64,000 nt of DNA from Paragorgia papillata (taxonomy: Eukaryota; Cnidaria; Anthozoa; Scleralcyonacea; Coralliidae): assembly GCA_035771165.1 (NCBI GenBank), contig JAWNZC010000285.1, positions 620,001 to 684,000 of the forward strand, written 5' to 3'. The notes beneath the pieces were generated by a model. That model was not told where the DNA came from and did not search any database. It was given only the letters and a program-made list of their open reading frames with translations. Position numbers and translations under genes: made by a program. Below, piece by piece: positions 1 to 64,000 of the stretch (the first letter of the stretch is position 1; every line of letters begins with the position of its first letter).

Positions 1-276
1 GTTAGTTCATTAATTATTACAACAATTGAATACAGTACACCACGTCACCACTGGTCCACCAGAACATGTTGCTTAACTTGCTTCCACCGTATCGAGAATC
101 GAGATACGAATCGTATCATGGCTGTTGTATCGAGATACGTATCGTATCGTGGGCAAACTGTATCGTTACACCTCTAGAAATTAGGCGGCACCATTATATA
201 AACGCGGTAGATCAGCATCTGTACCATTCGTTCGTTTTAGTGTGTAGTTTAACTTGTTTCCCAACGCTGATACAAT
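1..276. other. No gene recognised
   Basis: I see no convincing gene here. The stretch holds short repeats of a CGTATCG-like motif around 95-165 and then the leader of the RPA-like pseudogene. Confidence 0.4.
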
Positions 277-1393
277 ATGTCTATGAATTACAAGAGGAAG
301 CTCGAAGGCTATGTGCAAAGGGGTTTCACCAAAGAAACTTTCAAAGAAAAATGTGGAATACTTTGACATGCGTCTTCAGTGTTCTGATGGTTTTCGCAGG
401 GCTGTGTGTTTCTGTTCCGAAAAACACAAGATTTTTTGTCAGAAGGAGGAGTCAATGAAACCCATCGAACTTGTCAACTTCGTCGACCAAGGAGGCGATA
501 TCCTGATTAACGACAAGACGAACCTTTTCGAATCAAAATCCTGCAATTTCAGCTATACACACCTAGTTAACATAACTGAACTAAAAGACTAAAAGACGTA
601 GAGCATACGCAGGTGAATGAACGTATGGATATCTTAGGAAAAGTGACAAACATCGGAGAGAAAGAAGCTGTTGGATCACAGAAGAAATTGAAACAAGATT
701 CTTTCATATGAGATGACACCTCAACAACTCGACTGGTGCTCTGGGAAAACAACATTGACAATATAGAGAACGACAGTGTTTATAAAATCAGTAATGTAAA
801 CGTGAAAGCGGCGTTTGGTGAAAAATACTTACAAACTACTGTATTTATGATACGATAATCACCCTCCAGAATCGACCAGACCTGCAGATTCTGAACATCA
901 CCTAACAGCTGCAGTGCCTTCTGAAATAACGGTAAAAGAAATTGCTGCCGTAGAATGTGTTGAAATGTACCGCCGTTTTGCTCACTGTGGCAAAAAGATA
1001 GACACGGAAACCGCCAAACCTGGTAAGAGGACAATTAAATGTAACAAATGTCACTACACTGTGCTACTCCACAAATGTCAGATGAAGTTGTCGGCTCGGT
1101 TTCATGCACAGTCCGAACACGGGTCTCGTTCGTATCTCACTGCGTTTGAAAACACTTTATCAAAGCTTTTGCTTGGATGCGAAAATCCCAGTGAAATTGA
1201 CAATGTCGAAGAGGAGATCGCAGAAACATTTCTAAGCTTACACAATGTCTGCATTCACTTTACTAAAAATAAAGTGGTGCATAATTTCGAGTTAATAGAA
1301 AATTCAGAAGATCCTAAAGATGATACTCAGGATGACTTCGAGCAGCAAGATGAAATCGCTAAAGCACTTCAGCATACACTTGAAACTGCATGA
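277..1393 (+). pseudogene. RPA1-like OB-fold protein, decayed
   Basis: Pieces in three reading frames resemble the large subunit of replication protein A, a single-stranded DNA binding OB-fold protein. The first is MSMNYKRKLEGYV at 277. A piece at 311-592 carries a run of the form LQCSDGFRRAVCF. An OB-like strand with TTRLVLWENN lies near 720. The last piece, 914-1393, has a zinc-binding KCNKCHY...HKC motif. Frame changes near 310-365 and 592-700, plus a TGA just before the TTRLVLW strand, break it. RPA-like genes of this type are often multicopy in invertebrates and travel with transposons such as Helitrons. Which element carried this one is not visible. Confidence 0.5.
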
Positions 1394-1452
1394 ACTTCTA
1401 AATAGTGAGAGGTAGTAAAGTTTGGTAAGATTTTCTTGTTATACGTTTATGT

Positions 1453-2306
1453 TTAAAGTGCCTCTATGTCCTGTGGGATCTTTGCATATTTAATTAACTT
1501 AGGTTAAAAGAAAACGTTTCCCGCAATTTATTCTCAAAAATATTAAATCCCCGCCCAGTAACAGCGCTCCAAAGTTAGCCAAATCGGCCCAAATCGCGCC
1601 ATTTTGAAAGTTGACCATTTGTCGTGGGCCTGGGCTCTAATTGATAGAGCTACGTCACAGTCAGAACGGAAGTCAGACCATATAGACAATCCACCAAAAT
1701 AAAAAGGACATATAATCTTCGATCTGCGCGCAGTTAATGGAAATTATTTTGAAATAGAGACTCTCCATCAAGATGTTTAAACTGTATTCGTGGAGCGACT
1801 AATAATTTAAAGGTAAGTACATTCGATTATTTCTGTATTTTCATTAAATAGTGAGTTAAATTGCAGACTTTTGATGTTGTGATTGTTAAAATGGCGCATG
1901 TAACAATCATTTCCGAAACATGCAGTCAAAACTAACCCTGTAACTCAAAAATAAACATGTTTTGTGCTTTTTAGTCACAAACATGTTTTGTGCTTTTTGG
2001 TCGCAATATTTGGAATCCAAAGTGGAATATCTACAAAACTGTCGGTAATTTTACACCAGTTTACTCGCCTATTTGACAAAAATGCTCATTGGTCTGACGG
2101 GTACGACATCATCGCCATTGTTATTGTCGAAGCTCGCAGCATAGAAAATCGAGAATATATTGTCTTCTGGATTGTCTATGCTTGCAGTCAAGACTAATCC
2201 TTGCCTCAGAATCTTGTGTGCACAGTTTGCAAAACTGACTATTTGTAAACCAGTATATGTTACATATCTACTATAACCTAATGTCTACATGTATGTGCAT
2301 GTACAG
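1453..2306 (+). mobile_element. TTAA-flanked repeat family, copy 1
   Basis: The segment starts TTAAAGTGCCTCTATG and is matched in inverted orientation by 9472-10292. Its outer 85 bp or so are also the terminal inverted repeats of the shorter copy at 20021-20578. All three copies have TTAA at the outer tip, as piggyBac-type target duplications do. The copy contains an open frame near 1964-2197 that is also partly open in copy 2, so it may be transposase debris. No catalytic motif was recognised. Confidence 0.6.
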
Positions 2307-2318
2307 TATATCTAACTA

Positions 2319-2735
2319 TTACGATATCAATTTTATAAATTTTATTATTTGCTGCTTTAAGCCTTCTAATCCTTGACTATCAAACTGTTGAATAACTTTA
2401 TCAAGAATTCTAAGTGTCCAGGAATGATCTTTGTAAACAGTCACTGACTTTGTTATCATGGGATCCTTGGCACGGTCTTTCTTTCTTTGTTGCAAGTAAA
2501 CAACTCTTAAAGATTCTTCATCGCCTTTCACTAATGTCCAACCAAAAGGAAGACCAATGCTGTTAACTAAGTCTTTAAGATTTGTGGTTGGATAACTGTT
2601 TATAGGTGCAGCAAGTGGTTGACATCTGTTGTTGTCTCCAGTGCAATTGCTGTTGGTATTATTCAAATAAGCTTGTTCTGTCATTAAGTATTTCACCCAT
2701 TGAAACTGGTACCAAGACAGGGGGACTGTCTCTGT
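2319..2735 (-). CDS. Probable terminal exon of an unrecognised gene
   Basis: An open frame of about 139 residues on the minus strand follows a good splice acceptor (TTTATCCTTTTTCAG, ending at 2736) and runs to a stop at 2319. The protein contains SWYQFQWVKYL, a Cys/Asn-rich patch and a charged C-terminus. It abuts the inner end of the TTAA repeat copy, so it may be the last exon of that family's coding gene. I cannot assign a function. Confidence 0.35.
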   Translation of the reverse strand, partial: TETVPLSWYQFQWVKYLMTEQAYLNNTNSNCTGDNNRCQPLAAPINSYPTTNLKDLVNSIGLPFGWTLVKGDEESLRVVYLQQRKKDRAKDPMITKSVTVYKDHSWTLRILDKVIQQFDSQGLEGLKQQIIKFIKLIS

Positions 2736-2996
2736 CTGAAAAAGGATAAACATTAAAAGCAATTTCATTTAATGTACCTCAATTGATTTTTTTTATTGTC
2801 TGGATAGTCATCATCATAACGTATTATACTATACCTAGTAACATTGCTATAAAGTAATAGTATAAACCAACTATTGGACTATTGTGCACCTCGTTGACAG
2901 TGACTATCTGCAAATAGAACTTTAGAATATGGAATGCCATACATGTACATCCTGTATGTGTGTGAGTGTGTCTATATATATATATATATAGACACA

Positions 2997-3330
2997 CGGT
3001 CGGTGACGTTTTTCTGAGCTCCGTGGTTTTGCTGTGTTTTTGTCAGTTGACCCATCCATCACCTACGGTATATACTGACCAGTCCGACCTGGATGTTGGC
3101 CCTCGTATTCGCTATGTTAGGCTCGAAGTGTTCGTTCCTCGCAGGAAATTCGATTGATTTCCCCATTGGCTTTGAGTTCGGATGACCTGGGTAGTCACGC
3201 TCTTTTGAACTCCGTGGTCTTGCTTAGTTTTTATCAATTGATCTACTCGTCACCAATAGTTTACGCTGGTCGGTTTAGCCTGGATGTCAACCCTTTTATT
3301 CGCTGTGGAGGCGAGTCTGGAAGTGTTCAT
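2997..3330 (+). repeat. Two diverged copies of a 5' leader unit
   Basis: The stretch 2997-3125 recurs at about 3190-3310. Both contain GAACTCCGTGGTCTTGCT-like text, followed by CATCACC(T/A), then TGGTCGG/CCAGTCC and CTGGATGT. Translated, both give SVVLL(C/S)F(C/Y)QL. This fits duplicated 5' monomers of the retrotransposon that begins just downstream. Confidence 0.5.
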
Positions 3331-3599
3331 CATTTGTGGAAAGTTCGGTTGGTTCTTCCATTTGCTGCGAGCTTAGAAGATGTTCATTTTGTCGCTAGTC
3401 TGAAAATTTGCATGTGGCCTAATAGCATAGTCCCAGGAGACTTAGTCAACCAAGCTCTATTCACCGACGAAAAGCAAAAGAAAAACTTTGATGTCATTAT
3501 GCCACTAATTGCTTTATCGAAGACAAAAATAATTTTCCGTAGAGTAAAATGGCACAGAAGACGAGTGTCATATTATTCTAATTCTACTGCGACCTTAGC

Positions 3600-4600
3600 G
3601 GCGATGTCCATCCTCATCCAGGTCCAGAAACTGGCCTTGCCAAGGTGATTCCCGTCCATATAAGCAACCGAGTGAAGTCCATTAACTATAAAAATAATCA
3701 TGTCAACCGCTGCCGAGTACCTTCAAATTGTATTACGATAAACACTACTCTTTCAACGTGTTTCAACGCCTGGAATAATATACAGCCTGTAATTCATGGT
3801 GGCCATAACAAACACCTGAAAATTTGCCATCTGAATGCAGAATCCTTAAAGAACAGGTCTCACTTTCACGAGATACAGGAACTTGTTGTTCATAGTAACA
3901 TAGCCATTCTTACCATCTCTGAGACCTGGTTCAACTCATCTGTATCCAATTCTAGCGTTTACTTGGATGGCTTCAAACTTTACAGATTAGACCATTTGCA
4001 TAAACGGGGTGGGGGTGTATGCGCTTATATTAGATCCAGCCTTAAGGTGAATTTACTAAAAAATCTTACATGCCTAGCTGACTCTGGCCTTCACCAACTG
4101 TGGCTTCAAGTTCAGCTTAAGGAATTAAAATCATCAATTACATCGTGTATAGACGTCCGGATAGTTCTATTACCTGTATTGATAACGACCTAAAGCCGAA
4201 ATATACTCAAGCAATGTTACTCAATAACGATATCGTCTTGACTGGCGATTTAAACTGTGACCTACTATCTAGTAACCCCAGAGCTGACGCCTTACGCTCA
4301 TTCTATACTTCAGTGAATGCTACTCAGCTGATAAACGAACCAACTAGGGTAACCCAGACAACGTCTACACTTATTGATGTCGTGCTCGTGTCAAGCTTTG
4401 CCCTCGTGAAGTCCAGTGGCGTATCCGACATTACTATTAGTGATCACTTCCTAGTTTATGTCGTCCTCGATTTAAAGGTGCGTAAACAAGTCGCTACTAA
4501 TATCACCAAACGTAGCTTTAAGAACTATGTCGCTAAAACCTTTGCTGAAGATATATCTCACATCCTATGGGACGTGGTGAATCTCGCAGTCTGTCGATGA
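3600..4600 (+). pseudogene. Retrotransposon apurinic-type endonuclease domain, frameshifted
   Basis: This is the endonuclease/exonuclease/phosphatase domain of non-LTR ORF2, which nicks target DNA for target-primed reverse transcription. Visible motifs in order are SGDVHPHPGPE, HLNAESLKN, SETWF, RGGGVCAYIRSS, GDLNCDLL and SDHFLVY. The reading frame changes near 4145-4190 and stops at 4600. The reverse transcriptase follows in another frame. Confidence 0.75.
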
Positions 4601-4655
4601 TCGACTTGACGCCTTCAATGATTTTTTCCTAGCCTGCCTAAATGAACACGCACCT

Positions 4656-5705
4656 ATGAAAACCTTCAAGATCAAGCCTAAGTTCAAACCATTCATCACT
4701 AGTGAGATTAAACAGCTTTTTTTCGCCAGAAACGAGCTACACAAAAGAGCACGTCAAAGCCACAACATTAGTGATTGGATAGCTTTCCGGTCCATAAAGA
4801 AAGAAGTTAAGAAATCCCTGAGACAGGCAGAGGTGGATTACTTCAAAAGTGAAATTCAGTCCAATTTGAAGAATACTGGCGCTATATGGAAGACTATACG
4901 CCGCGCATTACCAGATAACAACGGAACGAAGCCGTGTTTACAATACACAAAGGGCACGTCAGTCTTGGCCGATGAATTTAATGAATTTTTTACATCTGTT
5001 GGCAAGAATGCTGCCCTTGCTTCTACACAACTGGCTGAAATTCATGGCCTGACAACACCAATCGCTCCGCCCCCTTTGGAGATTCCGGAAGAAGACCTGT
5101 TTTATTTAAAACCCGTATCTCCAACAGAAGTACATGACATAGTAATGCAGATGCCGAATAACAAAGCTCCAGGATACGACAAGATTTTAGTTAGAGTGCT
5201 CAAAGACTGCCTTTCTCGCATACTGACTACTATCATAGGCCTTATTAACTGTTCCCTTGCTAGCAGTGTGTTCCCGCTTGCATGGAAGAAAGCTGAGGTA
5301 ATCCCTCACCTCAAGGAGGGTGACCACGAGGCAGCAAATAACAACTGGCCTATATCCCTTCTTCCAATGCTGTCAAAGATAGCAGAACGTGTAGCCCTTG
5401 GTCAGTATAATAAGTACCTTATTGAAAAATGCAGACTTACTAGCCATCAGAGCGGAAATAGAAAACATCACTCAACTGAATCCTTGTCCCTGTTTGTGAC
5501 AGATCAAATTTGCAGAGCCATTGACGAGAAGAAACTAACCGCGATGGTGCTTATAGATCTCAGCAAGGCCTTTGACAGTATTTGTCACCTAACTTTACTC
5601 AACAAGATGCAAAATTTTGGCACCTCTATCCCTGCCCTAGAGTGGTTTAAAAGCTATCTATCGGACAGAAGTCAAAGCACCAGAATTGGATTTCACCAGC
5701 TTTGA
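4656..5705 (+). pseudogene. Non-LTR reverse transcriptase, 3' part deleted
   Basis: The frame covers the N-terminal half of a reverse transcriptase: KAPGYDKI, the finger region, RKHHSTES, and motif A as VLIDLSKAFDS. It stops at 5705 shortly after SYLSDRS. Text right after the stop matches the ELGWISV portion of the C-terminal domain in another frame, so the palm motif with YxDD and most of the thumb are deleted rather than frameshifted. Confidence 0.75.
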
Positions 5706-5738
5706 GAGAACTCGGCTGGATTTCAGTCACTAACATCA

Positions 5739-6032
5739 GGGGTGTTGGTGGCACAGTGGTTAGTGCACGTGCCTTTCACCTCTGCGACCTGGGTTCAATT
5801 CCTGCTCTCAGCAGTTATCTGATTAAAATTTCACCTTGGCCGCATGTGAGAAGAGTGTTTCCAGTTTGACTCTACCAAACACCACAGGTTTCCTCCGGGT
5901 ACTCCGGTTTCCTCCTGTAGAAACACTGGACCAATGAGGGATGGCCCTTACTGGACCTCTAGGGATAACAGTTAGCTATTAACTGATAGAGCTATCCAGT
6001 ATAAATAAGATTAGTTTAGTTTAGTTTAGTTT
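5739..6032 (+). mobile_element. tRNA-derived SINE with TTTAG tail
   Basis: A polymerase III box A (TGGCACAGTGGTTAGTGC, about 5749-5766) and box B (GGTTCAATTCC, 5792-5802) are spaced as in a tRNA. A body of about 200 bp follows, including GGTTTCCTCC repeats, and it ends in four or five TTTAG units (6011-6032). It splits the C-terminal reverse transcriptase text, which stops just before it and resumes just after. No clear target duplication is visible. Confidence 0.75.
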
Positions 6033-6300
6033 ATGTTAACTTACCGCGACCAAGTCATGATGTTTAAATGTCTTAATGGCCTTGCTCCGCCCTACTTACA
6101 TAATAAGCTAGTGAAGCGTTTTGACATTCATTCCCAGGTAACTAGACAGTCAGATGACATTAATTTAATTAAATGTAGAATATCTATGGTGCAACGTTCA
6201 TTCTTCTACCATGCGGCAAAAACTTGAAACAATCTTCCAGATTTAATTAAGAAAGCCACTTCATTACCCACCTTTAAAAAGCTATTAAAAGATTATTTTA
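6033..6300 (+). pseudogene. C-terminal tail of non-LTR ORF2
   Basis: The open frame carries YRDQVMMFKCLNGLAPPYL, the conserved tail found after the reverse transcriptase in many invertebrate CR1/jockey-like elements. It continues, after a stop at about 6227, with text resembling the final helix. It joins directly to the segment interrupted by the SINE. Confidence 0.65.
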
Positions 6301-6488
6301 AATCTAAATGAACGATTGGACCTTTATTAATGTACTCAATTATTTTTATGAACGTATTTTGGAAAAATAGTAAAACAGTTTTTACGAGTTAGCACATTGT
6401 AAATTAGTTAGCGCATTAGTTTAATCTTTTTGTAAATTAGTTCTGAAAATCCCAAATTGGGAGTGACTAATAAACCATATTGTATTGT

Positions 6489-6520
<32 letters not shown>

Positions 6521-6524
<4 letters not shown>

Positions 6525-6701
6525 AAGCATGAAGTATAGTTACCTTAAAGTCTTCGCTACCAGAGGTTTCACCCTAAACGGGATCATCAGGTCGACCTCT
6601 GGTAGCGAAGACTTTAAGGTAACTATACTTCATGCTTTGTATTTTGCTCTATCTATATATGGTATTGAGCACTCTCTAACATTTCGTGAACCAAAACTCA
6701 C
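6521..6701 (+). mobile_element. Hairpin MITE in a TA tract, copy 1
   Basis: The unit begins TACAAAGCATGAAGTATAG, forms a long hairpin (the arm reads ACCTTAAAGTCTTCGCTACC), and ends with a tail containing GAGCACTCTCTAAC. TA repeats flank it. A closely related copy in the opposite orientation lies inside element 1 at 56373-56578. Here the right arm lacks the inner 25 bp or so. Confidence 0.7.
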
Positions 6702-6721
6702 CTATATATATATATATATAT

Positions 6722-6886
6722 AGTTCAATCTACAGACACGGTGTTTCGCTGTACAACAGCTCATCAGTGTAGCTTGGAACAATCTGAATGAATTTCATCA
6801 ATTACTTGTACACATGCGATCGTCGGTGACAACCGCATGTGGGACAGCATCGGTGAAATACATTCAGATAGCGCGAAGTGCGCATG
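6722..6886 (+). repeat. TA-flanked repeat unit b, copy 1
   Basis: The segment starting AGTTCAATCTACAGACACGG recurs in inverted orientation at 16851-17015 with few differences. Both copies border TA tracts. No coding sequence is visible. Confidence 0.7.
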
Positions 6887-6889
6887 TGC

Positions 6890-6944
<55 letters not shown>
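6887..6944. repeat. TA dinucleotide tract
   Basis: About 50 bp of uninterrupted TA repeat lies between repeat unit b and single-copy-like sequence. Confidence 0.9.
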
Positions 6945-6946
<2 letters not shown>

Positions 6947-7017
6947 GTTCAAGTGTTGGTTATATTTCGCACATTATGATTACTGAACGAAGAGAATGGA
7001 CAAGGATATTTATAAGT

Positions 7018-7145
7018 AATAGCATGACACGAGGGTAATTAGTGATTAAATGCCTCGAAGGCGAGGGAGGTTTGTGGAATTCTACAAACCTCCCGCGCCT
7101 GAGGGGACATTTAGTCACTAATTTCCCGATATGTCATGCTATTAG
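7018..7145. repeat. Imperfect fold-back upstream of Crypton gene
   Basis: Arms reading AATAGCATGACACGAGGG... and ...CCCGATATGTCATGCTATT, with an inner arm GGGAGGTTTGT/ACAAACCTCCC around GGAATTCT, form a hairpin of about 125 bp. It may be a MITE or part of the 5' end of the recombinase element. Confidence 0.6.
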
Positions 7146-7302
7146 TTTGTAATAGTATGATCACCGAGGTACCGTAATTAGTTTCTATTGTTTAAAAGTC
7201 ATATGAGAACAAAGACATTTTGAATGCATGTGTGTAGGTGTGTATAAATGCGAGGTAGATTTGAGAAAACGTTGTTGTTCGATTTTGGCGAAGTCGAAGG
7301 GC

Positions 7303-8638
7303 ATGGCGGAGAAGCGGTTCTCATTTGTTACAGAACGCGATGTTGAGAAAGGTAGAGACAACAGAACGCCCGCAATTACGACGAAGCACACATCTTGGAG
7401 CAGCAATGTTTATAGAAAATGGGCTGAAGCAAGAAATAAGGAGTTCATTGATTTTACTGGCGAGAATCAACAATTCAAGCGTGTCCCAAACTTTGAGGAT
7501 CTAAGCATCAAGGAAATTAATTATTGGCTGAGCAGATTAAGCTTAGAAGTAAGGAAGAGAGATGGAGGCGAGTATCGTCATGAAGTTTTGTATAGCTTGT
7601 TTTGTGGTTTAAATCGAAGCATACAGGTGCAACATCCAAAGTTGAATTTGTTCCGTTCATCTGACTTAAAGCCATTTCAAGAAGCTCTCGATGGCAGGCT
7701 AAAGGAACTACAGGCCTCTCAAAACCCAGTTAAAAAGAAAGCAGATGCAGTGTGCGTTAATGATGAAAGGAAAATGTGGAATAGTGGCATTCTCGGCACA
7801 AGTTGCCCGGATAGTGTTATCAATACATGATTATACTTGACTGGGAAGTTGTTTGCGCTACGAGGTGGTAAAGAGCAGCGAGAATTAACGCATGACCAAT
7901 TCGAATTTGTCGAACAACCTGCTGGAACGATGATCGTAAAGTATGTAGAAAAGATCTCGAAAACAAACCAAGGAGGCTTGAAGAGACGCAAACAGGAGGT
8001 GAAGAGAGTAGAGCATGTAGAAGACCCTCTACACGAAGAGTCTTTCAGTTTCATTTATCAGTTCTACGTTTCGATGTGGTATGTATTGTTGAATATCATT
8101 TTTGCATATTTTACAAACGAATTATTTACTCATATTTTCTGCGTTTTTTAGCCCAGAACATGCGAGTGATGGTCCCTTTTACTTGAAACCTAAAGGAAAT
8201 TGGAAATATGGCGCAATAATTTGGTTTGAGAATAGAGCAATTGGTTGGAATACACTTAGCAAGCGATTTAAAGAAATGTGTAAGGATGCTGGTTTAGTCG
8301 GGAATTATAGCAATCATTCTGGTCGAGTAACTGCCGTGACACGTTTGTACGATGCTGATGTTCCAGAAAAGGCTATAATGAAACGAAGCGGACATCGATC
8401 AATTGAAGGTGTGAGAACTTATCAGAGAGAAGATGCGAATGCTAACGTCGCTGTGTCAAGTGTCCTTTCTGGTGCAACTAACGCTTCTGCAGTATTTGAT
8501 GATGTTGACGATGAAACTCTAGTAAATGCTTGTGTTAAGTATGAAAAAAGCGTGAATTCGAATCTAGATTTAAGCGGCATGTTGCAGGCAGCTTCTGTGC
8601 ACGGTAACGTACATATAAATATCAATATCAGTAAATAA
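7303..8638 (+). pseudogene. Crypton-type tyrosine recombinase, copy A (one stop, one intron)
   Basis: The gene encodes a tyrosine recombinase of the Crypton/DUF3504 kind, which cuts and rejoins DNA through a tyrosine. The first exon runs from ATG at 7303. A GTATGT...TTTTTTAG intron occupies 8079-8151, and the second exon ends at 8638. The second exon shows NHSGR, MKRSGHRS and the nucleophile region VRTYQRE, that is the R, H-x-x-R and Tyr boxes. LFALRGGKEQREL in exon 1 carries the first Arg box. An in-frame TGA at 7828-7830 interrupts exon 1, so the copy is probably dead. The phase of the intron joins the two frames exactly. Confidence 0.8.
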
Positions 8639-8764
8639 ACTTATTTTCAGTGTTGTTGTAATTGAGTGGCATAAATGAGAATCTAAACAAGTATGTAATA
8701 ATTAACAGCACATAATAAAAGTCTCTTTATTGTTGTGTATAAAGGTATTGTTTGGATGTTCGGC
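8023..8764 (+). repeat. 742-bp direct repeat, copy A
   Basis: This stretch covers the end of Crypton exon 1, its intron, exon 2 and about 125 bp of 3' flank. It is repeated at 11970-12711 with the same length and only a couple of substitutions seen (for example AATCTAAAC versus AATCGAAAC). Confidence 0.9.
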
Positions 8765-9471
8765 CATGCATACAAATGCGGGCAATTTAGTAAATTGCCC
8801 GCTCAGAGAGAATTTAGAGATTTTAATGCCCCCTCGGAACAATATAACCCGAGGTGATCATGGTATTATAACAATATAATGCAAGAAATTAAAGTTTGTA
8901 TATAATAATAATAATTACTTTATTTCAGTGTCTATGTATTTAACTACAAAATCAGCTAATTGGGGACACTATATTACCCTAAGTTATATATTAATAAAAT
9001 TATGATAAATAATATAAATAAAACTATATATAGTTTAAATTAACAAAGTTATAAATCCTATGCTTTACTTTATACAACACTAAGATATAAGTTAGAATAG
9101 AAGTTGTATCTCCAATCCTGTCATTTAAAATATGAAGAAAAAGTTAGCAATCTTTTATGTATGAAGATATTTAACGATGTGTTTTGTCAATATCTATATG
9201 ATAAAGCTTAAAATATAATTATAACCTTTCTTTTCTTATTTTCTTAATATATACAATACTGTACATGCTGGGTTATCACATAATATTTATACAATTTAAG
9301 ATAGAGTATTTAGGCTAATTTACCTGCATATTGGTCTCCTTATTTCCATAGTGGTACAATAATTTGGCTTCCAAATGGCTTCTTTCTTCTTTAGAAAGAA
9401 TGTTTTTTTCACTGAGTAGCCCCTTTTGTAAGGCATCTTTAATAAAATTGATATGGTATGAGTTAGATTTT
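8765..9471. other. AT-rich interval with one possible exon
   Basis: The interval is mostly low-complexity AT-rich sequence. A minus-strand open stretch around 9332-9471 ends at a plausible splice donor (CAG then GTAAAT). It may be an exon linked to the inverted TTAA-family copy next to it. Nothing else is recognisable. Confidence 0.35.
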
Positions 9472-10292
9472 CTGTACATGCACACACATGTAGACATTAA
9501 GTTATAGTAGATTACATATGTAACATATACTGGTTTACAAATAGAGTCAGTTTTGCAAACTGTGCACACAGGATTCTGAGGCAAGGGTTAGTCTTGACTG
9601 CAAGTGCATAGACAATCCAGAAGACAAAAAATTCTGGATTTTCTATGCTGCGAGCTTCGACAATAACAATGGCGATGATGTCGTACTCGTCATTTCGACA
9701 GTCAAGACCAATGAGCATTTTGTCAAATAGGAGAGTAAACTGATGTAAAATTACCGACAGTTTTGTAGATATTCCACTTGGGATTCCAAATATTGCGACC
9801 AAAAAGCAGAAGACATGTTTATTTTTGAGTTACAAGGTTAGTTTTGACTGCATGTTTCGGAAATGATTGTTACATGCGCAATTTTAACAATGACAACATC
9901 AAAAGTCTGCAATTTAACTCACTATTTAATGAAAATACAGAAATAATCGAATGTACTTACCTTTAAATTATTAGTCGCTCCACGAATACAGTTTAAAAAT
10001 CTTGATGGCAAGTTTCTATTTCAAAATAATTTCCGTAAACTGCGCGCAGATCGAAGATTATCTGTCCTTTATATTTTGGTTGCAAGGCAAGTTCCGTTCC
10101 GACCGTGACGTCACACAGTAAACTCGCACCAGGTCCCTAACAGGCACGGTTACAGTTACAGAGATGCCAACTTTGGAGAGCTGTTACTGGGCGGGGATTT
10201 AATATTTTTGAGAAAAAAATTCGGGAAACATTTTCTTTTAACCTAAGTTATTTAAATATGTAAAGATCCCACAGGCCATAGAGGCACTTTAA
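9472..10292 (-). mobile_element. TTAA-flanked repeat family, copy 2 (inverted)
   Basis: This is the reverse complement of most of 1453-2306, ending GGCACTTTAA at 10292. The two copies form an inverted repeat of about 850 bp separated by 7.2 kb. Small indels and substitutions distinguish them. Confidence 0.7.
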
Positions 10293-10372
10293 CGTTCACT
10301 GAACTTACGCATATGGTAATATATTTACAAATTATGTATATATATATATATATACACATACGGTAATACTCC

Positions 10373-10466
10373 GAATATAAGCCCCCCATGTATAAGCCCA
10401 CCAATTTATTAACACTCACCATTCCGAATATAAGCCCACCCATATATAAGCCCACCCGTATATAGT
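10373..10466. repeat. Short tandem-like repeat of TATAAGCCCACC
   Basis: About five units built on (A/G)TATAAGCCC(A/C)CC lie directly before the second retrotransposon. A similar cluster lies just after it, at 16060-16128. Confidence 0.7.
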
Positions 10467-10471
10467 ATCTT

Positions 10472-11775
10472 ATGCAAAAACAACTGCCTGACCTCAGGGA
10501 GTACAGACGTGTCTCTATGAGCTCTTTAATTATTATGGAAAAATCTAACTTTTATGCTCAATATGCTCTGTTTGGCATTAAGAAGGATAAACTAATATGG
10601 CAAGGAAACCTTGAAGAGTTAAAGGCGTTAGTAACGAGCGAAATGGAAGGAAACGTAGGAAGAGATACACCTTGGAAATCGGCAGGCGGTGGTACTTGGT
10701 GTTTCAAAAGCGAGCCGTTATCGGTAACTTGGCACAGTAAGAGTGAAACCATCTCTTTCGACGGAAGCAAAGCCCAAGTGCTGACGAATCGTATTCACGA
10801 AGTCTTAAATACAAATAAGAACGTGTCGCCTTTACAGACTGCCGAAAGTTCCAACAAGTCGCCGAGTGGTGAAAGCATGGACGATGAACATAATATAACT
10901 ATACGTGATTCAGTAAATGAAGACTGCAATAAATTTTCCATAAAAATGGCTGAAGTTAAGCTGGAATTGGCGATGCTATGGGCGCTTGTTAACAAATTAG
11001 AGAATACTAGCAAAGAAATTGATGATCGCAGGTTGGGTAGCACTGTTTACCCAAATATGTCCTTTAGGCATATCGGTACGCAAACCGACATTCTTCCTTG
11101 CGATCCACCGATACAGTATGTTGAAAACTTTGAATTAAAGTTCAACGCTCAAGTTCAGCTTGATAGTCAACTTAAAAGCTACCGTCTGGCAAGTAAAGAG
11201 AAGTTCGTAATGCAGAAAGATCAACGAAGCCGAAGGAAAATAACGAATAATGTCACTGAAAGCCTAGGAGAAATGAAGCCGAAAAATGCAAATTGCCAAG
11301 ATCATCTTTGTTAACCTTAAACAAAAACTAAGTGAGACCGAACAAGAAAGGGATTCCCTTAGGACTGCTATCAAAATCCTGAGAGAAGAATTTTTACAAC
11401 TCATTATCAAATCATGTCAAAGAGTCTGACAATGCACAACATAGCAACGATAAATTCAAACCTGCCGCCACCACCACCACGCAAGCCAACAACTTAATAC
11501 AGGAAAAGACAACTCAAGTTTCAACGTCAAATCAATATTCGGCTTTGGTTGATCAAATTAATCTTACCAATGTTGATGAAGTAGACGAAACTGGTAAAGT
11601 TGCTGAAGCGAGAAGTAACAAAGATAAAGACCGCAGTTGCCCAACTCAAAAGGGAAACAAATTTAAAAATCAAGGTGGCAAGCAGCATCGAAAAGATGAT
11701 AAATTCACAGCAATCCTTGGTGACTCGTTACTTAAGGGACTGCGTCATGACAAAATCGGCCGATCAACTTATTAA
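10472..11775 (+). pseudogene. Non-LTR ORF1-like protein, copy A
   Basis: The frame at 10472-11314 encodes an ORF1-type protein with SNFYAQYALFGIKKDK near the start and a charged coiled region (about residues 150-190). A one-base insertion near 11308 and an indel near 11400 shift the frame relative to copy B. The last piece (11545-11775) ends in ILGDSLLKGLR, the beginning of a GDSL/SGNH esterase-like domain that is cut off. The cut is shared with copy B, so the deletion predates the duplication. Confidence 0.6.
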
Positions 11776-11969
11776 TTGCATCTGTTTATAGACCTCCTAA
11801 TGCGTTGGTTGATATTTTTGAAAAAATTGAATTCTTAATGCAGAATTTAGATGAAGAAAATAAAGAAGTAATTATATTGGGTGATTTTAACTGCGATCTT
11901 CTACCGGTAGTAAAAGGTCATCAAACACGTAAATTTCTCGACCTAATTAACATATTCCAATTAAAGCAA
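11771..11969 (+). pseudogene. Retrotransposon endonuclease fragment
   Basis: About 65 residues of the endonuclease domain are present, including SVYRPPN and ILGDFNCDLLP. The fragment stops where the Crypton-derived duplicate begins at 11970. The same terminal sequence (ATTCCAATTAAAGCAA) resumes at 13428-13443 and runs on into the full reverse transcriptase gene. Confidence 0.7.
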
Positions 11970-12711
11970 GACCCTCTACACGAAGAGTCTTTCAGTTTCA
12001 TTTATCAGTTCTACGTTTCGATGTGGTATGTATTGTTGAATATCATTTTTGCATATTTTACAAACGAATTATTTACTCATATTTTCTGCGTTTTTTAGCC
12101 CAGAACATGCGAGTGATGGTCCCTTTTACTTGAAACCTAAAGGAAATTGGAAATATGGCGCAATAATTTGGTTTGAGAATAGAGCAATTGGTTGGAATAC
12201 ACTTAGCAAGCGATTTAAAGAAATGTGTAAGGATGCTGGTTTAGTCGGGAATTATAGCAATCATTCTGGTCGAGTAACTGCCGTGACACGTTTGTACGAT
12301 GCTGATGTTCCAGAAAAGGCTATAATGAAACGAAGCGGACATCGATCAATTGAAGGTGTGAGAACTTATCAGAGAGAAGATGCGAATGCTAACGTCGCTG
12401 TGTCAAGTGTCCTTTCTGGTGCAACTAACGCTTCTGCAGTATTTGATGATGTTGACGATGAAACTCTAGTAAATGCTTGTGTTAAGTATGAAAAAAGCGT
12501 GAATTCGAATCTAGATTTAAGCGGCATGTTGCAGGCAGCTTCTGTGCACGGTAACGTACATATAAATATCAATATCAGTAAATAAACTTATTTTCAGTGT
12601 TGTTGTAATTGAGTGGCATAAATGAGAATCGAAACAAGTATGTAATAATTAACAGCACATAATAAAAGTCTCTTTATTGTTGTGTGTAAAGGTATTGTTT
12701 GGATGTTCGGC
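11970..12711 (+). pseudogene. Crypton recombinase 3' part, copy B inside retrotransposon
   Basis: This is the 742-bp duplicate of 8023-8764, with the intron retained (12026-12098) and the same catalytic exon (12099-12585, NHSGR, GHRS, VRTYQRE). The intron shows that the copy was made from DNA or unspliced RNA. Both junctions share two to four bases with the flanking retrotransposon text (CAAG on the left, GC on the right). Confidence 0.85.
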
Positions 12712-13398
12712 GATCCACCGATACAGTATGTTGAAAACTTTGAATTAAAGTTCAACGCTCAAGTTCAGCTTGATAGTCAACTTAAAAGCTACCGTCTGGC
12801 AAGTAAAGAGAAGTTCGTAATGCAGAAAGATGAACGAAGCCGAAGGAAAATAACGAATAATGTCACTGAAAGCCTAGGAGAAATGAAGCCGAAAAATGCA
12901 AATTGCCAAGATCATCTTGTTAACCTTAAACAAAAACCAAGTGAGACCGAACAAGAAAGGGATTCCCTTAGGACTGCTATCAAAATCCTGAGAGAAGAAT
13001 TTTTACAACTATCAAATCATGTCAAAGAGTCTGACAATGCACAACATAGCAACGATAAATTCAAACCTGCCGCCACCACCACCACCACCACCACCACCAC
13101 CACGCAAGCCAGCAACTTTATACAGGAAAAGACAACTCAAGTTTCAACGTCAAATCAATATTCGGCTTTGGTTGATCAAATTAATCTTACCAATGTTGAT
13201 GAAGTAGACGAAACTGGTAAAGTTGCTGAAGCGAGAAGTAACAAAGATAAAGACCGCAGTTGCCCAACTCAAAAGGGAAACAAATTTAAAAATCAAGGTG
13301 GCAAGCAGCATCGAAAACATGATAAATTCACAGCAATCCTTGGTGACTCGTTACTTAAGGGACTGCGTCATGACAAAATCGGCCGATCAACTTATTAA
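12711..13398 (+). pseudogene. Non-LTR ORF1-like protein, copy B (partial)
   Basis: This repeats 11101-11775 in a single open frame of about 229 residues. It includes a run of ten threonines from an expanded ACC repeat (only about three units in copy A) and the truncated ILGDSLLKGLR end. It lacks the N-terminal half present in copy A, so it is a partial duplicate rather than a second full gene. Confidence 0.7.
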
Positions 13399-15639
13399 TT
13401 GCATCTGTTTATGCACCTAATTAACATATTCCAATTAAAGCAACTTATAACACAAGCAACTCGCACCACTGAAAACACCGAATCCTTGATAGACGTGGCC
13501 TTAACGAATATGCCCGAAAGGATAAAAAATTCTGGTGTTTTACATGTGGGAATTAGTGATCATTGCTTTGTTTATGTTTGTAGAAAGATTTCGTTCTCAA
13601 AAAATCAACCAAAAATAGTTGAAACTAGAATTTATAAAAACTACATTATTGATTACTTTAATAGTGATCTTAACTATGTACTTGGAGAGCGCAATTGGGA
13701 AAGTGAAGACCCTAATACGTTGTGGTCCGAATTTAAAAACGCATTTAATAAAGTAGCAAATATACATGTCCCCATCAGGACACGCAAAGTAAGGAGTGAA
13801 TATTCTCCTTGGTTAGGTGAAAGTATAAAAAAACAGATGAATTGTCGAGACTACCTGAAGAAGAAAGCAGTTAAAACAAAATCGAATTACTTCCATGATG
13901 CTTATAAAAAAATGAGAAATCAAATTAATAAAAACATTAAGAATTCAAAAATTCATCATTACCATAAATGTATAGATGAAAACAAGGGTAATCCAAAAAA
14001 GATGTGGAAAGGTATAAATAAACTAATTGGTAGAAGGTCTAAGACGACACATATTACATCCTTAAATATGGGTGATGAGGATATAACTGACGAAAGTAAG
14101 ATTGCGGATACACTGAATACGTATTTCACTCGTGTTGGACCTGATCTTGCAAACCAGATTCCTAAAACAAATCTTGAACCTGAAGCATATATGACAACTG
14201 TTGAAAGTATTTTCACATTTAAAATAATATTGGTTAACCAAGTCTATGGCTCGCTTGGTAAGATTAAAACGTCCAAGTCTCTTGGACCTGATAAAATACC
14301 AGCAAGACTGCTTAAGGATTCAAGATTTGTTATAGCTCCCTATTTGACACAAATTTTTAATCTGTCGTTAGCTTCGGGCATCTTTCCACAAGATTGGAAA
14401 GAGGCGCGAGTTTCACCTATTCATAAGTCAGGCGATAAAACGGAGTGTGGTAACTATCGACCTTTATCGGTGTTACCAGTTATATCAAAATTATTTGAGA
14501 AATTGGTATATACACAGTTAAATGATTACTTAACGGAAAATAATATTTTTACAACACATCAATCTGGTTTTAGAAAAGGTCATTCCACTTCTACATCAAT
14601 GTTAACTACAACTAATTCATGGCTCATTAATATGGATTCCGGTTTAATAAACGGAATAATCTTTCTTGATTTGTGCAAAGCTTTCGACACAATAGACCAT
14701 GAAATCTTAATTAGAAAATTGTATTTATATGGTATTAGAGATTCTGCTTTAATGTGCTTTAGATCATATCTTTCACAACGCACACAGATTTGTAAAATAA
14801 ATGGTGTAACCTCGTCACCCAAATCTATTGAATGCGGTGTTCCTCAGGGGTCAAACTTAGGACCCCTTCTCTTCTTGCTATATATTAATGATCTTCCAAA
14901 TTGTTTAGATAAATCTGTCCCGGCCATGTATGCCGACGATACAAATATAACTACAAGCGGAGAGACTATTAATGAGTTAGAAGATCATTTAAATTGTGAA
15001 TTGAATAAAGTTCATAATTGGCTTCTTGTTAATAAACTAACAGTTAATGTCGGTAAAACAGAATACATGATAATTGTCACACGGCAAAGATTATCACGTA
15101 ACAACCATGACCCAAAAATTCAAATAGGAGGAATAGATTTAAAACAGGTCTCGGTTACAAAGAGTTTAGGGATTCTAGTTGATGAAAATTTAAACTGGAA
15201 TCAACAAATAGACAACATCAGCAAAAAAGCTTCAAAGGGAATTTGAATTTTAAGACGTGTGAAACAATATATTTCACGGCAGTCTTTACAGACAATATAC
15301 CAATCGCTAATTTTACCTCATTTTGATTATTGCTCTATGGTTTGGGGGAATTGCAACCAATCGTTAAAAAACAAGTTGCAAAAACTCCAAAACAGAGCTG
15401 CTAGAGTAATAACAGGGGACACATATGATGTTCGTTCATATGAAATATTAGCTAACTTAGGATGGAAAACTTTAGAAGAAAGAAGAGAGGAACAAATTAC
15501 ATCCTATGTAAGCAAGGCTTTAAACAATAATTGTCCTCCAAATATTACATCTATGTTCGAAATTTCGAATAATACTAACTATAACCTAAGAAGTAATAAC
15601 AATATGCTGATGTTGTCTAAACCAAAACCAACGCTATGA
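13399..15639 (+). pseudogene. Non-LTR ORF2: endonuclease end and reverse transcriptase, one TGA
   Basis: A 615-residue open frame contains the end of the endonuclease domain (SLIDVALT, GISDHCFVYV) and a complete reverse transcriptase. Palm motifs are SLGPDKIPARLLKD, YRPLSVLP, QSGFRKGHST, FLDLCKAFDTIDH (motif A), GVPQGSNLGP and YADDT (motif C). An in-frame TGA at 15244-15246 interrupts the thumb. The same frame then continues to 15639 with YCSMVWG and LQKLQNRAARVI. It would carry out target-primed reverse transcription. It is close to intact but shares its 5' end with rearranged sequence. Confidence 0.85.
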
Positions 15640-16010
15640 AGAGAAGTTTTGGCTACGCTGCGGCTAAAATCTGGAACAAACTCCCTAGTTTGACAAAGAA
15701 AAATGTTTTAGAAAAATGTAATTAGCAGCAACTTGATAACACCATTATTTTTTGTCACTATTTTTATATCTTAATGTTTTTAGATATTTTGTAAATAATT
15801 TGTAATATAATATTTTAATCTTTTAGATTTTTTTTGGATTTTTTTTTTTAATATTTATATATAACATTCAAACACGGCCTAATGAAAAGCAACCATTTTT
15901 ATTTTTATGCCATTGTATTTCTATTTATAGTATTTATATCTTAAGGTTGATTAGCTACCGTGTATAAAGATTTTTAAATAAATAAATAAATAAAAATAAA
16001 TAAATAAATG
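15640..16010 (+). other. 3' end and AAAT-repeat tail of retrotransposon 2
   Basis: Sequence after 15640 still encodes the usual tail (AAKIWNKLPSL, another frame), then becomes AT-rich and ends in repeated AAAT units at about 15975-16010. The repeats mark the 3' terminus of the non-LTR element. Confidence 0.6.
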
Positions 16011-16059
16011 CTTGTTTATATGTTAACCTTGTATTATATTGAAATAAAGTCAATAAAGC

Positions 16060-16128
16060 CCCCCCGTACCCCGTATATAAGCTCCCTCCCCCATGTATAA
16101 GCCCACCAATTACGAACGAATATAAGCC
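16060..16128. repeat. TATAAGCCC repeat cluster, second copy
   Basis: Two or three units of (A/G)TATAAGC(C/T)CCCACC are in the same orientation as at 10373-10466. The two clusters bracket retrotransposon 2. Confidence 0.6.
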
Positions 16129-16267
16129 CATACTTGTGCCTTTATCAGGGTGATAACAGCGGGCGATAAAAACGATATGTCCCGCTATTCCGATCTGTCC
16201 CGCCATATCTCCCGCTGTCGTGCGCTGGGACTTGGGAGCCGTCAAACATAATAAAGGCACAAGTATG
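16129..16267. mobile_element. 139-bp MITE with perfect terminal inverted repeats
   Basis: Both tips read CATACTTGTGCCTTTAT (one as the reverse complement). The interior contains CCCGCTATTCCG and CCCGCCATATCTCCCGC. It is non-coding. Confidence 0.7.
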
Positions 16268-16274
16268 TGATAAA

Positions 16275-16428
16275 CAGGTTATCACATTCGTGACTCGGTG
16301 ATATTAGTTTTATCGCTGTCAGGACGATATCGTCATTGTCCCTCGTTCGCTGCGCTCGCTGGTGACAATAACAATATCGTACCTCATGCGATAAGACTGA
16401 TATCACCTTACCCCTCATGTGATAACCT
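16275..16428. mobile_element. Second small MITE, ends GGTTATCACAT
   Basis: The arms start GGTTATCACAT and continue with the imperfect match GGTGATAT(T/C)AG(T/..)TTATCG on both sides, giving a fold-back of about 154 bp. A TA tract follows. Confidence 0.6.
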
Positions 16429-16456
16429 ATATATATATATATACATGCGTATATAT

Positions 16457-16551
16457 TGCTAATGAACAAGAAAGAAAATGTCGTTCGTTAGCGACACAAG
16501 ACGTTTTAATTAAGTTTATATTATATATATAGACACAAGACGTTTTAATTA

Positions 16552-16621
<70 letters not shown>

Positions 16622-16671
16622 TAATTAAAACGTCTTCTGTCGCTAACGAACGACATTTTCTTTCTTGTTTA
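16457..16671. repeat. Fold-back around a TA tract
   Basis: The left arm (AACAAGAAAGAAAATGTCG...GACGTTTTAATTAAG) and its reverse complement flank about 60 bp of TA repeat. The inner part of the left arm is duplicated at 16530-16560. A further inverted copy of the arm lies at 17179-17240. Confidence 0.7.
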
Positions 16672-16850
16672 TATATATATAGATTGTGTTTATATATATA
16701 TCGTTTATATATATATATATATATATGTAGATTGAACTATGTACGCTCCTTCACTTCGGTGTTGTTGAGCACCCTGTGAAGTTGCCGTGGGTACCTATTA
16801 GCGATAATGCAACGCTCACTACCCTTGTGGAAGTTTGAGCACTCTGGGCC

Positions 16851-17015
16851 CATGCGCACTTCACGCTATCTGAATGTATTTCACCGATGCTGTCCCACAT
16901 GCGGTTGTCACCGACGATCGCATGTGTATAAGTAATTCATGAAATTCATTCAGATTGTTCCAAGCTACACTGATGAGCTGTTGTACAGCGAAACACCGTG
17001 TCTGTAGATTGAACT
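16851..17015 (-). repeat. Repeat unit b, copy 2 (inverted)
   Basis: This is the inverted copy of 6722-6886, ending TCTGTAGATTGAACT beside a TA tract. A shorter piece of the same end occurs at about 16727. Confidence 0.7.
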
Positions 17016-17106
17016 ATATATATATATATATATAGATTGTGTTTATATATATATTGTTTAGATATATATATTGTGTTTATATACATATATATAGATGTGT
17101 AGATTG

Positions 17107-17108
<2 letters not shown>

Positions 17109-17183
<75 letters not shown>

Positions 17184-17245
17184 TAATTAAAACGTCTTGT
17201 GTCGCTAACGAACGACATTTTCTTTCTTGTTTATTAGCAATATAT
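17109..17245. repeat. TA tract plus further copy of the fold-back arm
   Basis: About 70 bp of TA repeat is followed by AAACTTAATTAAAACGTCTT and the rest of the arm seen at 16616-16671. Confidence 0.7.
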
Positions 17246-17829
17246 ACGCAACATATACGATATATGATTTTATAACCATGATAATAAACACGAGCATTGT
17301 CTTGCGAGGCTCGGTTAAGAAGCTTATATCACAAGTGAACGAAACATCCATTTGATCCATCAAAAAGTCATTAATTATAATAATGTCAATCTCAAGCAGG
17401 GAATACGAAAACAGTGTAGCAAGTTGTATTCTTACTTTCTTTATTAAAGTTGTTTATTAAATTTAAGCTCACGTCTAGTGTTTTGAGTCATGCAAGCAGA
17501 TCATCACTTGCTATAAATCGTCTATAACCCCAACGTATCAAACGCTGGCTATTGCTTTGTGACTAATAACCAGCGATATCTTTAAATTAATGCTAAAGCT
17601 ATTTAAGTTCGTAGTATAGTTCAATGCTTCGTAAATAGGGAGTGTTATCAATATCGATATACTGCGGGGAAATATTTTAATGATCACTCCCCCTCCTTGC
17701 CGCCACGCATAAAGGTTCTCAGCGGGTTTGGAAAAATCCATGGGAAAAATATTGAAATTAGTCTGACTCCAATGCCCTTGTTGATGTGTAACATTTTTGG
17801 CAGTGACATGTATAACTGTTCAAGTTTTG
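17246..17829. other. No gene recognised
   Basis: The sequence appears unique and has no coding frame with recognisable content. Confidence 0.4.
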
Positions 17830-18650
17830 TGAACAGGAAGAAAAAAAACAGGAAACGCGATCCCTATAATCGCATTAAAAAATATGAGACTTATATCGCT
17901 TTAATTTCGCTCGAGTGCAATGTTAGGACTCGACACAATAAGCGTGTGATCATGCATGCAACACGTATTTTCGAATTAAAGCATTAGATAGCGGCGGCGC
18001 AAAGAGACAGCATGAAAATTTCTGCTTGTGAATTATAGTTAAACATCTCGACCCAGCGCTTATCATGTTAACACTTCAAACATTAATTCAAAGGCTATTC
18101 AGGTTTCAGAAATATTGATTCGCACGGTTTAACACTCTTGTCTGAGCAAAAACGCTAAAAATTGACTACACTCTTCTGCCTTCTTTTCCCCTTCAACATG
18201 TACTCTTACGTCTCACCTATAGAAATAACAAGAAAGTTACACGATTAACCCCAATCTCTAACGCCTAATACTAAAATATTTGAACTCGCGTTTTGGTAAA
18301 TCGGCAAAAACAGGAAACGCGGACGCTAATCGCATTTTTAAACAATATGATATTTTTACGTTTTATATGTCTATGTTTTAGACTCTAGTAACACATGGAT
18401 TGATGCGTCTCAATATATCAATGTTCGACGCGTTTTTTGAGTAAGTATTGAATACATCTACATGTAGCATAAAAAGTCCCAAGCACGGTGGATTTCTGCG
18501 TGTAAACTTATAGCTAAAACATCTTGGCCGAGCGCCTAACACGTAAACACTTGAAACATTTAATAGTTAAAAGGGCATTCAGATTTCAGAAAGATCTTTA
18601 ATCCGAAGCCAAACAAGCGCTCACTCTGTTTCTTCGTCCTTGGAAAGCTT
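17830..18650 (+). repeat. Diverged tandem duplication, about 450-bp unit
   Basis: Text around 17849-18130 (GGAAACGCGATCCCTATAATCGC, later AACATCTCGACCCAGCGC and GGCTATTCAGGTTTCAGAAA) recurs at 18310-18600 (GGAAACGCGGACGCTAATCGC, AACATCTTGGCCGAGCGC, GGGCATTCAGATTTCAGAAA). It is non-coding and its origin is not recognised. Confidence 0.6.
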
Positions 18651-18959
18651 GTCGTTTAGGCGACAAAGTCGAAACGCGTTACGGAATTATTATAGTATAA
18701 ACACCTTGTATGGTTTGATTATGTGATGCTGAGATGAACACGAGAAAGTATTGCATGCATGTATATATGCAGTCACTGCACGCTTGTATTTATAGTATAA
18801 AACAACAGTACATACATACATACATAAAAATGTATTAAAATACTGAAATACATATTGTTTCGAAACCAGACAATCCGCAAAAATTGTCAAAACCGTTCAA
18901 ATTTATACCGACAGACCAGTAGCCCACTGACAGCTGTCATATCTTAGCGTATTGTGATT

Positions 18960-19320
<361 letters not shown>

Positions 19321-19322
19321 AT

Positions 19323-19478
19323 AAAACATAAAGCTCCGTGCATATGTACTCTTATAAAGGCATGTTTGACGTCATTTGAACACGAGAGTGCCTTTACACT
19401 TTCGTGTTCAAATCACGCCAAACGTACCTTTATAAGAGTTCATATGCACAGGAGCGGTATGTTTTATTTGTTTTATAA
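19323..19478. mobile_element. Imperfect hairpin MITE, about 155 bp
   Basis: The arms are AAAACATAAAGCTCCGTGCATATG(T/A)ACTCTTATAAAGG and the matching CCTTTATAAGAGTTCATATGCACAGGAGCGGTATGTTTT. The inner arms contain TTTGAACACGA and its complement. It follows the microsatellite directly. Confidence 0.65.
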
Positions 19479-20020
19479 AATAATAAGGAAAAATAAAAGC
19501 CATAAAAATCGGCACAATAAACTAAAACAAGTCATTCGCAAGTCACTTAACGGCTTCCTTTTCACAAGAATTTTGTTTTTATTTGCATATTAATTACAAA
19601 ATTTACAATAAAACAGGCTGATATATAGTAAAAGTATTTATTCATTGAAGTTGATAAAATGTCATTGCATTTGAAAAATAATATTATAAAATTGATGTTT
19701 TTGAACGTACATCAAAGAGTCCCGGCCGAATCTAAAAATTTCACGAGATATATATATATAAAGCCACACAACTGTTCAGAACACGTCACTTGTCTGGTTT
19801 GCAATGTCAACATAACATGTCCGACTAAAAAACTATTATTCATTTATTATTATTTTATTAACGAATTTTTACAGAGGGTAAAACATTTCTTCAGTGTTTA
19901 AAACACTGTTATCAATATGTGCCCTCTATACTTCTAGATAAAATGAAATTACAAATAAAAACACAATTTAAATATACAAATACACAAAGAGAATTTAGGC
20001 TAAATGATATAAGTTATTGC
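19479..20020. other. AT-rich interval, no gene recognised
   Basis: Only short frames without recognisable content are present. A small inverted repeat lies around 19873-19925. Confidence 0.4.
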
Positions 20021-20578
20021 TTAAAGTGCCTCTATGGCCTGTGGGGTCTTTACATATTTAAATAACTTGGGTTAAAAGAAAATGTTTCCCGAAATTTTTT
20101 CTCAAAAATATTAAATCCCCGCCCATTAACAGCGCTTCAAAGTTGGTACTTCTATAACTGTGACCATGCATTAGGGACATGGTGCGAGTTTACTCTGTGA
20201 CGTCACGGTCGGAACCGAACTTCTGACTATTTAGTGTGTTTTTGGTATTGCGTCTCTTAAACCTTTATTTAAGCAATGAAAACTTTAAATATATTCATCA
20301 ATATGTTCCAAGATGGTTCGTCTGACTCAGACTCGGTGGAAGAAATGTTGGTGTTCCGACTGTGACGCAAATGTGACGTAAATCTATCAATTAGAGCCCA
20401 GGTCCAAGAAAACGGTCTAACTTTCAAAATGGCGCGATTTGGGCTGATTTGGCCAACTTCGAAGCACTATTCATGGGCGAGCATTTAATATTTTTGAGAA
20501 AAAATTTCGGGAAACATTTTCTTTTAACCTAAGTTATTTAAATATGTAAAGATCCCACAGACCATAGAGGCACTTTAA
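20021..20578. mobile_element. Complete 558-bp MITE with TTAA ends
   Basis: TTAAAGTGCCTCTATGG at the left tip and its inverted match ending GGCACTTTAA at the right tip begin terminal inverted repeats of about 85 bp. TTAA at both tips suggests a TTAA target duplication as made by piggyBac-type transposases. The ends are shared with the long copies at 1453 and 9472, so this is the internally deleted form of that family. Confidence 0.75.
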
Positions 20579-20605
20579 TATAATAATCCATTCAGATAGT
20601 TAAAA

Positions 20606-21294
20606 TTACTTAAAATAGTCTTTCAAGTGCTTAAGAAATACGTTATAATCTCCTTCTCGTCTAATTTCAATTGGCAAATCATTATACATTTTTGCACCCG
20701 AATAGTAAAACGACTGCTTTGCAAACTCTAACTTTACTTTTGGGAGTTTTAAAAGATATTTATTGTTCTTTGTATTTACCCTGTGCGTATTAATTTCGAA
20801 ATAGTTATCAAAGTTGGTGCACATCCGATTGTCTAGACATTTTCTTACAATACTACATGACTGTTTGTGTAATATCTTGACAATAGACGATATTGAACTA
20901 TGTTCTTAAGAATTGATGATACTTTTCGCGCGACGTTCAATCGATTGAAATTTGTTCAATTGGGTTTTCGTAAACTGTAGCTTCAGAACCCCTGTGTACG
21001 TCACAACTGGAGAATCATTGATTGATATATCTTATTTGCTGCGTCCAACAAGCTTACATGGTGTCGTAACTTTGATAGAAGTTGGAGCCAGAAGTTGGAG
21101 CCGATTGCAACACTTTTTGTAGGCTGCGTCAAGCTATCTCTTAATGTAAGACTCTTATCAAGTGGATGACCAAGATAAATATAATCGTTAGTGTTGTTTA
21201 GTAGTGGTATATATAATACTACTTTTTTTAATGTGTTGGAGCCTGGCACTAGCTCTAAGCCAATGCCAGACTCGTATGATAATTGGTTAGCCAA
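20606..21294 (-). pseudogene. Non-LTR reverse transcriptase C-terminal fragment
   Basis: Two minus-strand frames carry thumb and tail signatures: YIYLGHPLDKSL, KLRHHVSLLDAANKIYQSM, an ERRAKSII stretch in the 20890-21000 gap, and YYSGAKMYNDLPIEIRR with a final YFK. This is the 3' end of a retrotransposon distinct from the two above. Its 5' part is missing, and element 1 sequence begins within the next few hundred bases. Confidence 0.65.
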
Positions 21295-21804
21295 TGAAAA
21301 AATCGGAAAAAGATTTGATTATATTGTTTGTACGGGGGGAGATCGAGAGTAGGTGTTGGCTCCTTATTATATATGGAATTTTTAGTAGGTTAGGAGGGGT
21401 GGATTTGTATTTTCGAAAAACTAGAAAAATAAATGAATTGAAAAATAGAAAAAAGTGAAATGTATTTGAGAGAGAACTTACGTGTGTGGGTCGATACACG
21501 TAGACGCGTTCACGGAACATATTCACTATTTTCTTACGTGTATGTGTGTCACATACCATGCATATTTTAAGAATTTTAGAGAAACAAAATTTATTTTATT
21601 TTTATAAAAAATTTTGTAGAAAAAACTATGTATATAGAGATTTAAGAAAAAAACATAGAAAAAAAGTTTTTTCTCACCGATCGAAGAGACGGAGCTCTGC
21701 ACGACACACTACCATCTTGTCGAATGAAGTGATTGCGGGTGTGTCGTGACGTATATGGCCGTGTATATTGATTGACGCCCCTTCTGGTGGGCTATCCACG
21801 ATGA
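21295..21804. other. Probable left boundary zone of element 1
   Basis: No gene is supported here. Composition changes from mixed host sequence to A/T homopolymer-rich sequence near 21560-21660. I could not find a terminal inverted repeat matching the right end, so the exact tip of element 1 is unknown. Confidence 0.35.
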
Positions 21805-21946
21805 CCATATATGGTATGTTTTTGTTTTTTTCCCCGCTGTAAAAATACTTTTTCCGTTTTACTCACGCTGATTACTTCCGGGTACACACAGAATATCCAA
21901 CACAAATTTAGTGTAAAATATATATTGCGTGTATGACCATATTAGG
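21805..21946. promoter_or_regulatory. Two CArG-like motifs upstream of left-arm genes
   Basis: CCATATATGG (21805-21814) and CCATATTAGG (21937-21946) both fit CC(A/T)6GG and both sit in GACC...GGTATG context. They lie 110-250 bp before the first left-arm gene. CC(A/T)6GG is the site bound by SRF/MADS-box factors in animals. Any such use here is inference. Confidence 0.5.
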
Positions 21947-22057
21947 TATGATTTACATTATGATTTTCTCGTGAAAACCTCATTTTTTGTCATTATTAAT
22001 AAAGCCGTTGCCTACGATAGACGTGAGATATTGTTGCGGGACATTACAACGATAAAG

Positions 22058-22237
22058 ATGTCAAACGAGAACGGTGAGAATATATTGAGAATCGAATCGA
22101 TTTTGACAAAACAAACCGTGGAAGGGGAAAGGGTAATTTTTGTTTTCGTTCAAGAACATTTAAGCAAGGAACAGCTGAGAGAAAAGCTGAGAGAAAAGCT
22201 TAGAGAAAAAGAACAAAATAGAAAAAAAATGAAATGA
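22058..22237 (+). CDS. Arm family P protein, truncated member (59 aa)
   Basis: The start MSNENGENI is chosen because the DNA around it (AAAGATGTCAAACGAGAACGGT) is repeated at the start of the next gene. It shares FVQEHLSKE with the other family members but ends early in a repeated REKLREKL stretch. It appears to be a shortened tandem duplicate of the gene at 22317. Function unknown. Confidence 0.55.
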   Translation: MSNENGENILRIESILTKQTVEGERVIFVFVQEHLSKEQLREKLREKLREKEQNRKKMK

Positions 22238-22316
22238 AACGCTTGAGAGAAAATAGTATTTAAGACGTTACGACTGTAAACAGCATTAGACACACTAGAC
22301 ATTACATACGACAAAG

Positions 22317-22718
22317 ATGTCAAACGAGAACGGTAATAATATATCGCGAATCGCTTCGTTGATTACGGTAAAAACCAAAGACGAAACGGTAATTTTTGCT
22401 TCTTCAGTAATCCGCTACGTTCAAGAAGAATTAAGTAAGGATGTTGAAGAATTAGCGGGGGCCGTGCAAGAAACCTTGAATGAAAAGCTGAGAGAGATCA
22501 ATATTTATGAAGACGTTAAAGTAGAGATATTGGGATGTTTGAAGAGTCAAATACAACGTGCTGTGGAAAAAAAGCTCGCTGAAGCTCTCGATGTTGGGTG
22601 TAGTGATCAACAAAAGAGAGATAATAAAAAAAAGAGAGATATATGCATGAATATGTGTACTTTATTGAACAGTCAACCCAATGTTTTACAAAGTTTAATG
22701 CATAATTGCAAACAATAG
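22317..22718 (+). CDS. Arm family P protein (133 aa)
   Basis: This is a small, probably helical protein with YVQEELSKDVEEL and LNEKLREI in the middle. Relatives lie at the opposite end of element 1 on the other strand (54447-54794 and 55816-56187), sharing FVQ(D/E)(H/Q)L and (L/V)NEKL(K/R)E. I do not recognise the family. Its arm position, paralogy and proximity to CArG/TATA motifs suggest an early accessory or host-interaction role, which is inference. Confidence 0.6.
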   Translation: MSNENGNNISRIASLITVKTKDETVIFASSVIRYVQEELSKDVEELAGAVQETLNEKLREINIYEDVKVEILGCLKSQIQRAVEKKLAEALDVGCSDQQKRDNKKKRDICMNMCTLLNSQPNVLQSLMHNCKQ

Positions 22719-22955
22719 AGACAATGAGAGAGAGACGTGCGTTTAGGGTAAATAAACGTGTCGTATAACACTTAATGTAATTATTTTTCAATATCCGGTT
22801 GTAAAACGATATTAGCTGTTCAGTGTTTATTTACACAGCTCACTCAAGAATGTTTTAATTATAAAAAAAACAAAAAAACGTAATACGTCATGTAATGAGC
22901 ATTTATTGTCCAAATAAAAAATCTCTTACATTTCTTGTGTTTTATATATTTTTTA

Positions 22956-23159
22956 TCAAGTAAAATATCTTTTTTTGCAACGTTCTTGTCTATTTTTACA
23001 GTCACATTCGTAGAAGATTTTACATATAACGTTTTTTGGATAATTTCTTCTACAAAAATCACAAAAAACTTTGTAAACTTTACATTCGTGACACCAATAG
23101 TAACATTCGTAATTTACGTTTTGAATCTGAAAATAACACTCACAGCAGAATTTACACAT
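22956..23159 (-). CDS. Small cysteine-rich protein (67 aa)
   Basis: There are fifteen cysteines in 67 residues, arranged as CKFCCEC, CYYWCHEC, CDFCRR, CKIFYECDC and a final C. This suggests a zinc-binding miniprotein. It is a short frame in AT-rich sequence, so chance is possible, but the regular spacing argues for a gene. No family was recognised. Confidence 0.4.
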   Translation of the reverse strand: MCKFCCECYFQIQNVNYECYYWCHECKVYKVFCDFCRRNYPKNVICKIFYECDCKNRQERCKKRYFT

Positions 23160-23269
23160 TTTTCTAAAAAGGAGAGAAAAAATGATTGGATTTATAAAAT
23201 ATCAATAATAATATTTTATTACTTCTTTTTACATTTTTTACCTCATAAAGTTTGAATCAGTTTATCTTA

Positions 23270-23824
23270 TTATATAGTTTCAGCGTCTTTTACACAGAAT
23301 TTTATATAATCACAACGAATCTCAGGATGCGCTTCATACATATCATTTAAAAAATCCGCTTCTGTCACGCTTTTATCCCAAACATCGTTCCACATCATTT
23401 GCGCATCGAATTGAAGGGTTTCTTTACTTTTTTCCACTTTAACAGCAATCACGCATTTTCCCTGACGTTCACACTTTTCCTTTTCACATTCATTTAATTC
23501 ATGAAGACCACTGACATCGATCATAAAATCTATATTGTCGTTGATATCCCATTTTCGAAGATATTTGATTAAAGAGCAAACAAATGCATGTTTTGCATTG
23601 GGGAAAGGATTTTTCAATATGTGATACCAATAATCCCATGACTTTTCTGCCACTTCTTTTCTTATTTGTGAGATATGTTTATCATCAGCGTTGAAATTCA
23701 TTCTCACCGTTTCGTTTGTATTTGGTTCCATGATGTCTCGTATTTTTATTATAATTTCTTTCCTTAATATAGCGATATATTTTTTTTCTACAGTAGTGAT
23801 CAATTTTATTACCGCTCCAGCCAT
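23270..23824 (-). CDS. Unrecognised protein (184 aa)
   Basis: The start MAGAVIKLI is preferred over an in-frame ATG seven codons upstream. The protein is mixed alpha/beta-like, with SWDYWYHILKNPFP, a Cys cluster (NECEKEKCERQGKC, about residues 120-133) and an acidic C-terminus. It is transcribed towards the Cys-rich gene. Function unknown. Confidence 0.6.
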   Translation of the reverse strand: MAGAVIKLITTVEKKYIAILRKEIIIKIRDIMEPNTNETVRMNFNADDKHISQIRKEVAEKSWDYWYHILKNPFPNAKHAFVCSLIKYLRKWDINDNIDFMIDVSGLHELNECEKEKCERQGKCVIAVKVEKSKETLQFDAQMMWNDVWDKSVTEADFLNDMYEAHPEIRCDYIKFCVKDAETI

Positions 23825-23914
23825 TGAATGTTTTTTGAAAAACAAACGGTGCTTTTATATTATATATATATATATATATATATACCGAATTTTTTTTTTA
23901 AAAACAAAAACATA

Positions 23915-23924
23915 CCTAATATGG
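23915..23924. promoter_or_regulatory. CArG-like motif CCTAATATGG
   Basis: The motif lies between the divergent genes at 23824 (minus) and 24001 (plus). The identical 10-mer occurs at 55124 in the right arm. Confidence 0.5.
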
Positions 23925-24000
23925 TAGATTTTTTATTTTTTACTAAAAAAATGGGTCTATAAAATTGTTTAAAACAATAATACTATCATTGCATTTTGAG

Positions 24001-25263
24001 ATGCCAAGGAAACGGAAGCGTCATGGTTCAAAGGGTGAAAATAAGAAAAGAAAAACTAAAGAAGAAAAGGGATTGTTGTGGAAAAAAATTCTTATTAATG
24101 TACCCGAATTTCGTAAATTTCGCAGCGGTGAAATTGGTTTGTTATATTGGTTGTTTGGATTATTGGATATATTTCAAGGCGGATATATAAGACTGATTGA
24201 AAGAGAAGTCAAAGGAAGAGAAACACGGCATTCATTGTATCCTATATGGTTGTATAAAGGGGATCCTCACAGTAGCGGCGAAAAAATAGAAACAGAACTT
24301 CTTCCTTATGTGACTATAGAGAACACTTACCGTTATTTAGTACCCTATATGACTGAAAGAACTGGTCGTTGGTCGGTTAGGCACTCATGTTTTTACCCCT
24401 GTCTGATATTGGCTCACGATAATTTCTTATGTTGTTCTTTGTTCCCTCGAAACAGCAATATAGTTAAGCAATATTACTTTTCAATTTTACCTTCGTATCG
24501 TATACCGTTGCAAAGTGATAATTATCATTTAATTGGTTGTAAAAATGAAACCACAAACATATTGTATACACCGTTTGCGCGGGCGGGTAAAAGAAGATAT
24601 AATTATTTTCAATATATTCGTGAGGAATATGGTATGAGAGCTTTAACAGCTGCATTTTATTTGCATTCAATATCACCTTTTTTTTTTTACCATTGTTGTT
24701 GCCTGTTTGACGGTTTTCATAATGATTTACTTTATAATTTAATTGCGTGTTTTGTATTTTATTGTGATCGATATAATCCTAACGGGGTATTAGCACGTAA
24801 AGTTAATGCTTCTTATAATGTTCGACAAATAAGCAAACACATAATACGGTATTTGCAAGTACAAGGATGGATGGTTGGACAGGATGGTTTATTAGCGGTT
24901 GATGAGAACGTGCCGTATTATGAGGAAAATAAATGCCGATATAAAAATTGTAAACAAAATAGTTCGTTTTGTTCAAAATGTCCGTTTCGTTATAAAATGG
25001 AAAATTTAAATAGGGAAATGAGTGAGGAGGAAAAAAATGTTGAGAGAAATTTTATTTTCACGCAACCTACCAGATGTTAGGATAACTATGAGTCAGCGAC
25101 TTTTACAGCACATTATGATGATGATGAACAATGTAGTATAAATGTAATATACTGTGAGAATGATCATGATTTAATCAATTATGTAGACGCTATCTTACCT
25201 GAAATACCTGAAATTAATAATTTATCTATGTTCTCCCTAATGAATGAAAAATGTGAACATTGA
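24001..25263 (+). pseudogene. Arm family Q protein, left copy, interrupted by TAG
   Basis: Start MPRKRKRHGSKG is basic, probably a nuclear signal. The body matches the right-arm gene at 51716-52936 throughout: VPEFRKFRSGEIG, LYWLFGLLDIFQGG, MTERTGRWSVR, and the closing PEINNLSMF. A TAG at 25078-25080 ends the open frame, but the same frame continues to 25263 with clear homology to the paralogue's C-terminus. It is therefore a nonsense mutation (or, less likely, readthrough), not a natural end. Function unknown. There are Cys-rich patches near the C-terminus (CRYKNC...CSKCPF). TATAAAA lies shortly upstream at about 23958. Confidence 0.7.
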
Positions 25264-25306
25264 ACCATGTAAAAATTTGTAAAACATTTATTAGATTTTT
25301 TTTATA

Positions 25307-25389
25307 CCGTATATGGTGTGAATTGTTGTAAATATGAGGGGAAAAAATTGTAATAAAACATTTTATTGTTCAGATAATGTCTATATATA
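25307..25389 (+). promoter_or_regulatory. Candidate promoter: near-CArG motif and TATA box
   Basis: CCGTATATGG (25307, one mismatch to the CArG pattern) and TATATATA (25382-25389) lie before the ATG at 25423. The TATA-to-ATG distance of about 35-40 bp leaves a very short leader. Confidence 0.4.
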
Positions 25390-25422
25390 CGTTTCCCTTT
25401 CACCTACGGTATTTCGAGTTGC

Positions 25423-25968
25423 ATGTCAAAAAAAATGACTCAGATTTTGTCTGATATTCAAAATAAGATGGATAGTCATCGATCTCATCTCGAAGAGAAG
25501 ATGGTGAAGAGTATGGAAGCTATAGCGTGTCGTATTGCAGTGGATGAATCGTTAGCATTGGATTACCACAACAACACCGGGAAACAAAAATCGTGGGTCT
25601 GGTGGAAACATGGGTTAACCAATTACATAAAGGATGTGAGTCTAGTGATTGCGTACCTCGGGCGTATAAAAAAGATATTAGCTATTGACGGTGCCGAAGA
25701 TGTAGAGAGAGATCTCATTATACTTCGAAAAGCCCGAGAGATTTATCGTTTGCACCGATTGGAATCGGAAGGGGATCATCGAATTATGCATGCCATAGCG
25801 ATGATCAAGCAGGTGTTGAGTGAGATAGTAGATACGGTGTTGCTAACACCTTTTAACATTCCAATTAGTATGTATGAATATAAAATACTTAACCGTATAT
25901 CCTACTATGACTGTCTGGTTTATGATATTCAACACGATGCTAATCGAACACCTTCTGAACATGTTTAA
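25423..25968 (+). CDS. Unrecognised helical protein (181 aa)
   Basis: The protein looks predominantly helical: an N-terminal amphipathic stretch (MTQILSDIQNKMDSH), SWVWWKHGLTNYI in the middle, and several further helices (HAIAMIKQVLSEIVD). No Cys motif, signal peptide or membrane segment was seen. It has its own TATA box and is followed 12 bp later by a CArG motif. Function unknown. Confidence 0.65.
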   Translation: MSKKMTQILSDIQNKMDSHRSHLEEKMVKSMEAIACRIAVDESLALDYHNNTGKQKSWVWWKHGLTNYIKDVSLVIAYLGRIKKILAIDGAEDVERDLIILRKAREIYRLHRLESEGDHRIMHAIAMIKQVLSEIVDTVLLTPFNIPISMYEYKILNRISYYDCLVYDIQHDANRTPSEHV

Positions 25969-25980
25969 TTCCAGACATTA

Positions 25981-25990
25981 CCATATATGG
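25981..25990. promoter_or_regulatory. CArG-like motif CCATATATGG
   Basis: An exact palindromic copy lies in the gap before the gene at 26210. Confidence 0.5.
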
Positions 25991-26153
25991 TGTAATTTTT
26001 TTTATGCTTTACTTATATGGAAAAACGAATATTTCTATATTCGGTATGTTCTACTGTATGCTATATTTGTAAGTTTTTTGTAAAAAAAATTGAAGGTATG
26101 AAAAATATGTATTTTTTTAAGATTTTTGACTTCTTATTTTCAATGTTTCACTG

Positions 26154-26161
26154 TATAAAAG
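26154..26161 (+). promoter_or_regulatory. TATA box TATAAAAG
   Basis: A consensus TATA box lies 49 bp upstream of the ATG at 26210, the distance expected for a host RNA polymerase II promoter with a leader of about 20 nt. Confidence 0.55.
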
Positions 26162-26209
26162 AGTTAAGGAAAACAAATTCACTATTTTAATTTTATCGGA
26201 TGTGTAAAG

Positions 26210-26851
26210 ATGTATTCAGAGTATGATTGCTCCTTTAATAAAATTTCAAATCATGAAAAATTGTTTACGGAAACGGGGAATAAAATATTGAAGGATGTTA
26301 CACATGTTATGGATTGTGAAAGTTTTCGTATCAAAGGAAAATTATATTACCGTGAAGTTACTATATTCGATATGGAGAAATGTGAATTTTTTTCGATTCA
26401 TTGTTATGCAGAGACTCTCCCTTCGTACCACCAATTGGATGAGCAAAGCAAAAGATGTGTAAATCGTCAATATGGCATTCATGGATTGAGATTATACAAT
26501 TATCGAAAGAACGATTTTTACCATAGTCAACGAGAATTATTATTTTTTTTAAAAACGAAATTTGGTGTCAAAAAGGATTTTTTAATCGGCTATAAAGGAG
26601 GAGATATTGAATCAAGATTGTGTAAAGAAATTGGTATTCCCGCTGTAAATTTGGAACATTTTGATGTAGCGAAATATGAATGTTTAATTGATTTTTTTAA
26701 TCTCAATATAAAGAGATGTAGAGAACATAATAGATTTAATTTACGTTGTCATTGTTCCTTGTATGAGGTGCTTCTTTTCGCTGCTAGAATTTGTGATAAA
26801 ATTTCTGATTTAGAGAAGAAAGAGAAAATTATATCTATTTATGGCAGGTAA
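26210..26851 (+). CDS. Possible DEDD-type exonuclease-like protein (213 aa)
   Basis: It resembles a protein family I know only as recurrent in arthropod and cnidarian genomes, marked here by MDCESF near the start (candidate D-x-E, residues 35-37), YGIHGLRLYNY, GYKGGDIESRLCKEIGIP and a C-terminal CHCSLYEVLLFA. The layout suggests an RNase H-fold 3'-5' exonuclease, but the later catalytic acids are not certain. It overlaps the next gene by 11 nt, so the two may share a transcript. The assignment is inference. Confidence 0.45.
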   Translation: MYSEYDCSFNKISNHEKLFTETGNKILKDVTHVMDCESFRIKGKLYYREVTIFDMEKCEFFSIHCYAETLPSYHQLDEQSKRCVNRQYGIHGLRLYNYRKNDFYHSQRELLFFLKTKFGVKKDFLIGYKGGDIESRLCKEIGIPAVNLEHFDVAKYECLIDFFNLNIKRCREHNRFNLRCHCSLYEVLLFAARICDKISDLEKKEKIISIYGR

Positions 26852-27473
26852 AAAAATTCTTTTAAAAAATGAAAGAATTTGGTTTCATTCCCAAAAAAAA
26901 CCCAGCTTTATCCCTGCGAATGTGAATGGTGTTTATGGATTTCGAGAGCAAAATTGGTCAAAAGGTGTTATAGTTGATGAAATTGTTGACGAAACTACTC
27001 ATCAAATATCACGTGGTTTAGATAAATCGTTTGCCAATTTATCTTTAACAAAAGTAAATGATTTAATTGAATGGAAGAAAAGAAAAATTATTCATGAAAT
27101 TAAAATAAAAATTGATAAGAATTGTAATCCTATATACGACGACGCTATTTCTTTTTCTATAATACAAGTAAAGAAATCTATGTTTGACCAACAACAACTT
27201 ACAGGAAATTATACTGGTTCATTTGTTTCTGATACTAAGAATTGGACCAAGAATCAATTAATAAATTCACCTAAAAACAATATGTTTTTAAATTCGATTG
27301 ATTTCAAGGATTTAAATTATGATTTACCTGATGATGAAGATTTAGTGTTTGTTCAACAAATTAATTTTACCGACGATAATTTTAAAATGGCTGGTAGTAA
27401 AAAATATGCTGAAGCTACAAAACCTTATATAAACTATGAAATTATCATTATTTATTCTAATGGTTATATATAA
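26841..27473 (+). CDS. Unrecognised protein (210 aa)
   Basis: Start ATGGCAGGT lies inside the last codons of the preceding gene. The protein has an N-terminal FREQNWSKGVIVDEIVDE, a central Lys-rich helix and beta-like C-terminal stretches ending IIIIYSNGYI. No motif was recognised. It is the last plus-strand gene before the minus-strand SET cluster. Confidence 0.6.
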   Translation: MAGKKILLKNERIWFHSQKKPSFIPANVNGVYGFREQNWSKGVIVDEIVDETTHQISRGLDKSFANLSLTKVNDLIEWKKRKIIHEIKIKIDKNCNPIYDDAISFSIIQVKKSMFDQQQLTGNYTGSFVSDTKNWTKNQLINSPKNNMFLNSIDFKDLNYDLPDDEDLVFVQQINFTDDNFKMAGSKKYAEATKPYINYEIIIIYSNGYI

Positions 27474-27586
27474 AGAATCATATGTAAATAATATTATTGT
27501 ATTTTTTTTCTTAAAAAAAAAAATTGTAAAAGTTTTATAAAAAAATGAAATAAAAACTATTAATTTTCAAACAAAAATTTATTTCT

Positions 27587-27850
27587 TTAACGTACAAAAT
27601 ATTTATCTACATCCCACCCATACCGTCTGGAAGCAAATGGATCATATCCCAATGGTCTAGTAGTGATACCTCCTTTTTGTATTTTATTTATTTTCTTCTT
27701 TGTTTTGTTTTCTACATTATTCTTAAATTGTAATGCATATTTTTGTGCATTTTTTAATTCTTTTAATATTTTCTTAGTAGTAAAAATTCCTCCTCTTTGT
27801 CTTTTTTTTCCTTTAAAAGTACCGCCTCTTTGTCGTTTTTTATTTGCCAT
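27587..27850 (-). CDS. Basic virion-core-like protein with (R/K)GG sites (87 aa)
   Basis: Start MANKKRQRGG is chosen because it falls 31 nt after the upstream SET gene instead of inside it. KRQRGG occurs twice and IQKGG once. The rest is lysine-rich and ends RRYGWDVDKYFVR. Adenoviruses and adintovirus-like elements carry small basic core proteins that the adenain-type protease cleaves at GG sites. The same sites recur at 40936 and 44703. The assignment as a core protein is by composition and context. Confidence 0.55.
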   Translation of the reverse strand: MANKKRQRGGTFKGKKRQRGGIFTTKKILKELKNAQKYALQFKNNVENKTKKKINKIQKGGITTRPLGYDPFASRRYGWDVDKYFVR

Positions 27851-27881
27851 ATTTTTTCTTTTAAGATTTTTTTTTGTTTTC

Positions 27882-28487
27882 TTAAACTTTTTTGAAATAT
27901 CCTCTTGGCCAATAGACAGCACCGTAATCAGTAAGGATTTCTCGATTTGGTTTTATACGCTGTGTAGACTGCAATTTAAAGCTAACGTTTTTTTTAATTG
28001 TTCCTCTAAAACAAGAATTGTTTTTTAATTTTGTTCCTTTTGCATCGTTTGCAAAGCGGGCGGGCCCATGAGTGGATTTATAAGCGTCGATACAATGTCT
28101 AGGACCGTCACACAAACTATATTGTGCAATCGTGTCTGCACCATATTTTCGATCTAGCCTTGCTTGTGTTGTTTTTTCACCCGTATATATACTGATATCT
28201 TTAAAGCGTTTAAAATGTTTTTTCCAAGTGAATAATCCTTTTCCACCATTTGGAACATTTGATTTTTTAACACGTAAGTTATCTTCTTTTGCTAAATGTA
28301 TCCAACATTTACGTGTATGTGCTGTTCTCTTACGACATCTTTTCTTTTTTAAAGTATTACTTTTACATTGGAGGACATCGCGGATAGTTTGTGATTTTGT
28401 GACCATTTTTCTCCCTCCATAAGTAGTAAGTAAACTTTTTGCTGTAGATTTTTTTCCCTTTTTTTTTGGAATTTTTATTTTAACCAT
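27882..28487 (-). CDS. SET-domain protein lysine methyltransferase (201 aa)
   Basis: A basic N-terminus (residues 1-30) is followed by a C-x9-C-x9-C-x2-H motif (41-64) and then a compact SET domain. The domain shows GGKGLF (81-86), YTGE (101-104), ARFANDA (143-149, the cofactor-binding RFxNH region with Asp in place of His) and EILTDYG (183-189, with the catalytic-type Tyr). SET enzymes transfer methyl from S-adenosylmethionine to lysines, usually on histones. The domain is about the size of stand-alone viral SET proteins and lacks post-SET cysteines. It lies in a minus-strand cluster with a core-like protein. Likely target: host or virion chromatin (inference). Confidence 0.8.
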   Translation of the reverse strand: MVKIKIPKKKGKKSTAKSLLTTYGGRKMVTKSQTIRDVLQCKSNTLKKKRCRKRTAHTRKCWIHLAKEDNLRVKKSNVPNGGKGLFTWKKHFKRFKDISIYTGEKTTQARLDRKYGADTIAQYSLCDGPRHCIDAYKSTHGPARFANDAKGTKLKNNSCFRGTIKKNVSFKLQSTQRIKPNREILTDYGAVYWPRGYFKKV

Positions 28488-28505
28488 TTTTTCTAAAATA
28501 ATTTT

Positions 28506-28832
28506 TTAATATATTGTTTTTATCCCCACGTATCGTTTTAATTTTTCGTTTTTTTTAATAAAATTTATTAGACATTCTATTTTATATATAATGTTTGAGG
28601 AAATATCATAAACTTTTGCTTGCATTAGTTTAAATCTCTCGCCTAATTCAAAACTTGATATAAATAGAATATTTTCTCCATCTTCTTGAAATTCCTGTAG
28701 ACAATCATACAGAATAAAAGGGGAGAATAAAATCATTTCATCATTGTCTTCAATTTCGTATCCAATGTGAGTATCTGAATTTATTTCTTTTTTTAAATAT
28801 ATCTCTATATGGATTGTTACTTGTCCACTCAT
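28506..28832 (-). CDS. Unrecognised protein (108 aa)
   Basis: A small acidic protein starts MSGQVTIHIEIYL and contains SPFILYDCLQEF and an amphipathic C-terminal half. It is upstream of, and co-oriented with, the SET gene, separated from it by 18 nt. No family was recognised. Confidence 0.55.
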   Translation of the reverse strand: MSGQVTIHIEIYLKKEINSDTHIGYEIEDNDEMILFSPFILYDCLQEFQEDGENILFISSFELGERFKLMQAKVYDISSNIIYKIECLINFIKKNEKLKRYVGIKTIY

Positions 28833-28954
28833 CGTAAAGTAAATTATTTTTTTTACTATGTTTTTTGGTTTAATATTTTTTTTAACAAAAAGAATACATA
28901 TTTTTTTCTTTTTCTTTTTTTATTTTTTTAGTTTTTTTCCTTAAAAATAAAAAA

Positions 28955-29158
28955 ATGGGGAATTTGTGTGGAAAAGATAAACCTTTTTTTACAATACGTT
29001 TTTCTTGTGTTAATATTCGAGATTCGGATAACGTAACTATTGACCGTGTTGACGGGGCGGTGAAAACACAAGAAGGAGAAGGAGAAAAAAATAATAAAAG
29101 ATTGTTCAATTGTTTTTTTAGAAAAAAAACAAAAAATGGCATCGAAGAATATGAATAA
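28955..29158 (+). CDS. Small protein with N-myristoylation-type start (67 aa)
   Basis: It begins MGNLCGKDK, a Gly2 with a nearby Cys as found in dually acylated membrane-tethered proteins. The remainder is polar and ends with a basic CFFRKKTKNG stretch. It overlaps the polymerase start by 23 nt in another frame. Membrane attachment is inference from the N-terminus. Confidence 0.45.
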   Translation: MGNLCGKDKPFFTIRFSCVNIRDSDNVTIDRVDGAVKTQEGEGEKNNKRLFNCFFRKKTKNGIEEYE

Positions 29159-32100
29159 AGATGAAGTAAGTGAACTTGTGAGTTTACTTGAAAAAAGGGG
29201 AAAAAAAGGAAATAAGGATGAAATAGAAAGCGATTTTCATACGGAGGCAATTGATGAATCATATAATGATAGATTAAAGTTAAAACAGAAAACATTAAAT
29301 ATTTCTATTTCAAGAAAGTCAACTGTGAATTTTATTGCGTTTATTCAATCTTTACGCATTGTATTTACTTATTTGCTTAACGTTGCTAAAGCTTCAACGA
29401 AATCTAAAGATGATTACGTTAGATTTATTTTTAGTCACGCCCCTAAAACATATTTTTCGACAGTTGTATTACCACTTAGTCAATTTAATGTTGAGTATTT
29501 GTTGAATATTTTTGAAAGAATGATGCAAAGTAACAAATCCTTACTGGCAAATGGTTGGGAAACAAATGTTGTTATACAAACGTTTCCTTCTGGTTTAAGT
29601 AAAAATAAGAAAAAAAATAAAAATCTTAAAAAGAAGCATGTTTACAGACATCTAGGTAGTGTTAATGATGATGATGGGGGTGTAAATAAAGATGCTGAAA
29701 AATACGGAAGGAAATTGCGAATTGGTGTTTTCTATGTAATATGTAAATTTTTAAATAGTCTTATAAAAAATTGTTGTTTTGTAGTTAGTTTATTAGTTGG
29801 TTTATCATATTTAAAAAAAGATAGCAAATATGTAATAATGGAGAGAACACCTCATAAACCCGTTGATAAATTATATGATATCGCTGAAATTCGTGATGTT
29901 TATCATCAGTGTAGAATTCCTGAGGGGGCGGTGAAAACAAAGAATTTTCGTGACGTTTATGAGAATTTTCTTAAAGCACAGGGTGTTGATTTGATAGTAT
30001 ACTCTGATAATTATAGTGATTGCATCATCTATGATTCTCGTACGGATAAAGATGGTAATTTAATAAAATTAACCAATAATATAGTTTGTTTATGGCTAAA
30101 TAATAATCATTACGATGTCGTTTTAGATATGCGTAAATTTTCTAAACTTAATCCATATTCATTTTGCGTTAAATGTATGAAATATTATAACGAGTTTGAA
30201 CGTAAAGATAACCATATTTGTTATAATCATTTAACCTGTCAAAGATGTTTCAGACAAACGAACTGTTTGAGAAATATTAAAATTGAATGTAGTAATTGCA
30301 ATATTTTATTTTTTAATGAAGAATGCTTTCGTAATCATTTTACAAATAGAATTTTCAAACCTATGCAGGGTAATCATGGTCTACTTACACCGTGTAATTA
30401 TTATTTCTATTGTAAGAACTGCTTAAAAATTGTACCGCGATTTATTTTTTCCCAAAAATCAAATGTGAAAAAACATCAATGTGATAAAAAGTTTTGTTTT
30501 CATTGTAGAGATTATAAAAAGAAATCACATTATTGTTATATGAAACCGTTACCTATCCCAAAAAAAGACGAATACGATAAAAAAAATTTTTTTTTTGATT
30601 TCGAAACACGAGTTGATGAAAAAAAACCCAACTTAATGATACCATTTTACTGTGTCGTTCAAAAAGTGTGTAAAAAATGTGAAAACATTGATTTTGTAAA
30701 AAATAAAAATTATTCAGAAGAACAAATCATTTTTGAATGTTGTGGTAGACGTGAAATTGTTTTTAAAGGAGATAATGTTTAAACGATCTGTGTGAATTTA
30801 TATTATTGCAAAAAAATTCTCTTTGGCTTGCACATAATGGCGAGCGTTTTGATACAATTTTTATTTTTAAATATTTTTTGGAACAAAAAAAATTTTATCC
30901 TGATACAATAATGCATGGAAACAAAGTAATGATGCTATTTATACCGGATGAAAATATTACTTTTTTTGATAGTTTTTCGTTTTTGCATATGTCGTTATCG
31001 AAGATACCGAAAACAATGGGACTTGAAAATTTATGTAAAGGATTTCATCCATATTTTTTTTACGATTTGAAATATGAGGGTGAAATTGTTGATCGTAAAT
31101 ATTTTGACGTGGAAAATATGTGTAAAGAAACGAAAATTGAATTTGAAAAATGGTATTTGGAAAAAAAGGGAAAGCAATATATATTTGAAGAGGAAATGTA
31201 TTATTATTGTAGTTCAGATGTTGACATTTTGAGAAAGGGTTGTATTAAATTTTCTTCTTTGATAAAGGAAACAGGGGGGGTAGCTCCTTTTTACGATACA
31301 TCTTGTATCACTATTGCGAGTCTTGCAATGAAAATCTTTCGTTTAAATTTCTTAAGAAAAAAATGTATAGGTATTATTCCCGCAACAGGATATAGAGGGA
31401 AAATTAATCAAAGCGTAGTTGCGTTAATTTGGTTGGAAGAGATAAACAAAGAAGTGGGTGGGGGGTTAGAATATAAATGTTCAAGAAACGGTGAAAAAAA
31501 GGTTTTAGAGCGTTATGTTGACGGCTTTTATAACAACGTTATCTATCAATTTCATGGATGTTTCTTTCATGGCTGCCCTTCTTGTTTTCATCCTTATGAA
31601 ATTAATAAAATAAACAATGAAAAATTTTGTAACCTTTATTCAACTACAAAAAAATTTACTCATGAATTGGAAAAAGCAGGATATAAAGTTATAGAAAAAT
31701 GGGAGTGCGAATTTTTAAGAGAAAATAAAATCACTAAAAGTGTTTTAGATGAGAAAAAGAAATACTTTTATGCATATACACCTTTGGATCCGAGAGAAGC
31801 ACTTTATGGCGGGAGAACTTCACCCACTTGTTTATTTAAAAATGTGAAAGAAGATGAAAACATTTTTTATGTTGATTTTACTTCTTTGTATCCCTTCGTT
31901 CAAAAAAGTGAAAAATTTCCAGTAGGTCACCCTACAATATTTATTAAAGATGAATGTGATACAATAGAAATATCTGAGGTATTTGGGTTAGTGAAATGTT
32001 GTATTTTACCTCCACGCAATATATATTTACCTGTTTTACCCGTTCGTATGAATGGAAGATTATTATTCCCATTGTGCTATACATGTGCAGTTACAACGCA

Positions 32101-33145
32101 AATAACACGTTGTAATCATAATGAAAATGAACGTTGTATATTGGGTACGTGGACAAGTGTAGAAATAAATAAAGCTATTGAAAAAGGCTATCGAATTTTG
32201 AAAACGTTTGAAATTTATCATTTTTCTCGACAAGAAAGAATTTTTCAAGATTATGTGAATTGTTTTTTGAAAATCAAACAAGAAGCATCTGGTTTTCCAC
32301 CAGAATGTTATGATGAAAATAAAAAATTGATTGACAGTGAAGTAGATAAATATATTGAAAATTATTACAAAAACGAGGGTATTCTATTGGATAAAGATAA
32401 AATTGAAAAAAACCCTGGTCTACGTCAAACTGCGAAAGATTTATTAAATTCACTTTGGGGAAAGTTTGCGCAAAATGAAAATAATACAAAAGTTGATTTT
32501 TTAACCGAATATGATGATTTGCTAAGTTTAGCTAACGATTCAAATATAAAATTAACTTCTGTCGATTTTGTTAACGGTGAATTACTGCGTGTCACCTATG
32601 TGAAAAAAGATGAGATAAACACTCCTTTGAAAACTGGAAATGTTGTTATTGCTTGTTTTGTTACAGCGTATGCACGTTTGAAATTATTCGAGTTAATCGA
32701 TAGTTTAGGAGAAAATGCTTTATATTTTGACACTGATTCTGTTTTTTATTTAAAAAAAAATGACGAAGTTGAAGTTAAAACGGGAAATTATTTAGGTGAA
32801 TTAACAAATGAATTGAAAGAGGGGGAATGGATTACTCAATTTTGTTCTACGGGCCCAAAATCTTATTCATACCGTACTAATTTAAAAGATGAAGTTGTAC
32901 ACATTAAGGGATTTTCTTTAAAAAATGAAAAAATAAAAGAAATATTAAATTTTAAATCGTTGCAGACTTGTGTTAAAGACAATACTCAGACAATCAAAAT
33001 TGTATATGAAAGAAAAATAACTAGAGATAAACTTAACCATATTTTTATAGAAAATGAAACTAAAAAATTTAATTTTACTTTTAATAAACGAGTTGTTAAA
33101 GATAATTTCTATACTATTCCGTATGGTTTTTTAGATGATGAGTAA
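29136..33145 (+). pseudogene. polB: Protein-primed DNA polymerase B, broken by one frame shift
   Basis: This is the replicative polymerase of Maverick/Polinton-type elements, which start DNA synthesis on a terminal protein. The N-terminal part has an OTU-like/Cys-rich region (NHYDVVLD, then CQRCF...CSNC) and exonuclease motif I (FDFETR, about 30595). The frame is lost at a TAA at 30780 and resumes one base earlier in phase with exo II (AHNGERFD), exo III (SSDVDIL), YGGRT (about 31805), motif A (DFTSLYP), motif B (LLNSLWGKF) and motif C (FDTDS, about 32725). All catalytic residues are present on either side. The break is one missing base next to a T run, so either decay or a sequencing error. 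It overlaps the ATPase start by 11 nt. Confidence 0.9.
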
Positions 33146-33771
33146 AATAAACAGTGCTGTAATACCACTTCAACATCCTTTTATGTTAACGTTATGCGGC
33201 CCCAGCCAATGTGGGAAAACGTTTTGGATATATAAATTGTTAAAGTTTATCGAAGTGATGGTTACACCGCAGATCAATAAAATTATTTATCTGTATACTA
33301 CACAACAACCGTTATATGGGGAGATGGAGAAAATTATTAAAGAGAAAAAAATAACTATTGAATTTATCGATTGTAATAAGGGAATTCCGTCAGCTAATGA
33401 TTTGCAAACGAATTTAAGCGATAACACTTTAGTTGTTTTAGATGATCTTATGACTGTTGCTACATCTTCAAAAGAAAATTTGGATAATTTAAATAATTTT
33501 GCATGTCGCGATGCACATCATAGAAATATGAGTGTTATTTTTACATGTCAAAATTTAATGTACGGTAATGGAAAATTACGAAATTCACGTATCAACAGTC
33601 AATATCATCTAATGTTTAAAAATATTGCAGATGTACGAAATATGCATACTATTTCTGATAATAGAAAAGTAAAAAGAAATGTATCACGGTGGTCAAATAT
33701 GCAGAAATTTCTCCCACTTGTGCGGGCTCGTTATTCACAGCGGTATACCGTGTTTTTTATAAATTCTGCCG
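33135..33771 (+). pseudogene. A32/FtsK-like genome packaging ATPase, 5' part
   Basis: The protein shows Walker A GPSQCGKT (residues 22-29), Walker B LVVLDD (99-104) and a TCQN sensor, as in the packaging ATPases of Polintons, adintoviruses and larger eukaryotic DNA viruses. It would pump genome into capsids. The coding sequence runs into the nested transposon after residue 212. The C-terminal part is found at 40655-40828, 6.9 kb away, in a phase that does not match, so the gene is inactive. Confidence 0.85.
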
Positions 33772-33777
33772 GCAGCA

Positions 33778-34506
33778 ATGGCGGCCGGCCCATCCAGGAG
33801 TGAGGAGGACGAACTGGATTTGAAATCAACTGTTAATGATACAGAGAGAGGAAAGAAATTTTGGAATTCATCGGTTGTAGCGTTGAAATTTCAAGTTGAA
33901 GGTGAATGGCTAAGGAAGGTGCGAGACGCGAAAAGAAAACCGGATTTTGGTATGGGAAACTTGGATGGTTTGCTTGAGGAGGTGATAGGCAATAAAATCG
34001 AGTTAGCTGGGCCATTAATCGACTTCTACCTCAAACAGATCGGTGAAGGTTTTCGAAACAAACTCTGTCGATCCAAAGCTACTGGTTTGGTGAATCCCCT
34101 TGTTATTTCGGTGCCATGGTCTATTTACCGGCACATACTTATTCTTGTCAGAGGATATTCTGGCGATATACAGAGCAAGGAAAAGGGCAATAACATTAAA
34201 CACTATGCCACAATCTCAACGTTGGACACCGCATCTAAACTGTTTTCACCAGCTCGATTCAGTGGAGAAAGTGTTCTTGCGTACAGGCATTTTAAAAGGG
34301 TACCATCGAAGACACCAGGGGAGAGAATGCTGTCTGTTTACAATGGCAGATCCATAGTAGCCGTGACAGGTACAACCCCACTCTGTATGGATTACTGCAC
34401 ACAAAAGGAAGTTGTCACAATTTCCTTTTATGTGCAGCGTTATACTAAAGATGATTTTGTCATAGATAGCAGTTTACAGGCACTTATGAATCAGGATTCT
34501 TCATGA
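33778..34506 (+). CDS. Unrecognised transposon-borne protein (242 aa)
   Basis: Start MAAGPSRSEEDEL lies only 6 bp inside the proposed transposon tip, so either transcription starts outside the element or an internal Met is used (for example MGNLDGLLEE). The sequence contains FWNSSVVALKFQVEGEWL, GLVNPLVISVPWSIYRHIL and CTQKEVVTISFYVQRY. There is no signal peptide or known domain. It converges on the 916-aa gene. Confidence 0.6.
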   Translation: MAAGPSRSEEDELDLKSTVNDTERGKKFWNSSVVALKFQVEGEWLRKVRDAKRKPDFGMGNLDGLLEEVIGNKIELAGPLIDFYLKQIGEGFRNKLCRSKATGLVNPLVISVPWSIYRHILILVRGYSGDIQSKEKGNNIKHYATISTLDTASKLFSPARFSGESVLAYRHFKRVPSKTPGERMLSVYNGRSIVAVTGTTPLCMDYCTQKEVVTISFYVQRYTKDDFVIDSSLQALMNQDSS

Positions 34507-34689
34507 AAATACATATATGAGAATTGAGTTAAAATTAACGAGAGTAAACACATGTAAGATTTTAGCATTAGTTATTATTAAGAACCAGTGATGTACATGT
34601 ATGTCATATATTTACTATTCATTTCGACTTTTGCTATGAATACAACTTAAAGATTGTCATTATGTGCTTGTTTATCCTCGTTAAGACAA

Positions 34690-34980
34690 TTTTCATATAT
34701 ATAATGCACCCATGCTAAGTCCCAGGGGGAGGTCAGGCATTTGATCATCTATTCCGTCCTCGCCCTCAATAATTGTATTACCATTGTGGGCCCCCGAGGG
34801 TGGGGCTATTTGAACCATATAGGGGCAATTATTCATATAAACATTAGTATTTACTGCCTGACAGTGGAGCATTTGACCAATCCTTATTGCCCTATGGTGG
34901 GCCATTTGATCAGAAATTTGCATGAAGTCAAATGCCCCAAATAATACCCCCCCCCTGGGGCTTAATATTGACAGGTGCAT
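34690..34980. repeat. Degenerate fold-back with CATTTGA units
   Basis: The outer parts share TAAG(T/C)CCCAGGGGG and GGCATTTGA in inverted orientation. The interior repeats GG(G/C)CATTTGA(T/C)CA-like units about five times. This may be a small MITE. Confidence 0.45.
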
Positions 34981-35394
34981 AGAGTGCTTAAATATTTAAC
35001 AAGATACTTCACACTGGTGGACATATTTACGATCAAACTATTGCCAGCCACATCTGATCACTATTTAACTACAAAGTCAGTCAGTCAATTTCAAAATCTA
35101 CCAACAACGTGCAAGAACACCTTGATCAAAAGGCAAAGCTGTTAAACTTTTTGTCCAACTCCAAAAGCAAAAGGGGCAAAGAACTTACAACATGCCTCAC
35201 GGCCTCCCTTCAGTCACATGGCTTTTAAACAACTCACCGGAAGCATGAATAGTAGCAGAAGTAAAATGTGCAAAATCTTGACACCCAAAAAAAAACAAGG
35301 GATAAAACCAAGCTGAAACCTAGACTCAGCCTACCACATGTAGCCCAAGTAATAATACAGTGTAGAGTGTACACAGTATTTACTGCTGAAGTCA

Positions 35395-35520
35395 ACACAA
35401 AAGTTGACTTGAGTGGGATTTGAACTCACACCTTCAGGATACCACCGGTCAACACGTAGAGTTGTGGACCAGTATCCTGAAGGTGGAAGTTCAAATCCCA
35501 CTCGTGTCAACGTTTGTATT
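35395..35520. repeat. Long hairpin containing tRNA-like B-box text
   Basis: TGAGTGGGATTTGAACTCAC, followed by ACCTTCAGGATAC, is mirrored by GTATCCTGAAGGT and GTTCAAATCCCACTC. Each arm is about 40 bp and carries a GTTCAAATCCC box-B-like sequence. This could be two tRNA-derived SINE ends head to head. Confidence 0.6.
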
Positions 35521-35607
35521 GACTTTGGCAATGTTAGAAAATTATGAAAATTATACGTCAGTATTTACCCGAGGTCTTCTAATGTTCAAAGCCAATGGCT
35601 CCTATTA

Positions 35608-35755
35608 AGCAGTTGCTTATAAACTGTGTTGTGTGCTGAGTCTTGTATTGTAGTGGAAGCACAGCATACAGTAACTCTATTGCCTCAAAAGGTGTGAGGC
35701 ATGGTACGTATAGGTTGTACCTTGTTCAACACAGTTTATAAACAAGTACTTATTA
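35608..35755. repeat. Small MITE-like fold-back
   Basis: GTTGCTTATAAACTGTGTTG at the left is matched inverted by CAACACAGTTTATAAACAAG at the right, about 150 bp in all. It is non-coding. Confidence 0.55.
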
Positions 35756-36059
35756 GTATCTGTTAAAAGACCAAGATTTATAAGTTGGACTGAGCCATGT
35801 TAGTGCTCATGCGACTCAGGAAGACACAGTTTACAACATGTCTTGTTTTGGCATTACCTTCTTAAACCAAAACAAGGCTTGGTGACAGTTGTATAAGGTG
35901 TATGCCATATTTTTAGGCAATAATTCAAGCACATGAAATGTAACATACAGTACACCAATGAATTTGTAAAATGAATTTATTTTCAATATATCATTACAAA
36001 ATGTAGTATTTAAAAGCTATTCTTGCTGTATTTACATTACAGTATAATATGATATACTG

Positions 36060-36115
36060 TAGTATTACAGTATGTATTCATACATACATACATACATACA
36101 TACATACATACATGT
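36060..36115. repeat. ACAT microsatellite
   Basis: About ten CATA units lie in a row within 36078-36112. Confidence 0.8.
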
Positions 36116-36357
36116 ATGATTCATTTGACTTACCTTATGCCTTAATATATACATTATATTATAATTATATTAATTACTGTAACTGTGATGCTCAGCTGTA
36201 TATTACAATTATAGAAAAATACAGCAGAAATGGAATATTATATGTTATTAATGAATAATATATGTTCCACAACCCTTTGAGTAAATTTTGTATCTGGAAT
36301 TATATTTGGTTTACTTTATGGATATATTAGTACAAACCTTCAAACTGGCCTTTTTAT

Positions 36358-36580
36358 TATTTTACTGTCTAACACCAGACAATTTGCTGTCTAACACCAG
36401 ACTATTTTACTCTGTCTAACACCAGACTATTATTTTTACTCTGTCTAACACCAGACTATTATTTTTACTCTGTCTAACACCAGACTATTTTACTCTGTCT
36501 AACACCAGACTATTATTTTTACTCTGTCTAACACCAGACTATTATTTTTACTCTGTCTAACACCAGACTATTTTACTCGT
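36358..36580. repeat. Minisatellite of palindromic GTCTAACACCAGAC
   Basis: Eight or nine copies of CTGTCTAACACCAGAC are separated by TATTTTACT or TATTATTTTTACT. Each unit holds the short inverted repeat GTCT...AGAC. Confidence 0.85.
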
Positions 36581-36722
36581 GAAAGTGAGACCCACTGGGG
36601 GCCAATGGTGAAATAAATCTACCACAATAGTTTAGTTTACATATACAATGTACATGTATCTACATGTACTTGCACAAAATTGTTGCAAAACAACAAGAGA
36701 ACATGAAATGAAAGATAGAACC

Positions 36723-39700
36723 CTAAAGAGGACCAGATGCTAAGTAACCCTCAAGTCTTCTTGAAAGATGGTCTTTATTGCCACATATGTTCAACCCTCG
36801 CTTTTTCAGCTCTTCTCGCAGTTGTTTGATTGAGAGATTCTTAGAATTTACATGTAAATCCATGTCTGTAGTACTAGTTTGCAGGACATGAATTGACTTA
36901 ACATGAGAGGCACAAGAAATATGGTCAGGAAATCGTTCTGCACAAGTTGAACAACACACTGGCTTAAGAACCTCAAGGATATCTTGAGTAAGGGCTTCCT
37001 TCACTGCACAATCAACAACAGGTTTACACTCTTCACAAAAGGAACACTCTGAGCCCTCACAGTCTTTATCCCTCCCACACTCACAGACAAGTGTATTTTT
37101 CACATGAGGAGGTAATCTAGATTCATAGTGTGAAAGATATGCTGATGGCATAGGATGGTGCTTAGGCAAGTAAAAAGCCCGCACATAGTTGGCCCGCATA
37201 ACTTGCCACCACTTTCCTAATGTGCTGGTGGCTTTGGACCGATTAGTAAGTGCGAGATCATATTTTATACCTGCATGTTTTGACTCCTTAGCTTGCATCG
37301 ATATAATGCCATAGCCAACCTTGTATTGGTTATAAAGCAAAGATGCATGATATGACAAGGCATATGCCATTGTCCAGACTGTTACATTCACAGAGGCAGG
37401 GAAAAACAGTACCAAGAGGTTAAAATACAATGTCAAAGACTCCTTCAGTCGAAGTATTTCAGGTAGGTTGGTATCTATCTTGTTAAAGAGTGTTCCTGCA
37501 TCTCTAAGGTATTGCACTGCTTTTCCTAAAGCTTGCCTTTTCAGTTTTTCAGAAGGGGACTCGTGTGCTACCTCAAGACAGTCAACCAACCTGTAACCAT
37601 ATCTTGCCAATGCTATAGCTTGTCTCCCTATGAGCCTTGAAGTAAGATTATTACTTCTTTGCTCACTGTTTTCATAATGTTCCCTAATAATTTTGGCAAC
37701 AAATGAAAGCCCACAACCACTAGTGTTGGATGGCACAACACCAGATTCATGTACTGGGAAGCTTAATGTGTTCAAAAATATCTCCACAACTCCCCGGTGC
37801 AATGCCTCTTTGTATATTATGTTAAGCATATGTTGCCATGCATTTATTTCATTGTGTACAGGCTCTGGTCTTTGACGGTCTGCAAATATTCCAATCCTGG
37901 GTGGTCCCACCTGTCTAATACCATTTTTGGCCATGAATTCCAATTCACGACTGTGAATTTGGGCAGGTGTCAATTGCTTGGAAAGCCCTCTTTTAAATAC
38001 CGTCAGCTTCTTTAGGGCTTCCTCCCTCCTTCCTGGGGTAGGCAGTTTCCATGTATCTCTCTCAGTAGAGCCAATGGTCTGACCCATTTTGTGCAAATCT
38101 CCCTTATGCACATTGGCATAGGGAGAGGGGTATGTAGCTGCTTGGTTCAGCTCATTATTTGCCCAGCTTTGCCAAGACTGGTCTGCACTGGGTTGGAACT
38201 CAACAGTACATTGATGGCCACAAATATTGAAGAGATTCCCTTGAAGAATCTGCATCTCATCCGTGTGTTGTTTCGAGAGATCCTCCATTACTGGATCTTT
38301 CTCTGACACACTCAGACAATGCAGCAAGTAATGGTAATCCCTACTCCTTACCATGCCTCCAAAATTCCAACAAGTGAGTGACCCAATGCACATTCCCAAT
38401 TCACTTGTTTCAGGAGCACCGTCATCTGAAAACTGAAATATGAAGTGATCTACATTCTCATTAAACCATATCATACCATTATAAAGACGTGGTGACCCCA
38501 AGTACAAGTTTAATATCATGTATACTAAACCTGTAATGGTGCGGGACACACCAGAGCAGTGAGGGATAGGAGACAACTCACCTATATCTAGATTCTTAAC
38601 AAACGTATCAACCTTCAAGTCACTCACTATTTTAGGTAGTGATACTTCAATATCCATGCATTTTAAATTTCTGGGTAACCAAATTTCCTTTTCAGCATTG
38701 AACACAGAACTTTGGGTTTTACAAATTAGATTAAATTTTCTTCGCGAAAGAAAATTCTGATACTTCGTTGCAACAGCTTGCTTCAATGCATCTTCAGAAT
38801 TATTAAAGTGATGGACTGCTTCTCCAAAAAAACCCTGTAAATATTTTCCCCTTTTATAACTACTTATTAACTTATCTATCACTTCTTTGGAAGCATTGGC
38901 AGCAATGAAATCCCATGCACCATAAACTGCACCTTCTTCTCCACCATGCACGTAACTCAGTATATCACTTGTTTCCTTGCGGCGGCGAAAACGAGTACTG
39001 TTGCTGCTATCATTAACCATTGCAAATGTAGTGCCATTCTTTACTCGTTTAGACCGTGCTTGTTGCGTCTGTTGAAGGAGTACTTTCAACTTCTCATACT
39101 CTTTATTCAGCTGGTCTACTTTTTTCTGTTGAATTTCAGTTTCTTGCTTTTGAGCTTGTAATAATGTTTCTAACAGTGGGTAAAATTGAAATGTAAACAT
39201 TAGATTCTTCTATCCTATTCCCCGAATAGGATGAAATAAATCAATAGAATAGGATAGAATAACTCGGTCAGAAGTGTTTATATGGCATACTTGCCATCTT
39301 GCTCGGGTGAGATCCCGGCTCTTATTGCTGAGATCTCAGCAAGGCAAGTAACCCGTCTGCCTCATATAAACAGACTGCTGAAAAAAACAATACTTTCTTA
39401 TACATTAAGCCAAGATCTTAGCCGTGTCGAGCAATTTGGATAGCTCACAGCTCTGTTCTATACATATATTATTGTAGCATTTACAATTAGTAATAATCAC
39501 AGATTCACTATTCAAATATCCTTGGCATCAATTTAAATATAAAGCAATTTAAATTATATGTACTGTATAACCATACAGACACTGTATAAAGAGTATTTAT
39601 GACAGTTAATCAATTCAAAGCAACATGATACAGTTTCCATACTGTATTATTATCAATGTTTTGGATAGAACCAGGAAACACATCAACAAATTCGAAATTC

Positions 39701-40186
39701 TTAAATTACAATCAAGATAACTTATAAACTCTGTCGATTCTAATTGTTAGCTTTACTTACCAGAGTCATCCCTCAATTTATCAATTTCGGCTTCCCTTAA
39801 TGAAAGTTGTTGTTCACGCTCTTCAACATCGCCTATTCGAGCCAGCTTTGCTTCATACTCATTAATCGTCTTCTCAGATTCCTCATTAAACTCTCTCTTA
39901 AGAGAGTGCTTCACATGAGGAACTGAATGCAACCAAAATGAGCGACATTTTCTTTTGGAATTACATTTCCCTTGATGCCCATCATCTTTGGAACACCGCC
40001 GATTCTTCTTGCAAAGATTTTCGTCCCTAGAATAATATAAGATCAATCAAGCCCTCGTTTAGTTCAAAGCAAACAACAGCGAATTAAAGATGGCGGAAGT
40101 CTTCAAAAATTACATTCAAAACATAGGTTTAAAAGCAATTTTCCTTACGTTTTCTCGACATCGTCAGCATCGCTTCTGGAAGCCAT
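36723..40186 (-). CDS. Transposon-borne 916-aa protein with C2H2 finger and SAP domain (three exons)
   Basis: Exon 1 is 40149-40186 (ATG, MASRSDADDVEK). Exon 2 is 39761-40026, after a CTAG acceptor and ending at a GTAAGT donor. Exon 3 is 36723-39169, after a CTGTTAG acceptor. The phases join without a stop and total 916 codons. Exon 2 carries a Cys motif (CKKNRRC...GKCNSKRKC). A coiled coil spans the exon 2/3 junction. The middle contains FSDDGAPETSELG and VEFQPSADQSWQ, which I associate with repetitive coral and sponge proteins. The C-terminus has CECGRDKDCEGSECSFC, a C2H2 finger (CSTCAERF...HVKSIH) and a SAP DNA-binding domain (LSIKQLREELKKRGL). It is probably the element's transposase or DNA-binding subunit. 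The catalytic residues are not identified. Confidence 0.7.
39199..39380. repeat. Hairpins inside the second intron
   Basis: ATCCTATTC CCCG AATAGGAT near 39211 forms a tight stem. A larger fold-back follows at 39265-39380, with GTTTATATGGCATACTTGCC against GGCAAGTAACCCG...ATATAAAC. This is a MITE-like insertion in the intron (39170-39760). Confidence 0.5.
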
Positions 40187-40654
40187 GATACGAAACTAAA
40201 ATATGACTTCTGCAAGTCATGATCTTAAGTGTTCCAGTCATCAAAATATGAAAAAATGTGCACCAAGAAGGGTCCCCTGGAGACATATTCTTGAATTTGA
40301 CGTTCAAAATTTGGAAAAAATATGGGACATAAGAACTCATTTTATCCAATCTCAAGTTAGCAACACAAAAACAACAAAACCGATGTGTATTAGCGAGAGA
40401 AATTCGAGTTTAAACTCGATTGTCGAAGGAATGGGCCACATAGAAAATCTTTATAAAAGGACAAAAACCATAAATTAGGTACCCCTTCCTCACAATATTA
40501 TTGAAGCCAAATTATTTTGCCGCGTTATAAAGGAGACTAAGTTCCACAAAAGCATTTAGTTTATGCAAATACTGCGGCTCAATCATGCGCGAAGTTTTTT
40601 CTTAGGCGCCATTGCCCATTTTGTCACGTGACACAACAAGCCATATCAGCGCCG

Positions 40655-40828
40655 AGTGGGAGAAAATTAGCGCAATCTGACCACCGTGTATTTGATAATG
40701 TTTTAAATGATATTAATAAAAATCCACACGGTTATTTATTATTTGATAATTGTGCAAATAGTTACGATAATACTCGTCTTCGAACTAATATTTTTCCCGA
40801 TGAAAATACTTTAATCTATGATGTATAA
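40655..40828 (+). pseudogene. Packaging ATPase, 3' part
   Basis: Text after the transposon encodes DHRVFDNVLNDINKNP, GYLLFDN and RLRTNIFPDE, the usual end of Polinton-type packaging ATPases, and stops at 40828. It completes the gene begun at 33135. With a single GCCG retained, the two halves are one base out of phase. Confidence 0.75.
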
Positions 40829-40935
40829 ATAAAGTGAAAAAATGTATTTTTTTTAGATTGATTAGTGGTTCATAGATGAACACACCAGTGTAAATATTAA
40901 TAAAAAAGAAATAAAAATTTTTTTTTTGTGAAAAA

Positions 40936-41187
40936 ATGACTAATCAACGTGGTGGTTTTTTTGGTCTTCTACCTCTTATTTTGGGTGCATTGGGTGGTCA
41001 ACGTGGTGGTGGTGGTTTTATGGGATATTCTGAGAAAGAATTAAAAAATATTTTATACAAACGTGGTGGTGGAGCTGTTATTAAAAAAAAAAGAAAACGG
41101 CAAAAAGGCGGACTTGTACATCGTCTAAAATGGAACCGTCGACAGATGGGGAGGGGTTATACCCAGAAAAAGAAAAAAAAAATGTAG
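40936..41187 (+). CDS. Small basic membrane-active virion-like protein (83 aa)
   Basis: The N-terminus is hydrophobic and amphipathic (GGFFGLLPLILGALGG). The remainder is strongly basic (KKKRKRQKGG, RLKWNRRQMGRGY). (N/G/Y)(Q/K)RGG or QKGG occurs four times. This recalls adenovirus pVI and pX precursors: a membrane-lytic helix released by the viral protease plus a DNA-binding tail. The assignment rests on composition, GG sites and position between ATPase and protease. Confidence 0.55.
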   Translation: MTNQRGGFFGLLPLILGALGGQRGGGGFMGYSEKELKNILYKRGGGAVIKKKRKRQKGGLVHRLKWNRRQMGRGYTQKKKKKM

Positions 41188-41262
41188 AAAATGTTCTGGA
41201 ATAAAAATTAATTAATAAAAAAAATGTTAAAAAAAAGACAATTTTTTTTGTTTTTACAAAAA

Positions 41263-41882
41263 TCATTTTTTAATAAATCCTTTATAAAAACTACAACAAT
41301 TTTGTTCATTTTTTTTACTTTTACTACATTTTTTTAATATTATCCTATTAATAATAACACCGAATCTATCCATCATTTTTTTCTTTAAATCAATATCATT
41401 ATCTATTTTACGTCTATATTTTATATTTAATATTTTCCATTTTTTATTTTTTTCAACTTTATTTCTACTTTTATTATATAGATATAACAAAGACCAATAA
41501 CCACACGTATAAGTTGTTATTGATTGTAACGGGGTTTTTTGTACAGAAATAAACGTAATGTTTTTTCTTTTTGCGTAATCTTCCCAATATTTTCTTTCGT
41601 AAAAATTCGTCGATTTAGCAAAACTATCAAAAAAGAACATTTTATCATCGTCTTACCAAATAGCAATCCAATGTTTTCCTTCTTCGTGATCTTCATCTGT
41701 ATTCCATATCCAGCAAGAGGGTTTTCCCCTATTGAATTCGGGTGTAATATTAGCTGGAAACGCACCCAAAAAAAAAATTTTTCAGAAAAAGTTATTGAAC
41801 GCAATTTTATTAATCTCGTTAGTGTAAAGAAAACGCGTCGTAAAACATAAAATCTCACAAATTTTTTTTCCATTTTCTTCAT
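41263..41882 (-). pseudogene. Adenain-like cysteine protease, frameshifted and stopped
   Basis: This is the maturation protease of Polinton/adenovirus-type particles. The His of GKHWIAIW is encoded at 41671-41673, the acidic partner lies in FFFDSFAKS, and Cys in TCGYWSLLYL (41503-41505) is the nucleophile. A TAA at 41653-41655 directly follows the His segment, in frame. Upstream, an A/T homopolymer run (about 41767-41783) shifts the N-terminal part into another frame. With two lesions it is almost certainly inactive here. Confidence 0.8.
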
Positions 41883-41901
41883 TCATATTTTTTTTTCTCT
41901 C

Positions 41902-42598
41902 TCATTTATTTTTTATATTTGTACGGTATTCTCCCACGCATCTTTGCACGATCAAAACTTTTTTTTGTTTAACCGGTTGTAGGGAAGCATATAAACTGGA
42001 TGGTTGATATACAGTTGATGATTCACCATTTTCGTGTTCTTTGGATTCTAATCCCACGTATTTATTACGTAATTTAACATTTCGAATATAACTCGCAGGC
42101 ATATTTTTCTTTTTTAAATGATTTAGTGCCACAATATGTTCGTTGTTTGATAGATTAAAAGATGATGCTTTAGATGCATTATGGATTAAATCATATAATA
42201 AATCTGTTTTGTTAACATTTATTTGTCCAATTTTTATATTTCCTTGATGATATTTCACTCGTTTTATTTTTAAAAAGTTATTGATTTGTTCCTCACTTCT
42301 AGTTGTAAAATTTTATTTTTTTTCTTTGGCAAGTTGACCAACTCCTCCTTCTTCTTCATCTGTTTCTTCAAATTTACGTTTAATTGATTGGGGTTTTTTT
42401 TAAAATTGCACCATACTTTCACCAATTCGTTCTTTCTGATTTGTTTTTACAAATTTTTCCATATCATTTTTTTTTCTTCAAGTTCAAATTCATCTTGTTT
42501 TTTTATTCCCTGAAGAAGTTTTCCGGTCTCATGTGATGATTTTAAATAATCTAAAACCTCATTTAATTTACTTACATCAACTAATTGTAATTTATTCA
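41902..42598 (-). pseudogene. Unrecognised protein, multiple frame breaks
   Basis: A gene of about 230 codons can be followed from MNKLQLVDVSKLNEVLDYL (start at 42598, overlapping the upstream stop) through segments in different frames, with breaks in A/T runs near 42470 and 42400 and a stop near 42310. It ends in an open stretch (41902-42258) containing YDLIHNASKASSFNL and NMPASYIRNVKLRNKY. It sits among virion genes, so a structural or assembly role is possible. No family was recognised. Confidence 0.5.
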
Positions 42599-43179
42599 TT
42601 TTTTTTAGTTTTTTCTATTAATTTACAAGATCTTTCATAAATTGATGCAAGACAGTGATCTTCACATAACATGATCTTAAGATCATCTGTATGAATTTTA
42701 TTTTTAGCTATTTTTTTAAGTACATAAAAATATTCACGTGAACAAGAAACGGGTATTTTTTTATTTAAAATATTTTTTGACAAAAGAACTATTTTTTTTC
42801 TAAGATTTTCGTTGTATAACTTATGTTTATTTTTCATATTTGATTTAAAAATTTTTTTAACTTGCGGTAAAAACTCTTTCCCTTTTTTTTCTTTTTTCTT
42901 TTTTAAAAATTGATTATAAAGTAATATAGATTTTAATATTTGTTGTTCATCATCTTCACTTTCAGAAGAAGAAGAGGGAAAAGAATAGTCTAAATCATCT
43001 TCTTCTTTTTCAGAATATTCCAAATCTTCCTCGCTATTTTCTAATTCTCCTTCGTTTTCACTTTTTTTAGATTCTTCTTCTTTTTCTTCTTCTTCCTCTT
43101 CTTCTTCTTCATTTTCTTCTTCTTTTTCCTGTTTGTTATTTTGTTTTTGTATTTCTTCTTCTTCTGTTTCCATGTTCAT
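42592..43179 (-). CDS. Acidic protein with poly-Glu N-terminus (195 aa)
   Basis: The first 80 residues are almost all Glu, Lys, Asp and Ser, from GAA/TCT-type repeats. The second half is basic and helical, with SCSREYFYVLKKIAKNKI and CEDHCLASIYERSCKLIE. The stop overlaps the downstream start by 7 nt. Similar acid-rich proteins occur near capsid genes in related elements, but no function can be assigned. Confidence 0.55.
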   Translation of the reverse strand: MNMETEEEEIQKQNNKQEKEEENEEEEEEEEEKEEESKKSENEGELENSEEDLEYSEKEEDDLDYSFPSSSSESEDDEQQILKSILLYNQFLKKKKEKKGKEFLPQVKKIFKSNMKNKHKLYNENLRKKIVLLSKNILNKKIPVSCSREYFYVLKKIAKNKIHTDDLKIMLCEDHCLASIYERSCKLIEKTKKNE

Positions 43180-43182
43180 TTT

Positions 43183-43341
43183 TTAACCAAATTTTGAAAC
43201 AAGTGGATAAACAATAATGTGTTCCTTTCTTAAATGCAATTTTTGATCGATTAAAAAAATTCCTGATTTTTTGTTTTTTTCTTTCTTAGAAGAATAAGGT
43301 TTAATTTTTTCTTTTTTTCTTACGCACTTTAAACACTTCAT
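43183..43341 (-). CDS. Tiny basic protein (52 aa)
   Basis: It starts MKCLKCVRKKEK immediately after the capsid gene and ends 4 nt before the acidic protein gene. It has a CxxC pair at the N-terminus and a hydrophobic HIIVYPLVSKFG end. The tight fit between neighbours on the same strand is the main support. Confidence 0.4.
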   Translation of the reverse strand: MKCLKCVRKKEKIKPYSSKKEKNKKSGIFLIDQKLHLRKEHIIVYPLVSKFG

Positions 43342-43348
43342 CTTACGA

Positions 43349-44662
43349 TTATATATCGTACAATAAACGTGCCGGTGTTTTTATACCCACTTTTATTTCA
43401 TTACGAAATTCACCAACAAAAAGCATTGTACCTGCAACAGTATTTGCTGAAAATTCAATATGTGCATTAACCACCCCACTTGGACGATTAGGTAAAACTT
43501 TTAGATGTGTATCATGATTTGAAGTTAAATCAAATGCAATGATTGCATATCCGTTTATAAAATCTTGATAAGTAATTGGCATTTCGGAATGTTTTCTGTT
43601 AAGAACATCTCTTAATTGTTGGTACGCTTCAACTTGATTTTTCAATGTAGACACAGTTACATTGTTTACAGAAACGGTAAAACTTGAATAACTTTCCCAG
43701 TTAAAATTAAACACGTTTGTTCCAAATGTTCCGTTAAAATTATTTTGCCGAGAATATAAACAAAATAAACGAACAGGACAACTCCCATTAAAAATATCAT
43801 TTTCAATAATTGATCTTCTTCCCGCAGGAATAGTTGATGTAACTGTACGAAATGTAGTTGTATAGTATTTGGCTTCTTGTTGATTTTTAACAAATGATGT
43901 ATTCAGTGCATTAGTTAATTGATCTTTTGGTTTAAAAATAGGGATTTTCATTTTTAAATTTTCTAATGAAATTTTCGCATCTGCTACAGCTAAATCACCG
44001 TGATTGGCACCCATACATATTAAATTATTATTTGCTCTTGTTAATCTTATTTCAGTTTTAAAAGCCGTCGGAAGAAATATTTCACCACCACCATCACTAA
44101 AATACGCGAGATCAATTTGATCTATAAGCGTAGCAGTTGTATTGAGTGTAAGCAGACGTCGGGCTGTTCCACCCACATTATTACCCGCAACAGTGTTCAT
44201 TTCACCATGGGTATCAAGATAAGCACCATTCACTTCTTTTGAATCCTCGTACATTGACGGTGTTTCACGTGTAAGAAAATTAATATACGCTCCATAAAAA
44301 CTAAAATTACCAGCAGGTGTCACTAAATTGTCATTTAACTTTAATTCTGTTGTTTTCCAAAACGTACGTAACGGTAGAGGAGGTAGGATAATATTTGCAT
44401 TCGCTCCCCCTAGGGTATTATCAGCTTTTCTAATAGAAATATCAGCCATTAATTTTGCATCACTTGTTTTCATTAATCCTACACTATTTCCATGTCTTGT
44501 AAGTGTATATACGTCTGAATATGGGTCTTTTGGAATGGGGAAAATTTCATCTGTTCTTGTTTCCAAAAAAATATCATTAAAAGGTGCTGAAGTAAAAAAT
44601 TGTAGCGGACTACTAAACAATGTATCATGTTGATCGATCTCTTTTTCTACTGGATCATCCAT
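43349..44662 (-). CDS. Major capsid protein, double jelly-roll (437 aa)
   Basis: The sequence fits the Polinton/adintovirus hexon-like family that also appears in animal databases as F54H12.2-like proteins. It has an N-terminal SPLQFFTSAPFNDIF, then PPLPLRTFWKTTELKLND, NFSFYGAYINFLT, a region rich in beta-strand patterns, and a C-terminal HIEFSANTVAGTMLFVGEF. It forms the trimeric capsomers of the icosahedral shell. The frame is intact from start to stop, unlike the enzymes of this element. It is first in a minus-strand run of virion genes after the core-like protein at 44703. Confidence 0.75.
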   Translation of the reverse strand: MDDPVEKEIDQHDTLFSSPLQFFTSAPFNDIFLETRTDEIFPIPKDPYSDVYTLTRHGNSVGLMKTSDAKLMADISIRKADNTLGGANANIILPPLPLRTFWKTTELKLNDNLVTPAGNFSFYGAYINFLTRETPSMYEDSKEVNGAYLDTHGEMNTVAGNNVGGTARRLLTLNTTATLIDQIDLAYFSDGGGEIFLPTAFKTEIRLTRANNNLICMGANHGDLAVADAKISLENLKMKIPIFKPKDQLTNALNTSFVKNQQEAKYYTTTFRTVTSTIPAGRRSIIENDIFNGSCPVRLFCLYSRQNNFNGTFGTNVFNFNWESYSSFTVSVNNVTVSTLKNQVEAYQQLRDVLNRKHSEMPITYQDFINGYAIIAFDLTSNHDTHLKVLPNRPSGVVNAHIEFSANTVAGTMLFVGEFRNEIKVGIKTPARLLYDI

Positions 44663-44702
44663 TTAAAAATGTTTTATTTGGGGGGTTTTTTTCAAAAAAA
44701 AT

Positions 44703-44879
44703 TTATACGTTAATTTTCAATATTTTACTCGCTGCACCCAAAAGCTGAGGAAGAAACATTCCAAGTGCCATTCCTGCCCCTAAAGCACCTCCTTTTTGTA
44801 ATCTTTTTCTTCTTCTTCTAAGTTTTTTTGTTTTTTTTGTTTGTTTTTTTAATGCAAAATATATATCTTTTTTACCCAT
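44703..44879 (-). CDS. pX-like basic core/membrane protein (58 aa)
   Basis: Start MGKKDIYFALKK is preferred over an upstream in-frame Met that would add a hydrophobic leader. A basic run (KKLRRRRKRLQKGG) is followed by a hydrophobic helix, GALGAGMALGMFLPQLLGAA. The layout, basic arm, GG site, then amphipathic helix, matches adenovirus core peptide precursors. It sits next to the capsid gene. Confidence 0.55.
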   Translation of the reverse strand: MGKKDIYFALKKQTKKTKKLRRRRKRLQKGGALGAGMALGMFLPQLLGAASKILKINV

Positions 44880-45065
44880 TTTTTTAACGTTACAGTAACA
44901 CAGATAGATAACAACTAATGTTTTTGTGAAAATTTTTTTTATTTTAAACAAATAAATACAGCTTTTTTTTAAAAAAATTAAAGTAAATAAACGAATACAA
45001 TTTCAAAAAAAAATATATAAAATATGATAAAATATAGATTAATTATTTAAATTATTACATTTTTT

Positions 45066-45314
45066 TTACCGTGATAAAATTCGTAAAAGATTTGGGTCAA
45101 TGTCAAGTTTTCTTTTTTTTTTTGGCTGTTTTTTTAAACTTTTATCATAAACTTCATTCATATTATTAGGTAATCCTACTTTGCCATCAAGTAAAATATC
45201 TTCTTTCGTTACTTTTTTTTCTCTCGCAACTACAAAATGGTTTGATTGATAATGTCCACCATTTCGTTTTCCATTTAATAAATCTATGAAATCTTTTTCG
45301 CTTAATTTACTCAT
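45066..45314 (-). CDS. Unrecognised small basic protein (82 aa)
   Basis: It begins MSKLSEKDFIDLLNGKRNGG and ends in LKKQPKKKRKLDIDPNLL. Start and upstream stop overlap by 4 nt (ATGA), suggesting coupled expression with the gene at 45311. It may be a scaffold or virion-associated protein (inference). Confidence 0.55.
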   Translation of the reverse strand: MSKLSEKDFIDLLNGKRNGGHYQSNHFVVAREKKVTKEDILLDGKVGLPNNMNEVYDKSLKKQPKKKRKLDIDPNLLRILSR

Positions 45315-45814
45315 TCTTGGAATAAATTTAAATAAAATGTTATTTCTTCACCGCTTAACTCTCTACTATTATGATCCTCTTCGTAAGAAATGAAAAACTG
45401 AATGTTTTTTTTAGCGTCATCTTCATTTAATAATAAAAAATGCGGTAGTGTTTTTTTATCACTATTTAAAGCAAAAGAGATATTTTTTTCATTGATATAA
45501 AATAAAACACGTTTTACAAATAAAATATATTGTTGAGCAGGTGTTTGAATTGTTGATTCTGTATGACTATTTGTAATATTTACAATTTTTAAATTTTTAA
45601 TATTTTTCTGTTCTAAATTTTTTTTGAATCCAGAAAAATCAATTTTTTTGGAATATAATAAACGAAAATTTTCTTTTATTCCCTTACATTCAAATGAGTT
45701 TAAATTCCATAACGTTTTATTATCATTATATGATGTAGATGAAAAAGGATATGTCACTTCATAATTTTTAATGCATAAAACATGATTTTTTTCTACCAGC
45801 TTCACTTTAAGCAT
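45311..45814 (-). CDS. Unrecognised protein (167 aa)
   Basis: It lies between the penton-like gene and a small basic gene and overlaps both (8 and 4 nt). It has beta-like stretches (YEVTYPFSSTSYND, TIQTPAQQYILFV) and ends SGEEITFYLNLFQE. The location suggests a virion component. No family was recognised. Confidence 0.55.
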   Translation of the reverse strand: MLKVKLVEKNHVLCIKNYEVTYPFSSTSYNDNKTLWNLNSFECKGIKENFRLLYSKKIDFSGFKKNLEQKNIKNLKIVNITNSHTESTIQTPAQQYILFVKRVLFYINEKNISFALNSDKKTLPHFLLLNEDDAKKNIQFFISYEEDHNSRELSGEEITFYLNLFQE

Positions 45815-46742
45815 AATGAATTATTCCTTCAATATTAACAGTTCCTGAATCAAAGGGAATCAATGTACCTTCACTATCTTTTAATGTTATATGTAACGAA
45901 GAAATTTTTGTTTTTTTAAATTTCCTTTTAACTGAAACTGAGGGTGAATAAACAATTAATTCTCCGTTTCCTTTCCCTTGTTCAGACCAGCGAATCGGTA
46001 CAGTTGTTAATATCTCCGATGATGTATCACCCACCAAACCCCTTTCCAATTCTTCGCAATAAATAAATATTTTATCCACCCCGTCCGAAATATCGGGTAA
46101 ATAATCAGCAAAAATCGACTGAGTTGTCGATGATACTTCTTCTTGATCGACGGTTTGCTTAAAATTGATTGTTTCTTTGCTAAATCCTAACATAAACGCC
46201 AATTTCGTTGAAATATTCAATGCAATATCGATTAAAAATTTTTTTCTTTCATTTTCTACCGATGAAGACGATAAATGAAACTCACTTAAATTACCACCAT
46301 CATGTGCTTTTCCAGTTGACGAATGAAATTGATTTAACCAATATTCAGCATATATATTTGCACTAATTTTTATTTTCCCGTTATTGTCAAATGTAAAAAA
46401 AATATCATATTCATTTAATGCGTTATTTAAATAATTTATTAGTCTTTCTAAAGTGTAAATTCCCTCCGGGATGATAAATTTTCCACTTTCTATATATAGA
46501 TTAGTGTCTTCATATATGCCTTTATCATTTTTTTTAAACCATTGATATTGTAATTGAAGAGTAAACCAACATTTATCACCAGTTACATTTTTTGTTGTCG
46601 CAGGATAGGTAATAGTTGATACTTCAAAAAATGCTTCACGATTTAACGCATCGATCGGTTGAATTAATTTCATTTCAAAATTGTTTGTGTAATTAATCCT
46701 TCCTTCTTTTACGGTATTACTTAAAATGTGTAAATGCGTCAT
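45807..46742 (-). CDS. Minor capsid (penton-type) protein (311 aa)
   Basis: The pattern is that of Polinton pentons: an N-terminal strand with NFEMKLIQPIDA followed by FFEVSTITYPATTKNV, IPEGIYTLERLINYLN, NGKIKIS, KLAFMLGF, and DKIFIYCEELERGLVGD before a second jelly-roll half. Pentons occupy the five-fold vertices. The frame is intact and overlaps the integrase stop by 4 nt. Confidence 0.75.
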   Translation of the reverse strand: MTHLHILSNTVKEGRINYTNNFEMKLIQPIDALNREAFFEVSTITYPATTKNVTGDKCWFTLQLQYQWFKKNDKGIYEDTNLYIESGKFIIPEGIYTLERLINYLNNALNEYDIFFTFDNNGKIKISANIYAEYWLNQFHSSTGKAHDGGNLSEFHLSSSSVENERKKFLIDIALNISTKLAFMLGFSKETINFKQTVDQEEVSSTTQSIFADYLPDISDGVDKIFIYCEELERGLVGDTSSEILTTVPIRWSEQGKGNGELIVYSPSVSVKRKFKKTKISSLHITLKDSEGTLIPFDSGTVNIEGIIHYA

Positions 46743-47631
46743 ATTTTCTGTAATTCCTCTCGGTAAAATATACCTTCTATCTTTTCGTTATTTAAATCTT
46801 CTAATTCGTATGTTACAGGATCCGTAATTAACACTTTTTTTATTTTAAAATTTTCATTTGTCCATCGACGTAAACTACTTTTTTCAAAAATATTTGTTTT
46901 TGTACGCGCAATACGTACAAGAGTTCCTTCCTTTAACAACTCCTTAGTAAAAATAATAGGCGAAATCATTTTACATAACATTACATTCTTCAATTTATTC
47001 ATTTTTTTTTTCCCGCGATAAATATCATGAGGTGAAACCCCCCCCAAACTCTTATGGGGTGATTTATTATATCTATCGATAATAATAGGGAAATAAGAAA
47101 AATAATCAAAACTTCCCGTCAATGTTAAAACACGGCGTGTCATTGTTTTCAAAGTTTGAATTACTCTTTCAACATGAGATGCTTTAATCTCTCGGTTATA
47201 GGTGTGAAAAACGGAAAATCCATATTTTTTACTCAATTCTTTACGAATTATTTGAAATTCAGTTCCTTCATCACATTGAATCTTTTCAGGCGAATCTTCC
47301 TTTTTTTAAATCTTCTCGAATTTATTTGCAGTATTTCTTGCAGTTTTTTTTTTAACAGTTCAACCTATACATATCTTGAATAAACATCAATACACACAAG
47401 CCAATAACGATATTGATTATTATAACGTGATAAATCTTTATTTTCAGCTAAATCAATTTCCCATTGTTGATTTTTTTCATTTACGTGTATATTTAAGCGT
47501 CTATATTTCTTTCTATTAAGTTTATGTTGTCTATATTTTGATAATTCTTCTTCATTTAATGTTTCTCCCTTCAGTAATCTTGCAGCTTTTTCGATAAATT
47601 CTGGAGAAAATTTCAGTTTTTTTTTACTCAT
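46739..47631 (-). pseudogene. Retroviral-type (rve) integrase, broken
   Basis: This integrase inserts Maverick/Polinton DNA by DDE chemistry. The N-terminal part (47365-47631) has a zinc-finger-like lead and QWEIDLAE with the first Asp, then CIDVYSRYV. A TAG (47365-47367) follows in frame. The next 130 bp contain an A-run frame change and a TAA near 47310. The C-terminal frame resumes with CDEGTEF (second Asp) and ASHVERVIQTLK (Glu), then a chromodomain-like end. All three catalytic acids are recognisable, but at least three lesions separate them. Confidence 0.85.
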
Positions 47632-47664
47632 TTTCTAAAAAAAAACAAATAAAAATAATTTTTT

Positions 47665-48585
47665 TTATATTACGATTTTTTCAATCGTTTTTTTAATCTC
47701 TTCTATCTCGCCACTTCGTATCATATTAACAAAATCAACTTTATCTTCGTCTTTTAAGAGTGTGTTCATCTCGTCATTATAACAACAAATACAGTCTTCT
47801 AAAGATAAATTAGTCAAACTTTTATAATACATTAATTCCACTAAAGCATTTTGATTTATAGTTTTTGTTGACGATGTTGACGGTTGATTTTGCTGATATT
47901 CAATACTTTTTCTTTCTAGTGTTTGTTGGTACTCACTTTCATTTTCATTGTCGTCACCGTCTTTCAACTTTTTCTTTTGGGGTAATCCTTTTTCTTTTTG
48001 CTTTCTTTTTCTCGTTCCACCATTTGCATTACCATTTACGGCGTGGTAAAATTTACTAAGGCCACTGCAAATAGTATGCAAGTTGTCATTCTTCTTAAAA
48101 AAACAACTACCCCATTCATCGCTCCACTGATCGTTTTTCTCTGGGGCAACTTCTTCTTCACACGCTTCATTGTCTTCGTTGAACGACATGTCGTCGTCAG
48201 GTAATTCGAGCACTTGTTTTTGGCGTACAAGTTCACCCCCACCGAATTCGGTTGACCGTAAGACAAGACGCTGATTTTCGTTCTTGTAATCAGCGTATTC
48301 GGCGACGACGATGAAAATTTGCCCTCCTTTAAATAAACTTCCCATTTCACCGTTCTTACTTGCACCACTGGTTTGCAGTACGTTAACTAGATGCGGAATT
48401 AGCTCCATGTCTAGTTCCATTTCAGATTGCATGGTGAATTTTAAACACTGTTTGCTTGTGGGATAAGCCTTTCCCAGCATAGCTTTTCCGTTCTTCTTCT
48501 TTAACGCTACTATTTTACGTGTGTAATCGGGATAATTTTGTAGAACTGTTTCGTTTGATGTATATTGCTTTAAGTAAAGCTCCAT
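47665..48585 (-). CDS. Unrecognised protein (306 aa)
   Basis: The N-terminal half has beta-like character (GQIFIVVAEYAD, RLVLRSTEFGGGEL). A linker with basic (RKRKQKEKGLPQKKKLK) and acidic stretches follows, then a helical C-terminus ending EIEEIKKTIEKIVI. A TATA box precedes it, unlike the other virion-side genes. It could be a DNA-binding or regulatory protein. No family was recognised. Confidence 0.6.
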   Translation of the reverse strand: MELYLKQYTSNETVLQNYPDYTRKIVALKKKNGKAMLGKAYPTSKQCLKFTMQSEMELDMELIPHLVNVLQTSGASKNGEMGSLFKGGQIFIVVAEYADYKNENQRLVLRSTEFGGGELVRQKQVLELPDDDMSFNEDNEACEEEVAPEKNDQWSDEWGSCFFKKNDNLHTICSGLSKFYHAVNGNANGGTRKRKQKEKGLPQKKKLKDGDDNENESEYQQTLERKSIEYQQNQPSTSSTKTINQNALVELMYYKSLTNLSLEDCICCYNDEMNTLLKDEDKVDFVNMIRSGEIEEIKKTIEKIVI

Positions 48586-48635
48586 TTTTCGTCTGTGTTC
48601 ACGATTGAATGATAAAAAAGTCTAACACCATTCCT

Positions 48636-48643
48636 ATTTTATA
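48636..48643 (-). promoter_or_regulatory. TATA box for the 306-aa gene
   Basis: TATAAAAT on the minus strand lies 51 bp upstream of the ATG at 48585. Confidence 0.5.
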
Positions 48644-49110
48644 GAATTTTTTTTCCAAAATATTTATTTTATTTTATTTATTTTATTTCAATCCAAATAC
48701 GGTAAGAGATGTATTATACATTTTTATACAATCTTCTATAAAATTATCTGAAAACTGGTTATTCCTGCATAAAAAATCTATACAATCTTTTATAAATATC
48801 TGACATACAGGGAATTGCATAAATATATAATAAAAAAAATGTTGTGTCATTTTTTTTTACTTCTAAATAAAAAACTAGCACTGATGTTGACTGTACGATT
48901 GAAAATGAAAATGAATGTAATTAGAAACAAAACAATTGCACCGGATATTATATCAATGAATACAATATGACGCCTTGGGGTGTCATGTGGTGTTATATGA
49001 AACAATGTGGCGTATATTGGATATATGACACCATGTGGTGCCATATGGCATCATAGCGCATATATTTCCATATATGTTTGGAAAAATTTTTCTTGTTTTT
49101 CTTGAATATT
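48644..49110. other. Intergenic, short-repeat-rich
   Basis: This lies between the minus-strand 306-aa gene and the plus-strand spliced gene. It has TTTATTTTA runs, a near-CArG CCAAATACGG (48693-48702), and around 48960-49060 repeated (T)GTGG(T/C)G(T/C)(T/C)ATATG text. A 65-residue minus frame with one hydrophobic stretch (48847-49044) lies over these repeats and is not convincing. Confidence 0.45.
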
Positions 49111-49193
49111 CCATATATGGATACACACCATATATGGTTAAAATGCTTTGTCTCGATTGGTTAAGATAAAACCCTGTTTTTTATTATATATAG
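49111..49193 (+). promoter_or_regulatory. Paired CArG motifs and TATA box of spliced gene
   Basis: CCATATATGG occurs exactly at 49111-49120 and 49128-49137. TATATATAG follows at 49185-49193. The ATG at 49273 is 80 bp further. This is the clearest example of the CArG-then-TATA arrangement in the element. Confidence 0.55.
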
Positions 49194-49272
49194 CCCCAAA
49201 ACAATTTTTTTAAATAGAACCGTCGAAAACATTTTATGAAGCACACTGAAGAAAGATACAATATAGAAAAAA

Positions 49273-50304
49273 ATGGCTTACAATATAGAAAATGTTCTAA
49301 AAGTAATCGCTAGTAAAGAATTTGACATCAAACTTCTAACTGACGGTAAGTAAAAAAAATTTTTTTTCTGTTTATACTCTGATTTATACTTATGGGGGGT
49401 TTTTTCGGGGTTTTTTTATCTCTTAGCTCTTAAAACAAAAGAAATGTTATTGGAGAAAGAGCAGTTGATAGCTGTATCAAATATGGAAGAAGAAGATGAA
49501 TCAAATTTTTGTTTCCCTCCTGAACCAAGACCCAATCTTCATGACTTTCTTGAAAGAGAGTTAGAACAGCAAGAACTAAATACGCCATTAAACACACCGT
49601 ACCCGTGTGTTCCTGATTATCCTGAATCAATAATAGAAACATTTACCCAGGAAATTCCGCTGTCGTCAATACTACTACCACCATCGTTACAACCATCAAC
49701 GAGTCAAAATGAGTCAGAAATTATTATACCCTCCCTACTATCACCACCACCACCACTGGTTCCACAATTTCCTCACCCACAACACCCTCCAGTTATGGTA
49801 CCATATAAACAAATACCCTTACGTGTTTTTAAAGAAACCCAACCACCCAATTCAGATTCTAGGTACATTGAATTTAAAATACCAAAAAAGCGTTATGGAA
49901 AAAATATTAATTTATTGAAGCAGCAATACGATGCAGAAGCAGCAGCAGCAGCAGCAGAAGAAGAAGAAGAGGAAGAAGAAGAAGAGGAGGGAGAAGGAGA
50001 AGGAGGAGAAGGAGAAAAAAAAAAAAAGAGACATAAATATTTTAAGAAAACATTATATTTTAAGAAAAAAGATAGTGTACATGAACGTTTCCCAATATAC
50101 ACGTGTAAAAATGAAGACATGATAGTGACTGCAGAAAATAAATTTAGAGAGGTAAAAAGAATTTTTATGATAAAAAAAAAGGCAATTCAGAAATTATCGT
50201 ATATAAAAGAAAAATTAAGTGACTTAGACTTAGTTGAGATGAGATATAGAAATGAACTAAAGAAATCAGACAATAAGAAAGTAAAGTTGAATAAAAAAAT
50301 TTAA
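49273..50304 (+). CDS. Spliced Pro-rich, Glu-rich protein (316 aa, 81-nt intron)
   Basis: Exon 1 (49273-49345) encodes MAYNIENVLKVIASKEF and ends at a consensus donor GTAAGT. The intron (49346-49426) ends TATCTCTTAG, and exon 2 continues the same frame to 50304. The first part is acidic. A Pro/Ser-rich segment (about residues 80-130) is followed by Ala and Glu runs from GCA/GAA repeats and then a basic, helical C-terminus. It is probably nuclear or a virion-tegument-like adaptor. No domain was recognised. Confidence 0.6.
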
Positions 50305-50321
50305 AAAACAAAAAATGTGTG

Positions 50322-50747
50322 ATGGATATCATTGTTGAAGAACTCAAAAAACATGGTATCGATAAGGGAGAAAATATTCTGGAAAATGCAATCGAAAAAT
50401 GTATTTTAATAAATAAACAGCTTCTACATACAACAAAAGATTGTATTGTTAACAGCAATTTAAAGTTAGAGACAATTTACCGTGGTATGGGACGGAATGA
50501 AATTGGTCAAATTATTATATTTTATTCTCTCATCGAAATTTATTACCAAGAAAAAAGGGATAAAGAAGAAGATATAATCAAACATTTAACAAGATTAACA
50601 GTAGACGATTTCAAACGCTCGACAAAACAACATATCTTTTTTCCATTTTATCAAAAGCAAAAAAAAGACAAAGCGTTAAGTACAATATTTATAGGGTCTT
50701 TATCATTGGGTTTTATCGCTGGAGCTATTACGTTTTTATTACAGTAA
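50322..50747 (+). CDS. Tail-anchored protein, possibly Bcl-2-like (141 aa)
   Basis: Start MDIIVEELKKHGI. The body looks all-helical. The C-terminus is a membrane anchor (STIFIGSLSLGFIAGAITFLL), as in tail-anchored proteins. YRGMGRNEIGQIIIFYSL might correspond to a BH1 region (a G-R followed by a hydrophobic helix), and length and anchor match viral Bcl-2 proteins. Sequence support is weak, so this is only a hypothesis. It lies 18 nt after the spliced gene. Confidence 0.4.
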   Translation: MDIIVEELKKHGIDKGENILENAIEKCILINKQLLHTTKDCIVNSNLKLETIYRGMGRNEIGQIIIFYSLIEIYYQEKRDKEEDIIKHLTRLTVDDFKRSTKQHIFFPFYQKQKKDKALSTIFIGSLSLGFIAGAITFLLQ

Positions 50748-50752
50748 AAAGA

Positions 50753-50929
50753 ATGAATAAGAAAGAGTTGGAATTCCATTTAAAACTCAAAATATTCTCA
50801 TATGACATTATACGAATGGAAGAGAATGAAGAAGATTTGGATTTTTGGTATTCTTGTGGTAGATTTGTTCAAGCGTTAAATGACTTTTTTTGTAAAGTAA
50901 AAGAAAGAGAAAAAAATGGTAATAAGTGA
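50753..50929 (+). CDS. Small protein overlapping the Fic gene (58 aa)
   Basis: It begins MNKKELEFHLKLKIF 6 nt after the previous stop and overlaps the Fic start by 14 nt. The protein is helical and charged, with EEDLDFWYSCGRFVQ. Its position matches that of separately encoded Fic inhibitors, but I do not see the (S/T)xxxE(G/N) inhibitory motif. Confidence 0.4.
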   Translation: MNKKELEFHLKLKIFSYDIIRMEENEEDLDFWYSCGRFVQALNDFFCKVKEREKNGNK

Positions 50930-51332
50930 AATATGTATTTTCCTTCACAAACGTTGTATGAAGAATGGAGGTGAATATTCAAAATCGAGAAGAATTGTTG
51001 GAAATCATTACCCTCCAGATCCAGACTTCATTGAAGAATATATGAAATTATTAAACAAACAATATCGTAGTTTTACTCCTTACACTAAATCACTAGCTAC
51101 ACGAATGTATTTTTCTCTTGAATATATTCATCCGTTTTCAGATGGTAATGGGCGGGTAGGAAAAGCTTTATTCGCAATATTGAACAACAATTTATTTTGT
51201 AAAGTTAAAACACACAAACAGCATGAAGAATTATGTAAAGAACTAGAAAGATTAGAACGTGATGTTTACGTTTTCAAAGATAGAGAATGTAAAATTCATA
51301 AATTTAATAAATTGCAAAATATTTTACAATAA
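50916..51332 (+). CDS. Fic-domain protein (138 aa)
   Basis: Fic enzymes transfer AMP (or related groups) from nucleotides to Ser, Thr or Tyr of target proteins. The catalytic loop is HPFSDGNGR (residues 72-80) with the catalytic His72. Lys83 stands where the last Arg of HxFx(D/E)GNGRxxR is usual. A flap-like YSKSRRIVGNHYPPDP (21-36) precedes it. The protein is little more than the core domain, with no inhibitory helix seen. Neighbours are accessory genes of the right arm, so a role in modifying host proteins is plausible (inference). Transfer from a cellular or bacterial source is possible. Confidence 0.85.
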   Translation: MVISEICIFLHKRCMKNGGEYSKSRRIVGNHYPPDPDFIEEYMKLLNKQYRSFTPYTKSLATRMYFSLEYIHPFSDGNGRVGKALFAILNNNLFCKVKTHKQHEELCKELERLERDVYVFKDRECKIHKFNKLQNILQ

Positions 51333-51404
51333 AAAAATTATCAGCATATAGGGTATGTAATAAAGCAGGGCTGTTTTTTCCCCGATATATATCTGTCTTT
51401 GTAT

Positions 51405-51623
51405 TTATCTCTTAAGCACAGTTTTTTCTTTTTTCCAGTTTTCATCCTTCTTCTTCTTTAAATATATCACAGTCTTATCAGGATATTCGCAAAAACAACA
51501 TTCTGGTATTGTCTCTGAATTACGAAACTTTTCATTCAACTTGTCTGCGAAATGACTTTGGGTATAATAAAGAGTAAAGATACATACGATCATGACAAAC
51601 CACTGGTTATACTTCAACATCAT
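51405..51623 (-). CDS. Small membrane or secreted protein (72 aa)
   Basis: It starts MMLKYNQWFVMIVCIFTLYY, an N-terminal hydrophobic segment that may be a signal anchor. Then follow CCFCEYPDKTVIYL and a basic tail. It is a short frame whose support is the hydrophobic start and clean spacing to its neighbours. Confidence 0.4.
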   Translation of the reverse strand: MMLKYNQWFVMIVCIFTLYYTQSHFADKLNEKFRNSETIPECCFCEYPDKTVIYLKKKKDENWKKEKTVLKR

Positions 51624-51715
51624 CTTTAATCTTTGATAAAAAATTTATTACATAAAGTGAGTGAGCGAGTTTATATATACTCACTTCACTATACTACCAT
51701 ACATTTTTTTTCATT

Positions 51716-52936
51716 TTAACAACAACATTTTTCATTCATTGGGTAAAATATAGATAAATTATTAATTTCCGGCACTTCAGGTAATACAAAATTTACATAA
51801 TCTTCTAATTCACTTTCAATATTCTCACAACAATATACACATATTTGACAAGACTCGTATTGCGTTTTAAAATCTATAACGGGTGGATCAGAGATGCGGA
51901 AAGTGGGTAACGATAAAATAAAATTTCTCTCAACATTTTTTTCCTCCTCACTCATTTTTCTATTTAAATTTTCCATTTTATAACATATCGGTTCGATATA
52001 GGATGTACATTCGTTCATACAATTTTTATAGCGGCATTTAATTTGCGTTTTATAAATATCATCATCTATTTTCAAATATCGTTCTATGTATTTATTTATT
52101 CGTTCAATATTATAGTTAGCGCTGGATTGTCGTGCTAATACTCCGTCAGGATTATGTTGTTTACAAAAAAAAATAAAACATGCAATTAGATTATAAACCA
52201 TTTCAAAATCAACTTCTTGGTTAGAAATAGAGATACAGTTGAAGAAAAAATAAGGTGATACAGAATACAAAAAAAAAATTGCTGTTAAAGCTCTCTCACC
52301 ATATTGCGTACGAATATGAGAAAATAATTCATATTTTCTTGTCGCACCACCGTACGCGAATGGCGTATTCATTGAATTTGTATTTTCATTTTTACAACCC
52401 GTTAAATGATAATTATCTCTTTGCGTAACTGTATGATAATTAGGTAAAAGCTCAAAATAATATTCCTTAACTACATCAGGGTTTTGAGGGAAAAGCGAAC
52501 AACATATGGAACTATCGCGGACCAATATCAAATCTCTTAAACAAGAAGATAGTCTCACTGCCCAACGACCGGTTCTTTCAGACATATTAGGTATTAAATA
52601 TCGTTTTAGATTGTTGTCTATAGTGACATAAGGTAAGAGTTCTTTGTCTTCTTTGTTTTCATCACCAGGTGTTCCTCTATACAACCATAAAGGATAGAGG
52701 TGTCGAGTACATCCGAGTTGCAGGATGTCTTCTCTTTCAATCAATCTTATAAAACCACCTTGATATATATCCAATAGACCAAATAACCAATATAATATAC
52801 CAATTTCACGATTACGAAATTCACGAAATTCAGGAACAATAATAAGAATCGTTTTCAAAATACATTCTTCGTCGTCGTCATGTTTTATTCTTTTAGTATT
52901 TTCACGTCCCAATTCTGATTTGGCGCGTTTACTCAT
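51716..52936 (-). CDS. Arm family Q protein, right copy (406 aa)
   Basis: This is the full-length partner of the left-arm gene at 24001-25263, on the opposite strand. Shared blocks include VPEFREFRNREIG, LYWLFGLLDIYQGG, MSERTGRWAVR, EKNVERNFI and PEINNLSIF. The N-terminus is basic (SKRAKSELGRENTKRIK), probably nuclear. The C-terminus has Cys pairs (CQICVYCC, KCCC). The gene overlaps the upstream gene by 4 nt (ATGA). I do not know the family. Its presence at both arms suggests an important early function. Confidence 0.7.
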   Translation of the reverse strand: MSKRAKSELGRENTKRIKHDDDEECILKTILIIVPEFREFRNREIGILYWLFGLLDIYQGGFIRLIEREDILQLGCTRHLYPLWLYRGTPGDENKEDKELLPYVTIDNNLKRYLIPNMSERTGRWAVRLSSCLRDLILVRDSSICCSLFPQNPDVVKEYYFELLPNYHTVTQRDNYHLTGCKNENTNSMNTPFAYGGATRKYELFSHIRTQYGERALTAIFFLYSVSPYFFFNCISISNQEVDFEMVYNLIACFIFFCKQHNPDGVLARQSSANYNIERINKYIERYLKIDDDIYKTQIKCRYKNCMNECTSYIEPICYKMENLNRKMSEEEKNVERNFILSLPTFRISDPPVIDFKTQYESCQICVYCCENIESELEDYVNFVLPEVPEINNLSIFYPMNEKCCC

Positions 52937-53361
52937 GTCTCTTGCTCATCCTCTTCTTCAATAATTTCTTTAAAAAAAAGGTAATTGTCTTCACATAACT
53001 TTCTTTTATGAATAGGACAGTTTAACATTTTAATTGCGTTATTGATATCACACTCTCTGACAAATTCAATTTTACAATGTTCGTTTATGTCTTCCTGAAA
53101 CCTTTCCAATACTGTTTCATTGTTTATCTTCAACTCCTTAATCACTCGTGGATAAAACAATTCCATTTTTTCTTTAAACGAAATATCACATCCATTGCAA
53201 TATTTATAGTAGGCATCATTTACCATATCAACAATAACTTCAATGTAACATAGGGTTAAAACATTACCTATTTCTTCTGTTTGTTTTTCTTCCTCAGTCT
53301 CTTTTCTTTTCTTATTAAGATCACATGAGATTGAACTGACAAAGCTACGTTTTGCAGCCAT
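52933..53361 (-). CDS. Unrecognised protein upstream of family Q (142 aa)
   Basis: It starts MAAKRSFVSSISCDLNKKRK and has a helical middle and a possible metal site (CPIHKRKLC near residue 115). Its last codons overlap the family Q start, so both probably come from one transcript driven by the TATA box at 53396. Confidence 0.6.
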   Translation of the reverse strand: MAAKRSFVSSISCDLNKKRKETEEEKQTEEIGNVLTLCYIEVIVDMVNDAYYKYCNGCDISFKEKMELFYPRVIKELKINNETVLERFQEDINEHCKIEFVRECDINNAIKMLNCPIHKRKLCEDNYLFFKEIIEEEDEQET

Positions 53362-53395
53362 CTTTTACTGAACAATGAATTTTTTTTACAAACTG

Positions 53396-53403
53396 TATTT
53401 ATA
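53396..53403 (-). promoter_or_regulatory. TATA box for the 52933-53361 / family Q pair
   Basis: TATAAATA on the minus strand lies 35 bp before the ATG at 53361. A CArG motif (53451-53460) lies about 50 bp further upstream. Confidence 0.5.
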
Positions 53404-53450
53404 GTTTTATTTATAATATTTTATAAAATATCAAATATAGAAATCTCAAC

Positions 53451-53950
53451 CCAAATATGGATGTTGAAACACAGAGGGAAAATAAAAAGAAAAAACCGTT
53501 TTTATTTCTGTAAAACCTGCAGTTCAAAAACAACATCTGCGAACATATCATATATTTGAATAATTTATTTACATTCGTTTTACCAATATGGTATGGAAAT
53601 AGATATATATGTTTTTACAAAAAAACAGCTGTTTACTATGGTAGCGAACATACCGAATATGGTAGTGAATAGAAATATTCGTTTTTACCAAATAACTTCC
53701 CGTTTACAATGGACGTAAAACATACCAAATATGGTTGTGAATAGAAACATCCGTTTCCTAGGATATAGGAACATACCAAATATGGTAGTGAATAGAAATA
53801 TTCGTTTTTACCAAATAACTTCCCGTTTACAATGGGAGCAAACATACCAAATATGGTTGTGAATAAAAACATCCGTTTCCTAGGATATATAGGAACATAC
53901 CAAATATGGTAGTGAATAGAAATATTCGTTTTTACAGACATTTATAAAAA
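53451..53950. promoter_or_regulatory. Divergent promoter region: repeat array with five CArG motifs
   Basis: A unit of about 125 bp, containing TTTACCAAATAACTTCCCGT and ATCCGTTTCCTAGGATATA, is repeated just over twice. Exact CC(A/T)6GG motifs (all CCAAATATGG) lie at 53451, 53725, 53776, 53847 and 53900, with near matches at 53583 and 53653. TATAAAAA at 53943-53950 precedes the plus-strand gene at 54022. The array lies between divergent genes, as an enhancer or origin would. Frames read through it are artefacts. Confidence 0.6.
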
Positions 53951-54021
53951 AAGATCTGAAATCCATCAAATTTCATTCAAAACTCAAAACTCGAAGAACA
54001 AACAAGAAAAAAATACTAAAG

Positions 54022-54264
54022 ATGTCTACTTCTACTTCTACACCGTTGGTTGAGAAATATTATAATGAAACATGGTTGAATAATGAAATGTTAACAGAAG
54101 ACTGGATATACGAAGATAATTTTTGGGTGAGAAGAACCAGTACCAATGGGAAAACTATATTCGTGTTCACGAACAGAAAGGCAAAGAATTTTAAAGAAAT
54201 TCACCATCTCTGCCGCAACATTTCGGTAAATTGGGGATACCCCGCACAAAAAGAAGAAGAATAA
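54022..54264 (+). CDS. Unrecognised small protein (80 aa)
   Basis: It starts MSTSTSTPLVEKYYNETW, is rich in Trp and Asn, and contains DNFWVRRTSTNGKTIFVF. A TATA box lies about 72 bp upstream and the repeat array lies behind it. No family was recognised. Confidence 0.55.
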   Translation: MSTSTSTPLVEKYYNETWLNNEMLTEDWIYEDNFWVRRTSTNGKTIFVFTNRKAKNFKEIHHLCRNISVNWGYPAQKEEE

Positions 54265-54294
54265 AAAAAATCAGGAATAAAAACAATTTTTAAT

Positions 54295-54380
54295 GAACTA
54301 TATATCAAGAACTATATATATATCAAGAACTATATATAAAGAACTATATATCAAGAACTATATATCAGGAACTATTAACA
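54295..54380. repeat. Tandem CAAGAACTATATAT
   Basis: Five or so copies of (A)TCAAGAACTATATAT follow the 80-aa gene. Confidence 0.8.
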
Positions 54381-54446
54381 ATAACTATCGATTTTTTCTA
54401 AAATGTCTTATTACGTTGCTTAAAAATGTCTTATTGTTTTTTTATT

Positions 54447-54794
54447 TTACTTAAGTATATTTCCGTTATCACAACGAATATCGTATTGAATATCTTTCAC
54501 AGCAACGCGTACACACGCTTCTATCTCTTTTCTCTCTTCCTCTTCTTCTCTTATTTTCCCCTCTTGATTTTTTCTCTCCATAGTCATGGTATGAGATATT
54601 ACGTTTACCAAAGCATCCTTTAAATCATTCGTCATCCCTACTTCATTTTTCTTATATTCTTTTAACTTTTCATTCACAATTTGTTGTAAATCTAACACGA
54701 AGTCTTCAATATCGTTGATTAGATGATCTTGAACGAAACAATATTCCTCTACGGTCCCACAGCACGTATGATCCATCAACTTATCATCCGACAT
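54447..54794 (-). CDS. Arm family P protein, right copy 1 (115 aa)
   Basis: It shares the FVQDHLINDIEDF and VNEKLKEY segments with the left-arm protein at 22317 and with 55816-56187. The remainder is helical and acidic, ending YDIRCDNGNILK. TATATATAA on the minus strand near 54832-54840 precedes it. Function unknown. Confidence 0.6.
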   Translation of the reverse strand: MSDDKLMDHTCCGTVEEYCFVQDHLINDIEDFVLDLQQIVNEKLKEYKKNEVGMTNDLKDALVNVISHTMTMERKNQEGKIREEEEERKEIEACVRVAVKDIQYDIRCDNGNILK

Positions 54795-54849
54795 CGTGTA
54801 TACAAAAAAATAGAATGTGGTTTATGCTTCTTATATATAATCAATCAAT

Positions 54850-55133
54850 GGAACGAAAAATAACCCAAAAACACAGATAAAAAAGATGAATTCAAATATT
54901 CTGAAAAAAAAATATTCAAAAATGAGGCTAAAAAAAATAATGAGAAAACATAAATGAACGTAAACGAAAGTAAAAAAAGCATAAATATGCATAAACGAAA
55001 GTAAAAAAAAGCATAAATATTCATAAACGAAAGTAAAAAAAGCATAAAAAAGCATAAATAAGCATAAATAAGCATAAAACAGAAAGATTCTAATAAACCA
55101 TATATAGAGCGAAAAAAAATATACCTAATATGG
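54850..55133. promoter_or_regulatory. Intergenic repeats and CArG motif before 55130 gene
   Basis: GCATAAATA(T/A)(G/T)CATAAACGAAAGTAAAAAA units repeat between 54950 and 55080. CCTAATATGG at 55124-55133 is an exact CArG-type motif identical to the one at 23915, and it overlaps the following start codon. Confidence 0.5.
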
Positions 55134-55801
55134 ATTTGGGGTGTAATCAAAAAATTATAAAAGGCGATAGTATTGAAATAAATAAAAACATACGATGTTT
55201 TTTTCCAAGAAAAAAGATGGATATATACAATTACGATGATGAAACTAAGCTTAAATGCGAACACTGTTTATTTGAAGTAAGTGTACTACCCGCTGGTTCT
55301 CTCTACAGATGGAAAGACACATATCAAAGACATCTGTACAGTTGGATTAATATTCCGAAAACAAAAAAAGAAATCTTCACCTTCCCCTGCTTTAAATACC
55401 ATTATCAATTTTCAGATTTAGCGGGGTCAACTATAACCTATGGAATGAGTCTCAACTATGCCTTAACGCAGGACACAGAAGGCGTGAATAATCTATTTAC
55501 AGTAGAAAAATATTCTGGAAAACTTAAAAAGGAACTTGGTGAACCACAACCAATAAAAACAATAGATGCTTTAAACCATATTGCCTTCGATATAGATCAA
55601 GAATCACAAATACATATCGGTGAAAATGAAGAAAACTGTTTTTTAATTGAACTAGCCATTTTATTAAAAAACGAAAAGAACTCGAAAATACTTTTAAATC
55701 TTATATTTAATTTAAATTGTATACATGTTAGAATTAAGCATCAACAAATCATTAACAAGATGATAAAAGCTAGATCTAGAAAAAGAAAATTAGTTTATTA
55801 A
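55130..55801 (+). CDS. Unrecognised protein (223 aa)
   Basis: Start MDLGCNQKI is inside a CArG motif, so the internal MDIYNYDDE (about residue 30) is an alternative start. It contains a CEHC pair, YRWKDTYQRHLYSWI and FPCFKYHYQF, and ends in a basic stretch, KARSRKRK. No known domain was found. It is the only plus-strand gene between the two right-arm family P genes. Confidence 0.5.
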   Translation: MDLGCNQKIIKGDSIEINKNIRCFFPRKKMDIYNYDDETKLKCEHCLFEVSVLPAGSLYRWKDTYQRHLYSWINIPKTKKEIFTFPCFKYHYQFSDLAGSTITYGMSLNYALTQDTEGVNNLFTVEKYSGKLKKELGEPQPIKTIDALNHIAFDIDQESQIHIGENEENCFLIELAILLKNEKNSKILLNLIFNLNCIHVRIKHQQIINKMIKARSRKRKLVY

Positions 55802-55815
55802 AGTCATGTATATAT

Positions 55816-56187
55816 TTACTCCTTATTTGTCTCTACTGCTTCTCTCTTTCGTTTCATTGATTGTTCAACAAACTTCGTAAGATCCTCTGAATGTTCAATA
55901 TATCGTACAAGTTTTACTTTTGCAAGCTTCCCACCCACAACAGTTTTTATCTGTCGTTTCATCCAGAACTTTATTATCGATTTAAGCTCTAATTCGACAT
56001 CATCATTAAGATTAACTTCCACCAACTTTTCCTTCAAGATTTTCTGTATATGGCTTGCTATTTCTTCAACATCACTGTCTAATTGTTCTTGAACAAATTT
56101 ATGTGTCGCTTTAACATCAATTACTTGAACATCCGTAACTTTTGTCGAAATTAATGAATCGATTCTCGATATATTCTCCTCTAACAT
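55816..56187 (-). CDS. Arm family P protein, right copy 2 (123 aa)
   Basis: It begins MLEENISRIDSLISTK, close to the ENGNNISRIASLITVK start of the left-arm gene at 22317. It shares FVQEQLDSDVEEIA and LKEKLVEV with it. It ends in a basic helix. Together with 54447 it mirrors the two left-arm genes in inverted orientation. Confidence 0.65.
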   Translation of the reverse strand: MLEENISRIDSLISTKVTDVQVIDVKATHKFVQEQLDSDVEEIASHIQKILKEKLVEVNLNDDVELELKSIIKFWMKRQIKTVVGGKLAKVKLVRYIEHSEDLTKFVEQSMKRKREAVETNKE

Positions 56188-56372
56188 CTCATTCGTTTGT
56201 TTTTTTTCTCTCCCTGTACTTTATTATACCTTTCAATTCTAATATGATGTCTATGTAAAGATTAATGTCTAATAATAATATTAATATCAGATCTTTTTCC
56301 CTCTGATTCATTTGGTTTTTGTAATTCTTCTTCTTCGTTCATGGGTTTATATATATATATATATATATATAA

Positions 56373-56574
56373 GTGAGTTATGGTTCACGAAATGTTAGAG
56401 AGTGCTCAATACCATATAGATAGAGCAAAATACAAAGTATAAAGTATAGTTTTACCTTAAAGTCTTCGCTACCAGAGGTTTCACCCTAAACGGGATCATC
56501 AGGCGACTGATGATCCCGTTTAGGGTGAAACCTCTGGTAGCGAAGACTTTAAGGTAAAACTATACTTTATACTT

Positions 56575-56578
<4 letters not shown>
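56373..56578 (-). mobile_element. Hairpin MITE in a TA tract, copy 2
   Basis: Two 72-bp arms (56431-56502 and 56507-56578) around GCGA form a near-perfect hairpin. The adjacent tail (56373-56430) matches the tail of the host copy at 6521-6701 in reverse. TA tracts flank it, the right one more than 70 bp long. Confidence 0.8.
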
Positions 56579-56655
<77 letters not shown>

Positions 56656-56659
56656 TTTA

Positions 56660-56669
56660 CCAAATATGG
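56660..56669. promoter_or_regulatory. CArG-like motif CCAAATATGG
   Basis: This exact copy lies just right of the TA tract and is the last one in element 1. Confidence 0.45.
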
Positions 56670-56721
56670 TTGTAGGAAAAACAAAAAAATCGCTTTTTTT
56701 TAGCGAAAATATATTTATTGT

Positions 56722-57042
56722 CTACTCATCATCCCAAAATCCAGTACAACGTCCTATATCCACACTAAAATCATAACTCTTCTGAGATAACGTCCAATAA
56801 TATTTATACGTAGGAATTGGTGTAATTCCTTCCGTGTTCACCGTTTCAAAAAAAACTTTATCTTCATACTTCTTGAAATAATCCTTTTTTACATCAAGTA
56901 CCTTGAGATGGGTACCAAAACAGCTCCCCAGCATTTCATATATTCCATCAAAACAAATAAATGTTGCGTTAATGTTATTCACATCCATTTCCTTTACCAA
57001 CATGTTTAATGCGTTTGTATGATGGTGATATCTTACATTCAC
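56722..57042 (-). CDS. Unrecognised protein (106 aa)
   Basis: It starts MNVRYHHHTNALNMLVKEM and contains FICFDGIYEMLGSCFG and YKYYWTLSQKSYDF. It ends 7 nt downstream of the next minus-strand gene's stop. No family was recognised. It is probably the rightmost operon-like pair of element 1. Confidence 0.5.
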   Translation of the reverse strand: MNVRYHHHTNALNMLVKEMDVNNINATFICFDGIYEMLGSCFGTHLKVLDVKKDYFKKYEDKVFFETVNTEGITPIPTYKYYWTLSQKSYDFSVDIGRCTGFWDDE

Positions 57043-57049
57043 CGTAAAA

Positions 57050-57490
57050 TTACATCTTTAATATAAGCCTGGGAAAACATTCAAGTTCACGTGTTGTTTT
57101 ATTTGGATAAAATGAATAAAAGTATTTTTTTATTTTTTTTTCATCTTTTTCTTCTTCATTCTTTTTTTCTTTTAATTCTGGTTGAATATCAAGCAAAACT
57201 TCTAGATTATGTATATATGCATCTAATTCTTCTTGCGACATATTTGCAATCATCCAATTGAGTATTTTTTCACCCCGACACATTACAACCAAATTATTTT
57301 TTCCCACTGTAATATTTCCCTTCAACGCGAAATGGATACAACAACTTGGATATAGTAAGTAGGGTATAAAGGCCGATTCTGGCGAATTTTGAAATCCAAG
57401 ATGGCCGCCATCATTTCCAGGAGGGGAGGGGGGTTGGCCTCGCCTTCGGCTCGGCCCGGAGCTCGCCTCGGCCGCCATGTTGTTTTCCAA
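57050..57490 (-). CDS. Unrecognised protein, N-terminus uncertain (up to 146 aa)
   Basis: The C-terminal half (from about CCIHFALKGNITVG) has the AT-rich codon style of element 1, with an EKKNEEEKDEKK stretch. The N-terminal 35 residues come from a GC-rich block (about 57370-57480) that looks foreign to the element, so the real start may be internal, for example the Met before CRGEK, or the gene may be truncated at the junction. Confidence 0.4.
   Translation of the reverse strand: MENNMAAEASSGPSRRRGQPPSPPGNDGGHLGFQNSPESAFIPYLLYPSCCIHFALKGNITVGKNNLVVMCRGEKILNWMIANMSQEELDAYIHNLEVLLDIQPELKEKKNEEEKDEKKIKKYFYSFYPNKTTRELECFPRLILKM
57370..57487. other. GC-rich block at the element 1 / element 2 junction
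   Basis: It contains AAGATGGCCGCCATC, a GGAGGGGAGGGGGG run and CTCGGCTCGGCCCGG text. Its composition contrasts sharply with both sides. It may be host sequence left between the two elements or a terminal part of element 2. Confidence 0.45.
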
Positions 57491-57661
57491 GAATTTCCCG
57501 AAGACTTCTCGAAGAATTTCCCGAAGGGTTTCCGAAGAATTTCCCGAAGAATTTCCCGAAGAAATTTTCAGGAGGGGGGTTTTGGGGAGGGGTTTTGGGG
57601 AGGGGTTTTGGGGAGGGGTTTTGGGGAGGGGTTTTGGGGAAGGGGTTTTTTTGGAAAGGGG
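57488..57661. repeat. GAATTTCCCGAAG array followed by G4-forming GGGGTTTTGGGGA repeats
   Basis: GAATTTCCCGAAG and variants occur four or five times (57488-57565). The next 85 bp contain five units of GGGGTTTTGGGGA with G-runs of four and more. The second part is a strong candidate for a G-quadruplex. The frames crossing it only echo the repeats. Confidence 0.8.
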
Positions 57662-57707
57662 ATTTTTAAAATGTTTTTAAAAAATGTAAAAAGACCCTTT
57701 TAACAAA

Positions 57708-58268
57708 ATGTTTAGTAAAGAAATAACAGAAACTGTATGCAAAATCCAAGATATTGCAGTAAACAAAATTCCAGCATTTAAAACCTTTCGGCCTGTTTTT
57801 TATAATCTTCTTATTTTTTACAACAAAACACTGCAGTATAACAACAAAGAATTTGAAGCCAGTACCAAAAGAATTTATGCATTTTTAAAAGCAATAGAAA
57901 AACATCCGCAAAAAGTACCCCTTTTGCATGCATTAACACCAATGTTTAAAATGTTAATAACAACAGAGTTGTTTGGAACCTGCGAACTTGTTTACCACGA
58001 AAAACTTGACAAATACTATTTTGTTGACTATGTAATGATTTGGGAAAAATTTATGGTAAAAAAAGTACTTTTTAGAAATAACATTGTTGTTATTCCATAC
58101 AAAAAAAGATGGACTTTTGGGGATCGTGCGGTACCAAAGGAATTAGCAAAAATAGCATTTAAAGAGGTGTCCAACATATATGGTAAAGATACCAAACCCG
58201 AGGATTTAGTCCGTTACATACATAAAAATATTTCTATAAAAAACGACATTTGGTTTTTAAAAGAATAA
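57708..58268 (+). CDS. Unrecognised protein, first gene of element 2 (186 aa)
   Basis: It starts MFSKEITETVCKIQDIAV about 45 bp after the G-rich repeats. Hydrophobic and aromatic residues are frequent (FYNLLIFYNKTLQYNN, YYFVDYVMIWEKF), and there is a basic KKRWTFGDR. It looks globular and without membrane helices. No family was recognised. The codon style is less T-rich than in element 1. Confidence 0.6.
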   Translation: MFSKEITETVCKIQDIAVNKIPAFKTFRPVFYNLLIFYNKTLQYNNKEFEASTKRIYAFLKAIEKHPQKVPLLHALTPMFKMLITTELFGTCELVYHEKLDKYYFVDYVMIWEKFMVKKVLFRNNIVVIPYKKRWTFGDRAVPKELAKIAFKEVSNIYGKDTKPEDLVRYIHKNISIKNDIWFLKE

Positions 58269-58287
58269 AAAAATAAAATAAAAGAGA

Positions 58288-58536
58288 ATGCCTAGAGGAA
58301 CCCATAACATTATCAACCACGACAAAAAGGAAAGCTTTCCCTGTGGGATTTGTAAATTTGAAACATATTCAAAAACAGCACAAAGATTACATGCAAAAGT
58401 TGTTCATAAAATAACTTTACAAGACATTGGTTTAGGTTTAAGATGCAAAGTATGCTTAAAAACCTTTAAAACAAAAAAGGAACTAATTACTCATTGTGGT
58501 TTTCATTCAAAAAGAAAAAAAAGTAATAAAGTATAG
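58288..58536 (+). CDS. Two-finger C2H2 mini-protein, copy 1 (82 aa)
   Basis: C-x2-C...H-x4-H is formed by PCGICKFE...RLHAKVVH (about residues 19-40). A second finger is CKVCLKTF...HCGFH (53-73). It probably binds DNA or RNA. It lies 20 nt after the first gene, and a close paralogue follows. Confidence 0.65.
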   Translation: MPRGTHNIINHDKKESFPCGICKFETYSKTAQRLHAKVVHKITLQDIGLGLRCKVCLKTFKTKKELITHCGFHSKRKKSNKV

Positions 58537-58623
58537 AACTAAAAAATTTGTATTCTTTTGGAAATTTTTTTTTGGAGAAAAATTGTAATTTTTGTCTTAA
58601 AGAAAAAAAATAAAATAAAGAGG

Positions 58624-58860
58624 ATGAACAGAACTTATAAGGTATTCTCACCCAACGGAAAGTCTTCCTTCCACTGTGGGATTTGTAAATTTGAAGTAAA
58701 AACAAATATAGCACTAAGATTACACAATAAGGTTGTTCATGGAGAAACTTCAAATATAAATATAAATTGTAAAGTATGCTTAAAAACCTTTAATACAGAA
58801 AAGGAACTAAAAACCCATTGCAAAATCCACATAAAAAGATTAAAAGTTAAAAAATGCTAA
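58624..58860 (+). CDS. Two-finger C2H2 mini-protein, copy 2 (78 aa)
   Basis: Start MNRTYKVFSPNGK is chosen by similarity to copy 1 and by the AAATAAAGAGG leader. HCGICKFE...RLHNKVVH and CKVCLKTF...HCKIH match copy 1 almost residue for residue, so this is a tandem duplication. Retention of all ligands in both copies suggests both are used. Confidence 0.65.
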   Translation: MNRTYKVFSPNGKSSFHCGICKFEVKTNIALRLHNKVVHGETSNININCKVCLKTFNTEKELKTHCKIHIKRLKVKKC

Positions 58861-58883
58861 ACTTTAAAATAAAATAAAAAAGA

Positions 58884-58967
58884 ATGCCTGAACAATTTCC
58901 GAACTATAACTTACATAATTTCCTATTCTTTTTGAATAGGAATTTAAACCCTTTAAATAAACAATGA
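58884..58967 (+). CDS. Possible micro-gene (27 aa)
   Basis: ATG after an AAAATAAAAAAG leader like those of its neighbours opens a 27-codon frame (MPEQFPNYNL...). Its TGA overlaps the next ATG as ATGA. A 9-bp hairpin lies within it. It could be a coupling leader or chance. Confidence 0.25.
   Translation: MPEQFPNYNLHNFLFFLNRNLNPLNKQ
58920..58942. terminator. Intergenic hairpin TTCCTATTC-TTTTT-GAATAGGAA
   Basis: A perfect 9-bp stem with a five-T loop lies just before the lectin-like fibre gene. It may mark transcript 3' ends, as hairpins do in some giant viruses and virophages. That role is inference. Confidence 0.4.
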
Positions 58968-59782
58968 GTTACTTCTATGGTTATGGCAGTCGCCGACATA
59001 ATGCACAACATAGCGATACCGAAAAGAGAATTAAAGACATTGAAAAGAAAATAAAAAATCTGGGTGTGGAAGGAAATTACCAAACTGTTTTTGATGTTAA
59101 CTTGACAACTGCTGTTAAAACCTTTGAAATCGCTAACGGAGAAAGAAGAATAACCCAAGCACGGAGTGGAAACTCTGTTTTATGGCAAGATGATAAATCC
59201 GTTGCCCCTACATTTGGCTCGGATCCCATTGGTCCAGGTACAGATTACATTGAAAACACAGGAGGAAACTACATGTGTTTTTGCAACACTGATATGCAGT
59301 TTAATGATGTTTCTGTTTTTGTTGTTTGCGCGGTAGTGGATACATCTGTTCCCGACGATTGGTGTTATCTTATTGGGAATGATAATGGTAATTATGATAA
59401 ATATCTTAGCTTTAAATCCTACTCTTACTCCAAATTAGTAATTGGCGGTATAAGACAAAGCACTAAAAAAACAGTAAATATTGTTAGCCCCCATAGCATT
59501 CTTAGCAAACACTTAATTTCCTGCCATTGGCTGGGGACTGGAAGTGCTATATATTTAAATAGCAAAAAGTTGGCAGGATCAGAATTTGAATCGGATTTAG
59601 CAGATATAGGTAGTCCATTTGGATCTGTTTTTTTAAATAAAAGATTGAGTGGAGCCCCCTCAAATAGTACCCAGCTAAAAGGAAAAATCTATGGGTTCAA
59701 AATTGTCCATGGACCATTACTTCCAGCTGAGATTGTAAAAATTAATAAGGATATGATGAAAGAATATGGAAACTTTATATAA
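58964..59782 (+). CDS. Fibre-like protein with LamG/concanavalin-type domain (272 aa)
   Basis: The N-terminus MSYFYGYGSRRHN resembles that of the collagen-like protein downstream. A short coiled coil follows (DTEKRIKDIEKKIKNLG, about residues 20-36). Then comes a linker, then a beta-sandwich lectin-like domain (about 85-272) with WCYLIGNDN, AIYLNSKKLAG and the closing GKIYGFKIVHGPLLPAEI that is typical of LamG_3-type domains. It is probably a trimeric vertex fibre that binds glycans on the host cell. The role is inference from architecture. Confidence 0.6.
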   Translation: MSYFYGYGSRRHNAQHSDTEKRIKDIEKKIKNLGVEGNYQTVFDVNLTTAVKTFEIANGERRITQARSGNSVLWQDDKSVAPTFGSDPIGPGTDYIENTGGNYMCFCNTDMQFNDVSVFVVCAVVDTSVPDDWCYLIGNDNGNYDKYLSFKSYSYSKLVIGGIRQSTKKTVNIVSPHSILSKHLISCHWLGTGSAIYLNSKKLAGSEFESDLADIGSPFGSVFLNKRLSGAPSNSTQLKGKIYGFKIVHGPLLPAEIVKINKDMMKEYGNFI

Positions 59783-59788
59783 ATAAAC

Positions 59789-60988
59789 ATGAGTTATTAC
59801 TATGGATATGATGATCCAGATTTTCCAAGTTATGGAAAGGATGGAGACACTGGGGAAACAGGTCCACAGGGGCCCCAAGGAGACACTGGCGTAACAGGAC
59901 CCCAAGGACCCAAAGGAGATAAAGGAAACACTGGGACAACAGGAGCAGCTGGTTTAGCAGGACCACAGGGGTCCAAAGGAGACACTGGCAACACAGGAGC
60001 AGCTGGTTCCAAAGGAGACAAAGGAGACCATGGTATTAGAGGAGCTCAAGGATCCAAAGGAGACAGGGGAGACAGGGGTTTAGCAGGTTCCACAGGATCT
60101 GGCGGCCCCAAAGGAGATAAAGGAGACCATGGAACCATGGGAACAAAAGGATCCAAAGGAGACAAAGGAGACAAAGGAGACAAGGGTATGGCAGGTGCAA
60201 CAGCCCAAAAAGGAGACAAAGGAGACCATGGTGATGATGGAGCAAAAGGAAACAAAGGAGACACTGGGGCAACAGGTCCACAAGGATCCAAAGGAGACAA
60301 AGGAGACAAAGGAGACACTGGTAACACAGGTTCCCAAGGACCCCAAGGATCCCAAGGATCCCAAGGACCCCAAGGAACCAAAGGAGACAAAGGAGACAAA
60401 GGGGACAGGGGTTTAACAGGTCCCCAAGGATTACCAGGACCAAAAGGAACAACTGGACAAAGAGGTATCAGAGGCTTAAGAGGAGTTACTGGAGCCACAG
60501 GACAAGCTGGAAATTTTACACAGGTGGTAAAGTATAGAAAAGGTAGTGGAAAAACAAGCTATAAAGCAGGTAGTTGGGATAACACAAATAACAACAGCAC
60601 TTTGCTATCATTTACCGCAACAGAATCTGGAAAATTTTTAATAAAATACTGGTTTACACTAGAACCAGATGGACATAAAATAGATCAACAATCTAAACAA
60701 ACTGGTTGGTGGGCTTCTTCATATAGAGCATATTTTGACCTTAAAACAGATCTTTACCATGGAGATGTTAATATAAGATCAAACAAACTTGCGGATTTGG
60801 AAACCCTAACCATGGGTAAAACATATTACGAAACAAAACCCCACCATATATTTTGCGAAGCCATTGCAACCATAATAAAGGGAACCAAAGTATCTTTACA
60901 TTGTTATTCTGGTTCGGTTGGAGATGACTATACCTTTTTGTTTTTTGATGTGCGGGATGTTGAAATTAACCTGCTTAAGATTAATTAA
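59789..60988 (+). CDS. Collagen-like fibre with C-terminal globular head (399 aa)
   Basis: After [16 protein letters not shown] comes a Gly-X-Y region (about residues 17-245) rich in GDKGDKG and GPQG, with one break at GATAQKGDK. The C-terminal 150 residues look like a C1q/TNF-type jelly-roll head ([32 protein letters not shown]). It would form a triple-helical stalk with a trimeric head. It lies 6 nt after the lectin fibre gene. Antisense frames in this gene are only echoes of the Gly repeat. Confidence 0.75.
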
Positions 60989-60993
60989 AATAA

Positions 60994-61206
60994 ATGGACT
61001 CCAAAGAATTTTCAAAAGTTTTAACCAAATGTCAACATGAACACAAATGTGTTTTGGTTAAGGCTGTTCTTAAAACAGCAACAGACAACTCCACAGAAGA
61101 AATATATTACAACACAAACCATAAAAATATCTGTAATTATTTACATCCCAATGAAGACCCAATAAAAATGCTAACACGGATAGGTGTATATGATACTGTT
61201 TTTTAA
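60994..61206 (+). CDS. Unrecognised small protein (70 aa)
   Basis: It starts MDSKEFSKVLTKCQHEHKC 5 nt after the collagen-like gene. It has His and Cys near the N-terminus and a C-terminal LTRIGVYDTVF. No family was recognised. Its place in the fibre block suggests a virion or assembly factor (inference). Confidence 0.5.
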   Translation: MDSKEFSKVLTKCQHEHKCVLVKAVLKTATDNSTEEIYYNTNHKNICNYLHPNEDPIKMLTRIGVYDTVF

Positions 61207-61275
61207 ACTAGTTGTTGAACTAGTTGTTGAACAAATCTAAACTAGTTGCTGAACAAATTTAAACTAGTTGTTAAA
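61203..61275. repeat. Tandem AACTAGTTG(T/C)TGAACAAAT
   Basis: Four imperfect copies of a 15-22 bp unit lie between two genes and run into the start of the next one. Confidence 0.75.
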
Positions 61276-61278
61276 TAA

Positions 61279-61659
61279 ATGGAAGCAGAACAAAGTAATG
61301 CAAAACCGAACGAAGTGAAACAAAGTGAAAAAAGTGAAGAAAAACAAACTATTACAAAAACCCCTCCACCTGTCCGCACCAAAAATCCAAAAAGAGTTGC
61401 CCAAGGAAAAAAACTGGCTGCAATAAGCAAGGCCGCAAAACTAAAGAAAAAACAACAGTTGGAAACAATCCCAGAAGAAGCCGAAAAAATGTCTCCAACA
61501 TCTTTAATAACATTTACTGGAACAATACTTGGAACTTGTTGTACACTTCTACTAACCTATATTGCATACAGTAATTGGGGAAAAAAGGACCCGAACTGCA
61601 AGGAAGAGATTCCTAGGGTAAAAACAGTTTACAAAGACCTTTCCCAATATGATCTTTGA
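61279..61659 (+). CDS. Single-pass membrane protein (126 aa)
   Basis: A polar, Lys-rich N-terminal part (residues 1-70) precedes one hydrophobic segment of about 23 residues (75-97, containing TILGTCCTLLLTYIAY) and a short C-terminal tail. It could sit in an internal membrane or act in membrane penetration. No family was recognised. Confidence 0.55.
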   Translation: MEAEQSNAKPNEVKQSEKSEEKQTITKTPPPVRTKNPKRVAQGKKLAAISKAAKLKKKQQLETIPEEAEKMSPTSLITFTGTILGTCCTLLLTYIAYSNWGKKDPNCKEEIPRVKTVYKDLSQYDL

Positions 61660-61673
61660 GTCAAAAGAAATTT

Positions 61674-61691
61674 CTATCCTGTTATGGATAG
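61674..61691. terminator. Intergenic hairpin CTATCC-tgttat-GGATAG
   Basis: A six-bp perfect stem between genes resembles the hairpin at 58920 in position and sequence style (CTAT(T/C)C arm). Its function is unproven. Confidence 0.3.
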
Positions 61692-61704
61692 GATTTAATA
61701 AAAT

Positions 61705-61896
61705 ATGATCGCACACAGTTATGCAACAGAATGTGTTTTTAGAAGCCAAACCTGGTTTAACATCGGAAAACTTATACACCTTATTTCAGAAGGGGGCTAT
61801 GATGGATACAAACTTTGGTTGTTATATAGTAAATATGATCTTAAAAACTATAATGAAAACCATTGTTATCATATTTGGGGAAATTTTGAACCCTAA
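61705..61896 (+). CDS. Unrecognised small protein (63 aa)
   Basis: The start MIAHSYATECVF is preferred because it follows AATAAAAT, the same leader type as neighbouring genes. An overlapping frame starting at 61721 is also open for 63 codons. The chosen one is rich in Trp, Tyr and His (YKLWLLYSKYDL). Confidence in the frame is modest. Confidence 0.35.
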   Translation: MIAHSYATECVFRSQTWFNIGKLIHLISEGGYDGYKLWLLYSKYDLKNYNENHCYHIWGNFEP

Positions 61897-61923
61897 ACAA
61901 AATTTTTTTTAACACTATAATAA

Positions 61924-63135
61924 ATGAATACAGAAAGAGAAGTTGAACTAATTCCTGGTTATAACCGTTTACACAAAAGTACAATAACCGGAGAACGAGC
62001 CCGAAATGTAATTACTTTCAACCCTAATTCGGCTAATGAAGGAGAAGTAATTTACATTCATATTCCAAAACTTAAACCTGGAGCAACCTTAGTTCCTGAC
62101 AAGATGTTTCTTCTGTTTGACTTTAAGAACAAGAATACCAAATCTTGGTTTAATAACAATCTTGCAAAACAACTACAAGAACGACTGGAAGTCAGGTTTG
62201 CAGGCGAAAAAGTTTACGACAACACAGGAGAAAGCCTTCTGGAAACATATAAGGACTTGTGGATAGACAAACACGAGAGATCCAATATGATCGAAGATGG
62301 TATTGCCACAGAAAACCAAAGAAAACTTATTTCAAAATCTGATGATGCCTCTTCCGACTCATATGCAGCTGTTTATGGAACAAAACAACGAATCCAGTTG
62401 GGTAAAATTTTAAAGGACCACGGATTGTATGCCCCCCACAGCATGGCAAATGACTTACAATATATTATTACATTGCCAAAAGCCACCAATATTATGAAAG
62501 CCCAAAGTAGCCAATCTGTGGCTGGTTACTCACTTGAAAATATCGAACTTGAGTACGAAACCATTACAAACTTTTCCCTAGTTCAGGAAATAGAATCTTC
62601 CTACCAAGTGGGTCGAGCCCTTTCGTTCGAACATGTAACTTTAATGAAAACCTCACCATGGGCAAGAGCAACAACTCTAATTAACGAAACCATTAATTTA
62701 CCAAGAAAGAGTATGAAGGCTGTTGTAATGTTGTTTACAAAAGCTTCCAGAGATGGATCAGAAGAGTTTGTTTACCCAAACATTGAGAATGTAAAAATTA
62801 CTATTGAAGGAGTTCCAAACAGTATTTACTCCCAAGGAATTCCAAAACGGAGGTTGTTTGAAGAGGCTGAACGACTTTTCAGACAAACAAATTATCCCAC
62901 CATCCAAGCTGAGGAGTTCTTCACAGAAGAGAAATTCGCGCTTGTTGTAGATCTTCGTTCGATCAATGACAACGATGTGTATGGAGATGGTACCAGGCTT
63001 TTAACAACCCAGTCCGGAATCATGTTGGAAATTACAAAGAAGGCAACATCAGCTGACCTTAAATGCCATGTTTTCATTCTTTCGGATGGACTCCTAAAAG
63101 TCCAAGGAGGAGCATTCCAGAGTGTAAATTACTAA
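61924..63135 (+). CDS. Candidate major capsid protein of element 2 (403 aa)
   Basis: The sequence belongs to a family I have met as unannotated proteins in invertebrate genomes. Blocks include NPNSANEGEVIYIHIPKLKP, FLLFDFKNKNTKSWF, RLEVRFAGEKVYDNTGESL, KDLWIDKHERSN and YYQ-like VQEIESSYQVGRAL. Length, beta-rich pattern and position directly before the packaging ATPase suggest a double jelly-roll capsid protein, unlike that of element 1 in sequence. The frame is intact. Structure prediction would be decisive. Confidence 0.55.
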   Translation: MNTEREVELIPGYNRLHKSTITGERARNVITFNPNSANEGEVIYIHIPKLKPGATLVPDKMFLLFDFKNKNTKSWFNNNLAKQLQERLEVRFAGEKVYDNTGESLLETYKDLWIDKHERSNMIEDGIATENQRKLISKSDDASSDSYAAVYGTKQRIQLGKILKDHGLYAPHSMANDLQYIITLPKATNIMKAQSSQSVAGYSLENIELEYETITNFSLVQEIESSYQVGRALSFEHVTLMKTSPWARATTLINETINLPRKSMKAVVMLFTKASRDGSEEFVYPNIENVKITIEGVPNSIYSQGIPKRRLFEEAERLFRQTNYPTIQAEEFFTEEKFALVVDLRSINDNDVYGDGTRLLTTQSGIMLEITKKATSADLKCHVFILSDGLLKVQGGAFQSVNY

Positions 63136-63142
63136 AATAAAA

Positions 63143-63790
63143 ATGGAACCAGTGAGACCATTTAATATGATTATTGTTGGAATGACAAGCTGTGGGAAAA
63201 CCCACTATTTGCTAAAAATGTTAGAAGAAATTCCCAAAAAATTTGAAAATATATTTTTAATTTGTCCTACTTTTGAATGGAACAAAACATATCTTGAATG
63301 GGAACACCTTAATGACCCAAGATTTTTTGTTATTCCTTGCGACCAAGACGAGTCCGAAGATTTTTTAAAATATGTTGTGGACTACTGTAAAGGAAGACCT
63401 TCGTTAATTATTTTGGATGACTGTGCTTCAGGACAGACTGTTAAAAACAGGACTAGTGAGTTAGTTAAACTTGGTTTTGGCGCCCGACATATGGATATTA
63501 GTACAATAGTTGTTACCCAACAACTAACAAGTATTGCGAAACCATATCGGGAAAATATTTCCAAACTGGTTACATTTTACAACCCAAACAGAAAAGACAT
63601 GCAGGTTATTTTAGATGATTACCTGGACATACCAAAAGAAGAAGAAAAAAAAATTAAAGAGATGTTGAGATCCCGGGAATATTCAAGACTAGAAATTAAC
63701 CTGGTTTACCCATACCATTACCAAATTATTTCTGGGGACCAAACAAATTTTGGGGATACAATAAATGAGGAACCTAAGAATCTTGCTTAA
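63143..63790 (+). CDS. A32/FtsK-like packaging ATPase of element 2 (215 aa)
   Basis: Walker A is GMTSCGKT (residues 13-20), Walker B is LIILDD (88-93) and the sensor is VVTQQ. The overall size is that of viral packaging ATPases. It differs strongly from the ATPase of element 1 apart from the motifs, so the two elements are separate lineages and not duplicates. The next gene starts inside its last codons. Confidence 0.85.
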   Translation: MEPVRPFNMIIVGMTSCGKTHYLLKMLEEIPKKFENIFLICPTFEWNKTYLEWEHLNDPRFFVIPCDQDESEDFLKYVVDYCKGRPSLIILDDCASGQTVKNRTSELVKLGFGARHMDISTIVVTQQLTSIAKPYRENISKLVTFYNPNRKDMQVILDDYLDIPKEEEKKIKEMLRSREYSRLEINLVYPYHYQIISGDQTNFGDTINEEPKNLA

Positions 63791-64000
63791 AAATGGGGAA
63801 ACAACTGTTAAATTTGAAGATCCTTTAATCATTGAAGACACCAAAATGTTAGTAAAAAATGCAACAGTGTTTTGGAACTTTAACAACATAACAAGTCCAA
63901 CATATATTATGCATGGAACAAAAAAAGTTAGTTTCAACAATGGTTATTGGACTGTTGGCATGATTATGGAAAGATTAAAGGAAAATGAAATAAAATCTGA
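63765..64000 (+). CDS. Candidate minor capsid protein, cut by window end (78+ aa)
   Basis: ATG at 63765 follows ACAATAA and overlaps the ATPase end by 26 nt. The frame is open to the end of the window. It reads MRNLRILLKNGETTV, then FWNFNNITSPTYIMHG and NNGYWTVGMIMERLKEN. The GYWT...I...L pattern recalls the start of penton-type minor capsid proteins in Polinton-like viruses. Partial, so uncertain. Confidence 0.45.
   Translation, partial: MRNLRILLKNGETTVKFEDPLIIEDTKMLVKNATVFWNFNNITSPTYIMHGTKKVSFNNGYWTVGMIMERLKENEIKS

What the first reader, a model, noticed from the sequence alone, without database searches (positions are those of the whole stretch)
50916..51332. Fic-domain enzyme in a Polinton-type virus
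HPFSDGNGR is an unambiguous Fic loop with the catalytic His. Fic proteins are common in bacteria and rare in animal DNA viruses. The domain is minimal, with no visible inhibitory helix, and Lys replaces the usual last Arg. It may modify host signalling or innate defence proteins.
Basis: partly seen in the sequence, partly recalled or inferred. Interest (0 to 1): 0.75.

Follow-up and report, generated by a model that had tools for sequence, protein, structure and literature searches.

The report
Viral Fic enzyme, gene copy split
A decaying virus-like element in this genome carries a gene for a Fic protein, an enzyme type that usually tags other proteins with AMP; it belongs to a distinct branch with an altered active site, although this particular copy is broken into two pieces.

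Summary
The Fic loop is real: ORF 50916-51332(+) matches Pfam Fic (E 1.1e-13). It lies in a Polinton-type element with PolB and an A32-type ATPase, between inverted paralogous end genes.

The "minimal domain without inhibitory helix" is not a property of the gene. Intact relatives are about 186 aa. Their first ~50 residues match a separate, out-of-frame upstream ORF, 50753-50929 (E 2.3e-15), so the window copy is split.

Of 47 relatives listed, 41 plus the window were put in a tree and form one clade (100/100). All 43 rows holding the motif have Lys at the second signature Arg; 73 of 73 other listed Fic proteins have Arg. A confident model of an intact relative shows the Fic fold and flap. Its N-terminal helix probably holds a conserved Glu where class II Fic proteins hold the inhibitory one, without the S/T...G motif.

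Two capsid-type and two Fic relatives share exact contig lengths, so linkage to the virus recurs. Fic in arthropod DNA viruses has precedent. Best reading: a self-restrained nucleotidyl transferase acting on host proteins, target unknown. New variant of a known kind.

The parts
50916..51332 (+). ORF with the Fic domain (138 aa), C-terminal three quarters of the gene
   Evidence: Pfam PF02661 E 1.1e-13; family profile 143 bits
51129..51164 (+). Fic signature HPFSDGNGRVGK; Lys at the second Arg position
   Evidence: translation; 43 of 43 family rows with the motif have Lys there, 73 of 73 other listed Fic proteins Arg
50753..50929 (+). ORF (58 aa) matching the N-terminus of the full-length relatives, in another frame, overlapping the Fic ORF by 14 nt
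   Evidence: N-terminal family profile 53.0 bits, E 2.3e-15; no Pfam match of its own
50807..50824 (+). segment IIRMEE: candidate (diverged) inhibitory-helix site with conserved M and E
   Evidence: 32 of 48 rows hold such a segment, none with the canonical motif there; I18, M20 invariant and E21, E22 at least 90% in A4; aligned with the SIEG-type segment of other Fic proteins by MAFFT
29136..33145 (+). type B DNA polymerase region, in two ORFs of different frames (29136-30782 and 30806-33145)
   Evidence: PF03175 E 3.9e-56 on 30806-33145; no Pfam match on 29136-30782, so its being the N-terminal part is inferred
33135..33803 (+). A32-type packaging ATPase
   Evidence: PF04665 E 1.4e-7
43349..44662 (-). 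major-capsid-type protein (437 aa), the marker used for linkage; capsid role inferred from size, position and conservation
   Evidence: 20 homologs, two on contigs of the same length as Fic homologs; no Pfam or PDB match
46739..47631 (-). integrase-type region in two ORFs of different frames (47365-47631 and 46739-47236)
   Evidence: rve E 0.014, below its cutoff, on 47365-47631; the second ORF had no Pfam match
23965..25080 (+). left end gene, paralogue of 51716-52936
   Evidence: blastp 52% over 363 aa, E 1.2e-123
51716..52936 (-). right end gene, inverted paralogue of 23965-25080, outward of the Fic gene
   Evidence: blastp 52% over 363 aa; DNA 69% over 1257 columns
22317..22718 (+). outer left end gene, paralogue of 55816-56187
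   Evidence: blastp 46% over 85 aa, E 2e-17
55816..56187 (-). outer right end gene, inverted paralogue of 22317-22718
   Evidence: blastp 46% over 85 aa, E 2e-17

Best explanation
The ORF is part of an accessory gene of a Polinton-type (adintovirus-like) virus lineage of animals, here apparently endogenous and decaying. The intact gene encodes a compact Fic protein of about 186 aa: an N-terminal helix in the inhibitory-helix position, an acidic linker, and a complete Fic core with flap and HPFSDGNGRVxK loop. Shown: family, fold of an intact relative by prediction, Lys as family trait, split reading frame in this copy. Inferred: when intact it transfers a nucleotide (most likely AMP from ATP) to hydroxyl groups of a host protein in the cytosol or nucleus; the signature His acts as base, Lys stands in for the second Arg at the gamma-phosphate, and the N-terminal Glu holds the enzyme off or tunes it until released. 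Its use would be to alter a host signalling, chaperone or cytoskeletal protein during infection. In the window copy the 138-aa ORF alone lacks the first core helix and is probably not a working enzyme.
Against: No activity is shown. The second Arg, which salt-bridges the gamma-phosphate in competent structures (PMC3667792 passages), is Lys throughout, so ATP use may differ. The canonical (S/T)xxx(E/D)(G/N) motif is absent at the site in 32 of 32 rows that hold the segment, while 72 of 73 other Fic rows have such a motif before the loop. The profile-profile alignment does not reach the N-terminus. The C. difficile Fic range (start 11) does not put Glu21 on its E35 if ungapped; only four structures with a known Glu were checked this way. 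Some relatives have lost signature residues (R to C or H in 3 of 43, G to A or R in 2, F to L in 2), as decaying copies would. Target and localisation are untested. Only the window's DNA was at hand, so no selection test on nucleotides was possible. The capsid and integrase identities are not confirmed by family matches.
Confidence: 0.6

Rival explanations
1. Eraser or non-AMP chemistry: because the Glu is kept and the second Arg is Lys, the enzyme mainly removes AMP from proteins or uses another nucleotide-containing donor, countering a host modification.
For: Lys in 43 of 43 motif rows against Arg in 73 of 73 other listed Fic proteins and in 26 of 28 distinct motif occurrences in IMG/VR loci, the other two being Leu and Ala; Glu conserved.
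Against: Lys can also bind a gamma-phosphate; I compared no residue pattern of known non-AMP Fic proteins; no data on activity.
Confidence: 0.2
2. Dead relic: the protein has no present function in this genome, and the family is only a remnant of an old capture.
For: Window copy split into two frames; PolB and integrase regions also lie in two ORFs; some relatives lack signature residues or are fragments.
Against: 25 of 47 relatives are 178-195 aa long, and rows with the motif keep His and Lys. The statement fits the window copy but not the family.
Confidence: 0.15
3. Two-part arrangement: in this sub-branch the N-terminal helix is made as a separate overlapping small protein that masks the Fic part, like the antitoxin of class I Fic systems.
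For: The two ORFs overlap by 14 nt with an ATG at the start of the second. By eye, P0003 and P0039 start, and P0094 ends, near the same junction.
Against: The Fic part alone lacks the first core helix, which small Fic proteins keep (VbhT and NmFic align from model residue 22-31 on). Other regions of the element are split too, which favours decay or sequencing error. The relatives' DNA could not be seen.
Confidence: 0.05

Closest known systems
FICD/HYPE and C. elegans FIC-1 (animal class II Fic)
   Same: Fic core, flap, HPFxDGNGR loop, N-terminal helix at the inhibitory position; FICD is the best solved match by sequence and by VIA fold comparison
   Different: No room for TPR repeats or a membrane anchor in 186 aa (FICD layout recalled); Lys for the second Arg; not placed next to the one FICD fragment in the tree; S/T and G of the inhibitory motif replaced
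Prokaryotic class II Fic such as SoFic and HTH-Fic proteins of Patescibacteria
   Same: Nearest sequence relatives outside the family in the length-limited search (up to 58 bits); same core order
   Different: They have Arg (73 of 73), a canonical inhibitory-type motif (72 of 73) and, in the rows displayed, a longer linker after it
Oryctes rhinoceros nudivirus FIC-like protein (B7SV90) and white spot syndrome virus Wsv406 (Q77J09)
   Same: Fic-like folds in DNA viruses of arthropods (E 2.1e-3 and 4.1e-4)
   Different: Different virus groups; weak fold matches (TM by query 0.56 and 0.48); their sequences were not fetched, so relatedness beyond the fold is untested

Membership tests
Fic/Doc superfamily (PF02661) | Pfam Fic score above gathering cutoff | tested here: met
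   52.3 bits against 24; three relatives 38.7-48.8
Fic/Doc superfamily (PF02661) | Fic helical core with flap hairpin | tested here: met
AMP-transferring Fic proteins, strict signature HxFx(D/E)GNGRxxR | complete signature including second Arg | tested here: not met
   Lys in 43 of 43 motif rows incl. the window; the other signature positions are met in the window
AMP-transferring Fic proteins, strict signature HxFx(D/E)GNGRxxR | AMP transfer to protein hydroxyls | not testable with these tools
   needs an assay
Class II Fic (N-terminal inhibitory helix) | N-terminal helix in the inhibitory position | tested here: inconclusive
   helix 3-21 predicted and range starts agree for FICD, SoFic and Fic-1 but not C. 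difficile Fic if ungapped; profile alignment does not cover it
Class II Fic (N-terminal inhibitory helix) | (S/T)xxx(E/D)(G/N) motif | tested here: not met
   0 of 32 rows that hold the segment; three of 48 rows have stray matches elsewhere
FICD orthologues | grouping with FICD | tested here: inconclusive
   family of 42 rows is one clade 100/100 and the FICD fragment falls among the comparison rows, but it is one fragment on a long branch and columns are few
Polinton/Maverick, adintovirus-like | viral type B DNA polymerase | tested here: met
   PF03175 E 3.9e-56
Polinton/Maverick, adintovirus-like | A32-type packaging ATPase | tested here: met
   PF04665 31.7 bits, cutoff 22.8
Polinton/Maverick, adintovirus-like | retroviral-type integrase | tested here: inconclusive
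   rve E 0.014 on one of two pieces, below cutoff
Polinton/Maverick, adintovirus-like | double jelly-roll capsid protein | tested here: inconclusive
   437-aa candidate without Pfam or PDB sequence match; not folded
Polinton/Maverick, adintovirus-like | terminal inverted repeats | tested here: inconclusive
   inverted paralogous genes at both ends; exact repeat termini not found

The most novel reading that the evidence does not exclude
A lineage of animal Polinton-type viruses has evolved its own regulated Fic enzyme class: the second signature Arg fixed as Lys, the inhibitory helix rebuilt as an (I/V)(I/V)xMEE acidic segment joined directly to the core. Its chemistry or switching (donor choice, AMP removal, or release by charge) differs from the characterised Fic classes and is aimed at a host protein.
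Probability: 0.25. Interest if true: 0.75.

Novelty: new variant of a known kind. Interest (0 to 1): 0.52.

Why it matters
It would extend Fic enzymes, known mainly as bacterial effectors and toxins and as an animal chaperone regulator, to Polinton-type animal viruses as a recurring accessory gene. It offers a natural test of what the second signature Arg and the inhibitory-helix motif do, since a whole clade has replaced both. It also gives a marker for finding these viruses and a candidate virus-host interaction enzyme.

Tried and rejected
A bacterial gene or contamination was rejected: 41 relatives and the window form their own clade, and two relatives share contig lengths with capsid-type relatives. 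Orthology to host FICD is not supported by the tree, but one FICD fragment cannot exclude it. A canonical inhibitory motif was sought and not found at the expected place.

Viral contig scans with the window ORF (2 loci), A1 (31 loci) and A4 (30 loci) gave loci at no more than 43% identity over best segments of 40 or more residues, and none of the 28 distinct motif occurrences in them ends in Lys, so I count none as a member. The capsid, ATPase, end-gene, 61924-63135 and capsid-profile scans confirmed no relative. The neighbour 50319-50747 looked tail-anchored: no solved-structure match at E 5. Four proteins scanned against NCBIfam reached no curated cutoff. PHROGs gave five matches to the Fic ORF, all of unknown function.

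Literature: in the held library no paper has adintovirus with Fic, Polinton with 'Fic domain', Polinton with Fic, or nudivirus with Fic. Searches were broader; their listings showed nothing on a viral Fic that I recognised, but I read titles, counts and abstract starts only, and several listings were capped (25 of 616, 5 of 9,510). Most subscription papers are not held; a DOI that I recalled for the adintovirus description was not held. Papers seen: passages of PMC4854385, PMC3667792 and PMC4454073; the rest as search listings.

Full report
What is there. ORF 50916-51332(+) encodes 138 aa with HPFSDGNGRVGK at 51129-51164. Pfam names it Fic at 52.3 bits, cutoff 24. The closest solved relatives by sequence are FICD chains (E 1.2e-8; 1.8e-9 with the family profile). 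The observation of a Fic loop is sound.

The gene is longer than the ORF. A database search found 27 relatives at 43-54% local identity; 20 of the 27 are 178-195 aa long. A profile of 24 of them plus the window found 1782 matches among the 7999 candidates scored, 120 of them listed. I take 47 of the 120 listed (P0001-P0046, P0094) as the family: scores run from 329 down to 79 bits, then other Fic proteins begin at 58; the fragment P0094 (49 bits, below that gap) was added by eye for its N-terminal match. The remaining 73 listed are the comparison set; those whose listed name gives an organism are from bacteria, one from an archaeon, and most are unnamed. The search admits only proteins of 0.55-1.75 times the query's length, so full-length FICD could not appear there. 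Full-length relatives carry an N-terminal part, roughly NVKNKIFAYNVIRMEEEEEEEEFWYHCGRLVKAIRLYH. A profile of this part, run against 1909 six-frame pieces of the window, hits one piece: the upstream frame holding ORF 50753-50929 (53.0 bits, E 2.3e-15); the full profile hits that piece and the Fic ORF and nothing else at E 0.1. The two pieces lie in different frames and overlap by 14 nt. The window gene is therefore split, whether by decay or by a sequencing error. Intact copies exist among the relatives. The PolB region also lies in two ORFs of different frames (29136-30782 and 30806-33145), and so does the integrase region (47365-47631 and 46739-47236), with a Pfam match for only one piece of each, and that of the integrase below cutoff. 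That favours a decaying endogenous element.

Where it lies. PolB (PF03175, E 3.9e-56) and an A32-type ATPase (PF04665) mark a Polinton-type element. Two pairs of inverted paralogous genes bracket it: 23965-25080(+) with 51716-52936(-), 52% over 363 aa, and 22317-22718(+) with 55816-56187(-), 46% over 85 aa. The Fic gene sits just inside the right-hand pair, so it belongs to the element. The capsid-type ORF 43349-44662(-) has 20 homologs. The contigs of two of these have lengths 94724 and 31500, exactly those listed for Fic relatives P0038 and P0034; 47 Fic, 20 capsid and 73 other lengths were compared, and neither viral list shares a length with the third. Length identity is a fingerprint, not a reading of the contigs, but it indicates that Fic and capsid genes travel together in two other records. 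The other 18 capsid homologs gave no such match; 16 of them are listed on contigs under 10 kb. The capsid protein itself has no Pfam or PDB sequence match, so its identity rests on size, place and conservation.

Active site. Of 48 rows (47 relatives and the window), 43 contain the signature; the other five are fragments without that region. The search pattern fixed S, D, N and the second G and limited some others; the free positions count. His is 43 of 43 (Tyr was allowed), the last position is Lys in 43 of 43, the first Arg is 40 of 43 (C twice, H once). The 73 comparison proteins all have Arg at the last position. In 49 IMG/VR loci, many of them overlapping, 28 distinct motif occurrences have Arg 26, Leu 1, Ala 1; one locus had none. 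In Fic structures with competent ATP, the second Arg binds the gamma-phosphate (PMC3667792, passages).

Origin. In a tree of 116 rows (42 family incl. the window, 73 comparison, one FICD fragment; 129 columns, few for the purpose; bootstrap not fully settled) the family is one clade with 100/100 on a long stem; the FICD fragment, itself on a long branch, falls among the comparison rows. P0042-P0046 and P0094 were left out beforehand as fragments; no other row was dropped. I infer an old, separate capture of unknown source; neither recent transfer from the host's FICD nor from a sampled prokaryote is supported.

Function. Best supported: a self-restrained Fic transferase used against a host protein (0.6 for the whole statement). 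The viral fold library shows precedents in arthropod DNA viruses, Oryctes rhinoceros nudivirus FIC-like protein and WSSV Wsv406, both weak fold matches, so a Fic gene in such viruses is not without parallel. I found no paper joining Fic with Polintons, adintoviruses or nudiviruses in the held library. Not shown: activity, donor, target, location. The host species is unknown to me; the genome search did not complete (eight calls, listed in Tried and rejected).

Noticed in passing
59789-63790 (+): A second virus-like gene block: collagen-repeat protein 59789-60988 (PF01391), a 403-aa ORF 61924-63135 without a Pfam match above cutoff, and another, different A32-type ATPase 63143-63790 (PF04665, 62 bits). 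It may be a second element cut by the window edge.
   Followed up: partly
34000-40000, ORF 36723-39200 (-): A stretch of higher GC (0.37-0.39 against 0.27-0.31 around it) inside the element with an 825-aa ORF ending in a SAP domain; perhaps an insertion into the element.
   Followed up: no
50319-50747 (+): ORF of 142 aa just upstream of the Fic gene with a hydrophobic C-terminal stretch like a tail anchor; no solved-structure match.
   Followed up: partly
27882-28487 (-): ORF with a weak SET-domain match (E 0.0019, below cutoff) in the element.
   Followed up: no
7228-12585 (+): QRICH1 domain (7228-7830) and Phage_integrase match (12049-12585), perhaps a Crypton-like element (recalled), beside reverse transcriptase ORFs 4656-5705 and 13399-15246.
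   Followed up: no
50753-51332 and relatives P0003, P0039, P0094: The break between the N-terminal and core parts seems to recur near the same place in relatives; shared decay, sequencing error or a real two-part arrangement cannot be told without their DNA.
   Followed up: partly
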